Virus record (IMG/VR): IMGVR_UViG_3300000234_000008
Span: 1-41,585 of that record
From: a virus
Length of the DNA stretch: 41,585 nucleotides
Strand: one strand, 5' to 3'
Part shown: positions 1 through 41,585 of the stretch, piece by piece
Numbering within the stretch: the first letter of the stretch is position 1
Layout of the letters: each line of letters starts with the position of its first letter
Notes under the pieces: generated by a model
What the model was told of the DNA's origin: nothing
The model's input: the letters and a program-made list of their open reading frames with translations, nothing else
Database searches by the model: none
Made by a program: the position numbers and the translations under genes

Positions 1-94
1 AGAACGTGGTGTCAGAAATGGCGCGGCCAACGCCCAGAGCGCGGCGAGCCACAGCGCCGAGGTCGGCACTGAAGTCCTCGACGCGACGCAAGCA
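1..94. repeat. Terminal direct repeat, left copy (circular closure)
   Basis: Bases 1-94 are identical to 41492-41585. The match is exact and stops only at the window edges. This is what a circular molecule, or a terminally redundant linear one, looks like after assembly. The repeat lies inside the remnant transposase reading frame, not in a non-coding end, which fits an arbitrary assembly breakpoint better than a true phage terminus. Confidence 0.95.
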
Positions 95-235
95 CGTCCG
101 GCCACAAGCAAACGCGGCAGCCAGCACCGACAGCAGCCCGAAGTGGTCGTGCCGCTGGTTGCGCTCCCTTCTCGGGTCGCTCACCTCCGGGCTCCAGGGA
201 AACTCGGCTCGCCGCAGCGTGCGGATTCCGCCCTG
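1..235 (-). pseudogene. Transposase N-terminal remnant, part before the circle junction
   Basis: On the minus strand an open frame follows the stop at 236-238 and runs to base 1, then continues at 41491 once the circle is closed. It reads GLLSVLAAAFACGRTCL, then VEDFSADLGAVARRALG, ISDTTFYRLL and GLRETVWNQVL. This pattern (hydrophobic helix, arginine-rich segment, then a 'xSDTTxYRLL' helix) is that of the N-terminal accessory domain of IS4-like DDE transposases. No ATG is present; GTG codons at 182-184 and 125-127 are the only plausible starts. The DDE catalytic domain is missing, because the frame meets the 3' end of terL after about 100 codons. I infer a decayed insertion captured from a host genome. 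No terminal inverted repeats were seen. Confidence 0.6.
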
Positions 236-350
236 CTACGCGAGGAGCGAAGGCTCTTGCTGGCCGAAACTACGAATCAAACGCGAGGAACCGGTCCGGC
301 GCGAGGTAGGCACTGGTGGCCCGGCCCCGCTAACCGCCCGTCACTACTGG

Positions 351-373
351 CGAAATAAAGTATTTCGCGAAAT
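351..373. promoter_or_regulatory. Overlapping palindromes with CGAAAT half-sites (candidate operator)
   Basis: CGAAATA (351-357), spacer AAG, then TATTTCG (361-367) forms a perfect 7-bp inverted repeat. It overlaps the 12-bp perfect palindrome ATTTCGCGAAAT at 362-373. Three CGAAAT half-sites therefore lie in 23 bp. The patch is AT-rich in an otherwise very GC-rich sequence, and sits upstream of the first small accessory gene. The architecture suits a dimeric repressor with two adjacent sites; the cognate protein is unknown. Confidence 0.45.
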
Positions 374-406
374 CGACCGAATAGGGCTTGCGCTCCCGCG
401 AATACC

Positions 407-420
407 GATATACATATATC
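407..420. promoter_or_regulatory. AT-rich palindrome GATATA-CA-TATATC, possible -10 region
   Basis: A perfect 6-bp inverted repeat with a 2-base centre lies 41 bases before the ATG at 462. TATACA (409-414) could be a -10 box, with TTGCGC (388-393) as a -35 at a short 15-bp spacing. Together with the palindromes at 351-373 this is the most promoter-like stretch of the left end. Assignment as a promoter is inference. Confidence 0.35.
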
Positions 421-461
421 TCACGGGCGGCGCAGTGAGGCCGACGCACTGGAGAGACGAC

Positions 462-683
462 ATGAGCCACTACTCGATGATGACTGGTGAGGGCGGGGAT
501 CTGGGCATCGCGCAGACCTGCGCGCAGGCGAGGGCGTGGGCCCAGCTCGCCGCGAATGAGCGCGGCGAGACGGTCTACATCGCAGGGCCCGGCATGCACA
601 CGGCGGGCACGGCAGAGGGCAGCGATGAGGACATCGGCGAGGCGGTCGAGCCCGAGGACGCCGCCGCCGCCGCCGCCGTCTGA
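462..683 (+). CDS. Small hypothetical protein, Ala-rich C-terminus
   Basis: 73 residues; start ATG at 462 chosen because the strong ribosome-binding site GGAGAGAC lies just upstream, in the same form as for the next genes. An open frame extends further upstream in phase, but that part lies in the control region and the transposase remnant. The middle (DLGIAQTCAQARAWAQLAAN) may form a helix. The end is acidic and closes in a run of alanines encoded by GCC repeats. No family was recognised. It is the first gene after the palindromic control region and is followed by the first full copy of the repeated hairpin leader. Confidence 0.5.
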   Translation: MSHYSMMTGEGGDLGIAQTCAQARAWAQLAANERGETVYIAGPGMHTAGTAEGSDEDIGEAVEPEDAAAAAAV

Positions 684-700
684 CCCACCCACCCGTCACT

Positions 701-776
701 GACCCGAGGGCGAAATCTCGGGTCCCACGCCTCACGCGGAGATGGGCACCGCACACGCAGCATCCAGGAGAGACGC
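701..776 (+). repeat. Hairpin leader cassette, copy A
   Basis: GACCCGAG (701-708) pairs perfectly with CTCGGGTC (717-724) around an 8-base loop. Then comes the shared core CTCACGCGGAGATGGGCACCG and a ribosome-binding site AGGAGAGAC just before the ATG at 777. Three near-identical copies follow (from 1021, 1257 and 2111). No T-tract follows the hairpin, so a standard intrinsic terminator is unlikely; it may be a 5' or 3' mRNA structural element. Confidence 0.8.
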
Positions 777-1022
777 ATGAAGAAGAAGATCCCGAACATC
801 GAGTGGGCCGAAATCCCGGTGCCCGAGGCGACCGTGCATCTGGACGACGGCATGATGGGCTACTGGGCGGCGGTGCCCGCGACGTGGACCGAGGATGACG
901 TGCTCGACGCGTTCCTCGCGACGGCCGACTACGACGAGACGCCCCGTATCCGCGTGACGCTGCGCGCGGGCAATGAGGGTGCCGCGTGTTTCGCGCAGTG
1001 CGAGGTGACGCCTGACGCCTGA
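777..1022 (+). CDS. Small hypothetical phage protein
   Basis: 81 residues, ATG at 777 with AGGAGAGAC spaced correctly upstream. The product begins MKKKIPNIEWAEIPVPEATV and is acidic overall, with no signal peptide, membrane segment or metal-binding motif. The middle segment TWTEDDVLDAFLATADYD looks helical, and the end RIRVTLRAGNEGA looks beta-stranded, so a small alpha/beta fold is possible. No family was recognised. Its TGA is followed directly by the hairpin of leader copy B, so gene plus leader behave as a repeated module. Confidence 0.6.
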   Translation: MKKKIPNIEWAEIPVPEATVHLDDGMMGYWAAVPATWTEDDVLDAFLATADYDETPRIRVTLRAGNEGAACFAQCEVTPDA

Positions 1023-1088
1023 CCCGAGGGCGCATCTCGGGTCCCAGCCTCACGCGGAGATGGGCACTGCACCACGCAGGAGAGACAC
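1021..1088 (+). repeat. Hairpin leader cassette, copy B
   Basis: GACCCGAG (1021-1028) pairs with CTCGGGTC (1036-1043) across a 7-base loop, followed by the same CACGCGGAGATGGGCAC core and the AGGAGAGAC ribosome-binding site before the ATG at 1089. The hairpin overlaps the stop codon of the upstream gene. This copy lacks a few bases between core and ribosome-binding site compared with copies A and C. Confidence 0.85.
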
Positions 1089-1247
1089 ATGACAGTCGTG
1101 AGCTACGACGACGGGTATGGCACTGGCGATGGCTACGGGGACGGGGATGGGTACGGTACTGGCGACGGGTACGGCGACGTGAGCGGGTACGGCGACGTGA
1201 GCGGGGACGGGGATGGGTACGGGGACGGCTCCGGTCCCGACGTCTGA
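1089..1247 (+). CDS. Gly/Tyr/Asp-rich repeat protein 1 (GY family)
   Basis: 52 residues, ATG at 1089 behind leader copy B. It starts MTVVSYDDGYGTGDGYG and is then almost entirely GYG, GDG and DVSG units, ending GDGSGPDV. About half the residues are glycine; the rest are mainly aspartate and tyrosine. Such low-complexity sequence should be disordered or form flexible Gly-loops; no enzymatic motif can exist here. Three further proteins of the same composition lie within 2.6 kb (1826, 2177 and 3365), three of the four sharing the N-terminal (T/A)VVS start. Function unknown. Aspartate-rich glycine loops could bind calcium, and Tyr-Gly repeats are sticky in other systems, but both ideas are inference. 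Confidence 0.7.
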   Translation: MTVVSYDDGYGTGDGYGDGDGYGTGDGYGDVSGYGDVSGDGDGYGDGSGPDV

Positions 1248-1256
1248 CCCGCCACT

Positions 1257-1332
1257 GACCCGAGGGCGCATCTCGGGTCCCAGCCTCACGCGGAGATGGG
1301 CACCGCACCACGCAGCACACAGGAGAGACGAC
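1257..1332 (+). repeat. Hairpin leader cassette, copy C
   Basis: GACCCGAG (1257-1264) and CTCGGGTC (1272-1279) form the same 8-bp stem with loop GGCGCAT, followed by the conserved core and ribosome-binding site before the ATG at 1333. Between stem and core it is base-for-base the same as copies B and D. Confidence 0.85.
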
Positions 1333-1644
1333 ATGGCCGAAGCGAAATACTGCATCATCGCAAACAAAAGCTACGGGCTCTACGTCGGTCTCGTCGATGA
1401 GGTGACGAGCGACGCCAACGGCGAAACGAAGACGGTGAGGGCGCGGGAGGTGCGCCACGTCGCGCGGTGGTACGGGCGGACGGGCGGCATCACGTCCCTC
1501 GCGGTGTACGGCATCTGCGGACCGAGCGCCGGGGACTCGCGCATCGGCGCGCCCTGCGTCAGTGCGACCCTCAGCGGCATCGTGAATATTTTTGAGTGCT
1601 CGGAGGAGGCGCGGGCGTCGTTCGAAAATTCGAGGCAGTCGTGA
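1333..1644 (+). CDS. Small hypothetical protein, DUF6948-like
   Basis: 103 residues, ATG at 1333 with AGGAGAGAC upstream. It begins MAEAKYCIIANKSYGLYVG, continues with VRAREVRHVARWYGRTGGI and contains a conserved-looking SGIVNIFECSEEA near the C-terminus. This layout (short beta-strand start, 'AREVRxxxxWxGxxG' middle, then an 'I...CS.EA' tail) resembles small phage proteins grouped as DUF6948, whose function is unknown; the match is from memory and moderate. Its TGA overlaps a GTG start of the next gene (GTGA at 1641-1644), and its 3' end carries the junction sequence TCGAGGCAGTCGTGA, found again at 1815. Confidence 0.6.
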   Translation: MAEAKYCIIANKSYGLYVGLVDEVTSDANGETKTVRAREVRHVARWYGRTGGITSLAVYGICGPSAGDSRIGAPCVSATLSGIVNIFECSEEARASFENSRQS

Positions 1645-1829
1645 CCGTCGGGATGGATCTGATGGGGATGAGGGAGTGTGACGAGTGCGGCGAACCGTAC
1701 ACGCCCACGGAGACCGACGCTGGAATCTGCTACGGCTGCATCCAGAGCCGCGAAATCGTCTACCTCAGAGCCCGCGTCCAGGAGCTGGAGCGCCTGCTGG
1801 GCTCGTACGCGCCCTCGAGGCAGTCGTGA
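1641..1829 (+). CDS. Small CxxC zinc-ribbon-like protein with coiled-coil tail
   Basis: 62 residues. GTG at 1641 overlaps the upstream TGA as GTGA; an ATG at 1653 is an alternative start. Two cysteine pairs, CDEC and CYGC (the second inside GICYGCI), lie about 20 residues apart and could coordinate one zinc ion. The C-terminal half, REIVYLRARVQELERLL, has heptad spacing of a short coiled coil, so a dimer is plausible. It resembles many small phage zinc-ribbon proteins, but no named family was recognised. Its stop again forms GTGA with the next gene, with the same 15-base junction sequence as at its own start. Confidence 0.6.
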   Translation: MTVGMDLMGMRECDECGEPYTPTETDAGICYGCIQSREIVYLRARVQELERLLGSYAPSRQS

Positions 1830-2101
1830 GCGGCGTCACCGGCTACGGCGCTGGCTATGGCACCGGTGCTAATGCCGGGCACGGGCACGGCTCGGGCACC
1901 GGTCACGGCACCGGCGACGGTCACGGCATCGGCGCTGGTGACGGCGCTGGTGACGGCACCGGTGACGGCGTCAGTGAGGGCTACGGTGAGGGCTCGGGCT
2001 ATGGCACCGGCTACGGCGGCGGCTCGGGCTATGGTCACGGCTCCTTCTATGGCCCCACCCACGGCTCTGGCGACGGCGACGTGGTGGGCTCCGGGGAGTG
2101 A
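1826..2101 (+). CDS. Gly/Tyr-rich repeat protein 2 (GY family)
   Basis: 91 residues from GTG at 1826, which overlaps the upstream TGA (GTGA). The protein begins VSGVTGYGAGYGTG and consists of alternating Gly with Tyr, His, Thr, Asp and Ala, for example GHGHGSGTGHG and GSGYGTGYGGG. Histidine is abundant here, unlike in GY protein 1, and aspartate is less dominant. The frame is open far upstream of the GTG because the region is GC-rich, but that part is a shadow of the zinc-ribbon gene. It is followed by hairpin leader copy D. Function unknown; paralogous by composition and shared VVS/VSG start to the proteins at 1089, 2177 and 3365. Confidence 0.6.
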   Translation: MSGVTGYGAGYGTGANAGHGHGSGTGHGTGDGHGIGAGDGAGDGTGDGVSEGYGEGSGYGTGYGGGSGYGHGSFYGPTHGSGDGDVVGSGE

Positions 2102-2110
2102 CTCGCCACT

Positions 2111-2176
2111 GACCCGAGAGCGCATCTCGGGTCCCAGCCTCACGCGGAGATGGGCACCGCACCACCCGGGAGACAC
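2111..2176 (+). repeat. Hairpin leader cassette, copy D
   Basis: GACCCGAG (2111-2118) and CTCGGGTC (2126-2133) form the stem; the loop differs from copies B and C by one base (AGCGCAT for GGCGCAT). The core CACGCGGAGATGGGCACCG is intact. The ribosome-binding site is shortened to GGGAGACAC before the ATG at 2177. Confidence 0.85.
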
Positions 2177-2362
2177 ATGACGGTCGTGAGCGACGGCTAC
2201 GGCATCGGCGACGGCCATGGCTACGGCGACGGCGACGGCGACGGCGACGGGTACGGCGAGGGCTGGATAGAGGCGCTCGACGGGCGTCCTCCTGTGGCTC
2301 GGCCGAAGTGGTGGCGTCGGGCCCGGAGATGGCTGCGTGGCGCGGCCGTGGCGGTCCCGTGA
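2177..2362 (+). CDS. Gly/Tyr/Asp-rich protein 3 with basic tail (GY family)
   Basis: 61 residues, ATG at 2177 behind leader copy D. The N-terminus MTVVSDGYGIGDGHGYG and the DGDGDGDGYGEG run match GY protein 1. After that the protein leaves the repeat and ends in a basic, tryptophan-containing tail (PKWWRRARRWLRG) that could be amphipathic and bind membrane or nucleic acid. The tail may be a fusion to a former gene end, since the stop lies exactly at the methyltransferase start (GTGA at 2359-2362). Function unknown. Confidence 0.6.
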   Translation: MTVVSDGYGIGDGHGYGDGDGDGDGYGEGWIEALDGRPPVARPKWWRRARRWLRGAAVAVP

Positions 2363-3318
2363 ATGTGGCTCTACCTGCCCCGCGCGTGCTTCGAATCGTC
2401 AGCCTCTTCGCTGGCGGCGGCGGACTCGACCTCGGAGTTCACCTCGCAGCCAGGGGCCGAGCGCGGACTGTGGTGTACGTCGAGCGGGACGCCTATGCAG
2501 CGGCCTGCCTCGTGGCCCGGATGGAGGAGGCGTCCCTGGCACCGGCTCCTGTCTGGGACGACGCTGTCAGCTTCAGCGGCCGCCCGTGGAGTGGAGTGGT
2601 GGATTGCCTCGCTTTCGGGAGTCCCTGTCAGGACCTCAGCGTCGCCGGAAGACAGGCCGGGCTTCGCGGTAGCAGGAGTGGGCTCTTTTTCGAGGGGCTC
2701 CGCATCGCCGACGAGTGCGAGGCTCCGCTCATTTTCTGGGAAAACGTCGGAGGCGCATCTCGCGCTCTCCCCGACGTATTCGCCGCCCTCGAGGGCTACG
2801 GTTACACCGGCTGCGCAGTCGGCCTTCGTGCTTCTGACGTGGGTGCCCCTCACGGACGGAGACGAATTTTTGTGCTGGCCATCCGCCGGGGTGCCGACCT
2901 CGCGGAACTCTGGCCGTGGGACGAGCGCAATGCGGGCGTGGGGAACCCCGCGAGCGAGCGAGGGCAAGGGCACGGGGGCCGAGGGCTCGAAGAGCCACGC
3001 GCACCGACTCAGGCGGGGCTACCTCGATGCGGCCGCAGTGTCTTTCCGCCCGGTCCCGGCGATGACGACGGCTGGCGAGAGTGGCTCGCAGCTGGTGGGC
3101 CCGCTCCGGCTGAATCCCGAATTCGTCGAGGCGCTGATGGGCTGGCCGGTGGGCTGGTCTCTGCCGGTGCCCCGGCCCACCAGGAGTCCGAGCTCGCCTT
3201 CTCGTGGGCCGACCGGCTCAGGCTCCTCGGAAACGGCGTCGTGCCCCAGCAGGCAGCAGCCGCCCTTGTTTTCCTCGTGCGACGACTGAGGATTGCCACC
3301 GCCGCCACCGAACAGTGA
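2359..3318 (+). CDS. DNA C5-cytosine methyltransferase (Dcm-like), frame-shifted target-recognition region
   Basis: 319 residues from GTG 2359. This enzyme class adds a methyl group to C5 of cytosine using S-adenosylmethionine. Visible motifs: I, FAGGGGLDLG (17-26), cofactor binding; IV, GSPCQ with catalytic Cys90; VI, ENV (128-130); VIII, RRRIF (167-171); X, GNGVVPQQ (from 291). Between motifs VIII and X the continuous frame has family-like stretches (ADGLAG) but poorer codon use, while the +1 frame reads WGTPRASEGKGTG (from 2939) and LNPEFVEALMGWPVGW (3110-3157), typical of phage Dcm C-terminal parts and richer in G/C at third positions. Two compensating shifts, about 2890-2935 and 3160-3195, would join the frames. 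A phage enzyme of this kind protects against host restriction. Confidence 0.85.
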   Translation: MNVALPAPRVLRIVSLFAGGGGLDLGVHLAARGRARTVVYVERDAYAAACLVARMEEASLAPAPVWDDAVSFSGRPWSGVVDCLAFGSPCQDLSVAGRQAGLRGSRSGLFFEGLRIADECEAPLIFWENVGGASRALPDVFAALEGYGYTGCAVGLRASDVGAPHGRRRIFVLAIRRGADLAELWPWDERNAGVGNPASERGQGHGGRGLEEPRAPTQAGLPRCGRSVFPPGPGDDDGWREWLAAGGPAPAESRIRRGADGLAGGLVSAGAPAHQESELAFSWADRLRLLGNGVVPQQAAAALVFLVRRLRIATAATEQ

Positions 3319-3364
3319 ATGTCGTCGCACGGATTAGTGCGCACGCCAAACCAAGGAGAGACAC

Positions 3365-3688
3365 ATGGCAGCAAAAGAAGAGGCAGTCGTGAGTTCCGGC
3401 ACCGGCTACGGCGACGACGGTGGTGGTGGCGACGGCGTCGGGTATGGCGACGGCGGCGTCGGGTATGGATATGACGGATACAGCGGCGGGTCTGGCGGGT
3501 ACGGCACTGGGACCGGGGACGGGTACGGAACTGGAACTGGAATCGGGGTTGGGGGCGGGTATAGCGGCACCGGCACCGGCTCGGGCGATGGCACCAGTTC
3601 GGGCGATGGCTACGGCTCAGGCGATGGCTACGGCTCAGGCTCAGGCGAGCCGCCGGCAGCCGGCTGGTGCACGCGGAGCGCGACATGA
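3365..3688 (+). CDS. Gly/Tyr-rich repeat protein 4 (GY family)
   Basis: 107 residues, ATG at 3365 with CAAGGAGAGACAC upstream, the same ribosome-binding site as the leader cassettes but without the hairpin. It begins MAAKEEAVVSSGTGYG; the bases for EAVVS (GAGGCAGTCGTGAG) are the junction sequence also present before GY protein 2. The rest is GYG, GDG and GTG repeats; an 18-base unit coding for GDGYGS occurs twice near 3602-3637. The protein ends PPAAGWCTRSAT, outside the repeat. Its TGA overlaps the next ATG (ATGA at 3685-3688). Longest member of the GY family; function unknown. Confidence 0.65.
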   Translation: MAAKEEAVVSSGTGYGDDGGGGDGVGYGDGGVGYGYDGYSGGSGGYGTGTGDGYGTGTGIGVGGGYSGTGTGSGDGTSSGDGYGSGDGYGSGSGEPPAAGWCTRSAT

Positions 3689-3915
3689 AAATCGACACCA
3701 GCACGGCAAGGCGAGGCCCCGGCCGCCCGCGCAAAACAGATGGCAGGCTCGACGCGACGCTCCTGGTGCGGATGACGCGCGACGAGAAGGCTGCCCTGGA
3801 GGCTGTCGCCGAGTCGTGCGGGCTGTCGAGCGCGGACTACCTGAGGCGCGCGGCGGCGTACTGTCGCGTGTTGGGCGTGCCGCTGGGGCGTGCCGGGCGT
3901 GCCGCTGGCGTGTGA
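3685..3915 (+). CDS. Small ribbon-helix-helix/MobC-like DNA-binding protein
   Basis: 76 residues, ATG at 3685 in an ATGA overlap with the upstream gene. A basic N-terminus (RRGPGRPRK, an AT-hook-like GRPRK) is followed by LDATLLVRMTRDEKAALEAV and SCGLSSADYLRRAA. This strand (LLVRMT), helix (DEKAALEAVAES), turn, helix (SSADYLRRA) order is that of ribbon-helix-helix proteins and the MobC/relaxosome type. It could regulate the accessory or late genes, for example at the palindromes at 351-373; this is inference. It is the last gene before the 96-base gap ahead of the portal gene. Confidence 0.6.
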   Translation: MKIDTSTARRGPGRPRKTDGRLDATLLVRMTRDEKAALEAVAESCGLSSADYLRRAAAYCRVLGVPLGRAGRAAGV

Positions 3916-3999
3916 TGGCGCGAGGTGAGGCAGGGGCGATACGCGAGACTCTGTCCATTTCGCGGCACCCTCATCGCCCCCATCGCGTCTCGCATCATG

Positions 4000-4005
4000 T
4001 ACGGT
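4000..4005 (+). promoter_or_regulatory. TACGGT, candidate -10 box of a leaderless promoter (portal)
   Basis: TACGGT stands 6 bases before the ATG at 4012, where no ribosome-binding site is present. Similar TANNNT boxes stand 6-7 bases before the ATGs at 6321, 18862 and 24201. In several bacterial groups this spacing marks leaderless mRNAs. No -35 box of the TTGACA type is visible. Confidence 0.35.
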
Positions 4006-4011
4006 GCTCGC

Positions 4012-5457
4012 ATGGGCCAGGCGAAGGCAGCGAAGCGGCGCGGAGATGGGTGGTCGAACGTATTTACGCAGGTCGGGGATGCCAGGCGAGACAGGCGCTT
4101 CGGCGCGCGGTACGCGCGGAATTTCGTCGATGAGCTCACGGCCGAGGAGATGTGGCGGGGCGACGACATGGCCGCCCGCATCATCGAGACGGCCCCTAAG
4201 GTGCAGCTGCGCAACGGCTTTTCGGTGAGCGTCAGCGCGCTCGGGATGCGCCAGGCAAGCCAGCCCTACGCCGAGCACATCGACGGGCTCGAGACGAAGG
4301 GGGCTGAGGAGGGCATGCGGGCGCTCCTCGACGACCTCGGTGTCACGGCAAACGCAATCAAAGCTGGACAGTACGCCCGTGCCTACGGGGGGGCGGCCCT
4401 ACTGATGGGCGTCGATGACGGCCAGACGAATCTCGAACTGCCGGTGCGCGAGAATACCGTGAGGGCGATACGGTATCTCGTAGTGCTGCGGCCTCGGGAA
4501 ATCTGGCCGATCCGCTGGAATACGAATCCTCTCTCGGGCGGGTACGGGCAGCCTACGGCGTACCAGGTGCGGCGCGAGGTCTCCGGGGGCGGCGCGAGCG
4601 GCCAGGGCTTCGTCGTGCACGCTTCTCGCGTCATTCGATTCGACGGCATTGCCGTCAGCAGGCGCGCGACCACCGAGAACCGTGGGTGGGGCGACAGCGC
4701 GCTGAATCGGCTGGTGGAGCCGCTGAGCGATTTCCAATTGTCATTCGCCGCCGTGCCGACCTTGATTAGCGACTTCGCCCAGGGCGTCTACAAACTGAAG
4801 GGCCTCGCCGAACTTTTCATGGCGAACGAGGATGACGTGGTGACGAAGCGCATCCAAAACCTCGACATGGCGAGGTCGGTGCTGCGCAGTCTCGTCATCG
4901 ACGCGGAGGATGATTTCGCGCGTCAGCAGACGCCAGTTGCCGGACTCGCTGAGCTTCTCGATCGCGTTGCCACCAGGTTCGCAGCCGCAGCGCAGATGCC
5001 GGTGTCGCTACTCTTCGGGGAGGCGCCGGCCGGACTCAACGCCACCGGAGCCGCCAACACTCGGTGGTGGTACGACGATCAGGAGGCAGATCGCGAACTC
5101 ACCCTGCGGCCGAGACTGAACAAGCTGGTGCGCCTTATTTTCCTCTCGAGTGAAGGGCCAACCGCAGGGGTCGAGCCCGAGAGATGGACAATCAAGTTCG
5201 AGCCGCTCTGGAAGGCGACCGAGGCCGAGGTGGCGGAGATCCGATCGAAGGTGGCGAGCGCCGACAAGTCATACGTTGATGCCGGCGTGCTGACACCGGA
5301 GGAGGTGGCGATCAGCCGATTCGGCGGCGACGCGTGGAGCATGGACACGCATATCGACCTGGACGCTCGCTCGGTGCAGGTCGAGGCGGCCGAGATGCAG
5401 CCCGTGGAACCGGAACCGGAACCGGCCGAAGAGGCTCCTGCCAAAGATGAGGCGTGA
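4012..5457 (+). CDS. Portal protein (DUF1073 type)
   Basis: 481 residues. The portal dodecamer at the capsid vertex is the DNA channel and terminase docking point. Family-typical elements are an N-terminal FVDELTAEEMWRGDDMAARII, a glycine-rich YGGAALLMGVDDG, LRPREIWPI, VVHASRVIRFDG and RGWGDSALNRLVEPL, then PVSLLFGEAPAGLNATG, as in DUF1073 portals of Mu-like and related myophages. It ends in an acidic PEPEPEPAEE tail. ATG 4012 is chosen because the conserved part begins after it; ATG 3997 is possible. The start lacks a ribosome-binding site, and TACGGT precedes it by 6 bases. It overlaps the gpF-like gene by 11 bases. Confidence 0.9.
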   Translation: MGQAKAAKRRGDGWSNVFTQVGDARRDRRFGARYARNFVDELTAEEMWRGDDMAARIIETAPKVQLRNGFSVSVSALGMRQASQPYAEHIDGLETKGAEEGMRALLDDLGVTANAIKAGQYARAYGGAALLMGVDDGQTNLELPVRENTVRAIRYLVVLRPREIWPIRWNTNPLSGGYGQPTAYQVRREVSGGGASGQGFVVHASRVIRFDGIAVSRRATTENRGWGDSALNRLVEPLSDFQLSFAAVPTLISDFAQGVYKLKGLAELFMANEDDVVTKRIQNLDMARSVLRSLVIDAEDDFARQQTPVAGLAELLDRVATRFAAAAQMPVSLLFGEAPAGLNATGAANTRWWYDDQEADRELTLRPRLNKLVRLIFLSSEGPTAGVEPERWTIKFEPLWKATEAEVAEIRSKVASADKSYVDAGVLTPEEVAISRFGGDAWSMDTHIDLDARSVQVEAAEMQPVEPEPEPAEEAPAKDEA

Positions 5458-6304
5458 CGTGGCTGGCCTCGTCTCGCAGCAGATCCAGCGACGGCGCGCG
5501 CAGATGACGTCGATGGGCGGGAGCCCCAGGCTCCGGCGCCGAGTAGCCCCTCAGCATCCCCCGAAGGCCATCGAGCGAGCGTACCTCCGGTATCTGCTCG
5601 ATTTCCTGCGCGAGGCACGGGACCTCACCAGGGCGATTCTGATTCCGCAGTTGTCGGCGCTTGCCGTTCGCACAGATGCGCAGCGCCAGGACGATCGTCC
5701 GAAGCGCGCAAAATCCATCGTGGACAACCTTCGCCGGGCATCGGCAGGGAACGAGGTGCGCCTGGGCGAGCAGATTCGCGAGTTCGGTCGGCGCACCACC
5801 GAGTACCAGGGCAGCCAACTGCAGCTGCAGATCCGCACTGCGGTCGGGGTGGAGGTGCCGCTGCGCGATGCGGGCGTGGGCGAGAAACTGCGTGACTGGA
5901 CGACGGAGAACGTGTCGCTCATCAAATCGCTACCCAGCGAGACCTTCGATCGCATCGAGCGAATCGTTCTCAGCGGCGTCAACGACGGTCGGCGCTGGGA
6001 GGAGATCGCCAAAGACATCGAGGAGAGGTTCGAGGTGTCGGAGCGCAGGGCGGCGCTCATTGCCCGCGACCAGGTGGGCAAATTCTATGGGGCCGTGAAC
6101 AAGGCGCGCCAGACCGAGCTCGGGCTCACGCACTATTTCTGGCGCACCGAGCGAGACGAGCGCGTGCGGCCGGCACACGTCGACCGCGAGGGGAACAGGT
6201 ACTCCTGGAAGAGCCCTCCGGCAGACGGGCACCCCGGGCAGCCAATCAACTGCCGCTGCACAGCCGAGCCCGACTTCGGCGCTCTGCTCGACGACCTCGA
6301 GTGA
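5447..6304 (+). CDS. Minor head protein, Mu gpF-like head morphogenesis
   Basis: 285 residues. The C-terminal half carries the signature of the phage head morphogenesis family (SPP1 gp7/Mu gpF): RRAALIARDQVGKFYGAVNKARQ, HYFWRTERDERVRPAHVDREG, and then PGQPINCRCTAEP with the conserved Cys pair. The N-terminal half is mostly helical (AYLRYLLDFLREARDLTRAIL). The protein enters the procapsid with the portal and is thought to assist assembly or DNA entry. It overlaps the portal gene, the standard order in Mu-like and related phages. The ATG at 5447 puts 11 bases of overlap; a GTG at 5458 is a possible alternative. Confidence 0.85.
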   Translation: MRRDVAGLVSQQIQRRRAQMTSMGGSPRLRRRVAPQHPPKAIERAYLRYLLDFLREARDLTRAILIPQLSALAVRTDAQRQDDRPKRAKSIVDNLRRASAGNEVRLGEQIREFGRRTTEYQGSQLQLQIRTAVGVEVPLRDAGVGEKLRDWTTENVSLIKSLPSETFDRIERIVLSGVNDGRRWEEIAKDIEERFEVSERRAALIARDQVGKFYGAVNKARQTELGLTHYFWRTERDERVRPAHVDREGNRYSWKSPPADGHPGQPINCRCTAEPDFGALLDDLE

Positions 6305-6307
6305 GGG

Positions 6308-6313
6308 TATGGT
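6308..6313 (+). promoter_or_regulatory. TATGGT, candidate -10 box before the protease/scaffold gene
   Basis: TATGGT stands 7 bases before the ATG at 6321, in the 16-base gap after the gpF-like gene. The GGTGGG between them could also serve as a weak ribosome-binding site, so this instance is less clear than the portal one. Confidence 0.25.
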
Positions 6314-6320
6314 GGGTGGC

Positions 6321-7529
6321 ATGAGCGTCCAGCGCATCGACCGAGGGGAGCTACAGAAGCCGTCGAAGCTGGCGAACGGCTGGCTGCGCGTCGACGGCAA
6401 GCTGACCCGCACCGGCGTGTTCGCGTACCGCCTTGGCGACGGGAAGGTGCGCCGGGAACTTCGTCTGCCCGAGGAGGTCTTCCACGCCGACGCCCTGGAA
6501 AGTTTCGGCCTCGTCCCGGTCACTGACGAGCACCCCCCGGCATTCCTCGACGCAGCGAACACGAAGGAGTTCGCGCGCGGAGCCGTCGCGGCTGGTCCTC
6601 GCCAGTCCGGGAGGTTCGTCGTTGGTGAACTGCTCGTCACCGACGCGGCACTGATTGAGAAACTCGAGAGCGGAACCGCGCGCGAACTCTCCTGCGGATA
6701 CAACTGCGACCTCGAAGAGGAGGCTGGCGTCTCGGAAGACGGCGAGCACTACGACGCGATCCAGCGGAACATCCGAGGCAATCATGTGGCCGTCGTCCAG
6801 AAGGGTCGGGCAGGCCCGGAGGCTCGGGTGCGCATGGATGGCGCAGGCGTGGAGATCGACACCTCACATGATCGGGTGATATCGATCTCCCCCCAGAACC
6901 ACCCGGGCCCGGAATGGGCCGTCCAGAAAGGCCACGTTCACATGAAGATCCGCATCGATGGCGTCGACTACGAGGTGAGCAACGAGCAGACGGTGCAAGC
7001 GTTTGCACGCCTCGAGAAGCAGCGCGCTGACGCCCTGGCTGCGGCCGAGTCCGCTGCGAAGACGGCCAGCGAGGTCGCTGAGAAGCTCCAGGCGAAACTC
7101 GACGAGGCCGGCGAGGCGCTGAAGAAGAAGGACGCCGAGCTCGCCGAGCTCCCGAAGAAGATCGCCGAGAAGATCGCGGCCCGCTCCGGGCTCGAAACGA
7201 AAGCCCGCCAGGTGCTCGGAGCCAAGGCGAAGCTGGACGGCGACGACGCGAAGCTGCGGATCGCGGTCATCCAGAAGATCAACCCCGCCTTCGATGGGGC
7301 CGGGAAGTCCGAGGCGTACATCGAGGCGCGGTTCGACGCCGCGCTCGAGACCTTCGCCGACGGCGAGTGCAGCGCGCAGGTGCTCTCCGACGCCCGCACC
7401 GCGGTCGACCCTGCGGAGAACACCGACGCCACCGAGGAGGTGGACGCCGATGCCGCATACCAGAAGATGCGCAAGGACAACGCCGACGCGTGGAAGCGCA
7501 CGCTGAAGCGGGGCGGCATCGAGGTCTGA
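6321..7529 (+). CDS. DUF2213 prohead protease fused to scaffold
   Basis: 402 residues from ATG 6321 (an in-frame ATG at 6309 is possible). The N-terminal half has the DUF2213/prohead-protease pattern: LRVDGKLTRTGVFAYR, DEHPPAFLDA, ARELSCGYNCDLE near residue 125, where the serine is the likely nucleophile, and GNHVAVVQKGRAG near 155, with the histidine. From about residue 250 it is a charged coiled coil (ALKKKDAELAELPKKIAEK) typical of internal scaffolds, ending in a basic RTLKRGGIEV. An internal ATG at 6942 with AGAAAGG upstream could give a separate scaffold, as in nested lambda C/Nu3 genes. The protein should build the procapsid and then clear it by proteolysis. Confidence 0.85.
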   Translation: MSVQRIDRGELQKPSKLANGWLRVDGKLTRTGVFAYRLGDGKVRRELRLPEEVFHADALESFGLVPVTDEHPPAFLDAANTKEFARGAVAAGPRQSGRFVVGELLVTDAALIEKLESGTARELSCGYNCDLEEEAGVSEDGEHYDAIQRNIRGNHVAVVQKGRAGPEARVRMDGAGVEIDTSHDRVISISPQNHPGPEWAVQKGHVHMKIRIDGVDYEVSNEQTVQAFARLEKQRADALAAAESAAKTASEVAEKLQAKLDEAGEALKKKDAELAELPKKIAEKIAARSGLETKARQVLGAKAKLDGDDAKLRIAVIQKINPAFDGAGKSEAYIEARFDAALETFADGECSAQVLSDARTAVDPAENTDATEEVDADAAYQKMRKDNADAWKRTLKRGGIEV

Positions 7530-7630
7530 GAGATGACCCCCGGACGAGTCTTCGTTCGCTTGGCGCGCTCGTGATGGCGCTCGGCGCATGATGCAGGGGA
7601 ACCAAACCCGCAGCACCCAGGAGAGACACC

Positions 7631-8173
7631 ATGCCGATTAGTACCCTGTCGTACGACGAGCAGAGCCGGGCCTTCGCCGGCATGAAGTGCGCCCTCCGCG
7701 AGGACGCAATCGAGACCTACGTCCAGGGCGAGGTTTCGGCCGAAGTCCCGTTCGGCGTCGTGGTTGCCGAGGGCGCCGCCTCTACCGTTGCAGGCACGCC
7801 CGACAAGGCGGTCCTGATGGTCGATGCGAACAGCAAGCCAGCCGGTGTGCTGATGCATGCGCACAACTTCGATCGCGAGACGCAACTGGGGCTCATCGGC
7901 GTGAAGCCGACGAACCTCATCAGCGTGATGAAGCAGGGCCAGGTGTACGCGCTGTCCGAAGGCGCCTGCACCAAGGGCGGCCAGGTCTTCGTTCGGTACG
8001 CCACGGGCTCCGGTGGCTCGCAGAAGGGCGTTGTTCGCGCCGATGCCAACGCTACTACGGCAGTTCTTTGCCGGGGCTTGTCGTTCGCGGAGACGAAGAC
8101 CTCGCACGGCGACGGGCTCGTGAAGCTCGATGTCGACATGCTGAACATCCCGGCCATCACCGGCCTGACCTGA
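7631..8173 (+). CDS. Head decoration/structural cement protein
   Basis: 180 residues, ATG 7631 with CAGGAGAGACACC upstream, the same strong ribosome-binding site as the left-end genes. The beta-rich, glycine-containing sequence (PFGVVVAEGAAS, DKAVLMVDANSKPAGVLMH, GQVYALSEGACTKGGQVFVRY) matches the small structural proteins that always lie just before DUF2184-type capsid genes and that stabilise the capsid lattice. No catalytic motif. A gap of about 100 bases separates it from the protease gene, and 34 bases from the capsid gene, so the pair is probably expressed together at high level. Confidence 0.75.
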   Translation: MPISTLSYDEQSRAFAGMKCALREDAIETYVQGEVSAEVPFGVVVAEGAASTVAGTPDKAVLMVDANSKPAGVLMHAHNFDRETQLGLIGVKPTNLISVMKQGQVYALSEGACTKGGQVFVRYATGSGGSQKGVVRADANATTAVLCRGLSFAETKTSHGDGLVKLDVDMLNIPAITGLT

Positions 8174-8207
8174 ACCCTGAGCAACAGCAACACCCAAGGA
8201 GAACACC

Positions 8208-9134
8208 ATGACGCGGGCGATGCGCCGGATGGACCAGTTGGATGCAGCCGAGAACGTCTTCTTCAGCCGCGCGCTGGAGATGATCAAGGCGCGCACGTAC
8301 AACAGAAAATACCCAAACCTGCGCGCCAAGGATTTCATCCCGCTCGATCCGGAGATCGACAACGCGGTCGAGACGATCCGCCTGCGCAGCTACACGCAGT
8401 TCGGCATCGCGAAGCTGCTCGCCAGCTACGCCGACGACCTGCCCCGCGCCGACGTGAAGGCCGAAGAGGAGACCTTTTCGGTGAAGGGCATCGGCGCCAG
8501 CTACGGCTACAATCTGCAGGAGGTTCGCGCCGCGTCGAGGGCTGGCGTGTCTCTCGACGCGACGAAGGCGGCTGCCGCGCGCCGGGCCGTGGAGGTCGTC
8601 ATCGACCGCGTCCTCGCATCGGGCGACCTGGCGACGGGCCTGCGAGGGCTTCTGAATCAGCCCAACGCGCTGAACTTCGTCGTCCCCGACCCGGGCTCCG
8701 GTCCCGAGTGGACGGTCAAGACGCCGCAGCAGATCGTCGACGACATGATTGGCATCTGCGAGTACATCATCACGCAGACCAACGAGGTGGAGAGCCCGAA
8801 CATGCTCCTCCTGCCCCGGGCGCAGTACACGCTGATCCGCACGAAGCGGTTCGATGTCAGCAGCGACAAGACCATCCTGCAGTGGTTCCAGGCGACCTAT
8901 CCGAACGTGATGGTCGATACCTGGTATCGACTCAAGCAGGTCGGCCCCGGTATGTCTGACCGCATGGTGGCGTACTCGATGACGCCCGATCACCTGCAGG
9001 CGGCCATCCCGCAGGAGTTCGAGCAGTTGCCCGTGCAGGAGCGCAACCTCGAGTTCGTGGTGCCCTGCCACGCTCGCGTGGGCGGCGTGCATGTGTACTA
9101 CCCGCTGTCGATGGCTTACGGCGACGGGATTTAG
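8208..9134 (+). CDS. Major capsid protein (DUF2184 type)
   Basis: 308 residues, ATG 8208 with CCAAGGAGAACACC upstream. The sequence fits the DUF2184 capsid family: an N-terminal arm with FFSRALEMIKARTYNRKYP, then FSVKGIGASYGYNLQEVRAA, a loop region LRGLLNQPNALNF, SPNMLLLPRAQYTLI in the A-domain, and the C-terminal strand ending FVVPCHARVGGVHVYYPLSM. The position after the protease/scaffold and decoration genes and before a strong terminator is the classic place for the most abundant virion protein. It should adopt the HK97 fold. Confidence 0.85.
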   Translation: MTRAMRRMDQLDAAENVFFSRALEMIKARTYNRKYPNLRAKDFIPLDPEIDNAVETIRLRSYTQFGIAKLLASYADDLPRADVKAEEETFSVKGIGASYGYNLQEVRAASRAGVSLDATKAAAARRAVEVVIDRVLASGDLATGLRGLLNQPNALNFVVPDPGSGPEWTVKTPQQIVDDMIGICEYIITQTNEVESPNMLLLPRAQYTLIRTKRFDVSSDKTILQWFQATYPNVMVDTWYRLKQVGPGMSDRMVAYSMTPDHLQAAIPQEFEQLPVQERNLEFVVPCHARVGGVHVYYPLSMAYGDGI

Positions 9135-9166
9135 GTAAGTCGAGATCCCAGGACAGGGAGAGGAAG

Positions 9167-9200
9167 CGAAAGCCCCGGCGTTGCTCAGCCGGGGCTTTCG
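9167..9200 (+). terminator. Strong intrinsic terminator after the capsid gene
   Basis: A perfect 13-bp stem, CGAAAGCCCCGGC (9167-9179) with GCCGGGGCTTTCG (9188-9200), around the 8-base loop GTTGCTCA, is followed by TGTTTCT. It lies 32 bases after the capsid stop codon. The stem is exceptionally GC-rich and the T-stretch short, so termination may be partial and serve to raise capsid over downstream gene expression. Confidence 0.85.
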
Positions 9201-9237
9201 TGTTTCTACTCCGGCCCACTACGAAGGAGAGATCACC

Positions 9238-9618
9238 GTGCTGATCAAGAACAACCTGCCGTCCATCATCGGAACGAAGTTCGCCGGAGACTTCCTGCGC
9301 CTGCTGCCCGGCGTGAACTCGTTCACCACGAGGGAGTGGAAGGCGTTCGACCTCCCGGTGATTAGGTTTCACATCGGCGAGGGCAACATCGAGATCGTCG
9401 AAGAGAAGTCCGAGACGAAGCTCGGCGACATGAACGCCAAGGAGGCCGCGAAGTTGGTGGCGTCCACCGTCGACAAGGGGTTGCTTGAGCGCTGGGCTGC
9501 CGACGAGAGCCGCAAGGTGGTCCTCGACGCCATCGAGAAGCAGATGGACGCGATCGCCGTGAAGACCCCCGTCGATGGCGAAGCCGCCGCCGAGACCCCC
9601 GACAAAGACGAGGTCTGA
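9238..9618 (+). CDS. Hypothetical head/neck-region protein
   Basis: 126 residues. GTG at 9238 is chosen because AAGGAGA lies 7 bases upstream; an earlier TTG-type start would place the gene inside the terminator. It begins VLIKNNLPSIIGTKFAG, continues LPGVNSFTTREWKAF and has a helical, charged second half (KEAAKLVASTVDKGLLERW). This short 'capsid-downstream' protein occurs in the same place in many Mu-like and related phages, but no name was recalled. It is likely a virion-associated or assembly protein by position only. Confidence 0.55.
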   Translation: MLIKNNLPSIIGTKFAGDFLRLLPGVNSFTTREWKAFDLPVIRFHIGEGNIEIVEEKSETKLGDMNAKEAAKLVASTVDKGLLERWAADESRKVVLDAIEKQMDAIAVKTPVDGEAAAETPDKDEV

Positions 9619-9623
9619 TCGAC

Positions 9624-9869
9624 ATGGGCGACTGGAGCGTGACCATCCGAGGCGTTGGGCCGCACCACAACCAGCAGCCAACCGACGTGGAGCAGATCGC
9701 AGCGAAGGCGATCGTCCAGTTGAAGGAAGCCGGGCACAACGTGGTGTCGGCCACAGTCATCACTGGTAGCGAGATCGACCTTGGCTCCATGGCCGACGTG
9801 CAGATGGCCGATGCGCTGGTGCCAGATCAGCGCACCCACGCCGACAAGGCGCAGGAGCGGAGAGGCTGA
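9624..9869 (+). CDS. Small hypothetical protein in the head-completion module
   Basis: 81 residues, ATG 9624, five bases after the upstream stop codon. The sequence begins MGDWSVTIRGVGPHHNQQP and has a helix (VEQIAAKAIVQLKEAGHN) followed by a strand (VVSATVITGSEIDL). No family was recognised and no ribosome-binding site is strong, so translation is probably coupled to the upstream gene. Note that it starts with a histidine-rich turn (GPHHNQ), which could bind metal. Role unknown. Confidence 0.5.
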   Translation: MGDWSVTIRGVGPHHNQQPTDVEQIAAKAIVQLKEAGHNVVSATVITGSEIDLGSMADVQMADALVPDQRTHADKAQERRG

Positions 9870-9872
9870 CCT

Positions 9873-10274
9873 GTGGCGCTGACGATCACCAAGCGCGACA
9901 TCTGGATGGAGGCACCCGAGCTCGAGTGCGGGGCCGTCGATGCCGATGTGCTGGATCGGTACATCGCCCAGGCCGCGCTCGAAGTGAACGTCGCTGCAGC
10001 GGGATCGCAAGAGAAGGCGAACCGACTCGGCGTTCTACTCGTCGCGCACATGGCGACGGGGTGGAGGACTCGCAAGGGCGGTGCCTCTGGATTTGCCAGC
10101 CCAGCCGGGCCCCTCACCAGCGTCTCGGTGGGCGGGGTGGCCAAGTCGTTCGCCAACCCAGTGGAATCGTCTGAGGGTCTGTCGGCGAGCTCCAAGCTGA
10201 TGGGCACCACGAGCTATGGGCGCGAGTTCATCCGCCTCGTGCGCCTGTGGAGCCCGCGCGCGAGCGTGACATGA
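9873..10274 (+). CDS. Head-completion/adaptor protein (DUF4054-like)
   Basis: 133 residues from GTG 9873. The order of elements, AAPELEC-like start, LDRYIAQAALEVNVAA, then LGVLLVAHMATGW and a serine/glycine-rich PAGPLTSVSVGGVAKSFA, followed by TSYGREFIRLVRLW, is that of DUF4054 and Mu gp36-like adaptor proteins that sit under the portal. The motif 'T.YG..F..L.R' near the end is particularly typical. It closes with a 4-base overlap (ATGA) with the next gene. Likely part of the neck joining head to tail. Confidence 0.65.
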   Translation: MALTITKRDIWMEAPELECGAVDADVLDRYIAQAALEVNVAAAGSQEKANRLGVLLVAHMATGWRTRKGGASGFASPAGPLTSVSVGGVAKSFANPVESSEGLSASSKLMGTTSYGREFIRLVRLWSPRASVT

Positions 10275-10729
10275 AGTCGTCACGCCGCGTCAGCGGCGAT
10301 GGGCTGAAGCGCCTGCAGGCGTCGGCGAAGCAACTGGAGGGGAAGCCGCGAGTGAAGATCGGTGTCCTCGGTAGTGGCTATCACGGCCCCGATCTCACGA
10401 ATGCCGAACTCGCCGCCATCCACGAGTTCGGAGCTCCGCGCGCAAACATCCCCGAGCGCTCCTTCCTCCGGGGCACCTTCGACGCGAAGAACCGCGAGTG
10501 GCAAAAGTTCGCGGAGAAATTGCTCAAGGCCATCGCCGCAGGTCGCATCGACGCAGATCAGGCACTCGGGCTCCTGGGCGAGCGGGCTGTCGCAGACGTG
10601 CGGAAGACCATTCGGAACGGCATCGCCCCTCCGCTGAAGGCAGCAACCGTGCGCCGCAAGGGCTCATCGAAGCCGCTCATCGACACCGGGCGGCTCCTGC
10701 AGAGCATCAGCTGGTCCATCGAACGATGA
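10271..10729 (+). CDS. Virion morphogenesis/neck protein (HK97 gp10/Mu gpG-like)
   Basis: 152 residues, ATG 10271 in ATGA overlap with the previous gene. Its signature is AAIHEFGAPRANIPERSFLRGTF, which closely matches phage virion morphogenesis and neck proteins ('IHEFG...IPERSFLR'). The second half is helical (KFAEKLLKAIAAGRIDADQAL) and ends RRKGSSKPLIDTGRLLQSISWSI, another conserved piece ('K..PLIDTG.L..S'). Such proteins lie on the neck or tail terminator and are needed for joining heads and tails. Confidence 0.8.
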   Translation: MKSSRRVSGDGLKRLQASAKQLEGKPRVKIGVLGSGYHGPDLTNAELAAIHEFGAPRANIPERSFLRGTFDAKNREWQKFAEKLLKAIAAGRIDADQALGLLGERAVADVRKTIRNGIAPPLKAATVRRKGSSKPLIDTGRLLQSISWSIER

Positions 10730-10747
10730 TCTGAAAGGCTGGGCGGC

Positions 10748-11107
10748 GTGGACGACATGGCCGATGTCATTGCGCTGCTGGCCTCGGGCACCTACTCGGT
10801 GACTCGTCCGGGCATCACGGGGATCGACAGCGGGCGCAGGGTAGCCGGTGTCACCACGAGCTTCTCGATCACGGCGTCTGTGCAGCCAGCCAGTGGGCGA
10901 CAGATGGATCGCCTGCCCGAAGGCTTGCGAGAGCGCGAAGGCATGACGCTCTGGACGCCGACCGAGCTTCGGACCGCCCAGGTCTCTGAGGGCATCGAAG
11001 CCGACCTCGTTTCCATCGACGGCTCGACCTTCGAGGTGGTCGCTATCGACCGATGGGCGGCGCTCGGGAACTACTACCGAGCCACCGTGACGAGGGTCCC
11101 AGCATGA
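10748..11107 (+). CDS. Head-tail connector (stopper-like) protein
   Basis: 119 residues from GTG 10748; ATG 10757 is a close alternative. The body reads beta-rich: YSVTRPGITGIDSGRRVAG, FSITASVQPASGRQMDRLPEGLR, MTLWTPTELRTA and FEVVAIDRWAALGNYYRATV. The motif 'SVQP..G....LPEG.R' is typical of small head-closure or stopper proteins lying between the gp10-like gene and the tail terminator in myophages. It ends with an ATGA overlap with the next gene. Function assigned from position and this motif. Confidence 0.6.
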   Translation: MDDMADVIALLASGTYSVTRPGITGIDSGRRVAGVTTSFSITASVQPASGRQMDRLPEGLREREGMTLWTPTELRTAQVSEGIEADLVSIDGSTFEVVAIDRWAALGNYYRATVTRVPA

Positions 11108-11652
11108 CTCCCTTGTTCTGGAGTCTGATCGAAGACGCCATCAGGGCGTGGGTGATTGCAGGGACCGGGCTTCCCCAGGGGCAGGTCTGGTTCGCGGATC
11201 AGGACATCCCGGCGTCCGAGCAGCAGCCCCGCGTAACGATTCGCATCGGCGGCACCGTCCAGCGCGGCCTCGACGAGACCCGCCACGACTACGACGCGGG
11301 GAGACCGGCAGGACAGGAGATCGAGTTCAGCGCGCGAGGCATGCGCGAGCTCACCGTCGACCTGCAGGCGTTTGCACCCACGCTAGTGGGCCCGGGCGCG
11401 ACCGCGCGCTCGTTGCTCGCGCAGGCGCAGGTGGCGATTAGTCTGCCGACGATTCGGGATGCCCTCAATGCTGCGGGGCTTGGCGTTTTGCAGGAGGGAG
11501 ACATCCAGCGAGTTCCGCTCGTGCGCGGAGGCATGCAGGAGGACCGCGCCACGCTGGCGGTGCTTTTCGCCGTGCAGGTGCAGGCCACCGAGCGGGCGAC
11601 CTTCATCGAGACGGTGGTGCTCGACCAGCCGTCCGACGTGAAGCCAGCGTAG
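11104..11652 (+). CDS. Neck/tail terminator protein (LIC_12616 family-like)
   Basis: 182 residues, ATG 11104 in ATGA overlap. The pattern VWFADQDIPASEQQPRVTIRI, ELTVDLQAFAP, and the long helix-strand ending GVLQEGDIQRVPLVRGGMQED followed by LAVLFAVQVQATERATFIETV matches LIC_12616-type phage neck terminator proteins, which cap the tail tube and receive the head. It is the last gene before the sheath gene, the usual position. After it, 60 bases hold a TAAGGT box and the ribosome-binding site of the sheath gene. Confidence 0.7.
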   Translation: MTPLFWSLIEDAIRAWVIAGTGLPQGQVWFADQDIPASEQQPRVTIRIGGTVQRGLDETRHDYDAGRPAGQEIEFSARGMRELTVDLQAFAPTLVGPGATARSLLAQAQVAISLPTIRDALNAAGLGVLQEGDIQRVPLVRGGMQEDRATLAVLFAVQVQATERATFIETVVLDQPSDVKPA

Positions 11653-11676
11653 ATCGTCAACCCCATGGCCATCAGA

Positions 11677-11682
11677 TAAGGT
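11677..11682 (+). promoter_or_regulatory. TAAGGT, candidate -10 box upstream of the sheath gene
   Basis: CAGATAAGGT lies in the 60-base gap between neck and sheath genes. It has the same GATANGGT look as the box before the gene at 18862, but here a 30-base leader with a good ribosome-binding site (CGGAGGCACACC) follows, so the mRNA would not be leaderless. A tail-module promoter is plausible. Confidence 0.35.
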
Positions 11683-11712
11683 GGCCGCGAACCGAAGCAC
11701 CGGAGGCACACC

Positions 11713-13011
11713 GTGTCCGCCATTCCCGACATCGTTCAGATCACGATCACCAGCGAGGCTTCGAAGGTCTCACAGGCAGGCTTCGGCATGCCGCTCATTC
11801 TGAGTGCGAGCGCTGCGTGGGTGGAGCGAGTACGCGAGTACGACTCACTGACCGCCGTGCAGGCCGACTTCGCCGCGTCGACACCCGAGTACAGGCAGGC
11901 ATCAAAGGTGTTTGGCCAGGCTCCCAGGCCCCCGAAGCTGCTCATCGGCCGGGCGGCGCTCAAGCCCACTCATCAGTACGCGATCGCCCCAGTCGCGCAG
12001 AACAACTACACCTACAAGGTGAAGGTAAACGGCACCGAGGTCTCGTACCTCTCTGACGGCACCGCGACGCTCAGCGAGATCATCCTCGGCCTGAAGGCGG
12101 CCATCGACGCGCTGGCGCTGCCCATCACCACGTCGGACCAGACGACGTTCCTGCGCGCACTGGCGAACTCGGCCGGTGCGTTCTTCGCCCTCTCGGCTAG
12201 CGACCCGAACGTCGGGCTGACGCAGGATCATGCCGACCCGGGCGTGGCCACCGACCTGGCTGCCATCGCGCTCGCGCGCAACGACTGGTACGGGCTGCTC
12301 ACTCACTTCAATAGCCGTGGCTACGTGGAGGCCGCTGCCGCCTGGGTGGAGGCGAACAAGAAGCTCTACGTGGTGGCCTCGTGCGACAGCGCGATGCGGA
12401 ACACCGTCTCGTCTGGGACCGACGATCTCGGCGAGTCGCTCAAGGCCCTCGCGTACAAGAAGACCGCCGTGATCGACTGCGCCGGGGCCGAGGACTTCCC
12501 CGACGCCGGGGCCATTGGCCGGTGCCTCCCGATCAGCCCTGGCGAGGAGACGTGGAAATTCAAGACGCTCGCTGGGGTCCCGGTGTTCGCATACACCGCG
12601 ACGCAGCGCTCGAACCTCCGCGCGAAGAACGTCAACTTCTACGAGGCGACGGCCGGGGTGAATATGCTGGAGGAGGGCTACTCGGCCTCGGGCGACTACA
12701 TCGATTTCGTGCGCTACCTCGACTTCCTCGAAGCCCGCATCGGCGAGCGCGTCTTCGGAAAGCTCTCGGCTCCCAACAAGGTGCCGTACACGGACAAGGG
12801 CATCGCCGTGGTGGCCTCGGAGATCAGCGGGCAACTGCAGAGCGACGAGACCCGCGAGGCCCTCGCCCCGGGCTGGACGGTCTCGGTGCCGAAGGCGGCC
12901 AACGCGACGTCGGCCGACAAGGCGTCCCGCACGCTGCGCGATGTGGCGTTCTCGGCGACCTACGCCGGGGCCATCCACAAGGTCATCATCTCCGGCAGCG
13001 TCGTCGTCTGA
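11713..13011 (+). CDS. Contractile tail sheath protein (DUF3383 type)
   Basis: 432 residues from GTG 11713 with CGGAGGCACACC upstream. The N-terminus MSAIPDIVQITITSEASKVS, the segment LTAVQADFAASTPEYRQASKVFGQ, PPKLLIGRA, and the C-terminal DVAFSATYAGAIHKVIISGSVV are typical of DUF3383 sheath proteins. The middle contains ARNDWYGLLTHFNSRGYVEAAAAW, also conserved. Sheath subunits form the contractile outer tail and drive the tube through the host envelope. Its presence makes this phage a myovirus. The tube gene follows directly. Confidence 0.9.
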   Translation: MSAIPDIVQITITSEASKVSQAGFGMPLILSASAAWVERVREYDSLTAVQADFAASTPEYRQASKVFGQAPRPPKLLIGRAALKPTHQYAIAPVAQNNYTYKVKVNGTEVSYLSDGTATLSEIILGLKAAIDALALPITTSDQTTFLRALANSAGAFFALSASDPNVGLTQDHADPGVATDLAAIALARNDWYGLLTHFNSRGYVEAAAAWVEANKKLYVVASCDSAMRNTVSSGTDDLGESLKALAYKKTAVIDCAGAEDFPDAGAIGRCLPISPGEETWKFKTLAGVPVFAYTATQRSNLRAKNVNFYEATAGVNMLEEGYSASGDYIDFVRYLDFLEARIGERVFGKLSAPNKVPYTDKGIAVVASEISGQLQSDETREALAPGWTVSVPKAANATSADKASRTLRDVAFSATYAGAIHKVIISGSVVV

Positions 13012-13032
13012 CGGGCCCACAAGGAGGAACAC

Positions 13033-13452
13033 TTGGAAACGTACGATCCCGCTCAGGTCTCTCTGGTCGTCGGTGGCAACATCATCGGCGGCTTCACCGA
13101 TGGCACCTTCATCCAGGTCTCGCGCGACGAGGATACCTGGACGCTTCTCACCGGGTCCGATGGCGAGGTGGCGCGCGCGCGCAACCACAACCGCGCCGGG
13201 AAGATTGTCGTCACGCTGATGCAGACCAGCCCGGCGAACGACATCCTCAGCGCGTTGCACAACCGCGACTACTTGACGGGCGTCCCGGCCGGGGCCACGC
13301 GCATCGCGGACGGGCTCGGCAACACCGTCATGAGCGGCGACGAGGCCTACGTTCTGAAGCCTGCTGACGTGTCCTTCGGCAAGGAGCTCGAGGCCCGCGA
13401 GTGGACCATCGTGGTGCCGAAGCTCGACGGCCTCGTTGGCGGGGCGGCCTGA
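13033..13452 (+). CDS. Tail tube protein (DUF3277-like)
   Basis: 139 residues from a TTG at 13033 with AAGGAGGAACAC, an excellent ribosome-binding site that fixes this start. The protein begins with YDPAQVSLVVGGNIIGGFTDG, followed by FIQVSRDEDTWTLLTGSDGEV, NRAGKIVVTLMQTSPANDIL and DVSFGKELEAREWTIVVP. These are the elements of DUF3277 tube proteins ('V...G..I.GF.DG.fI.v.r.ed.f....G.DGe..R...n...g.i.vtL.qtS..Nd.Ls'). It polymerises into the inner tail tube inside the sheath. Confidence 0.85.
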   Translation: METYDPAQVSLVVGGNIIGGFTDGTFIQVSRDEDTWTLLTGSDGEVARARNHNRAGKIVVTLMQTSPANDILSALHNRDYLTGVPAGATRIADGLGNTVMSGDEAYVLKPADVSFGKELEAREWTIVVPKLDGLVGGAA

Positions 13453-13460
13453 GGACTCGC

Positions 13461-13901
13461 ATGGAACCGCAGAAGCGCATCATCGATGGCTACACCGTTG
13501 AGCTCTCCCCTCTCCCCGCCTGGCAGGGGCTGGAGGGGCTGCACCAATTGACCCGTCTCGTCGGCCCTGCGCTGACGGGCATCCTGGCTGCCGCGAAGGG
13601 CGACCTGCAGGCCATCGGCACCGGCGTCAGCCAGGCGCTGGTGTCGACGCCCCCCGCCGAGGTGACGGCGTTGATGAAGCGGCTCCTCGGGACCTGTCGG
13701 CTCACCCTTCATGACGGGAGGCAGATCGTCGGCATCGGCACGTTCGACGCTGAGTTCCAGGGGAGGCTGCTGACGGTTTTCAAGATCGTCGCCTTCGCCG
13801 TGGAGGTGAATTACGGCGATTTTTTCGTCGAGGTGAGGGCCGCCCTCGGCAAGCTCGCCGCAAACAAGAAGCACGAGAGCCTCACGCCTCCGAGCGCGTG
13901 A
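13461..13901 (+). CDS. Tail assembly chaperone, upstream (G-like) product
   Basis: 146 residues, ATG 13461 (ACTCGC before it; ribosome-binding site GAGG). It begins MEPQKRIIDGYTVELSPLPAW, followed by a helical body and RQIVGIGTFDAEFQGR. Small acidic or neutral proteins between the tube gene and the tape measure gene act as chaperones for the tape measure in tailed phages, and usually come as a pair made by ribosomal frameshifting. Near the end lies the slippery heptamer T TTT TTC in the right phase (13820-13826); a -1 shift there joins the downstream frame without meeting a stop codon. Confidence 0.7.
   Translation: MEPQKRIIDGYTVELSPLPAWQGLEGLHQLTRLVGPALTGILAAAKGDLQAIGTGVSQALVSTPPAEVTALMKRLLGTCRLTLHDGRQIVGIGTFDAEFQGRLLTVFKIVAFAVEVNYGDFFVEVRAALGKLAANKKHESLTPPSA
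13820..13826 (+). other. Candidate -1 ribosomal frameshift site T TTT TTC
   Basis: In the phase of the G-like gene the heptamer reads T-TTT-TTC, a canonical X-XXY-YYZ slippery sequence. After slipping by -1, 74 sense codons follow to the stop of the T-like gene at 14048-14050, giving a fusion of about 196 residues. It lies 75 bases before the G-like stop codon. This mirrors the G/GT chaperone system of lambda and many myophages. Confidence 0.65.
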
Positions 13902-14050
13902 ACGAGCAGTGGCCGGCGTGGCGCCTCGTACATGCGGGATGGGCCACACTGACCGAGCTTCGTTCCACCTGGACGCTGAACGACCTCTTCGACGCGAACC
14001 ACGCGCTCGATGCAGCGCAGGCGGCCGAGGCGAGTGCGGCCAAGAAGTGA
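13898..14050 (+). CDS. Tail assembly chaperone, downstream (T-like) frame
   Basis: 50 codons after GTG 13898, which overlaps the upstream TGA (GTGA). The product contains AGWATLTELRSTWTLNDLFD and then an alanine-rich helix ANHALDAAQAAEASAAKK. The 'W.TLTELR..W.L.DL..AN..LD' pattern is that of the second frame of tail-assembly chaperones in Mu-like phages. It is in the -1 phase relative to the upstream gene, and the stretch from the slippery site to here is free of stops, so it is probably made mainly as the C-terminal part of a fusion; independent start at the GTG is also possible. Confidence 0.65.
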   Translation: MNEQWPAWRLVHAGWATLTELRSTWTLNDLFDANHALDAAQAAEASAAKK

Positions 14051-14065
14051 GAGGATGCCCGGGCA

Positions 14066-15688
14066 ATGGAATCTCTCCGCGAACTCTTCGTTGCGATTGG
14101 GCTCGAATGGGATGCGGCTGGCTTCGCCCAGGCGCAGGTGGCGACCGCTGTGCTCGAGAAGGCCGCACAGATGCTGGTGGCTGCATTCGAGACGGTCGCG
14201 GAGACGGTCGCCGAGTCGGTACTGCAGACGGCTGAGTTCGCCGACAACCTGTCTGATGCAGCCGTTCGCACAGGGGCATCGGTGGAGGCTCTGCAGGAGC
14301 TTGGTTATGCGGCCGGCCTCTCCGGAGCATCGTCCGAGACGATGAACATGGCGCTGACGCGCCTCTCGGCGACGATGGGCGAGGCCGCAAATGGATCCAA
14401 GGAGGCCATGTCCGGCTTCGCTCGCCTTGGCGTGAGGGTGACCGACGCAGAGGGGAAGCTCCGGTCGACTGATGCCGTCTTCACGGACCTCGCCGCTGCC
14501 GTCGCGGCGATCCCCAACCCCGCCGAGCGGACCGCCACGGCCCTCGACGTGTTCGGACGGGCCGGCATCCAACTGCTGCCGATGCTCAATGAGGGTGCCG
14601 ATGGCATCGAGCGCATGCGCACGGAGGCGCGAGAACTCGGGCTCGTGATGGGTGGTGAGGCCGTCTCCTCGGCCGCCGAATTCAACGACAATCTCGACCG
14701 CTTGCGCGGGATCGTCGACTCGCTCAAGCGTGACCTGGGGGGCCCTCTCATCGAGGCGCTGTCTCCTGTGGTGGAGGAGATGCTCGCGTGGGTGCGCGCC
14801 AACCGCGAGATGCTCCGGTCCCGCATTCTGCAGTTCACCACGGCGCTCATCGCCGCAGGCCGCGCACTGCTCGTCGTCGTCCGCGCGCTGGTGGTGGCGG
14901 TCGAGTTCCTCGTCGACAACTGGAAGCTGCTGGCCATCCTTCTCGGCAGCACGCTCATCGCGTTGATGATCACCTTCAAGACGCTGCTGCTCGAGCAGCT
15001 GGTGGCCTTCGCGCTGAACACGGCTGCAGCCATCATCTATGGGGCCACGCTGGTCGCCACCGGCCTGAAGGCTGCTGCGGCATGGCTGGCAGCTGCCGCT
15101 CCGGTGATTCTCCTGACGGCGCTCCTGATGCTTCTCGCGCTGGCAGCCGAGGACGTGTACGTCTTCCTGAAGGGCGGGGACTCGTTGATTGGCGACATCG
15201 GCCCGAAGTGGACCAAGTTTCTCGACGAGTGGCTGGCGGACGATGTTGGCGACGGCTGGTTCATGACGGCGCTGAAGTCCGTCATCTGGCTACTGACCGA
15301 CATCGGGACGCGCTTTCCAGCCGCCATCGCCGAGTGGAAGACGATGATCGTCCGGTTCTTCTCCGAGACGTTGCCTCAGGCCGTGAAAGGCTTCGCGCGC
15401 GACTTTCCCATGCTGGGGCGTCTCCTCTCTGGCGATGTGACAGTCGGCGGGGCTGCGGTCGACGGCGTCTCCGGGCACTTCGGAGGCGGGGCTTCGCCCT
15501 CGGCCAGCGCTTCAGTCGCGGGCGTCCCGAAGGCTGCGGTCGTCGCTCCATCGTTCGTTGGAAATTTCGTGGTGCAGACGTCCCCCGGGCAGAGCGCTCA
15601 GGAGGTCGCCAGCGCCACCCGTGACACGCTGGATGACTGGTGGGGCACAAAGATGCGCGCGGTCTCACCGGCTGCGCCTGGGAGCTAA
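14066..15688 (+). CDS. Tape measure protein
   Basis: 540 residues, ATG 14066. The N-terminal part is helical and has the tape-measure segment LQTAEFADNLSDAAVRTGASVEALQELGYAAGLSG, then PAERTATALDVFGRAGIQLLPML. The middle (about 250-370) holds several strongly hydrophobic stretches (ILFTTALIAAGRALLVVV-like, LLAILLGSTLIALMITF, VILLTALLMLLALAA), as expected for a protein that can insert in the host membrane during DNA ejection. Its length sets tail length: at about 1.5 angstrom per residue, 540 residues give a tail near 80 nm. It lies between the chaperones and baseplate genes. Confidence 0.85.
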   Translation: MESLRELFVAIGLEWDAAGFAQAQVATAVLEKAAQMLVAAFETVAETVAESVLQTAEFADNLSDAAVRTGASVEALQELGYAAGLSGASSETMNMALTRLSATMGEAANGSKEAMSGFARLGVRVTDAEGKLRSTDAVFTDLAAAVAAIPNPAERTATALDVFGRAGIQLLPMLNEGADGIERMRTEARELGLVMGGEAVSSAAEFNDNLDRLRGIVDSLKRDLGGPLIEALSPVVEEMLAWVRANREMLRSRILQFTTALIAAGRALLVVVRALVVAVEFLVDNWKLLAILLGSTLIALMITFKTLLLEQLVAFALNTAAAIIYGATLVATGLKAAAAWLAAAAPVILLTALLMLLALAAEDVYVFLKGGDSLIGDIGPKWTKFLDEWLADDVGDGWFMTALKSVIWLLTDIGTRFPAAIAEWKTMIVRFFSETLPQAVKGFARDFPMLGRLLSGDVTVGGAAVDGVSGHFGGGASPSASASVAGVPKAAVVAPSFVGNFVVQTSPGQSAQEVASATRDTLDDWWGTKMRAVSPAAPGS

Positions 15689-15691
15689 GCC

Positions 15692-16312
15692 ATGGCCGCA
15701 CCGACGCGCGTCGTCATCGACGACTCGATCACCATCGACTGCTCTATCTCCGAGCGCCACACCTCGGCGGTCGAGCTCACCAGACACCCCATCGAGGAAG
15801 GCGCGAACCCGGTCGACCATGCGCGCGAACAACCCGAGCGCGTACAGATGGACGGGCTGTTGACGAACACACCGTTGGGCCCCGAGGAGCGCACTGCCCG
15901 AGGGCTGAGCGAGCTCGCAGGGCGCCCGGGGTCTCCCGGAGTCCCCGGCTACGCCCAAGAGCAGTTCGCGAAACTGCGCACTCTGAAGTCGGCCAGGCGC
16001 GCCGTCACGCTAAAGACGGCTTTCCGCACGTACTCGAACATGGTGGTGACCTCGCTCGATGTACCGCGCGACTCGAAGACCGCCGACGCGATCCGCTTCT
16101 CGCTCGTCATGGAGGAGGTGCGCTTCGTGAGGAGCCAGCTCGCACGCCTTGACCGCGTGCAGAAGCCGAGGGCCAACCCGCGCAAGCCTGTGACGAAGAC
16201 CGACCAGACAAAGAAGCCGGGCACCCCGAAGCCAGAGGAGCAGCGCAGCCTGTTCAAGAAGTTCTCAGACTGGACTGGCGCGACGACGCCGGGGAGCGGG
16301 GTGGCGCCATGA
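15692..16312 (+). CDS. Dit-like baseplate hub protein
   Basis: 206 residues, ATG 15692 only three bases after the tape measure stop codon. It begins APTRVVIDDSITIDCSIS followed by ERHTSAVELTRHPIEEGA, the conserved 'hexameric ring' N-terminus of Dit-like phage proteins ('E.....VelT.hPvE.Ga.vtDH'). The middle LRTLKSARRAVTLKTAFRTYSNM and SLDVPRDSKTADAIRFSLVMEEVRFV fit the same family. The C-terminal part is lysine- and proline-rich and probably disordered. Dit proteins link the tube to the baseplate. ATGA overlap with the next gene. Confidence 0.8.
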   Translation: MAAPTRVVIDDSITIDCSISERHTSAVELTRHPIEEGANPVDHAREQPERVQMDGLLTNTPLGPEERTARGLSELAGRPGSPGVPGYAQEQFAKLRTLKSARRAVTLKTAFRTYSNMVVTSLDVPRDSKTADAIRFSLVMEEVRFVRSQLARLDRVQKPRANPRKPVTKTDQTKKPGTPKPEEQRSLFKKFSDWTGATTPGSGVAP

Positions 16313-16638
16313 TCCTCCAGCTTCCGATCAACCAGGAAGGCGCGCAGTTCCAGTTCTCCACCGAACTCGATGGGACCACATTCGGGCTCCTCTTTCGGTG
16401 GAACGATCGCGTCGGCCAGTGGTCCATGGACGTGCTCGACGGGGAAGGCGTCGCCATCGTTACTGGCATTCGCGTCGTGCTCGATGTTCCCCTGCTCTCT
16501 CGGTACCGGGGCCTCGCAGCCACCCCGCCCGGCGACATCATCGCGGTCGACACCAGTGGGACCCAGACCGAGGCAGGCTTCGAAGACATCGGGCGCCGGG
16601 TGGTCCTCTACTATCTCTCGCAGGAGGAGATCGCGTGA
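16309..16638 (+). CDS. Baseplate plug protein
   Basis: 109 residues, ATG 16309 in ATGA overlap. The sequence MILQLPINQEGAQFQFST, LDGTTFGLLFRWNDRVGQW, DGEGVAIVTGIRVVLDVPLL and GRRVVLYYLSQEE is a beta-rich pattern typical of the small phage baseplate plug family between Dit-like and hub genes. The conserved features 'F....DG..f.l.......W.mdv.dg....i..G......pLL' are visible. It probably closes the tube near the hub. It ends in GTGA overlap with the next gene. Confidence 0.75.
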   Translation: MILQLPINQEGAQFQFSTELDGTTFGLLFRWNDRVGQWSMDVLDGEGVAIVTGIRVVLDVPLLSRYRGLAATPPGDIIAVDTSGTQTEAGFEDIGRRVVLYYLSQEEIA

Positions 16639-17489
16639 CGCAGCTGTTCGACCGTCGCTGCGTGGTGTTGGTCGGGAAGCCGCCACCCGACAACTACGTC
16701 CTGCTCATCCCCGACGCGCTGAAGATCGATGGATTGCGGACCACCTTCAAGGTGACGAAGGACAACAAGCCCGAGCCGAACCAGGTAGAGATTTCCATCT
16801 TCAACCTCTCGTCCGCGTCGCGTGCGAAGTGCGACGGGAAGGGCATGCGCATCGTGCTGCAGGCTGGTTACGGAGACGACGTTTCGCAGATCGCGTCTGC
16901 AGACGTGCGCACGGTGAACCACCTTAAGCAGGGCGTCGACTGGATCACGAAGTTCGAGGGCGGCGACGGAGAGCGCGCCATCGAGCACGCGCGCGTCAGT
17001 GGGAGCTTCCGACCTGGGACTGCCGTGAAGGACATCGTCGGGAAGACCATCCAGTCCCTGCAGATGGACCCAGGCAATGCGCTGCAGAAGGCCCAGCAAC
17101 TGGCTGGCGAGTTCTCCTCCGGGTACGTGCAGCACGCGAAGGCGTCGACAGAGCTCACGCGCCTGCTTGAGCCGGCTGGGTGGTCGTGGAGCGTCCAGGA
17201 CGGCCGCATCGAACTGCTCGGGCCCGGAGAAGTGCTGGGCGAGCTTGCCCCGCTCTTCTCGCCAAACACTGGCCTCGTCGGCGTCCCAGAGATGGGCTCC
17301 CCTGGCGCGAAGGGCGAGCCGCCGGTGCTCAAGTGCCGCAGTTTGTTGCAGCCACGACTTCGCCCAGGGCAGCGTTTCAAACTCGAGAGCGCCAGCAGGA
17401 GCGGCACCTTCGTGGCCACGCAGGTCACCCACAGCGGGGACACCTTCGGGAACGACTGGTACACCGACGTTGAGGCGGTCGCCGAATGA
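16635..17489 (+). CDS. Baseplate hub protein
   Basis: 284 residues from GTG 16635, overlapping the upstream TGA (GTGA). The N-terminus VTQLFDRRCVVLVGKPPPDN and GLRTTFKVTKDNKPEPNQVEISIFNLS is the strand-rich start of hub proteins ('T.f.V.k...k.pN...i.iyNLs'). The middle (KDIVGKTIQSLQMDPGNALQ; YVQHAKASTELTRLLEPAGW) and the C-terminal LLQPRLRPGQRFKLES and NDWYTDVEAV are also typical of tail hub proteins of the gp27/Mu gp44 class. It should form the trimeric centre of the baseplate that holds the spike. The stop overlaps the next ATG. Confidence 0.75.
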   Translation: MTQLFDRRCVVLVGKPPPDNYVLLIPDALKIDGLRTTFKVTKDNKPEPNQVEISIFNLSSASRAKCDGKGMRIVLQAGYGDDVSQIASADVRTVNHLKQGVDWITKFEGGDGERAIEHARVSGSFRPGTAVKDIVGKTIQSLQMDPGNALQKAQQLAGEFSSGYVQHAKASTELTRLLEPAGWSWSVQDGRIELLGPGEVLGELAPLFSPNTGLVGVPEMGSPGAKGEPPVLKCRSLLQPRLRPGQRFKLESASRSGTFVATQVTHSGDTFGNDWYTDVEAVAE

Positions 17490-18298
17490 GTGCATCGCGA
17501 ACTCCATCGCTGGCGCAGGTTCTGGACGCCGTGATCATGCGGCGCCTCTCCGACGCGCACACTGTTTTGCCGGGACGGGTCGAGCGCTACGACGCCGCGA
17601 AACAGGTCGTCGATGTGCAACCGCTCCTCAAGAGCAGGATCGTCCTCGAGGATGGGACTCTGGCCGATGAGAGCTTCCCGGTGCTCGTCAGCCTTCCGGT
17701 GGTTTTCCCGGGCGCTGGAGGGTTCCGCATCACCTTCCCGGTGAAGCAAGGCGACGGGGTGGTGGTCGTCTTTGCCGAGGCGTCACTGGACCGCTGGCAG
17801 AAACTAGGCGGTGAGCAGGCGACGGACGGTCGGCGTTTCCACCTCGCCGATGGCATCGCGCTGGTGGGCCTGCATGACGACACGAAGGTCTGGACCGGGG
17901 CATCGGAGAGCGACCTCACCATCGGAAAGGATGGCGGCCCGCAGGTTGTGATGAAGGCCGCCGAGGTGCACATCGGCGGCAACTCGGACACGGCGGTCAC
18001 GGAGCCAGCAGTCTTGGGGAGCACGTACCGACAAGCCGAAGACGTGATGCTCGATCAAGTCACGCAGACCGTCACGCAGGTGATTGCCCAACTGGGCGTG
18101 GCTGCCACTGGCCTCACTGCTGCTGCTGCTGCGAACGCGATCCCCATCGTCGGCGGGGCGCTGGCATCGCCCGGATTCGCCGCCGTCGTGTCGCAGCTGG
18201 GGCTCATCGCCAGCAGTCTGGGCTCCATCATTTCTGGCATCGCCAACTTCAAGGCCGGCGGCTCCCAGCACCTCTCGCAGATTGTGAAGGTGAAGTGA
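17486..18298 (+). CDS. Membrane-puncturing spike protein (Gp138-like)
   Basis: 270 residues, ATG 17486 in ATGA overlap. HTVLPGRVERYDAAKQVVDV near residue 25, VLVSLPVVFPGAGGFRITFP and KQGDGVVVVFAEASLDRW form the OB-fold N-terminal domain of Gp138-type spike proteins. A beta-helix-like part (HLADGIALVGLHDDTK, DLTIGKDGGPQVVMKAAEVHIGG) follows. The last 60 residues are hydrophobic (AAAAANAIPIVGGALAS, SLGSIISGIANF) and unusual for a tip. The spike pierces the outer membrane at contraction, implying a Gram-negative host (inference). Confidence 0.8.
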   Translation: MSASRTPSLAQVLDAVIMRRLSDAHTVLPGRVERYDAAKQVVDVQPLLKSRIVLEDGTLADESFPVLVSLPVVFPGAGGFRITFPVKQGDGVVVVFAEASLDRWQKLGGEQATDGRRFHLADGIALVGLHDDTKVWTGASESDLTIGKDGGPQVVMKAAEVHIGGNSDTAVTEPAVLGSTYRQAEDVMLDQVTQTVTQVIAQLGVAATGLTAAAAANAIPIVGGALASPGFAAVVSQLGLIASSLGSIISGIANFKAGGSQHLSQIVKVK

Positions 18299-18301
18299 GC
18301 C

Positions 18302-18835
18302 ATGGCCAACCCGCTGGTGGTGAACAACGACGAGAAGGGCCGGGCGGACCTCGCAGCCGAGGCGACGAAGAGGGTCATCACCGAGGGCGTCACCGGTGCC
18401 GAGGTACTCCCCAGGTTGATAGCGCCTGAGCGGTGGCAGGCCCAGATGGACGCCAGCGTGAGGCAGGCGGCCTACGGGACGCTACGCGCGCTGCAGGCGC
18501 TTCCTGCGATGGCTGAGCCGGCGTTCTCGAACAACTGGGCGCATCTCGGTGGCTCCTACGACACGCAGATTCTCTGCTGGGTTGACGCTCTCGGCCTGAA
18601 GCACCTCCAGGGCGCCTGCCACCGAACGAGCGGGACCGCCGTGGACGGCGAGGTGATGTTCGCGCTCCCGGAGTGGATGCGCCCGGAGCGCGACGGATTG
18701 ATGTGGCTCGTCGGAACCAATTCCGGTGTTGGCCGGTGCGACTTGCTCGGAACGCATGTTCTGTTTCGCACTGCTGGCGGGTTTTCGGCTGGGCAGGGGT
18801 ACCGCACCTTCGACAACGTGGCTCCGTACCGCTGA
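18302..18835 (+). CDS. Putative fibre or receptor-binding protein
   Basis: 177 residues, ATG 18302 four bases after the spike gene. The N-terminal helical piece ends near residue 80. It is followed by a beta-rich segment: LKHLQGACHRTSGTAVDGEVMFALPEWMRP. This 'hL.G...rtsG.a..gev.f.LP...rP' motif is common at the C-terminal knobs of phage tail fibres. The end (CDLLGTHVLFRTAGGFSAGQGY) is also strand-rich. By position and motif it is a short fibre or baseplate decoration; no exact family was recognised. Confidence 0.5.
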   Translation: MANPLVVNNDEKGRADLAAEATKRVITEGVTGAEVLPRLIAPERWQAQMDASVRQAAYGTLRALQALPAMAEPAFSNNWAHLGGSYDTQILCWVDALGLKHLQGACHRTSGTAVDGEVMFALPEWMRPERDGLMWLVGTNSGVGRCDLLGTHVLFRTAGGFSAGQGYRTFDNVAPYR

Positions 18836-18849
18836 GGTTCTCCTCGAGA

Positions 18850-18855
18850 TAGGGT
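18850..18855 (+). promoter_or_regulatory. TAGGGT, candidate -10 box of a leaderless promoter
   Basis: GATAGGGT stands 6 bases before the ATG at 18862, and no ribosome-binding site is present in the 26-base gap. The form is close to GATAAGGT before the sheath gene (11677) and to the boxes before the portal and the gene at 24201. Confidence 0.4.
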
Positions 18856-18861
18856 CCGGCC

Positions 18862-19920
18862 ATGGCGAATCTCCCGGCTCACACGCGGAACTACTTCACC
18901 AGGGGCAACGTGCCGTTCGTGGAGAACAACTCGTCTCAGATTGTCCTGGAGTCTTTCCACGTCTGGGTTCTCTCGGCATTGCTGCGAGACCTCATCTCGA
19001 CGGGGTCGACGGGCGGAGCGCGGCACGCCAACAGCATTTGGATTTGCCGTGGCTCCAGCGACGCCGTGACCGGAGGTGCCATCTCCTCGCCAGGCGTGGC
19101 TGGGACCGATCGCTGGGGAGGCGGGACCTTCCCGGGTGCCTTCACGCGCGGGAACAACAGCACCGCCCACCACTGGATGTTGGTGGAGAACGTTGCGCTG
19201 GGTCTCGAACTCTTGCTGAACTTCAGCACGACGCCCGGCTTCCTGTGCTTCAGCATGGCGCCCACCGGAACCTTCGCCGGAGGCTCGGTCAGCGCATGTC
19301 CGGTTCCGAGCCCCACGACGGCCAGCGTGCAGGGCGGCCAGACGGCCTACGCGCCCAACGACGGCGGTCAACATAACCTCTTCGGCGACACCACGAACGT
19401 CGGGAACACATGGTACGCGCACATCACTCTGGCCGACACGGGCGAGTTCATCTTCGCGACGTCTCGCGTCGGGCGCGGAAATTTCACCTGCTTCATCGGC
19501 ATCTGGAAGACGACCGGACAGCAAGGCGGAGACGGGCTGAATCAGTTTGTGCTCTCCGGAGACACGACATCGTCTGGACGCGGCTCCCCAGACGCCGCGC
19601 GCCTGAGCACGACGTACTTTTGCGCATCGCGCACTCCGAATGGATCGCAGAAGAACGGAGGCGGTTTGGTAAACCCTAGCGTCAATGGGGCGAGCGTCAT
19701 CACAGGCCAGGGCGTGGACTCGATCAACGCGAGCTACAACGCGATCGAGTGCCGCATCATCGAGACGACTCCTCAGCACACCGAGCGAGGCGTTCTGCCC
19801 GACCTCTACATCATTGGTAATGGCCCAGTTGGCGGCAGCATCCCGAACAGTGTGGCGCAGATCCGAACCGTGATGGGAAGCCTCGTGGTTCCATTCATCG
19901 CCGTGGTCCCGAGCATCTGA
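18862..19920 (+). CDS. Large hypothetical virion protein
   Basis: 352 residues, ATG 18862. It starts MANLPAHTRNYFTRGNVPFV, and repeats glycine- and serine-rich segments with many aromatic residues (DRWGGGTFPGAFTRGNNSTA; SVQGGQTAYAPNDGGQHN; FATSRVGRGNFTCFIGIWK). The composition, with cysteine only as isolated residues and repeated beta-strand pattern, fits a virion surface protein. Similar proteins of unknown function lie in tail regions of uncultivated phages. No family was recognised. It starts after the leaderless-looking promoter box and stops one base before the next gene. Confidence 0.5.
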   Translation: MANLPAHTRNYFTRGNVPFVENNSSQIVLESFHVWVLSALLRDLISTGSTGGARHANSIWICRGSSDAVTGGAISSPGVAGTDRWGGGTFPGAFTRGNNSTAHHWMLVENVALGLELLLNFSTTPGFLCFSMAPTGTFAGGSVSACPVPSPTTASVQGGQTAYAPNDGGQHNLFGDTTNVGNTWYAHITLADTGEFIFATSRVGRGNFTCFIGIWKTTGQQGGDGLNQFVLSGDTTSSGRGSPDAARLSTTYFCASRTPNGSQKNGGGLVNPSVNGASVITGQGVDSINASYNAIECRIIETTPQHTERGVLPDLYIIGNGPVGGSIPNSVAQIRTVMGSLVVPFIAVVPSI

Positions 19921-19921
19921 G

Positions 19922-20338
19922 ATGCCGGACTTCAACAACATCGCGCTCCAGCAGGTGGCGATCTTCAGCGTGGAGCGTCCCGACCTTGCGCTCTGGCTCG
20001 TGAATTTTCTCGGCGCCAAGGACGGAGATGGCAGCGCACCCGATGTTGTGATTGTTGGTCCGGCCGCAGGGACGCCCGTCGACGCGCTGACGCCGCTGGT
20101 GCTTGAGGTGACCGACGACATCGCGCTCGGGATGCTCATCATCGCTGCTCGTTTCCCGACCAGGGGGATCGAGGAAGTCGTGCACAACGGCCAGCGCTTC
20201 GCAGCGCAGTACGACGGAGCCAGTAGTCGGGTGGCCGTAGCTGCTGGTTTCAGGTTCACGATCCTCCGGAACGGCGGATGGGTGGACGCACCCACCATCG
20301 ACGTGTACGCGGTCGACGCAGCAGGAACGGAGGCGTGA
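19922..20338 (+). CDS. Hypothetical structural protein
   Basis: 138 residues, ATG 19922, one base after the upstream stop codon. It has PDVVIVGPAAGTPVDALTPL, which reads as a typical beta-sandwich strand start found at domain boundaries in fibre proteins, followed by TPLVLEVTDDIALGMLIIAARFP. The C-terminal half (RVAVAAGFRFTILRNGGWVDAPTIDVYAVDAAGTEA) also fits an immunoglobulin-like fold. It may be a baseplate-attached carbohydrate-binding protein, but this rests on fold impression only. Confidence 0.45.
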   Translation: MPDFNNIALQQVAIFSVERPDLALWLVNFLGAKDGDGSAPDVVIVGPAAGTPVDALTPLVLEVTDDIALGMLIIAARFPTRGIEEVVHNGQRFAAQYDGASSRVAVAAGFRFTILRNGGWVDAPTIDVYAVDAAGTEA

Positions 20339-20341
20339 CCC

Positions 20342-20797
20342 ATGCCGAGTTTCAGTTGGACGCTCGCCATCACGCCGCTCGCTTCCGGGTCCGCTCCATC
20401 TACGGCCGGGGCTGATGCCGGCGCGACCGCTGCGCGCGACTTCGCCATCGACTCAGCGTCTGGCGACCTGTTGCTCGTCGACGGGGACCTCGTGATGCTC
20501 ACTGGGGCTGATGGCATCGCCAGCGACCTGCGCTCTAGGCTGCAGACGTTCGCAGGGGAGTGCTTCCTCGACACGAGCCTCGGGCTCCCGTACTTCGCCG
20601 AGATTTTCGGCAAGCCCAAGCCGATTCGGCTGGAGGAGATTTTCCGCGAGGCCATCCTCGAGACGCCCGGGGTGTCGGGAGTCGATGCGCTGCGTGTGGA
20701 GGTTGCGGGGCGTACGCTGAGCGTGACCTTCCGAGCGTCAACTGATCTCGGACAACTGATTTCGGCCTCGCTGCAGGCGACGCCAGGGGGGACGTGA
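20342..20797 (+). CDS. Baseplate wedge / sheath initiator protein (gp25-like)
   Basis: 151 residues, ATG 20342. The conserved core is ASDLRSRLQTFAGECFLDTSLGLPYFAEIFGKPKP followed by EEIFREAILETPGVSGVDALRVEV. This is the pattern of contractile-tail sheath initiator and gp25/gp46-like proteins ('i...L.t..GE.flD...GvpY...ilGk......v...i...il.tpGV..v'). It nucleates sheath polymerisation on the baseplate. The N-terminal 40 residues are low-complexity (SGSAPSTAGADAGATAA), probably a linker. It lies just before the baseplate J gene, the usual order. Confidence 0.8.
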   Translation: MPSFSWTLAITPLASGSAPSTAGADAGATAARDFAIDSASGDLLLVDGDLVMLTGADGIASDLRSRLQTFAGECFLDTSLGLPYFAEIFGKPKPIRLEEIFREAILETPGVSGVDALRVEVAGRTLSVTFRASTDLGQLISASLQATPGGT

Positions 20798-20798
20798 C

Positions 20799-22133
20799 AT
20801 GGCCGGAGTGACTTCGCATGGCTGGGTCAGCAAGACGCTGGGGGATATCCAGAGCGACCTCAGGGCGGCCTTCCGTCGCGTGTTCGGACTGGCCGTAAAC
20901 GTCGACCCGCGCGCTCGAGCGGGGCAGTTGGTGGACATCATGGCCGACGCTCTCTCGACGGTCTGGGAGCTCGGCGAGGCCGTGGCCGGTGCGGTCGACC
21001 CGTCTGGGGCCGCAGGAGTCCAGCTCGACAACCTGGCGGCGCTCACCAACACCTTCCGTAGGCCGGCGACGAAGAGCACCGTGACGCTGACGTGCATCGG
21101 CACCGTGGCGACGGAGCTGGATGTCGGGAGACGGGTTTCCGTCGCAGGAGCCTCTGCGGTCTTCGAGACGCTGGCGCCGGCGACGATTGCAGCGGCGCCT
21201 GCATGGTCTGCCTCGACGCCCTACGCGGCTGGGGCCGTCGTCGCCGCGGACTCGAGCATCTGGAGGGCATCGGTCGCTGGGACCTCTGGGGTGGTCGCTC
21301 CCACTGGCGCGGGGCCCTTCGTCGACGGAGCCGTGACGTGGGTTCGCCTCGGCAGCGGCGTCGGGTATGTGGACGTGGATGCCGAGGCGACAGCCACCGG
21401 CCCAGTGCAGGGCTTCGCCGGGACGCTGACGGTCATCGACACGCCGGCATCTGGATGGGCCGCCGTCACCAACGCGCTCGACGCGCTGCCGGGGACCAAT
21501 CAAGAGACGGACGCCGAGTTGCGTCTGCGCAGGCAGCAGGAGATCGCTGCCATCGGGACTTCGCCGCTCGATGCCGTGCGCGCAGAGCTACTGAAGGTGG
21601 CCGGCGTTTCGACATGCACAGTGTTTGAGAACCCGACTGACGTGACGGTCGACGGCATCACCCCGCACGCCATCGAAGCACTCGTCGAAGGCGGGGCAGA
21701 TGCAGATCTGCGCCAGGCAATCTTCGCGGCGGTCGCAGCCGGCATCGAGACCGTGGGGAGCGTCTCCGGGACAGTGGCCGACTCGGCCGGGAACGCCCAC
21801 GCGATCAAGTTCACCCGTCCATCGGTGGTGAACATCTACGTTGGCGTAACGCTCACGAAGGACCCGGCCCGATACCCACTCGATGGCGACGCCCAGGTGC
21901 GCGCTGCCATCGTGGCGGCTGGCGACAAGCGAGGCCTTGGTTTCGATGTGGTCTCCTCTCGCATCGCGGGTGATGTCTTCTCTGCCGTGGCAGGCGTGCT
22001 GGATGTGCAGCCGGTCCTCGTCAGCACCGCGCCGAACCCGATGCTCCCAACCGCCATAGCAATCTCCCTTCGTCAGCGCGCCGACTTTGACACCTCCCGC
22101 ATCACCGTCGTGTCCACGAGCGGGGTGCCGTGA
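20799..22133 (+). CDS. Baseplate J-like protein
   Basis: 444 residues, ATG 20799. The baseplate J family is recognised by WVSKTLGDIQSDLRAAFRRVFG at the start, DALSTVWELGEAVAGAVDP, LDNLAALTNTFRRPATKSTVTLT, and the central GLPGTNQETDAELRLRRQQEI-like segment (NALDALPGTNQETDAELRLR). C-terminal VVNIYVGVTLTKDPARYPLDG and IAGDVFSAVAGVLDVQPVLV complete the pattern. J proteins form wedges of the baseplate and connect to the fibre. An extra domain with the sequence AWSASTPYAAGAVVAADSSI looks like a carbohydrate-binding module. Confidence 0.85.
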   Translation: MAGVTSHGWVSKTLGDIQSDLRAAFRRVFGLAVNVDPRARAGQLVDIMADALSTVWELGEAVAGAVDPSGAAGVQLDNLAALTNTFRRPATKSTVTLTCIGTVATELDVGRRVSVAGASAVFETLAPATIAAAPAWSASTPYAAGAVVAADSSIWRASVAGTSGVVAPTGAGPFVDGAVTWVRLGSGVGYVDVDAEATATGPVQGFAGTLTVIDTPASGWAAVTNALDALPGTNQETDAELRLRRQQEIAAIGTSPLDAVRAELLKVAGVSTCTVFENPTDVTVDGITPHAIEALVEGGADADLRQAIFAAVAAGIETVGSVSGTVADSAGNAHAIKFTRPSVVNIYVGVTLTKDPARYPLDGDAQVRAAIVAAGDKRGLGFDVVSSRIAGDVFSAVAGVLDVQPVLVSTAPNPMLPTAIAISLRQRADFDTSRITVVSTSGVP

Positions 22134-22735
22134 TGCTCGCGGAGATCACCGACTACTCTGCCCGGGCGAAGGCGAAGCTGCTGGCGCAGTACGCAGACAA
22201 GCCGCGCGTCGCCGGCATCATCGGAGAGCTCGGTGGGCTCGCGCAGGAAGTCGAGGCCGCCATCTGGGACCTCATTGCCGAGACCAACATCGACACGGCC
22301 ACTGGGGTCTGGCTGGACCGCCTGGGTGCCATCATCGGAGAGGCCCGCGACGGTGCTGCCGATGTGGACTACCGCGCGTTCATCAAGGCGCGCATCTGCG
22401 CGAACCGGAGCAACGGGCGAATCGAAGATCTGATCTCCGTCGTGAAGGCGTGGAACGGAGGCGTGCTCCCGACGCTCTTCATCACGCCGTACTACCCGGC
22501 CTCCGTAGAGCTTCGCCTGGGTGGTGGCGTGCCCGTCATCGAGCGCCTGATTCGCCTGCTGAAATGCACCAGGTCTGCTGCCATCGGGCAGATGGTCCTG
22601 TACCAGACGGTCGCTGACGCAGCGGCCTTTGCCTTCTCGAGTTCGGCTGCGCCAGAGGCATCGGCGACGCAAGGCTTCGGGGACTCCACCGCCCATGCAA
22701 CGGGCGGCTCATTCGTTGGCGCCGAGCGCGCCTGA
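22130..22735 (+). CDS. Baseplate wedge protein, DUF2612-like
   Basis: 201 residues from GTG 22130, overlapping the upstream TGA (GTGA); ATG 22133 is equivalent. The sequence DYSARAKAKLLAQYADKPRVAGII, ATGVWLDRLGAIIGEARDG and DYRAFIKARICANRSNGRIEDLI matches DUF2612, a family that in Mu-like and other myophages follows the J gene and lies at the end of the baseplate wedge. The C-terminal region (GVPVIERLIRLLKCTRSAA) is the conserved tail, and the very end is alanine- and serine-rich. It probably anchors the fibre encoded next. Confidence 0.75.
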   Translation: MMLAEITDYSARAKAKLLAQYADKPRVAGIIGELGGLAQEVEAAIWDLIAETNIDTATGVWLDRLGAIIGEARDGAADVDYRAFIKARICANRSNGRIEDLISVVKAWNGGVLPTLFITPYYPASVELRLGGGVPVIERLIRLLKCTRSAAIGQMVLYQTVADAAAFAFSSSAAPEASATQGFGDSTAHATGGSFVGAERA

Positions 22736-22748
22736 TAGGACGGACACG

Positions 22749-24158
22749 ATGGCTACGAAACCAACCAACCTTGCAGTCTGGGCAACGGGCGCAGCGCCAA
22801 TCACCGAACCTCTCCTCGCCGAGAAGCAGGCCGGATGGGCCGTCGCATCGAAGCCACCGGCGCAGTGGTTCAACTGGTGGATGAAGCTGGTGCACCAGTG
22901 GCTCGTCTGGCTCGACGCGTTCGAGGCCGACCCGCACACCTGGGTTGGCTTCCAGACCTTCAACACAGGCATCAGAGGGTACGGCAACAATCTGAATCCG
23001 GGCATCAGAGGTGACTCGGGTGGCTCTGGGTTCGCGGGCGTGCACGGATACAGCACTCACTCTGGTGTCGGAGAACACGCCGTTCTCGGAACGCACACGC
23101 ACGCGAACGGAACCGGCGTAAAGGGCGAGGCGTTCGCCACTGGTGGGAGGGCGATCGGCGTTCGCGGGCAGGTCACAACAGGCGAAGGCGTGAATGGCGA
23201 GGCGACTTCCGGTATTGGCGTGTCCGGAGAATCTGCAACTGGGATCGGCGGGAACTTCTCCGGAGGCGCCTACGGTGTTCGCGCCGAAAGTCCGAGCATC
23301 GCGATCCTCGCGGCGAACAACGGCGGACCTGGCGGGGTAACGAAGCCGGCAGGGCTCTTTGTCGGAGGCGACGCCAATGGAGCAAACACTGGACGCCCTG
23401 CGATTTACGCCAAGGGTGGTGGCTCTGGAGACCCGGCCGACAATCAGCAGGCCAACTCGGCATCGGCCATCGTCGCGGTCGGCGGGATCGCTGCGGGATC
23501 GAGCGAGATCGCTCCCGCCATCGGAGACTCTGACGCTGGCTCAGGCATCATCTCCACGGGCGGCGCTGTGCAGGCCGAGTTCAATTCCGGTTCGCCTGGG
23601 GCTGGCGTGGTGGCCACTGGTGGTGGGCAGATCGACCCTGGCTTCGGCGGCGTCCGAGGTGGCTCTGGAGTCGTAGCCATCGGCGGCACCGCTGACGGCG
23701 GGAAGGGCTACTCGGTCGACGCTGATGGCGACATGCGCCTCAACGGACAACTCGAGATGGTTGGCGCCGACAAGGCGATGACCGCCCCGCAGACGAACCT
23801 GCTGACGGCTGGCCTCCTCGTGAAGGCATGGGCTCGTATCCGCATCGCATCGGGCTCCTACCAACTGCTTGGCGGCCAGAACATCGCGTCGCTCGTCGCT
23901 GGCACCACGCCGACCCACGGCCAATTCAAACTGAACCTCGCTGCTGCTGTGCCTCGCGCGACTCGCATCGTGATCGCCAAGGCGGACACCGGTGGCCATG
24001 ACATCTCGCCCTACGACTACGCGGGATCGCTCGGGGCGAACGACACGACAATCGGATTCGAGGTCATCAACAGACCGACCGATGGGTCCGCCGTCACCAC
24101 CGTCGACCTGAACACGCAAACGGTGGTCGCCCACATCCTCGTCCTCGGCCTGCAGTGA
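22749..24158 (+). CDS. Tail fibre protein with Gly-rich repeats
   Basis: 469 residues, ATG 22749. The N-terminal 80 residues (TNLAVWATGAAPITEPL; WAVASKPPAQWFNWWMKLVHQWL) match the attachment part of fibres in related phages. Residues 80-290 are repeated 'GIRG..G...G' and 'GV.GES..G.GG' units, typical of a beta-helical shaft. The C-terminal part (AWARIRIASGSYQLLGGQNIA) and the strand-rich end could be the receptor-binding tip. It is the last clear structural gene before the lysis cassette, and its position next to the DUF2612 protein supports the fibre role. Confidence 0.75.
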   Translation: MATKPTNLAVWATGAAPITEPLLAEKQAGWAVASKPPAQWFNWWMKLVHQWLVWLDAFEADPHTWVGFQTFNTGIRGYGNNLNPGIRGDSGGSGFAGVHGYSTHSGVGEHAVLGTHTHANGTGVKGEAFATGGRAIGVRGQVTTGEGVNGEATSGIGVSGESATGIGGNFSGGAYGVRAESPSIAILAANNGGPGGVTKPAGLFVGGDANGANTGRPAIYAKGGGSGDPADNQQANSASAIVAVGGIAAGSSEIAPAIGDSDAGSGIISTGGAVQAEFNSGSPGAGVVATGGGQIDPGFGGVRGGSGVVAIGGTADGGKGYSVDADGDMRLNGQLEMVGADKAMTAPQTNLLTAGLLVKAWARIRIASGSYQLLGGQNIASLVAGTTPTHGQFKLNLAAAVPRATRIVIAKADTGGHDISPYDYAGSLGANDTTIGFEVINRPTDGSAVTTVDLNTQTVVAHILVLGLQ

Positions 24159-24187
24159 CCACGGTTTGTCGCCGGGCGATGGGCTGA

Positions 24188-24193
24188 TACCCT
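24188..24193 (+). promoter_or_regulatory. TACCCT, candidate -10 box of a leaderless promoter (lysis genes)
   Basis: TGATACCCT stands 7 bases before the ATG at 24201; no ribosome-binding site lies between fibre gene and ATG. This is another member of the TANNNT set, and would drive the lysis cassette. Confidence 0.35.
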
Positions 24194-24200
24194 GATTCTC

Positions 24201-24482
24201 ATGGGTCTCGACGACGCCGAGAAGATTGCCGCGATGCTCGAGCGCGCTCCGCTGTCGGGGTTTCTGGCGCTGACGTTGGTCGCACTGGTGGTGCTCTTCT
24301 GGTTGCTGATGCGCGAGAAGAACGCGCACCAGACCACCATCCGCGAGGTGGTCGAACTCACGACCGCAATCAGCGGCCAGTGGGAGCGCCAGCTGAACAT
24401 CCAGGAACGCCTCGTTAGCCTCGACGCTCGCCTCCAGACAATCGTCCAGTCCCCAAGGCCCCCCTCACAGGAGCGTCCATGA
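24201..24482 (+). CDS. Single-pass membrane protein with coiled coil (lysis region)
   Basis: 93 residues, ATG 24201. After a short acidic start (GLDDAEKIAAMLERAPL) comes one strongly hydrophobic helix (SGFLALTLVALVVLFWLLM), then a charged helical region with heptads (IREVVELTTAISGQWERQL) and a proline-rich tail. One membrane helix plus periplasmic coiled coil resembles an i-spanin or antiholin. In the phage lysis cassette it is followed at once by two small genes, a holin-like gene and the endolysin. ATGA overlap with the next gene. Confidence 0.6.
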   Translation: MGLDDAEKIAAMLERAPLSGFLALTLVALVVLFWLLMREKNAHQTTIREVVELTTAISGQWERQLNIQERLVSLDARLQTIVQSPRPPSQERP

Positions 24483-24697
24483 CGGCAGCGAAGGCAATCG
24501 GCATCTCGCAGGGCAGTACGGCGAACCAGGCGGCCTCGGCGCGCGACAGGGTACGGCAGTTGACCGACGCCATCCGCAAGGGGAAGCGCGTCTCGTACCC
24601 CGACTCAGACATTGAGCAAGAGCTCGGAGGACGGGCTGCGGACGCACGAGACGAGGACCGACCGACCGAGAAGAGGTTGGGTCGTGACGACCGCTGA
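24479..24697 (+). CDS. Small soluble protein in the lysis cassette
   Basis: 72 residues, ATG 24479 in ATGA overlap. The protein is highly charged and helical (SARDRVRQLTDAIRKGKRVS), with an acidic, arginine-rich end (DARDEDRPTEKRLGRDDR). There is no membrane segment or signal peptide. It overlaps the holin-like gene by 14 bases. It may be an antiholin, regulator or a cryptic gene; no family was recognised. Confidence 0.5.
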   Translation: MTAAKAIGISQGSTANQAASARDRVRQLTDAIRKGKRVSYPDSDIEQELGGRAADARDEDRPTEKRLGRDDR

Positions 24698-24932
24698 CAT
24701 AGCCATCCTGCTCGTCTACGGCGGGGTGATGGCCTACTTCGTTGGCCGCTTCGCTCGGTTCCGTCGCTGGCCTTCGCTCGGCGTGGCGATGCTACCAATC
24801 GGTTGGGTCCTCCTCGCGCTGGAGGAGCGCGCTGGAGATCGAGTGGTCGACGCCACGAAGTGGGCAGGCGTCGGCGCTGGGCTGCTTCTGCTTTTTATGG
24901 TGCTGGCCGCAGATCGATCGGAGAGACGATGA
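24684..24932 (+). CDS. Holin-like membrane protein
   Basis: 82 residues from GTG 24684 (GTGACGACC; AAGAGG lies upstream). Three hydrophobic segments can be drawn: TADIAILLVYGGVMAYFVG, WPSLGVAMLPIGWVLLAL and WAGVGAGLLLLFMVLAA. Positive residues (RFARFRRW) lie between the first two and the end is DRSERR. Small size, three membrane helices and a position immediately before the endolysin are the marks of a class I-like holin, which makes the hole in the inner membrane at lysis. The stop overlaps the endolysin ATG. Confidence 0.65.
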   Translation: MTTADIAILLVYGGVMAYFVGRFARFRRWPSLGVAMLPIGWVLLALEERAGDRVVDATKWAGVGAGLLLLFMVLAADRSERR

Positions 24933-25456
24933 CCTGGATGCCCGACGACGCGTGGTGGTCTCTGACGGCGCCACTCACCGGAGGGAGCAGCAACCGATCC
25001 TCGATGTTGCTTGAGCAAATCCTCGACCAGTTCGACGTGGAGGCATCGAAGCGATACCGGCGTACCGCCGAAGGCACGAAGTGCAACATCTTCGTCTGGG
25101 ACGCCACGAGAGCGCTCGCGTGCGAGGTGCCGCAACGGGAGCTCACGTCTCGCGGGCTCGTCCAGCAGAACGCGAACATGATGTGCGACTGGCTCGGAGG
25201 CATCGGGCGCCAGCACAACTGGAACGAGGTCGCAGAGAACGTTGCGCGCAGCCGGGCAGACTCCGGGTTTCCGGTGGTGGCGACGCAGAAAAACCCTGGC
25301 GGCATCGGCCACATCGCGATGGGTACGCGCGCGCCTGCTGGCGGCGAAGTCGGCAAGCTCTGGATCGCCCAGGCAGGCGGAAAGAATTTCCGGCGAGTGC
25401 GAGTGTTAGAAGGGTTCCTCGCAACCATCCCGGTGCGTTTCTACACCCACAACTGA
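24929..25456 (+). CDS. Putative endolysin (CHAP/NlpC-like peptidase fold)
   Basis: 175 residues, ATG 24929 in ATGA overlap with the holin-like gene. It has the pattern KCNIFVWDATRALACEVPQR with Cys52 followed by Trp-Asp, and later VVATQKNPGGIGHIAMGTRA with His128, and IAQAGGKNFRRVRVLEGFL. The 'C-N-x-F-V-W' and 'G-H-I-A-M' elements are those of thiol peptidases of the CHAP/NlpC-P60 group that cut peptidoglycan cross-links. Cys52 and His128 are the expected catalytic pair. There is no signal peptide, so it depends on the holin. Assignment is by motif and position, not by search. Confidence 0.75.
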   Translation: MTWMPDDAWWSLTAPLTGGSSNRSSMLLEQILDQFDVEASKRYRRTAEGTKCNIFVWDATRALACEVPQRELTSRGLVQQNANMMCDWLGGIGRQHNWNEVAENVARSRADSGFPVVATQKNPGGIGHIAMGTRAPAGGEVGKLWIAQAGGKNFRRVRVLEGFLATIPVRFYTHN

Positions 25457-25464
25457 GGACCTCC

Positions 25465-26004
25465 ATGATTCGCTTCGCGCTCGTGCTGCTCGCCATTCCC
25501 GCTTTCGCTCAGGACGGAGGGAGCGCCTCGCCCGTCGTCGCCGAGGCTACTCCACTGGGCTCGCTTTTCACTTGGCTGGCGCTGGTCGGCGTCTCGGCCG
25601 TCGTCGCACTCGTCGCACTCGTCGGCGTGTTTCTGTCGAGGCGCGCGAAAGACTCGCGCATCTGGGCGCTGGTCAACGGGCTGTGGATTCTGATGCAGAC
25701 CGCCGTCGCTCATGCCGAGCGCGAGGTCCGTCCAGAAATCCAAAAGGCGCTCGCCGACGGGAAACTGACCCCCGAGGAGGCCGCAGCGCTCAAGGCGAAG
25801 ACGCTGCAGATCTTCCGGGGACAGGCCGCCACTCAGTTGGGCGAACTCACGAAGCTGATGGGGTTCTCCGACACGGGCCTCGGCGCATTCATCAGCGGCC
25901 TGCTCGAGCGCGCGGTCTCGACACTGCAGTCGCCCGGGGTGCAGACGGCTGCAGCACCGTCAGATGGTCCGGCCCCCGAACTCGAGAAGCCATCGGTCCC
26001 CTGA
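25465..26004 (+). CDS. Signal-peptide/membrane protein (lysis-associated)
   Basis: 179 residues, ATG 25465 eight bases after the endolysin stop codon, with GAGGACC as a weak ribosome-binding site. An N-terminal signal peptide (MIRFALVLLAIPAFAQDGG) is followed by a long hydrophobic helix LFTWLALVGVSAVVALVALVGVFL. The rest is a soluble helical domain (LTPEEAAALKAKTLQIFRGQ; LGELTKLMGFSDTGLG). The layout resembles LLH-type holins or i-spanins (a membrane helix plus a long coiled domain). Its place right after the endolysin supports a lysis role, not proven. Confidence 0.55.
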   Translation: MIRFALVLLAIPAFAQDGGSASPVVAEATPLGSLFTWLALVGVSAVVALVALVGVFLSRRAKDSRIWALVNGLWILMQTAVAHAEREVRPEIQKALADGKLTPEEAAALKAKTLQIFRGQAATQLGELTKLMGFSDTGLGAFISGLLERAVSTLQSPGVQTAAAPSDGPAPELEKPSVP

Positions 26005-26036
26005 AGGCCCCTATCGACGCCTCGCTCACTTCCGAC

Positions 26037-26312
26037 GTGCCGTTGGCCAGCCAGCGAGCCATCGAGGGAGTGCGCGGGGAGGTTCGCAGCGGGCTCGACA
26101 AGGCATCGCTGCTGCCAGTCGGTAGGGGCTATCTCGAGGCGACAGTTGGCGCTCGGTCGACCGCAGGATTGTTCGCGCGCATCGAAGCCGGGGCGCGCCC
26201 AGCGCAGCACCTCACGGTGTTCGGTTACGGCCAGGTCGCGACTGGTATCCCTGGGCTGCAGGCATTCGGGTCCGTCTGGGAGGCCGGTGTTGGCGCCCGC
26301 GTGAGATGGTGA
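26037..26312 (+). CDS. Small hypothetical protein, beta-rich
   Basis: 91 residues if started at GTG 26037; no ATG exists. The frame is open upstream, and a CTG at 26001 would form CTGA with the upstream stop, in line with the overlaps elsewhere. The protein reads GVRGEVRSGLDKASLLPVG, then YLEATVGARSTAGLFARIEAG and FGSVWEAGVGARVRW, with alternating hydrophobic residues ending in aromatic Trp, the pattern of an outer-membrane beta-hairpin protein. No family was recognised. It ends 60 bases before the next gene. Confidence 0.5.
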   Translation: MPLASQRAIEGVRGEVRSGLDKASLLPVGRGYLEATVGARSTAGLFARIEAGARPAQHLTVFGYGQVATGIPGLQAFGSVWEAGVGARVRW

Positions 26313-26372
26313 CGCCCCGGATCTGCTCTACTCATCAGCACCACCAGCGCCTCGCTGGTCGTCGGAGACCAC

Positions 26373-26693
26373 ATGAGCGTGATCGAATTCAGAATCACCC
26401 GGGGCGACGTGCTTCCTCGGCTGCGCATGCAGCTGAGGGATGGGCCGACGCCAATCGATGTGACGACAGCGTCCGTTGCTCTGCAGCGCCTGCGCCGGAG
26501 CGACGGCGTGGAGGTCCCGCTCGGCGGCACTGTCGCGAAGATCGACGCGGCCAACGGCATCGTGGAGTTCTCCTGGGCACCAGCCGACGTGGCCGATGCC
26601 GAGGTCTACGACTGCAGGTGGAGATTGGCCTGGGTCGACGGCTCCCAGACCGTTCCGCAGGGCTGCTTCGTCAGGGTGCACGTCGGCGAGTGA
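26373..26693 (+). CDS. Baseplate upper-like (BppU-type) domain protein
   Basis: 106 residues, ATG 26373 (CGGAGACCAC upstream). The N-terminus MSVIEFRITRGDVLPRLRMQ and the body PIDVTTASVALQRLRRSDGV, IDAANGIVEFSWAPADVADA, VYDCRWRLAWVDGSQTVP give the small beta-sandwich pattern of BppU N-terminal domains ('f.ikrGDt.p.l...l.d.dG..idLt.a.v.f'; 'd...G.v.Y.w...d...aG.Y...f.v...dG....P'). These attach receptor-binding modules to baseplates. Here it lies apart from the other fibre genes, at the end of the plus-strand module, and overlaps 23 bases with a gene fragment on the other strand. Confidence 0.65.
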   Translation: MSVIEFRITRGDVLPRLRMQLRDGPTPIDVTTASVALQRLRRSDGVEVPLGGTVAKIDAANGIVEFSWAPADVADAEVYDCRWRLAWVDGSQTVPQGCFVRVHVGE

Positions 26694-26769
26694 AGCGGAC
26701 CACCCAGACCCATGGGTTGATCAGGGCGCGGACCATCGCTCCGCTGAAGAGAATCGGCCGCTCCTTCAT
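26671..26769 (-). pseudogene. Truncated fragment of a conserved phage gene (MKERPILFSG start)
   Basis: 32 codons, ATG 26769-26767 in ATGA overlap with the ParB gene stop. The first 17 residues, MKERPILFSGAMVRALI, closely resemble the well-known N-terminus of ASCH-like phage proteins ('M..kPILFSg.MVRAil.GrKtqTRR'). The frame then diverges into NPWVWVVRFTRRRAP and stops; the conserved KTQTRR is missing. The gene was probably cut off where the minus-strand operon meets the oppositely reading BppU-like gene. It is probably a remnant, or a microprotein that keeps the start. Noted from memory, not searched. Confidence 0.55.
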
Positions 26770-28496
26770 GGCTGCGCCTCCGGGCTGACCTTCTTCGCGC
26801 CCATCAAGGCCTCGGCCTTCTCCGAGTTCTCGATGGCCTTCTCGATGTCCGCCAGGGAGACGGCGTGCGCCTTCGCAAACATTTTCAGCGAATCGCTGTA
26901 GCCGTCCGACGCGTCCCCATCGTCCCCATCGATGATCGCCTTCACGAAGAGGAACCGCACGAGATCTTGCCTCTGGCCTCGCTCGATTTTCTCCTCCACG
27001 CTTTCCCAACCGAGCGCATCGAGGATCTCCTTGCGCTGCCACTGGCCGGCGAGGCCTCGTGCCAGCACGCGCCAAGCCGCGTCGTCCATGCCGACGCGAG
27101 CCACAGAGTCGGCGATCTTCAGCGCGGCCGCAGCCACCACCTTCTGCCGGATGTCGTGCGCCTCGCGGAGTTCCTTCGCCTCGGTCTTCTCCGCCTTGAG
27201 GTTCTCCGAGCGGCTCGTCTCGATCTGCGCCCACTTCAGTCCGCTCTCTGCGAGCGCCTTCACCAGCGCATCTCGCTCCACGAGATCGTGCGCCTTCATC
27301 TCGCGATCGGGAGCCACCACTCGCTGGGGCCGCTTGTCCTCGGGCTGGCGCTCCCAGAGTTCGCCCCAGGTGCGCTTCTTCGAGTCGGCGTGGTTTGGCT
27401 CGCTCATGTCCACGTACCTCGACCCGTATGGCAGCTGGCTCCCGGACGAAAACAGCTTCGCCCCCTCGTCCAGCCCGAGCACCTTGGCTCCCTTTTTCTC
27501 CTCGGCCGCAGCCTTCTTCGCCCAGGCGGCCGAGGCTTTCTGCCGAAAGCACCCGACATCGGTGCAGACCTGGCCGGCCTGCCGGAGATCGTCGAAGAGC
27601 CCTGGCGTCGCCGACTTCGAATTCTTCGGGCAGACGTCGCATCCGCCGGCATCGGGGAGCAGCATCGCGTCCTTGAGCGAGAACGGGGCGCCCCTCAGCG
27701 AGCGGCAGAACTCGCGCTGCACCCAGTCGATGGCCGGGCGCGCCGAGATGACCTGGGACTGACCGTCGTCGTCCGCGAAACGTGAGGTCATCTCCTTGAG
27801 CGCCTTCGCTTGAAGCGCGTGCGTGGGGAGCCGCGCAAGGGGGACCGCAACCGAACTCGGCAGCACACCATCCGCCATCGCCTTCCGCGCCTCGCCGCAC
27901 AGCGCCGTCAGCTTGAGCCTCGAGTAAACGGTCGCCTTCGACGTGCCGACCCTCGCGGCAATCTGCTCCACGGAGTACCGGAAGCGCACCTGCATCGACT
28001 CGTAGGCCTCGGCCTCCTCGAGTTCCGTGAGGTCGACGCGCTGCAGGTTTTCGGTGATTTGAATCTCCAGCACCTGCACGTCATTCAGCGCGCGAACATC
28101 GCACGGGACCGACGCGAGGCCCGCCTCCTTCGCAGCCCGGAAGCGCCGGTGCCCCGCGACGATCTCGAGCCTCTCAGACCCGGCCATCTCGCGGACAATC
28201 AGCGGCACCATCATGCCGACCGCCTTGATCGACTGCGCCAGGGCGTCCATCCCGCCGAACGTCTTGCGGGGGTTCGTCGGCGACTCAGAGAGCAGATCGA
28301 TCGGGATGGTCACCAATTGAGACGCCGGAGGAGGCAGCAACGCAGCGGCGTTCTTCTCCACATCGGCGCCCCATCCCATCTCGGTCTTCACTTGCTCGAC
28401 AAAGCTTGCGGTGCCCTTCTCTTTGGCCTTCATGCCTTCGGTCACATCATCGGCGACTGTCTTCTTTCCACTGCGGGACTGCGTCTTGGGTTTCAT
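26766..28496 (-). CDS. ParB/RepB/Spo0J-like protein
   Basis: 576 residues, ATG 28496-28494. The ParB N-terminal domain is clear: SPTNPRKTF (72-80), LAQSIKAVGMMVPLIVRE, EIVAGHRRFRAAKEAGL (GHRR at 115-118 in the CTP-binding place, normally G-E-R-R), QITENLQRVDLTELEEAEAY, and a helix-turn-helix, YSVEQIAARVGTSKATVYSRLKL. A cysteine-rich piece (CDVCPKNSK; CTDVGCF) and a long charged helical part follow. ParB proteins clamp DNA using CTP. No ParA is present, so it may serve in replication, regulation or DNA binding rather than partition. It is the last intact gene of the minus-strand operon. Confidence 0.85.
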   Translation of the reverse strand: MKPKTQSRSGKKTVADDVTEGMKAKEKGTASFVEQVKTEMGWGADVEKNAAALLPPPASQLVTIPIDLLSESPTNPRKTFGGMDALAQSIKAVGMMVPLIVREMAGSERLEIVAGHRRFRAAKEAGLASVPCDVRALNDVQVLEIQITENLQRVDLTELEEAEAYESMQVRFRYSVEQIAARVGTSKATVYSRLKLTALCGEARKAMADGVLPSSVAVPLARLPTHALQAKALKEMTSRFADDDGQSQVISARPAIDWVQREFCRSLRGAPFSLKDAMLLPDAGGCDVCPKNSKSATPGLFDDLRQAGQVCTDVGCFRQKASAAWAKKAAAEEKKGAKVLGLDEGAKLFSSGSQLPYGSRYVDMSEPNHADSKKRTWGELWERQPEDKRPQRVVAPDREMKAHDLVERDALVKALAESGLKWAQIETSRSENLKAEKTEAKELREAHDIRQKVVAAAALKIADSVARVGMDDAAWRVLARGLAGQWQRKEILDALGWESVEEKIERGQRQDLVRFLFVKAIIDGDDGDASDGYSDSLKMFAKAHAVSLADIEKAIENSEKAEALMGAKKVSPEAQP

Positions 28497-28606
28497 GGGC
28501 AGGACCTCTCTCCGGCGATGAACGCGCAGCGCCTCGGGCCGGTGCCGAGGCGTGCGAACGTGTGCAGGTGCCCGCGTCTCGCCTTCTGCGAGCGACGCAG
28601 CTTCAT
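28493..28606 (-). CDS. 37-codon small ORF, linked to neighbours by ATGA overlaps
   Basis: ATG 28606-28604 overlaps the stop of the 125-residue gene (ATGA), and the TGA at 28495-28493 overlaps the ParB start (ATGA). The product, MKLRRSQKARRGHLHTF followed by ARLGTGPRRCAFIAGERSCP, is strongly basic with two cysteines. No family was recognised. Exact linkage at both ends, the pattern used all over this genome, is the main evidence; the ribosome-binding site GGAGGCGCC lies in the right place. It may be a real microprotein or a translational-coupling device. Confidence 0.45.
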   Translation of the reverse strand: MKLRRSQKARRGHLHTFARLGTGPRRCAFIAGERSCP

Positions 28607-28980
28607 GGCGCCTCCTCCAGCAGCCAGATGCTGGCGAGATCGGCCCCGTTCTCCAGCGCGACGTTGACCGCGCGAGTGAAGAACGCGCTGGTGATCTGCT
28701 TCTCCGTCACCCCGGCGTCTTCGTGGACGACGACTCGCTCACCGGAGCGGTGGAGCACGATGCGCGCGCCACCTCCTGTCATGCGCTCGATCCAGACCTC
28801 GCCACGATCCTCGTGCGACTCGCGGATGTGGAGCTTCCCGTCGAGCGGGAGCACATCGAGGCCGACGTTCAAGCTCCGGTCTCGGTTGACCTGCGCGATC
28901 CCTGCGCGCACCCAGATGGCACCACCGTCCTGGCGCTTCCGGACCGCGAACACGGCCAGGACCTTCTTCTCGGTGCTCAT
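28603..28980 (-). CDS. Hypothetical protein of the early operon
   Basis: 125 residues, ATG 28980-28978 in ATGA overlap with the exonuclease gene. The sequence MSTEKKVLAVFAVRKRQDGGAI, QVNRDRSLNVGLDVLPLDGKLHIRE, GEVWIERMTGGGARIVLHRSGE and ITSAFFTRAVNVALENGADL has a strand-rich first half and helical second half. 'DGGxxW.R.G.a..NrD.S.NV.LD.lPl.GkLhiRe' recurs in small proteins of phage early regions, seen together with exonuclease genes; no name was recalled. It probably binds nucleic acid or a replication protein, but this is not shown. Confidence 0.6.
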   Translation of the reverse strand: MSTEKKVLAVFAVRKRQDGGAIWVRAGIAQVNRDRSLNVGLDVLPLDGKLHIRESHEDRGEVWIERMTGGGARIVLHRSGERVVVHEDAGVTEKQITSAFFTRAVNVALENGADLASIWLLEEAP

Positions 28981-29741
28981 GCCTTCTCCTTGGCGAGGTG
29001 ATTGCCCTGCAGCGCCTGGGAGACGATGGCCTTCGTGTCTGCGTCGAACTCCCCGCGCATCATCCAGTCGAGGAACCCGCGATCGTTCTTAGCCAGCCAT
29101 CGCAGCGCTTTGCCCTTCTGTTTTCCGAAGGCGACGCTGACTTCGCCGTCTTTCCAGACCAGTTTCCCAGCGAGGTCGACCGAGTCCCCAGCGCAGAGTT
29201 CGCTGACGCCGAAGGCGGTGTCGGGGAGATTGTAGCGCTTCGTCTGGGCGTCGAAGACCCCGATCGTGGCCCGCACGTCATTGAGTGCGTTGTGGGCGCC
29301 CGTCATCTCTTGCATGAGATAGAATTTCACGGCGGCGCTAAGGTTTCGCGGCTCCTGTACGTGGAAGATCGACATCGCGTCGACGATCGCCCGCCCGTCG
29401 ATCGAGAAGGCATGCCCGGCCCGGGAGAACTCGGCGAGCAACATCGGGATATCGAAGCGCCGCACGTTGAATCCACCGAGGTCGCACCCGGCGAGCGCTC
29501 GCACGAGCTTCGGTGCCAGCACTGCGAACGTGGGTGCGTCGGCGACTTGCTCGTCGGTGATGCCGTGGATGGACGATGCCTCGGGCGGGATGGGACAGCC
29601 GGGGTTGACGAGCGACTCCCACTCGACTTCCTTCCCATCGGGGTATCGCTTCACGCATGCGATCTGCACGATGCGATCTGTGAGTGGCTGCGTCCCGGTC
29701 GTCTCGAGATCGAAGAAAACCATCGGGATGGTAAGCCTCAT
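28977..29741 (-). CDS. DnaQ-like 3'-5' exonuclease
   Basis: 254 residues, ATG 29741-29739, in ATGA overlap with the HTH gene. DEDDh exonuclease motifs are complete: Exo I FFDLETTG (Asp11, Glu13), Exo II GGFNVRRFD (Asp97), Exo III HNALND (His150, Asp155). The proofreading epsilon subunit of DNA polymerase III has the same pattern. A C-terminal domain (WKDGEVSVAFGKQKGKALRWL; FLDWMMRGEFDADTKAIVSQAL) follows and is also seen in several bacterial exonucleases. In the phage it trims single-stranded DNA or supports replication and recombination next to RecE/RecT-like proteins. Confidence 0.85.
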   Translation of the reverse strand: MRLTIPMVFFDLETTGTQPLTDRIVQIACVKRYPDGKEVEWESLVNPGCPIPPEASSIHGITDEQVADAPTFAVLAPKLVRALAGCDLGGFNVRRFDIPMLLAEFSRAGHAFSIDGRAIVDAMSIFHVQEPRNLSAAVKFYLMQEMTGAHNALNDVRATIGVFDAQTKRYNLPDTAFGVSELCAGDSVDLAGKLVWKDGEVSVAFGKQKGKALRWLAKNDRGFLDWMMRGEFDADTKAIVSQALQGNHLAKEKA

Positions 29742-30010
29742 GACTCCCCCCGAGCGCACGCCGGGCAGTCGGCCTCGTGCTTCCCGAGAGCCCGGCGCTC
29801 CTCCTCGGTCTTGGCCGCCCAACTCGCCTGGCGCTCCGTGATGCCGAGCCGCTCGGAGATCTGCGGCCAGGTGAGACCCTCAGCGCGCAGCTTCGTCACC
29901 CGCTGGTGGCGCTCCGTCACCTTGGCCTTCAGGGTGCTGCGTGGGGGTGCTGTGGTCTTCCGATCGGCGATCTGCAGCACCCGTTCGAGGCGCGTTTCGA
30001 GGTCAGTCAT
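29738..30010 (-). CDS. Helix-turn-helix protein of the early operon
   Basis: 90 residues, ATG 30010-30008 with CAGGAAGGGGACCC upstream, a ribosome-binding site of the second class in this genome. It begins MTDLETRLERVLQIADRK, then has HQRVTKLRAEGLTWPQISER, LGITERQASWAAKTEEERR: a helix-turn-helix of the type found in RNA-polymerase sigma-like or resolvase HTH domains. The C-terminus CPACARGES has one CxxC and may bind zinc with the His of KHEAD. It stands first after the stem-loop region behind RecT, behind a fifth copy of the leader core on this strand. May be a regulator (inference). Confidence 0.65.
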   Translation of the reverse strand: MTDLETRLERVLQIADRKTTAPPRSTLKAKVTERHQRVTKLRAEGLTWPQISERLGITERQASWAAKTEEERRALGKHEADCPACARGES

Positions 30011-30025
30011 GGGTCCCCTTCCTGT

Positions 30026-30048
30026 TGCGGCGCCCATCTCCGCGTCAG
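30026..30048 (-). repeat. Minus-strand copy of the leader core
   Basis: On the minus strand this reads CTGACGCGGAGATGGGCGCC and matches the core of the left-end hairpin leaders (CTCACGCGGAGATGGGCACC) at 18 of 20 positions. It lies 15 bases before the start of the HTH gene, which uses another ribosome-binding site (AGGAAGGGGAC). So the core also occurs without its hairpin and without the AGGAGAGAC site. Confidence 0.7.
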
Positions 30049-30111
30049 GGCGTGGTACCGGGTAGCGCCCGGCAGTCGTCCGGCTCACCAAGTGCTAGTC
30101 GACCGCGAGAA

Positions 30112-30153
30112 CCCCGGCCAGATGCCGCCTTGTCAGTGGCGATTTGGCCGGGG
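30112..30153. terminator. Large GC-rich stem-loop between RecT and HTH genes
   Basis: CCCCGGCC (30112-30119) pairs perfectly with GGCCGGGG (30146-30153). Within the loop CGCC and GGCG can form a second short stem. A smaller hairpin, CCGGG-TAGCG-CCCGG, is at 30058-30072. No T-tract follows on either strand, so this may be an attenuator, processing site or weak terminator splitting the early operon after RecT. Confidence 0.4.
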
Positions 30154-30167
30154 CGCGTCGGCGTGGC

Positions 30168-31316
30168 TCACCCCTCGCTGCCGGGCTCCGGGGCGTCGAG
30201 GGTGGCCTCGCGCCTCGCGATCTCCGACTGGACTGCGGCGATGCCTTCGCGCACCGCGCCCATCCAAGATTTCTTGCCCTTCGCCTTCGCGACATTCTCC
30301 TCGGCGATCTGCAGGGCTTCCTCCAACTCAATCGTCGAGCAGTCCTCTAGCGCGGTCCCACGCGCCGGACCGAAGCGCAGGTGCGTGAGCGGTGGCACCG
30401 TCGATGCCGGGGCGGGTGGCGTCTTGGGCGGGGCCTTGGGGCTCTCGCCGCGTCGGGGCGTCGTCGGGGCGTCGTCGGGCATGAACGGAGGAGGCTCCTG
30501 GGCGGCGGCATCCTGCGGCACCGGCACCGTCTTCGGTTCGGCCTTCTCGGCTAGCGCACTCGCGACCGGCGTCACCCCAAGGCGTTGGGCCAATGCGCGC
30601 GACTTCGATGCTGCCTGCTGCGCCACCTGCTGGATGGCAGCGGGGACCGTGTTGACCTCCACCTCCGTCTGCATCTCGGCGGGGTCGTACCAGCCCGAGA
30701 AAATGTTTGGGTACAGACGCCGGTACTGGTCTGCCCTCGCGCATTTCCGGATCTGCCCGGCCGGGTCCCGACTCCAGAAGACGTTGGGCGTCCCGTCGCG
30801 CTTCTTCTGGATGCGGCTTTCGACCGTGAGCCAGGTGATCTCCACCTCGCGCCCCTCGCGCCTCCCGTGCGCCCACGCGCCGATCACCTTGTTCGCGTCC
30901 TTCTTGCGCGTCTCCACAGACCACCGGTGGACGATCTCCTGCGATGCCTCGTCGATGAAGAACTCATCCCCGGCGTAGACGACCCCGGAGCGCATGCCCC
31001 GGAAGTCCCGCAGTGCATCGGCGCGCGCAGCGAACCCGGCCTCGGCCACCATCGGGTCGTGCTTTTTGCTGTTGCTGTTCGCGTCCCAGCGCTCGACCAA
31101 GTACGCCTGCCGCAGGAACGGGTTGAGCCCCGTCTGCCGGCACCACTCCACGAAAAACGCGAACTCGGCCTCGGTCGCGGTCGGCGGGGTGATTGTCCGA
31201 CGCATGATGTCGATGCGAGCCGTTGTGAATTCCAACTGCTGCCAAGGCGAGACGTGGGTGCGCTCGGTCCTTGCGAGTGAGGTGATTGGCTGATTGGTCT
31301 TCGGCTCCGTCGTCAT
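30168..31316 (-). CDS. RecT/Bet-type single-strand annealing recombinase
   Basis: 382 residues, ATG 31316-31314 with CAGGAAGGGGACACCACC upstream. The core shows RecT/Bet family elements: EFAFFVEWCRQTGLNPFLRQ, AYLVERWD, PMVAEAGFAARADALRDFRGMRSG, KVIGAWAHGRREGREVEITW, and PAGQIRKCARADQYRRLYP. These bind single-stranded DNA and anneal it to complementary strands. The long C-terminal part (from about residue 235) is rich in alanine and proline and ends with a helical piece (TIELEEALQIAEENVAKAK). It works with the nuclease encoded just upstream. Its start is 24 bases after that gene. Confidence 0.85.
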   Translation of the reverse strand: MTTEPKTNQPITSLARTERTHVSPWQQLEFTTARIDIMRRTITPPTATEAEFAFFVEWCRQTGLNPFLRQAYLVERWDANSNSKKHDPMVAEAGFAARADALRDFRGMRSGVVYAGDEFFIDEASQEIVHRWSVETRKKDANKVIGAWAHGRREGREVEITWLTVESRIQKKRDGTPNVFWSRDPAGQIRKCARADQYRRLYPNIFSGWYDPAEMQTEVEVNTVPAAIQQVAQQAASKSRALAQRLGVTPVASALAEKAEPKTVPVPQDAAAQEPPPFMPDDAPTTPRRGESPKAPPKTPPAPASTVPPLTHLRFGPARGTALEDCSTIELEEALQIAEENVAKAKGKKSWMGAVREGIAAVQSEIARREATLDAPEPGSEG

Positions 31317-31339
31317 GGTGGTGTCCCCTTCCTGCGTGT

Positions 31340-32485
31340 TCACTGCTGCGCCTCTTCGTTGATGTCGGAGTCGAGCGCCTTCTGCGTCTGTTCGAGCTTG
31401 AGTTCGAGGGCGCCGACCTCGAACTTGAGCGGTCCACTCCATGTCGTGCGCATCGTGCGATGCCCCGGTGCCACCGAGGTGTGATCTGTCACCAGATTGG
31501 CGAGCCGATGTTCGAGCGCCGTCCGCTGCTCACCCCCCGGCATCGTCTGGATCACCAGAGCCGCGAGGCGCTGCGCCTCCTCGGCCACCGTCGCCCAGTT
31601 GGTCTTCGAGCCGTCCTTCGTGCGACGGAAGGTGATTTTCCCGAAGTCGCCAACAAGCCCGGCTCCGGCTCCGATGCGCGACGCGATCGTGTTGTAGCAG
31701 AGCGACTTGAGCGCCTTGAGTCTCTTCTCTCCGGCCTTCAGTTTCGCGAAGAGTTCGATCGTGCGCAGCAACTGCTCCTCTGCAGACGTCTGCACCTCCT
31801 CGAGTACGGCGGTCTCGTCACGCGGAAATGCGCGGGCAAGGTACTCGCCGTACCGGTCGGTGGCGTCCGGAGGGGGCGGGATTTTTTTCGCGACGTGGTC
31901 GACCATGAATCGCTCCGCGATCTCGTAGAGCGCCTGGAAAATCCCGTGGTCCACCACCACTCGGTAGTGGGCGAGCGACGTCTTGTCGAAATCGACCGCG
32001 AAATCGACGACAGAGAGCCCGGCGACCGAGCCCTCCCAGTGGGCCTGGCAGAGGTACTCGTCGGGGATCGCATCGGTGCCCTCCTCGCCCCAGAGGTGGC
32101 GCAGGCGCCAGTTCGTGCTCTTCACCTGCAGGAGTTTTTCGGCGCTGCGCACGTCATCGCGCAGGCGTCGCCCGTCCCCCCTGGCCTCGGCCGACAGGTA
32201 CACGGCCCGGTCCGGTGTGGCGAGCGCGAACGACTTCGTCGGGTGCCGCAGCGTCGCCACCCGCGCGAGGAAGCGCCGATGCTGTTTGGCCCAGATCCTG
32301 GCGATGGGCGCCTCGATCTCCGTCCCGAGGTCCATCGAGTAGGTGCTCTCGATCTGGGCGCCAAGCACCTTCGCCTCGAAAATCGCGATGGGCGAGCTCC
32401 ACCTCGACAGCCCCGCGAGTGCTGCGATCTCCGACGCGCCCACGCCAGTGCGGCGCAGCTCCAACTGCTTCGACGTCAACGACAT
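31340..32485 (-). CDS. YqaJ/RecE-like exonuclease
   Basis: 381 residues, ATG 32485-32483 with TGGAAGGGGAACAAC upstream. Motifs of the PD-(D/E)xK viral recombinase fold are visible: TGVGASEIAALAGLS (start of the fold), LGTEIEAPIARIW with the first acidic residue, ALATPDR for the conserved Asp, KLLQVKSTNW for the E/Q-x-K, and IPDEYLCQAHWEGSVAGL, the 'Y..Q.qw....tG' motif. These nucleases digest 5' ends of double-stranded DNA so that RecT can load. The C-terminal 120 residues are helical (LLRTIELFAKLKAGEKRLK). It is the first gene of the minus-strand early operon. Confidence 0.85.
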   Translation of the reverse strand: MSLTSKQLELRRTGVGASEIAALAGLSRWSSPIAIFEAKVLGAQIESTYSMDLGTEIEAPIARIWAKQHRRFLARVATLRHPTKSFALATPDRAVYLSAEARGDGRRLRDDVRSAEKLLQVKSTNWRLRHLWGEEGTDAIPDEYLCQAHWEGSVAGLSVVDFAVDFDKTSLAHYRVVVDHGIFQALYEIAERFMVDHVAKKIPPPPDATDRYGEYLARAFPRDETAVLEEVQTSAEEQLLRTIELFAKLKAGEKRLKALKSLCYNTIASRIGAGAGLVGDFGKITFRRTKDGSKTNWATVAEEAQRLAALVIQTMPGGEQRTALEHRLANLVTDHTSVAPGHRTMRTTWSGPLKFEVGALELKLEQTQKALDSDINEEAQQ

Positions 32486-32640
32486 GTTGTTCCCCTTCCA
32501 GCGTTGTGGCCGGGCGGTATGCCCGGACGCCGCGACCGTACTCCCGACGCGCAGGCGAAGTCCAGCGCGAGAAATCGCTCGACTCGGCTGGTGCAGTTGG
32601 GCATGGTCCGCCCGTTTTTTTCCAGGAAGGGGACAACAAC
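32486..32640. promoter_or_regulatory. Divergent regulatory region between nuclease and initiator genes
   Basis: 155 bases separate two divergently read gene blocks, so promoters for both must lie here. Two inverted repeats are visible: CCGGGC-GGTAT-GCCCGG (32510-32526) and GCGA-GAAA-TCGC (32567-32578), a stem with a GAAA loop. The sequence then reaches a T-run (32615-32622) and AGGAAGGGGACAACAAC, the ribosome-binding site of the initiator gene. No consensus -35/-10 pair was found. This is the best place for an early operator. Confidence 0.5.
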
Positions 32641-33693
32641 ATGGGCAGAAAACAAGGGACCTCGGACCCGCTACCGTACGTGCAGATCGACCGGGCGATC
32701 GAACCGACAGCGGCTCTGCTGGCGGCTCACATGCGGGTGACCCATCAGCACGCGATCGGGTCGCTCTACGCGTTTTGGAAACTCTGCAGCGACCCGAGGG
32801 AGCTCGAGTCGATCCTCGAGAAGACCCCGCTCGGGCACGAGCCGTCGCTGGTACTCACTGCGGATGATGTCGGCCTCCGGTGGCAGTTGGCGAGCGACCA
32901 GCGGGTGGAGCCGGTGGTGCTCGCGCGGCTGGGGGTGCTGGAGGAGCGGGACCCTGGCTACCGGGTGCGCGGCATGTCCCGCGCTTTCGACCCGATTGCG
33001 AGGCGGGTGCTCAACCGACGCATCGCGTCAAAGGGTGGCGTGCGTTCCGCTGAGGCCAGGAAGGCGTCCGGTGGGATGCCTCAGCCGGGGACCTCAGGCC
33101 GGTTCGGTGGCGGTTCGGGCGACGCTTCGGTGGTCGCTTCGGCGACGCTCAAGCGAAACCGAACCCAGCACCGAAGCGAAACCGAACCCAACACCGAAGC
33201 GAAACCGAACCCAGCACCGAACACAGAGATCAGAGATCAGAGATCAGAGATCAGTATGAATGATCTGGCGGCTGGGGCCGCCCAGCAGGCGGATTTGCTG
33301 CCCCCGGCGCAGAAGGCCAAGAAGGCCGCGAAGGCCCGGAAGCCATCAGCCTGGGAGGAGATCTGGGCTCAGTTGCAGGGCGCACGCAGGGCGCGACTCA
33401 GCGAACTCGGGCTCCCGGACGACGACGAGATCATCCCTCCGGGGCTCGTGAACAAAAAGCTCTCCGAGATGGCCGCGCGAATGAAGGCACTCCCGGCGCA
33501 GAACGGAGTCGAGTGGAATCTCGACGCTCGGGACATCCCCCTCATGTGGGATCGATACCTTTGGAATCATTGGGCAAAGACACGTGAGCCACCATTCCCG
33601 TTCCTCGCATTCGCGTCCGAGAAAGTTTGGTTCCGAGCCCTGCAGGCAGTCGGCTCGCCGCGTGACCCGGTGACGACCCTGGAGTGGATGTGA
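32641..33693 (+). CDS. Replication initiator-like protein with internal repeat array
   Basis: 350 residues, ATG 32641 behind AGGAAGGGGACAACAAC. The N-terminal part (LPYVQIDRAIEPTAALLAAHM; HAIGSLYAFWKLCSD; GVLEERDPGYRVRGMSRAF) resembles phage replisome organiser N-terminal domains, a winged-helix unit. A linker follows with three 23-bp direct repeats (33154-33222) coding for Thr-Glu-Pro-rich sequence and four AGAGATC repeats. The C-terminal part (SAWEEIWAQLQGARRARLSEL; NNHWAKTREPPFPFLAF-like segment) could contact the helicase. Lambda O has the same design: DNA-binding start, origin iterons in mid-gene, and a helicase-contacting end. It precedes the DnaB-like gene. Confidence 0.65.
   Translation: MGRKQGTSDPLPYVQIDRAIEPTAALLAAHMRVTHQHAIGSLYAFWKLCSDPRELESILEKTPLGHEPSLVLTADDVGLRWQLASDQRVEPVVLARLGVLEERDPGYRVRGMSRAFDPIARRVLNRRIASKGGVRSAEARKASGGMPQPGTSGRFGGGSGDASVVASATLKRNRTQHRSETEPNTEAKPNPAPNTEIRDQRSEISMNDLAAGAAQQADLLPPAQKAKKAAKARKPSAWEEIWAQLQGARRARLSELGLPDDDEIIPPGLVNKKLSEMAARMKALPAQNGVEWNLDARDIPLMWDRYLWNHWAKTREPPFPFLAFASEKVWFRALQAVGSPRDPVTTLEWM
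33154..33252 (+). repeat. Iteron array (3 x 23 bp) plus 4 x AGAGATC: candidate replication origin
   Basis: Three tandem 23-bp units (33154-33176, 33177-33199, 33200-33222), each starting CGAAACCGAACCCA, differ at one position each from the first. They are followed by four perfect AGAGATC copies (33225-33252), relatively AT-rich. Inverted half-copies (CGCTTCGGTG at 33124 and GGTTCGG before it) lie on the upstream side. The array sits inside the initiator gene, as the lambda origin does. Confidence 0.65.
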
Positions 33694-35165
33694 GCCGGGA
33701 GCTCGAGCAAGCCATCCTGGGGGCGGTCCTGGACGCCGAGGGGACCGTCCTCCGAAGCAACCCAGGCGCGCTCATCGACCAGACCGGCATGCGCCCGGAA
33801 GACTTCGGCGACCCTCGTGTGCGGGTCGCCTGGGGCATCCTGCAGCGACTGGCGCAGCGCCGCAGGCCGGCTGACGCCGTCTCGGTCTTCGCGGCTGGGC
33901 GCGCCACGAAGGCCTTCGGCGATTTGGACCTGGGGTGGCTGCAGAGTCTCCAGGAAGCGAACGCACTCGACCGGGAGCGATTCTCGGGCATCGTCGACAG
34001 CCTGCGGGCGACTGCTCGTGGCCGACTCCTCCAGGCGGCGCTGGAGCGAGGACTGGCCGCGCTGCGCGGACACGGGGTCGACCTACCTCGCGTGGCTGGT
34101 GATCTCGAGGCCGCGCTCCGGGACCTGATCTCGCTCACCAGCGACGATGGCTCAGGCGACCAAGACGTGCTCGAGATCGCTGACGACTGGGAGCGCCAGG
34201 AGGCCGGTCAGATTGGTCCCGTGCTCATCCCCAGCGGCATGCTGAAGTTGGATGAGCTCATCGGAGGGCTGGTGCCGAACCTGAACATGATTGTCGGGCT
34301 GCCGAGCGTCGGAAAGTCAGCGATGCTCGGGACGATGATTGATGCGCAGTTGGAGGCCGGTTTCAAAGTCGGGCTCTTCGGGCTCGAAGATGGAACCAGG
34401 TGGCTCGCGAAGCGCATCATCGCTCGTGAGATGGCGATGCCGGTTCGGGCAATCGGAACCACGACGCGCACCGACGCGCAGCAGGCTCGCTTCGGCGAGG
34501 TCGCCCCCGGCGTCCACCGGAAGCTCTCGCAACTGGTGACGTACCGACACGACACGATCACGGTCGACGAACTCTGCAGGCGCGCCGCGAACTGGGTGGT
34601 GAGCAAGGGCGTCCAGGTGATCTACGTCGACCACGGTGGCGAGGTCGATCACCACACCGAGCGCTTCGACGAGCATCGACTTCGGGTCGCCGAGTCGTAC
34701 CGGCGCTTGCGGAACCTTGCGCTGCGGTACCAGATCCCCGTGGTGGTCCTGGCGCACACTGGCCGCCCGGGCGACGACAACGAGGAGCGCCCTCCGCGCC
34801 TTACGGAGATCGCCGAGTCGGCCTACATCGAGCGGCGCGCGCGGTTGATTCTCGGCCTCTGGCGCAAAATGCAGGAGCCCGGAGTGATGCGCGTGACGGT
34901 CCTAAAACAAACCGAAGGCGAGAGCGGCGTGACGCTCAAAATGGACCGACACACCTCCGCAGCACTGATCGACCGCGAGTCGGGCGAAACGGTGAATCTG
35001 GTCTCCGAGAAGATGGCTGAACATAAGGCCCAGCGAGAGCAGCGAGAGCAGCTGAAGCGCGAGGCTGCCGCCAAGTCCGCAGCAGCGAAAGAAGCCGAGA
35101 AGGAAGCCAGGGCCAAGAAGCGCCCACAACTCTCGCTGGCGAACGAGGGAGGGGACGACGAATGA
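33690..35165 (+). CDS. DnaB-like replicative helicase
   Basis: 491 residues from GTG 33690 (GTGA overlap with the initiator stop; GTG 33684 is a second choice). N-terminal DnaB-like helices (LEQAILGAVLD; AWGILQRLAQRR) are followed by the RecA-like domain with Walker A GLPSVGKS (203-210), VGLFGLEDG, and VIYVDHGGEV as Walker B. IPVVVLAHTGRPGD and ERPPRLTEIAESAYIERRARLIL match the DnaB C-terminal motifs 'VIaLSQLNR..e.R....D.RpglsdLReSG.Ieq.AD'. The C-terminal tail is a long charged coiled coil (KREAAAKSAAAKEAEKEARA). It should unwind the origin when loaded by the initiator encoded upstream. Confidence 0.85.
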   Translation: MSRELEQAILGAVLDAEGTVLRSNPGALIDQTGMRPEDFGDPRVRVAWGILQRLAQRRRPADAVSVFAAGRATKAFGDLDLGWLQSLQEANALDRERFSGIVDSLRATARGRLLQAALERGLAALRGHGVDLPRVAGDLEAALRDLISLTSDDGSGDQDVLEIADDWERQEAGQIGPVLIPSGMLKLDELIGGLVPNLNMIVGLPSVGKSAMLGTMIDAQLEAGFKVGLFGLEDGTRWLAKRIIAREMAMPVRAIGTTTRTDAQQARFGEVAPGVHRKLSQLVTYRHDTITVDELCRRAANWVVSKGVQVIYVDHGGEVDHHTERFDEHRLRVAESYRRLRNLALRYQIPVVVLAHTGRPGDDNEERPPRLTEIAESAYIERRARLILGLWRKMQEPGVMRVTVLKQTEGESGVTLKMDRHTSAALIDRESGETVNLVSEKMAEHKAQREQREQLKREAAAKSAAAKEAEKEARAKKRPQLSLANEGGDDE

Positions 35166-35362
35166 GGCTCTGGGTCTTGGAGGAGCCCGGCGCCAACGAG
35201 TTCGCCCGGGCGACGAAGGCGTGTCGCAATCCTGCCTGCCTTACGCAGTGCAGATGTTCGCACCGAACGTTGCAGGCTGATGTGCCGGCTGTCTTGGACT
35301 GCGCGGACGCTCGCGCAGTGGCCGCGAGGCGGAAGGGAAATCCATGGGCAACAAGAGGCTGA
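35162..35362 (+). CDS. Small cysteine-containing hypothetical protein
   Basis: 66 residues, ATG 35162 in ATGA overlap with the helicase stop. Cysteines at the centre (ACRNPACLTQCRCSH) form a possible C-x4-C-x3-C-x-C-x-H metal cluster. The end is basic (RRKGNPWATRG). No family was recognised; its 3' end overlaps the HU-like gene by 19 bases. Small zinc-binding proteins are common between replication genes of phages. Confidence 0.5.
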   Translation: MRLWVLEEPGANEFARATKACRNPACLTQCRCSHRTLQADVPAVLDCADARAVAARRKGNPWATRG

Positions 35363-35661
35363 CGGAGTGGGAGGTGTTGGAGCGCGTGGTGTTGGAGCGA
35401 CTGCGCGCGCAACTGGCGGCTCCGTCCGGCCAGCACCACGTTCGGCCGGCAGAGGAGTTCCGGCTCTTCTTCGAGGCGCTCCTTGATCGCGTGGCCTCGC
35501 GTGGCCGGGTGGCGCTCGTCGGGATTGGGGTCTTCACGATTCGCACTCGGAAAAGTCGGAGGATCTTGAACCCGCAGACCAAGGAGGAGATCCTCTTGTC
35601 GTCCACGAAGCGGGTCCATTTCCGGATCGCGAGGCGTGCGATGGCGGGGCGCGTGCGATGA
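35344..35661 (+). CDS. HU/IHF-like DNA-bending protein
   Basis: 105 residues, ATG 35344 with GCGGAAGGG upstream. HU-type elements: helical start (LTEWEVLERVVLERLRAQL), EEFRLFFEALLDRVASRGRVALVGIGVFTIRTRK, then RRILNPQTKEEILLSSTKRVHFRI, the arm-like 'R.gRNPqTGeei.i...k...F' part. The G-x-G-x-F turn and 'NPQT' are especially diagnostic. It is longer at the N-terminus than bacterial HU (about 90 residues) but otherwise typical. It would bend DNA in replication, recombination or packaging. ATGA overlap with the next gene. Confidence 0.75.
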   Translation: MGNKRLTEWEVLERVVLERLRAQLAAPSGQHHVRPAEEFRLFFEALLDRVASRGRVALVGIGVFTIRTRKSRRILNPQTKEEILLSSTKRVHFRIARRAMAGRVR

Positions 35662-35909
35662 CGACAGACGTTCCGACGCGGCTGATCTCCCGGCAGACGG
35701 CCTTCGCCTGCGGCGCTCCCGACTGTGGTCGAGACGCCGAGCACGCCTGCCACTATTGCGGGCGCGCGTTGTGCGCCTGGCACTACGCGCTCCAGCCGGT
35801 GGCCTCCGACGCCGAAAAGCGCGGGTGTCCGGTTAGGCGGGGCTCCGGCGTAGACATCGTGCGCGTGTGCCTGCCGGCGTGCTCAGTGCCGTATTGGAGC
35901 GGCCGATGA
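35658..35909 (+). CDS. Small zinc-finger-like protein
   Basis: 83 residues, ATG 35658 in ATGA overlap. Cysteine and histidine residues in CGAPDCGRDAEHACHYCGRA and CAWHY form C-x4-C, C-x2-C and C-x2-H pairs that could hold two zinc ions, like B-box or AN1-type fingers. The C-terminal half (GSGVDIVRVCLPACSVPYW) has two more cysteines. No family was recognised. It is read together with the resolvase gene, which starts inside its stop codon (ATGA). Confidence 0.6.
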   Translation: MTTDVPTRLISRQTAFACGAPDCGRDAEHACHYCGRALCAWHYALQPVASDAEKRGCPVRRGSGVDIVRVCLPACSVPYWSGR

Positions 35910-36454
35910 TCAACATCCTCGGGTTCGATTCCGGACTCGCCAGCTTCGGCTGGTGTCATGCCACGCTCTCCAGCGACGGCGTGCTGTCGTTCCTCGGCGT
36001 CGGCGTTTGGAGGACTGCTCCCAATCCGGGGGTTTTCGCCCGCAAGGCCGATGACATGTCGTCGCGCTGCCGATGGCTGTACCGGAGCCTTCGGCACCTC
36101 GCGCACGAGCATCGGCCGGACGTCATCACGGTTGAGTCGCTCGCATTCCCGAAGGGCCGGGTGCAGTGGTCTGTCATCTCGGGCTTGGGCCGAGCCCGTG
36201 CGTTGGTGGATGCTCTTGCCGCCGAGGTCGACGCCGACGTCTTCGAGCGCATGCCACAGGAGCTAAAGCGGGCAACCACCGGCAGCGTGAGCGGGTCGAA
36301 GGAACAAGTGCGGCAGTCACTCGAGGATCGATACCCGGAACTCCGGGCGCTGTGGCCGGAGCAGAAGACGCTGCTGGAGCACGCGGGTGATGCCTGCGCA
36401 TCGGTGCATGCGGCGCTGGAGCAAATCAAGAACCGGAGGGACCCATGGACCTGA
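35906..36454 (+). CDS. RuvC-like Holliday junction resolvase
   Basis: 182 residues, ATG 35906 in ATGA overlap. The RNase H-fold signature is clear: MINILGFDSGLASFGW with Asp8, VITVESLAFPKG with Glu77, and LEHAGDACASVHAAL with Asp162, the three acidic residues expected to bind two magnesium ions. Length is near the RuvC norm (about 170). It should cut four-way junctions made by RecT-type annealing or by replication, preparing DNA for packaging. It overlaps the next small membrane gene by 10 bases. Confidence 0.85.
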   Translation: MINILGFDSGLASFGWCHATLSSDGVLSFLGVGVWRTAPNPGVFARKADDMSSRCRWLYRSLRHLAHEHRPDVITVESLAFPKGRVQWSVISGLGRARALVDALAAEVDADVFERMPQELKRATTGSVSGSKEQVRQSLEDRYPELRALWPEQKTLLEHAGDACASVHAALEQIKNRRDPWT

Positions 36455-36618
36455 GCGGCCTGTTACTGGCGATGCTGTGCCTTGGCTTCGGAGCGATGGC
36501 GCTCCGCGAGGTGATGGCACTCCATCGTGATCGACGCGCCCAGCGGCAGAGGATGTTGGATTTGGCCTTCCGCCGAGCGAAGCGGCTTGACCTCAGTGGT
36601 TCGGACGATCGAAGGTAA
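36445..36618 (+). CDS. 57-residue single-pass membrane protein
   Basis: ATG 36445 lies inside the end of the RuvC-like gene, with CCGGAGGGACCC as a good ribosome-binding site. One hydrophobic helix (LSGLLLAMLCLGFGAMAL, residues 3-20) is followed by a basic helix (LHRDRRAQRQRMLDLAFRRA) and a short end. No family is known to me. Such small proteins could be superinfection-exclusion or host-takeover factors, but nothing in the sequence proves it. Confidence 0.6.
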   Translation: MDLSGLLLAMLCLGFGAMALREVMALHRDRRAQRQRMLDLAFRRAKRLDLSGSDDRR

Positions 36619-36646
36619 CGAAGTTCAACTTGCGGGAGGGGACACG

Positions 36647-37261
36647 ATGCAAACGGCAAGACAGAAGCACGCGATGCGCGTCATGACCGCGTCGACCACC
36701 ACGGTGCGGGCGACGCCGCAGTTCATTTACGACTGGCTCGATGGGCTGCTGCACTTCACGGTTGATGTCTGCGCAAACGAGGAGAACGCGAAGCACCCGA
36801 AGTATTTCTCCGAGCGCGACAATGGCCTCGCGCAGTCCTGGGAGGGCGAGACGTTTTGGATGAACCCGCCCTACGGTCGGCAGATCGGCGGATGGATGGC
36901 GAAGGCCCGCGACTCGGCTGTCCTCGACCGCGCAATGGGATGCGCGTTGGTTCCCGCTCGCGTCGACACCGAGTGGTGGCAGAGCGTCGCGATGTGCCGA
37001 GACGGGAAGGGCGGCAGGCTGCGCAGCGTCTGCTACGTCCCAGAGACGGGCATGCACTGGTACCGGTGGGACAGGTTGATCACCGGCGTGTACTTTCACG
37101 ACGAGCGGCTCCCGTTCGATGGGTTCGAGTCCGGCGCCCCCTTCCCGAGCGCCTTCGTGATCTACGCGCACCCGTCGCGGCGACCCGTCGCGCCAGGTAT
37201 CGCCTCCAGCCTTCCGGCGAGCCGCGACTGGGGCTTCCTCGTGGAGGGCTGGCCGCGATGA
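36647..37261 (+). CDS. Phage N6-adenine DNA methyltransferase (Dam type, PF05869-like)
   Basis: 204 residues, ATG 36647 (GGGAGGGGACACG upstream). The family pattern is complete: RATPQFIYDWLDGLLHFTVD, VCANEENAKHPKYFSERDNG, LAQSWEGETFWMNPPYGRQI with the catalytic NPPY at residues 73-76, WMAKARDSA, and GCALVPARVDTEWWQSVAM. This family methylates adenine N6 in phage DNA. The FTVDVCA segment corresponds to the S-adenosylmethionine-binding start. Together with the C5 enzyme at 2359 and the fusion enzyme at 37583 it suggests heavily modified phage DNA. Confidence 0.85.
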   Translation: MQTARQKHAMRVMTASTTTVRATPQFIYDWLDGLLHFTVDVCANEENAKHPKYFSERDNGLAQSWEGETFWMNPPYGRQIGGWMAKARDSAVLDRAMGCALVPARVDTEWWQSVAMCRDGKGGRLRSVCYVPETGMHWYRWDRLITGVYFHDERLPFDGFESGAPFPSAFVIYAHPSRRPVAPGIASSLPASRDWGFLVEGWPR

Positions 37262-37271
37262 TCCTTGACGG

Positions 37272-37586
37272 GTGTTTGCTTTTTGGTGGACCTTCTCGGC
37301 GCCTCCATCGCCTAGATCCCCTTCCGGGCAATGCTGGCACGGCGGTTTCCCCTTCATCTCGACCCATCGATGGCGGCGCGAGGCCGTCGTCTGCCCGGAG
37401 GGTGACTCCATGACACCAGCGCAGCATGGGTACCTGCAGTGCGTTCGATGCGGGGTTTGGCATCGGCCAGAGAATGTTGTCGAGACCTCGTGGATCTGCC
37501 TGCCAGGCGACCAGGTGGCGCACGGCCACCAGTGCAAAGACGACGCGTTCTGTAGCCGCGATGCCGACGAAGGGAATGGCCCGTGA
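37272..37586 (+). CDS. Small Cys/His-rich protein, start uncertain
   Basis: 104 residues if begun at GTG 37272; the only strong ribosome-binding site (GGAGGGTGACTCC) precedes ATG 37410, giving a 58-residue form. The upstream part has CWHGGFPFI and AVVCPEGDS, the downstream part CVRCGVWHRP, SWICLPG and HGHQC, so both sections hold possible zinc ligands and third-position GC favours this frame over a competing one (37258-37413, joined to both neighbours by ATGA). It could be one protein, or an internal short form. No family was recognised. The stop forms GTGA with the next gene. Confidence 0.5.
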   Translation: MFAFWWTFSAPPSPRSPSGQCWHGGFPFISTHRWRREAVVCPEGDSMTPAQHGYLQCVRCGVWHRPENVVETSWICLPGDQVAHGHQCKDDAFCSRDADEGNGP

Positions 37587-38851
37587 CGAACCCGAGACGC
37601 ATCGAGTACCTGCCGCTCAGCGACGTTCGATCTGCCCAGCGGAACGTGAAGGAGCACGACCTCGGGGCGCTGCAGCAGTCGATTTCCAGATTCGGATTCA
37701 ACGATGCCGTGATTGTCGACGACCGAACCGGAAATCTCGTCAGCGGCCATGGGCGCGTCGAGGCTCTTCGAGCGATGCATAAGGAGGCCCCGCAGCGTCA
37801 CCCGGCTGGGGTGCAGGTGCGCGGGGAGGGCGAGCATCCCGAGTGGCTCATCCCGGTGCAGCGCGGCTGGTCGTCGAAGAACGACTCCGAGGCCGAGGCC
37901 TTCCTCGTTGCGGCCAACCGGCTCGTCGAACTCGGCGGGTGGGATGACGCAATGCTCGAGCGCGTTCTCGTCGACCTGGCGCAGATGGGCCCAGAGGCGT
38001 TGATTGGAACTGGGTTCGACGGCGACGACATCGACAAGATGATCAACGACGCGGCGCGCGCAGCCATCGGCGCCACCGATCCGGATGACGTCCCGGAACC
38101 CGGAACTCTCTGGGTGAAGCCTGGCGACCTCTTCGCGCTTGGCGAGCACCGGCTGCTCTGTGGCGACAGCACCAGGGGCGACGACATCGATCGCGTCTGC
38201 GCCGGTGTTTCTCCCGATGGCGTCTGGACCGATCCGCCCTACGGACTCAGCTACGAGTCGAGGGCCGGGAAGGTCCACAACGACGCCGAAGATGGGCTCG
38301 TGGTCTTGCTCGACCAGGTCTTCGGTCAGTTGGCGCGCGTGCTGAAGCCGGGAGCGTTCGTTTACGTCGCGCACCCGGACGGGCCGAACTCGTTGGTCTT
38401 CTACGAGCGATTCATGGAGCACTTCATTTTCAGGCAGGGCCTCGCCTGGGTGAAGGACTCCTTCGTGTTTGGTCGCACCGACTACCACTACATGCACGAG
38501 CCGATCATCTACGGGCTGAAACCGGCCGAGAGTGGGCGGCGCGGGCGCGGGCGCGGAGGCAAGGGCTGGTACGGCGACAACGCGCAGACCTCCGTCTTCG
38601 CAATCCCGAGGCCGAAGCGCAGCGAAGAGCACCCGACGATGAAGCCCGTTGAGCTCGTCGAGGCGATGCTCCGAAATTCCAGCGCGCCAGGGCATGTGCT
38701 GCTCGAGCCATTTTCAGGTAGCGGGACGACGCTGATGGCCTGCGAACGTCTGCAACGGAGGTGCTGCGCCATCGAGCTCGACCCGGTCTACGTTCAGCGC
38801 ACCATCGCACGCTGGGAGGCGTACACGCAGCGGAAGGCCGTGAAGACGTAG
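37583..38851 (+). CDS. ParB-domain DNA methyltransferase fusion (beta-class N6/N4)
   Basis: 422 residues from GTG 37583 (GTGA overlap). The N-terminal 60 residues have a ParB/Srx-type domain: LPLSDVRSAQRNVKEHDLGAL, QQSISRFGFNDAVIVDDRTG and VSGHGRVEAL (GHGR as the nucleotide-binding turn). After a helical linker comes the methyltransferase: TDPPYG (DPPY at 217-220) for catalysis, YHYMHEPIIYG, and HPTMKPVELVEAML, then LLEPFSGSGTTLMACERLQR near residue 380 for the cofactor, and IELDPVYVQRTIARWE. Order IV before I is that of beta-class enzymes. Such ParB-fused methylases are widespread in phages and may couple DNA scanning to modification. Confidence 0.85.
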   Translation: MTNPRRIEYLPLSDVRSAQRNVKEHDLGALQQSISRFGFNDAVIVDDRTGNLVSGHGRVEALRAMHKEAPQRHPAGVQVRGEGEHPEWLIPVQRGWSSKNDSEAEAFLVAANRLVELGGWDDAMLERVLVDLAQMGPEALIGTGFDGDDIDKMINDAARAAIGATDPDDVPEPGTLWVKPGDLFALGEHRLLCGDSTRGDDIDRVCAGVSPDGVWTDPPYGLSYESRAGKVHNDAEDGLVVLLDQVFGQLARVLKPGAFVYVAHPDGPNSLVFYERFMEHFIFRQGLAWVKDSFVFGRTDYHYMHEPIIYGLKPAESGRRGRGRGGKGWYGDNAQTSVFAIPRPKRSEEHPTMKPVELVEAMLRNSSAPGHVLLEPFSGSGTTLMACERLQRRCCAIELDPVYVQRTIARWEAYTQRKAVKT

Positions 38852-38875
38852 CTCACCCGCATGGAGGGGAATGCA

Positions 38876-39121
38876 ATGGCACAGCAGGACGTGGTGATCG
38901 CAGTCGTTGGGTTCGTCGGTGGCGTGCTGGTCACGAATGCGGCGTGGTGGCTCTCGATGCTCCATCCGAGGCGTCGGCTCGCGCGGGGCGATCGCTACGC
39001 CGAGCGCGGCATCTTCGCGCAGGCGCTTGAGCGGGCTCGTTCCAGCGGAGACATGAACGGCGCGAAGCTCATCGAGCGCGAGGCTGCGCTGCGCGGCATT
39101 CAGATCGGGGGGCGATCGTGA
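38876..39121 (+). CDS. Small membrane protein near the terminase genes
   Basis: 81 residues from ATG 38876 (GGAGGGGAATGC upstream; an in-frame ATG at 38861 gives a longer form). A hydrophobic N-terminal helix (VVIAVVGFVGGVLVTNAAWWL) is followed by a positively charged RRRLARGDRYAERG and a helical end with repeated alanine and arginine (FAQALERARSSGDMNGAKLI), similar to a tetratricopeptide-like hairpin. A single N-terminal helix and basic cytoplasmic side suggest an inner-membrane anchor. Function unknown; its stop overlaps the next GTG (GTGA). Confidence 0.6.
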   Translation: MAQQDVVIAVVGFVGGVLVTNAAWWLSMLHPRRRLARGDRYAERGIFAQALERARSSGDMNGAKLIEREAALRGIQIGGRS

Positions 39122-39483
39122 GCCTGGCGATCGACCTCTACGCGGAGAACGATGGCGAGCGAATCGGTGCGGTGCGCATCGAAGGAGCGGTTTTCCCGGA
39201 GGCTGTGATTTGGGGCGGCCAAGTCTACTCCGCGATGCAGTCCGAGGCTGCGAGCGCCCCCAGGTACCTCATGACGGAGGTCGTCTCGATCGATCATGAG
39301 CAGGCGGTCCCCCGGCTCTACGAGCCCAGCGAGGTCGATGCGATTGTCGAGCGGGCCTGCGGCGCCACCGACGAGGCGCTGGGCGCATCCATCGCGCGCG
39401 CGAACGAATGGCAGGCGAGATACGAGAGGCTGGCCTCGGGCCAAGCCGCCCCGGAGTGCCCCGGCGGTAAGGTCGAGCCATGA
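39118..39483 (+). CDS. Hypothetical protein upstream of terS
   Basis: 121 residues from GTG 39118 (GTGA overlap). It begins with a strand-rich section (LAIDLYAENDGERIGAVRIE, AVFPEAVIWGGQVYSAMQ), followed by YLMTEVVSIDHEQAVPRLYEP and a helical end (VERACGATDEALGASIARANEW). No family was recognised. Its stop forms ATGA with the terS start, so it is read as one unit with the terminase genes; it may be an assembly or DNA-modification accessory, without proof. Confidence 0.5.
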   Translation: MSLAIDLYAENDGERIGAVRIEGAVFPEAVIWGGQVYSAMQSEAASAPRYLMTEVVSIDHEQAVPRLYEPSEVDAIVERACGATDEALGASIARANEWQARYERLASGQAAPECPGGKVEP

Positions 39484-40061
39484 CGAACGCAGTCCCAAAG
39501 GCAACCCGGGGGAGGGGCAGAGCACCCCTCCTGACTGCAGAGACGCAAAAGAAGATGCTGGACGAGATCACCCTCGGCGCCACGATGACGGACGCGTGCC
39601 TTCTGGTCGGCGTTTCCCTCGCGGCCGCGATGATGTGGGTGCGAAAGGGCGAGGCGCAGAAGAAGGGCATCTATCGCGAATTCGTCAAAGCCCTAGAGCA
39701 AGCCAGAGCAAAGCGCCGCAGGTGGTATCGCGCCGACATCACCAGGAAGGCGACCGAACGGAAGGATTGGCGGGGCATCGCCTTCATCGCCAGCGTGACC
39801 GAGCCCGAGGCATTCGGGGCGCGGGTGCATGTGGTTGTCGAGCAGGAACTCACGGCAGCTATCGAGCGTTTGAAGAGGGAGTTTTCTGGTGAAGACCAAC
39901 TTCTTGAGCGAGCGCTCTCGGCCATCGTTGGCGAAACTCGCGCTGGGGGAATTGCGATTGCTTCGAGCCACGCGAGCGACGCAGTCGCTGCGATCGGCCA
40001 GGGCGTTGATCCCGCATCCACCATCGCCCCAGCAGCTGGAGTTCTTGGCGCTGACCTGTGA
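39480..40061 (+). CDS. terS: Terminase small subunit-like protein
   Basis: 193 residues, ATG 39480 in ATGA overlap. The basic N-terminus (KATRGRGRAP) leads to a helix-turn-helix, ITLGATMTDACLLVGVSLAAAMMWVRKG, which binds the packaging site, then REFVKALEQARAKRRRWYRA, ATERKDWRGIAFIASVTEPEAF and VVVEQELTAAIERLKREF, the coiled oligomerisation part. This order fits phage TerS. The last 57 codons overlap the terL frame (from 39889); there third-position GC is lower in this frame than in terL, so the C-terminus is probably little constrained. TerS selects viral DNA and hands it to TerL. Confidence 0.75.
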   Translation: MTNAVPKATRGRGRAPLLTAETQKKMLDEITLGATMTDACLLVGVSLAAAMMWVRKGEAQKKGIYREFVKALEQARAKRRRWYRADITRKATERKDWRGIAFIASVTEPEAFGARVHVVVEQELTAAIERLKREFSGEDQLLERALSAIVGETRAGGIAIASSHASDAVAAIGQGVDPASTIAPAAGVLGADL

Positions 40062-41415
40062 GGAGGCACTCTTTGGTGGCGCGGCGGGTGGAGGCAAATC
40101 GGACGCAGGACTGATGGCGGCGCTGCAGTACATCGACGTGCCCGGGTACTCGGCCGGAATTTTCAGGCGCACGAAGGTCGACCTGCTCATGCCCGACGCG
40201 ATCCTCGCACGGGCGCGCGGGTGGTTCGGCGGCGCCGAAGCAGCAGGGCTCTGCCGCTGGGACGACGAGAGCAACAGCTACTTTTTCCAGACACGGCCCG
40301 GGAAGCCAGAGAGTTCGATCCATTTCGGATATCTGCAGTTCGATCGCGACCTGCTGCGGTACCAGGGCTCCAGATTCCATTTTCTGTTCGTCGATGAGCT
40401 CGGGCAGTGGAACGAGAAGCACTACCGCTACCTGTTCTCGCGCGTGCGTCGGCTGAGACACGAGGCGATTCCACTGCGCGTGCGAGCGTCTGCAAACCCG
40501 GGCGGCCCCGGACAGGCGTGGGTGAGGGAGCGCTTCATCGAGCAGGCGCGGCACGTCGTCAGCGGCCGGGACGTACGCGAGGATCTTCGGGCGCATCGCG
40601 AGAGGAGCGTCCCGCTGCCGGCGCCTCGTCTGTACGTGTCGCCTCCGTCCAGCGACGCCGTGGAGTCGGCGCGCCACCAGGGGCTGCAGGCCGAGGGGGC
40701 GCATTTCGTTCCGTCGCTCGCTGCCGACAATCCAGGTCTCGACCTCCCTGCGTACAGGGCACAATTGGCGAAGCTCGACCCGATCACCAGGGCGCAGCTG
40801 GAGCATGGCGACTGGGACGCGCTGGCGAGCGGCCGTTTTTTCAACATCGCCTGTTTTGATTGGATTGATGTCGAGCCCCCCAACGTCCGATGGCTGCGCA
40901 GTTGGGATTTCGCTGCGACCAAGGAGCAGCCGGGCAGGGATCCGGACTGGTCGGTCGGCGCGAGGCTGGGGTTGTGGGCGCCTGACTCGAGGACCGCCCC
41001 CCGTTTCGTGGTGTCTCACATCGAGCGATTTCGCGAGGACCCTGGACCGACCGAGCGTCGGGTGGTCGCCACGGCATCGAGCGATGGGCGTCGAGTGCCG
41101 ATCCTCATGGAGCAGGAGCCTGGGAGCGCGGGCAAGATGACGATCACCAATTGGCAGACTCGTCCACTGCTCGGGTACCAGGTCATCCCGGTGCGGAAAA
41201 CTGGTCCCAAGGATGAGGGCTGGAAACCGCTCGCCGGGTTTGCGAATGTCTCTCCGATGGTGCTGGTGCGGGGGCCGTGGACGCAGGCATTCGTCGAGGA
41301 GATGACTGCGCTCCCAGTGGGCCATGACGACCAGGCCGACAGCGTCTCGCAGGGTTTCGCCCACCTGACTGGCGGAGGCGCTGCTGCTGCGCGCGCACGA
41401 GCGCAGGCTGGCTGA
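39889..41415 (+). CDS. terL: Terminase large subunit
   Basis: 508 residues from GTG 39889, inside terS. The ATPase has Walker A GGAAGGGKS (63-71), Walker B FHFLFVDE (164-171) and RVRASANPGGPGQAWV, the C-motif and coupling region. The nuclease has RSWDFAATKE for the first acid and VGHDDQADSVSQGF at the end for the last; the RNase H-like fold cuts the concatemer. The start is set by a normal distance of about 60 residues to Walker A. It ends at the remnant transposase, not at the portal gene, which is 4 kb further around the circle, so cargo has been placed between terL and the portal. Packaging type cannot be told from the sequence. Confidence 0.9.
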   Translation: MKTNFLSERSRPSLAKLALGELRLLRATRATQSLRSARALIPHPPSPQQLEFLALTCEEALFGGAAGGGKSDAGLMAALQYIDVPGYSAGIFRRTKVDLLMPDAILARARGWFGGAEAAGLCRWDDESNSYFFQTRPGKPESSIHFGYLQFDRDLLRYQGSRFHFLFVDELGQWNEKHYRYLFSRVRRLRHEAIPLRVRASANPGGPGQAWVRERFIEQARHVVSGRDVREDLRAHRERSVPLPAPRLYVSPPSSDAVESARHQGLQAEGAHFVPSLAADNPGLDLPAYRAQLAKLDPITRAQLEHGDWDALASGRFFNIACFDWIDVEPPNVRWLRSWDFAATKEQPGRDPDWSVGARLGLWAPDSRTAPRFVVSHIERFREDPGPTERRVVATASSDGRRVPILMEQEPGSAGKMTITNWQTRPLLGYQVIPVRKTGPKDEGWKPLAGFANVSPMVLVRGPWTQAFVEEMTALPVGHDDQADSVSQGFAHLTGGGAAAARARAQAG

Positions 41416-41585
41416 GCGTTGATGGAGTCGAGCACCTGATTCCAGACCGTCTCACGCAGGCCGCTCGCGCTCTGCTTCGTGAGAAGGCGGTAGAACGTGG
41501 TGTCAGAAATGGCGCGGCCAACGCCCAGAGCGCGGCGAGCCACAGCGCCGAGGTCGGCACTGAAGTCCTCGACGCGACGCAAGCA
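41416..41585 (-). pseudogene. Transposase N-terminal remnant, part after the circle junction
   Basis: Continuation of the minus-strand open frame that starts at 235 on the other end: VEDFSADLGAVARRALG, AISDTTFYRLL, GLRETVWNQVLDSIN. The frame continues antisense into terL, where it no longer resembles a transposase. The window ends repeat bases 1-94, so this segment and 1-94 are one sequence in the circle. Together they make about 100 codons of an IS4-like N-terminal domain. Confidence 0.6.
41492..41585. repeat. Terminal direct repeat, right copy (circular closure)
   Basis: Identical to bases 1-94. The copy marks the point at which the circular genome closes; one copy should be removed when counting the genome length (about 41,491 bp). 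Confidence 0.95.

Follow-up and report, generated by a model that had tools for sequence, protein, structure and literature searches.

In a phage operon led by a DUF6948 gene (Pfam PF22253), the gene that usually comes second codes for a protein with glycine at alternating positions (a GxG protein). This DUF6948-GxG pair is a widespread, hitherto undescribed two-gene phage system. The window analyzed here, the whole 41,585 nt of IMG/VR record IMGVR_UViG_3300000234_000008, carries an unusual variant of the pair with three extra GxG copies, two of them behind a repeated leader. An earlier note on this DNA had read the four GxG genes as a free-standing cargo family; they belong instead to the second half of the operon with DUF6948. 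The same note knew of no described phage system of this type, and we likewise found no mention of DUF6948 or GYGDGYG in the literature searched. Pfam gives no function for PF22253, and neither the GxG partnership nor an Sm-like fold was found described in the sources consulted.

The DUF6948-GxG pair across phages

GxG arrays were located by DNA patterns and through the DUF6948 partner. On viral contigs, an array lies ≤600 nt downstream of 156/160 DUF6948 genes found by motif (79/82 and 77/78 in the motif-selected sets), compared with 2/108 and 1/99 in the upstream controls. The expectation is 0.0006 GxG runs per gene (600 nt, one strand), and 2 runs occur in 1.01 Mb elsewhere on the same contigs. 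An HMM search over all loci placed GxG beside DUF6948 in 271/279. The motifs were learned beside GxG arrays, a circularity that is answered by Pfam's own model and by cultured phages. Pfam's model, applied to 693 bacterial genomes of two orders, recovered the pair in 11/11 cases above cut-off, two of which are seed genomes, and 75/104 aligned DUF6948 partners match PF22253. All the cultured phage groups that we examined carry the pair as well: Pectobacterium, Dickeya (by name; the host is Pectobacterium), Iodobacter, Vibrio, Rhodobacter, Rheinheimera and a Chlorobiaceae host. In Rhodobacter phage RcapNL the two genes are RcapNL_00047/00046, and in the Rheinheimera phages the GxG gene is of the gp017 type and DUF6948 of the gp018 type. 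DUF6948 and GxG overlap at their stop and start in 86% (median −13 nt), and at one locus (L036) the two are naturally fused in a single ORF.

The pair usually sits in the replication/recombination region, with YqaJ exonuclease, SSB, ERF, RecT, DnaB and DNA methyltransferase as recurrent neighbors. This location, and a search that found no structural PHROG match, make it very unlikely that GxG is a virion or adhesive protein, although its composition is glycine-rich and silk-like and the module in the window is flanked by terminase and portal.

Between near-identical phages DUF6948 is kept while the GxG length changes by dipeptide steps, and the frame is never lost. The gain and loss of repeats supposed in the earlier note is thus borne out, but domain swapping was not seen. 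Random frame disruption in sister genomes, which that note had named as evidence against its proteins, is not what we found: in those phages of Pectobacterium and Rheinheimera that were read, the arrays keep an open frame and their register. Slippage can generate simple repeats, and some annotations call other frames (e.g., gene 25 of Chlorobiaceae phage CV-1-33), but a non-functional expansion with no translated product is extremely improbable, since GxG almost always accompanies DUF6948 across many bacterial phyla, its frame is preserved and its X residues come from a restricted alphabet.

The variant in the window

The features of the window are as follows.

701..779, plus strand: leader copy 1, with hairpin GACCCGAG..CTCGGGTC, CCTCACGCGGAGATGGGCAC and GGAGAGAC
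1021..1091, plus strand: leader copy 2, ahead of the 52-aa GxG gene
1089..1247, plus strand: 52-aa GxG paralogue, preceded by leader copy 2
1257..1335, plus strand: leader copy 3, ahead of DUF6948
1333..1644, plus strand: DUF6948 gene, 103 aa (Pfam PF22253), predicted Sm-like small beta-barrel, conserved GxG partner
1653..1829, plus strand: Cys4 (zinc-ribbon-like) gene, 58 aa, between DUF6948 and the GxG gene at 1826
1826..2101, plus strand: GxG protein, 91 aa, GTG start overlapping the upstream TGA stop; canonical partner by position
2111..2179, plus strand: leader copy 4, ahead of the 61-aa GxG gene
2177..2362, plus strand: GxG paralogue, 61 aa, behind leader copy 4, basic tail WWRRARRWLRG
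2359..3318, plus strand: C5 DNA methyltransferase (phrog_363, E 3e−49), inside the GxG region; a neighbor outside the pair
3365..3688, plus strand: GxG paralogue, 107 aa, junction relic GAGGCAGTCGTGAG within the N-terminal codons (3380-3393)
30010..30049, minus strand: leader copy 5, partial, just downstream of the RecT/Bet gene in the recombination operon
30171-31442, minus strand: RecT/Bet gene of the recombination operon

The four GxG ORFs previously reported at 1089, 1826, 2177 and 3365, with 52, 91, 61 and 107 residues, are all present at these coordinates and lengths. The DUF6948 gene (1333-1644), the Cys-rich gene (1653-1829) and the leader repeat ahead of four genes had been overlooked. 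The DUF6948 protein matches PF22253 at 38.2 bits (cut-off 27; E 1.6e−9, and 8e−11 in a further search). Its gene is flanked on the same strand by the GxG genes at 1089 and 1826, with the Cys4 gene intervening before the latter. No GxG start lies at the DUF6948 stop. What overlaps a GxG start instead is the inserted gene of 58 aa. Its 3′ terminus copies the 3′ end of DUF6948 (GAGGCAGTCGTGA), and a Pfam family search gave no match for it. The TGA stop of the 61-aa GxG gene likewise overlaps the GTG start (2359) of the methyltransferase. The 'VVS' found in these GxG proteins is left over from an overlapping stop/start junction. Described earlier as a start common to all four proteins, it is complete in three; the 91-aa protein begins GTG-AGC ('VS'), with the GTC just upstream untranslated. 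In the window phage, the Cys4 gene may have split the DUF6948-GxG pair, and the GxG half would have given rise to three more copies, two of which lie behind a reused leader.

The hairpin/Shine-Dalgarno leader is repeated ahead of four window genes and appears to be phage-specific. A pattern scan for it as a shared metavirome element returned 25 contigs, none of them meaningfully homologous to the window. The leader hairpin was also rejected as a structured RNA: a 9-bp stem recurs, but the z-scores range from −1.9 to +1.3 and the stem hardly differs among copies. The phage encodes RecE and RecT, and one leader copy lies beside RecT; the module itself sits between terminase and portal, away from the recombination cluster. 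We found no close relatives of the window phage in INPHARED (megablast) or in the viral contigs (portal peptide patterns).

In the window GxG proteins, 73-84% of glycines have glycine again at +2 residues. The region holds seven runs of ≥6 G-x units, whereas 0.013 come from its codon-shuffled frames. The mix of Asp, His and Tyr noted before needs amending: among the four proteins His is frequent in the 91-aa one alone, and Thr and Ser, which had been left out, match Asp or Tyr in frequency in the 91- and 107-aa proteins. The window arrays also lack the uniform silent sites of the pair elsewhere: in 5/6 runs the third base of the Gly codons carries 0.4-1.4 bits, where the median over 248 relatives is 0.

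Composition and change of the arrays

Net charge is negative in 254/256 GxG arrays, and 234 are without K/R. Array matches to Pfam TrAA12 and to PHROGs fell below cut-off and were set aside as low-complexity matches. The acidic charge, the very fast change in GxG length between near-identical phages and the adjoining methyltransferases and early genes would suit a decoy or counter-defense role, in which GxG would occupy nucleic-acid-binding or sensor proteins of the host and DUF6948 would be its carrier or chaperone. We give this little chance: PADLOC, which covers known anti-phage defense families, has no match for DUF6948 or GxG, no known anti-defense gene was noticed among the recurrent neighbors, and the X residues stay within the Y/D/S/N set rather than diverging freely. 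Nor did we find positive evidence for the adhesion, calcium-binding or decoy roles raised in the earlier note.

Within the arrays, replacement sites are variable and silent third bases are uniform. In AT-rich phages, GGC makes up 84-89% of array Gly codons, against 12-22% in the other genes. Uniform silent sites could reflect a nucleic-acid-level role, in which GGC-NNY hexamers serve as a recombination element or RNA ligand, perhaps bound by the Sm-like protein, and the encoded protein is secondary. As evidence for a DNA motif, however, the GGC preference is weakened, since other Gly codons dominate some arrays (GGC 204, GGT 22, GGG 16, GGA 6), leaving no single motif, and since low-complexity regions of prokaryotes in general usually encode Gly as GGC (PMC6821194). 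X codons of the Ala type (0.003 observed, 0.072 expected) and the Thr type (0.006 and 0.018) are depleted, which points to protein-level selection, and the frame, start overlap and N-terminus are preserved in the relatives read. An array that acts chiefly as nucleic acid is therefore quite improbable.

Diversity-generating retroelements concentrate variation at the replacement positions of an otherwise constant sequence. The GxG arrays resemble them in their replacement-site variation, but reverse transcriptase (RVT_1) was found in 0/50 records, while positive controls were detected, and this candidate was rejected.

Predicted fold and proposed mechanism

The predicted fold of DUF6948 is a small beta-barrel of the Sm-like (LSm/Hfq) type, in which a helical insertion separates strands 3 and 4. 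AlphaFold (AF2) models of two DUF6948 proteins, as single chains, have pLDDT values of 94.2 (window gene) and 97.3, with predicted strands at E5-11, E15-26, E32-45, E75-81 and E83-88. In these models the strands form the five-stranded bent small barrel of Sm/LSm proteins, with strands 4 and 5 continuous. The top 50 Foldseek PDB matches of both are essentially all Sm/LSm chains, mostly at probability 0.9-1.0, with target TM ≤0.70 and weak E-values (best 0.038 and 0.0027, short of 0.001). Alignment to LSm/Hfq profiles with hhalign was insignificant (probability 1-2%), with only the Sm1 region in register. A PDB sequence search with DUF6948 gave no match, and neither Pfam nor NCBIfam returned an Hfq match. 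Matches in the viral structure library (BFVD) include annotated Sm-like cyanophage proteins, e.g., of Synechococcus phage S-CAM3, which are larger than DUF6948 and share weak fold similarity with it (BFVD E 0.02).

Our preferred reading, to which we give a probability of about 40%, is that DUF6948 provides an Sm-like core that binds nucleic acid, with GxG as its detached tail of low complexity and as the driver of multivalent assembly. DUF6948 would form an Sm-type ring and bind RNA or ssDNA. GxG, acidic, Tyr-rich and free of lysine and arginine, would dock via its short N-terminus and lend the ring multivalency. The resulting assembly or condensate may concentrate phage nucleic acid together with recombination and replication proteins. 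Array length and the order of X residues would drift through recombination of 6-nt units, since on this proposal composition matters and not exact sequence. We count for the core and tail model the pairing, the overlap, the L036 fusion, the fold, the recombination neighbors, the acidic composition and a precedent in Acinetobacter Hfq, whose Gly-rich C-terminal tail of GGFGGQ repeats is needed for function (PMC11617691). Against it we count the weak Foldseek E-values, the insignificant profiles, the missing PDB sequence match and the near-zero net charge of DUF6948 (median +1), as well as the position of the window module between terminase and portal and the uniform silent sites.

The likeness to Acinetobacter Hfq (PMC11617691) lies in an Sm core with a long glycine/aromatic repeat tail in which repeat number matters. 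The Hfq tail, however, is part of the same chain and built of GGFGGQ units, whereas GxG is encoded by its own, overlapping gene and alternates G-x strictly, and the DUF6948-Hfq likeness is one of predicted fold, not of demonstrated sequence relation. The predicted fold would also fit an RNA chaperone or host regulator of the Hfq or Rof kind that redirects host RNA metabolism early in infection, with GxG only tuning its turnover or autoregulation and no condensate. Tail repeats of Acinetobacter Hfq alter RNA affinity and autoregulation (PMC11617691), and the Sm-like protein Rof is reported to inhibit Rho (PMC11018626). Such a regulator is unlikely here, as the neighbors of the pair are DNA-recombination genes and no regulator of the Hfq or Rof kind is known to have a detached, hypervariable acidic partner.

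Returning to the core and tail model, the [G/S]Y[G/S] low-complexity domains of FUS-type proteins are Gly/Tyr-rich and associated with nucleic-acid binding. GxG is similarly Gly/Tyr-rich and of low complexity, but is strictly alternating and acidic and shares no homology with them. A role of GxG in condensation, as suggested in the earlier note, remains plausible. It is more doubtful that an Sm-like ring joins its separately encoded, hypervariable partner in a nucleic-acid condensate where phage recombination and replication take place, with silent sites homogenized by recombination and Tyr/Asp/Ser/Asn selected at replacement sites.

The novelty lies in the two-gene system; its first component, DUF6948, would add a new branch to a known fold. 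So tight a linkage of two genes, in phages from many bacterial phyla, marks a real, hitherto unknown phage strategy, and cultured systems (Rhodobacter capsulatus phage RcapNL and the Rheinheimera Barba phages) make it testable. If our inference holds, the pair would amount to a prokaryotic Sm/low-complexity ribonucleoprotein whose two parts have separate genes, and would also serve as a simple model of disordered repeat proteins that evolve under selection on composition, not sequence.

The GxG genes of the window

The identical 94-base ends of the window (1-94 and 41492-41585) imply that this IMG/VR virus record is probably complete, and circularly permuted or terminally redundant. DNA comparison found no close relative of this phage among cultured phages. 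The four alternating-glycine (GxG) genes reported in the earlier note were confirmed in position and length, and lie among small genes over 4 kb between the terminase and the portal. Seven GxG runs were observed in the region vs. 0.013 by codon shuffling. The features are:

39889-41415: terminase
701-779, 1021-1091, 1257-1335 and 2111-2179 (+): leader copies (gene-start cassette)
1089-1247, 1826-2101, 2177-2362 and 3365-3688: GxG genes (52, 91, 61 and 107 aa)
1333-1644 (+): DUF6948 gene (103 aa)
1653-1829 (+): Cys4 gene, zinc-ribbon-like (58 aa)
4012-5454: portal
30010-30049 (-): fifth leader copy, partial, with two mismatches and no hairpin, directly downstream of the RecT gene

The small genes at 777-1022 and 462-683 in the same region have no family match. 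Elsewhere, the phage encodes a ParB/methyltransferase-type protein (37583-38848) and a ParB-like protein (26769-28496, -), and it has at least three DNA methyltransferase genes (including 2359-3318 and 36527-37258).

The VVS start said to be shared by all four proteins is complete in three but not in the fourth; at the DNA level, all four have GTCGTGAG at this position. The 14-mer GAGGCAGTCGTGAG lies at the end of the Cys4 gene, and the 91-aa GxG gene starts at the GTG there, overlapping the Cys4 stop. The same 14-mer is at the end of the DUF6948 gene with one mismatch (1632) and within the N-terminus of the 107-aa GxG protein (3380). In the leader cassette, an 8-9 bp hairpin past the preceding stop is combined with an invariant 20-mer (CCTCACGCGGAGATGGGCAC) and a Shine-Dalgarno resembling GGAGAGAC. 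On the simplest reading of these repeats, the family would descend from a single GxG gene that began with a GTG overlapping the stop of DUF6948. A later Cys4 insertion would have duplicated this junction, and GxG would then have been copied three times, two of them behind a copy of the hairpin and Shine-Dalgarno leader.

Pairing of GxG with DUF6948

A degenerate GYG-D-GYG DNA pattern matches at least 120 viral contigs, and 97 places among 84,980 genomes of bacteria and archaea. One family dominates the clustered neighbours of 178 GxG loci, being present in 135 (129 upstream on the same strand). It is DUF6948, which is also present in the window; of the 104 members aligned, 75 match PF22253 within E 0.001.

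For the reciprocal test, two motif patterns that took no account of GxG were used to pick DUF6948 genes. A GxG run followed within 600 nt in 79/82 and 77/78 cases, vs. 2/108 and 1/99 in upstream controls. With an HMM across all loci the pairing held in 271/279. Away from DUF6948, the same contigs have only two GxG runs in 1.01 Mb, and 25 control contigs (256 kb) have none. Because the motif patterns had been learned beside GxG, the test was redone on 693 genomes from two bacterial orders, this time using the model supplied by Pfam. GxG follows all 11 hits above the cut-off, two of which are seed genomes; one more hit, below the cut-off and with an internal stop, was omitted. Only about 1.5% of these genomes have DUF6948, a frequency in line with prophages or other mobile elements.

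Spacing of the two genes is tight, with start and stop overlapping in 86%. The order is reversed now and then (locus L104, MW202478), and in locus L036 the two are fused in a single ORF. The family phrog_18306 seems to hold both parts, the GxG part of the match being weak. In INPHARED, DUF6948 is found in phages of Pectobacterium, Dickeya, Iodobacter (PhiPLPE), Vibrio, Rhodobacter (RcapNL), Rheinheimera (115 Barba phages) and Chlorobiaceae, and every such phage opened has an adjoining GxG. The GxG genes of cultured phages are mostly labelled hypothetical, once "lamprin" (MW202613, locus L472, a misnomer), and are at times unannotated, as in PhiPLPE (L471), or called in another frame. The protein called for gene 25 of Chlorobiaceae phage CV-1-33 (L470) is an Ala/Met-rich out-of-frame reading of the repeat. 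GxG arrays are also joined to larger domains (loci L042, L043, L052, L074, L087, L089, L098, L104 and L134; L059). Types without a Pfam match carry "WHHxLTGSCExGRxxF" or "KWxGERWWIVAL..DK", and one fusion carries a clear DUF7666 (E 3.9e-30).

The earlier note's interpretation, a repeat protein family made by slippage and domain swapping, is partly supported. A two-gene module of DUF6948 and GxG should take its place; none of the papers found in our literature search describes such a module.

Evolution of the arrays

The Pectobacterium phages Abuela and Taid have 99.7% identical DUF6948 genes and a common GxG start (MSKLIKPEKYG), but their GxG proteins have 73 vs. 85 residues and differ in unit order. 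Lengths in five such phages are 53, 73, 73, 85 and 89 residues. In Rheinheimera phages whose DUF6948 is identical or 99.7% identical, GxG lengths are 69, 71 and 79 residues. The GxG frame stays open in metagenomic pairs too.

Across 248 arrays, the two silent third positions each have a median entropy of 0 bits; for the two replacement positions in the codon for X, the residue alternating with Gly, the median is about 0.9-1.0 bits. Adjacent units differ by 7143 replacement vs. 664 silent changes. The X codons are TAY, GAY, TCY and AAY, while GCY (Ala) makes up 0.3% vs. 7% expected. From the uniform silent sites, variable replacement sites and X-codon set, we read the pattern as DNA homogenisation by recombination, together with selection for a mixture of polar residues at X. 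A screen of 50 records for reverse transcriptase found none. In AT-rich phages (e.g., loci L317, L343, L312), 84-89% of array Gly codons are GGC vs. 12-22% in other genes, the neighbouring genes using mainly GGA/GGT. In almost every array, one silent position or both carry C. GGC is generally common in prokaryotic low-complexity regions (PMC6821194).

The window arrays are unlike their relatives. Gly alternates with Y, D, T, S, H, E, I and A; their silent sites are variable and X takes in T, H, A, I, V and E. Thus, they look older or relaxed.

Predicted fold and proposed mechanism

AlphaFold models built with family alignments have a pLDDT of 94.2 for the window DUF6948 and 97.3 for that of locus L229. 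Among the best 50 Foldseek matches per model in the PDB, essentially all are Sm/LSm/SmAP or like spliceosome/NatC chains, with probabilities mostly 0.9-1.0 for both. The best E values are 0.038 and 0.0027, and target TM reaches 0.66 and 0.70, respectively. In a viral structure library, the best matches (E to 1e-7) belong to the DUF6948 family itself; those ranked next include proteins of cyanophages annotated as Sm-like. A PDB sequence search gave no match. Alignment by hhalign to five reference sequences (of which one LSm and Hfq were compared with the PDB) puts the Sm1 region in register at a probability of 1-2%, and sequence comparison by itself does not confirm the fold. We consider an Sm-like fold probable, at roughly 0.8.

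The arrays are acidic in 254/256 cases and free of K/R in 234/256. The neighbouring genes that recur within a 4-kb distance are YqaJ exonuclease, DNA methyltransferase, SSB, ERF, RecT, DnaB and ParB-like genes, some named by PHROG scans and others read from their sequences. The pairing, frame, evolutionary pattern and context are observed, and the fold is predicted. We propose that DUF6948 would be an Sm-like core that forms a ring and binds nucleic acid, with GxG docking as its detached low-complexity tail. The nearest precedent is Acinetobacter Hfq, an Sm core with a functionally important Gly-rich repeat tail; there, tail and core are in one chain (PMC11617691). The GxG tail may drive multivalent assembly, as a condensate, close to phage recombination and replication.
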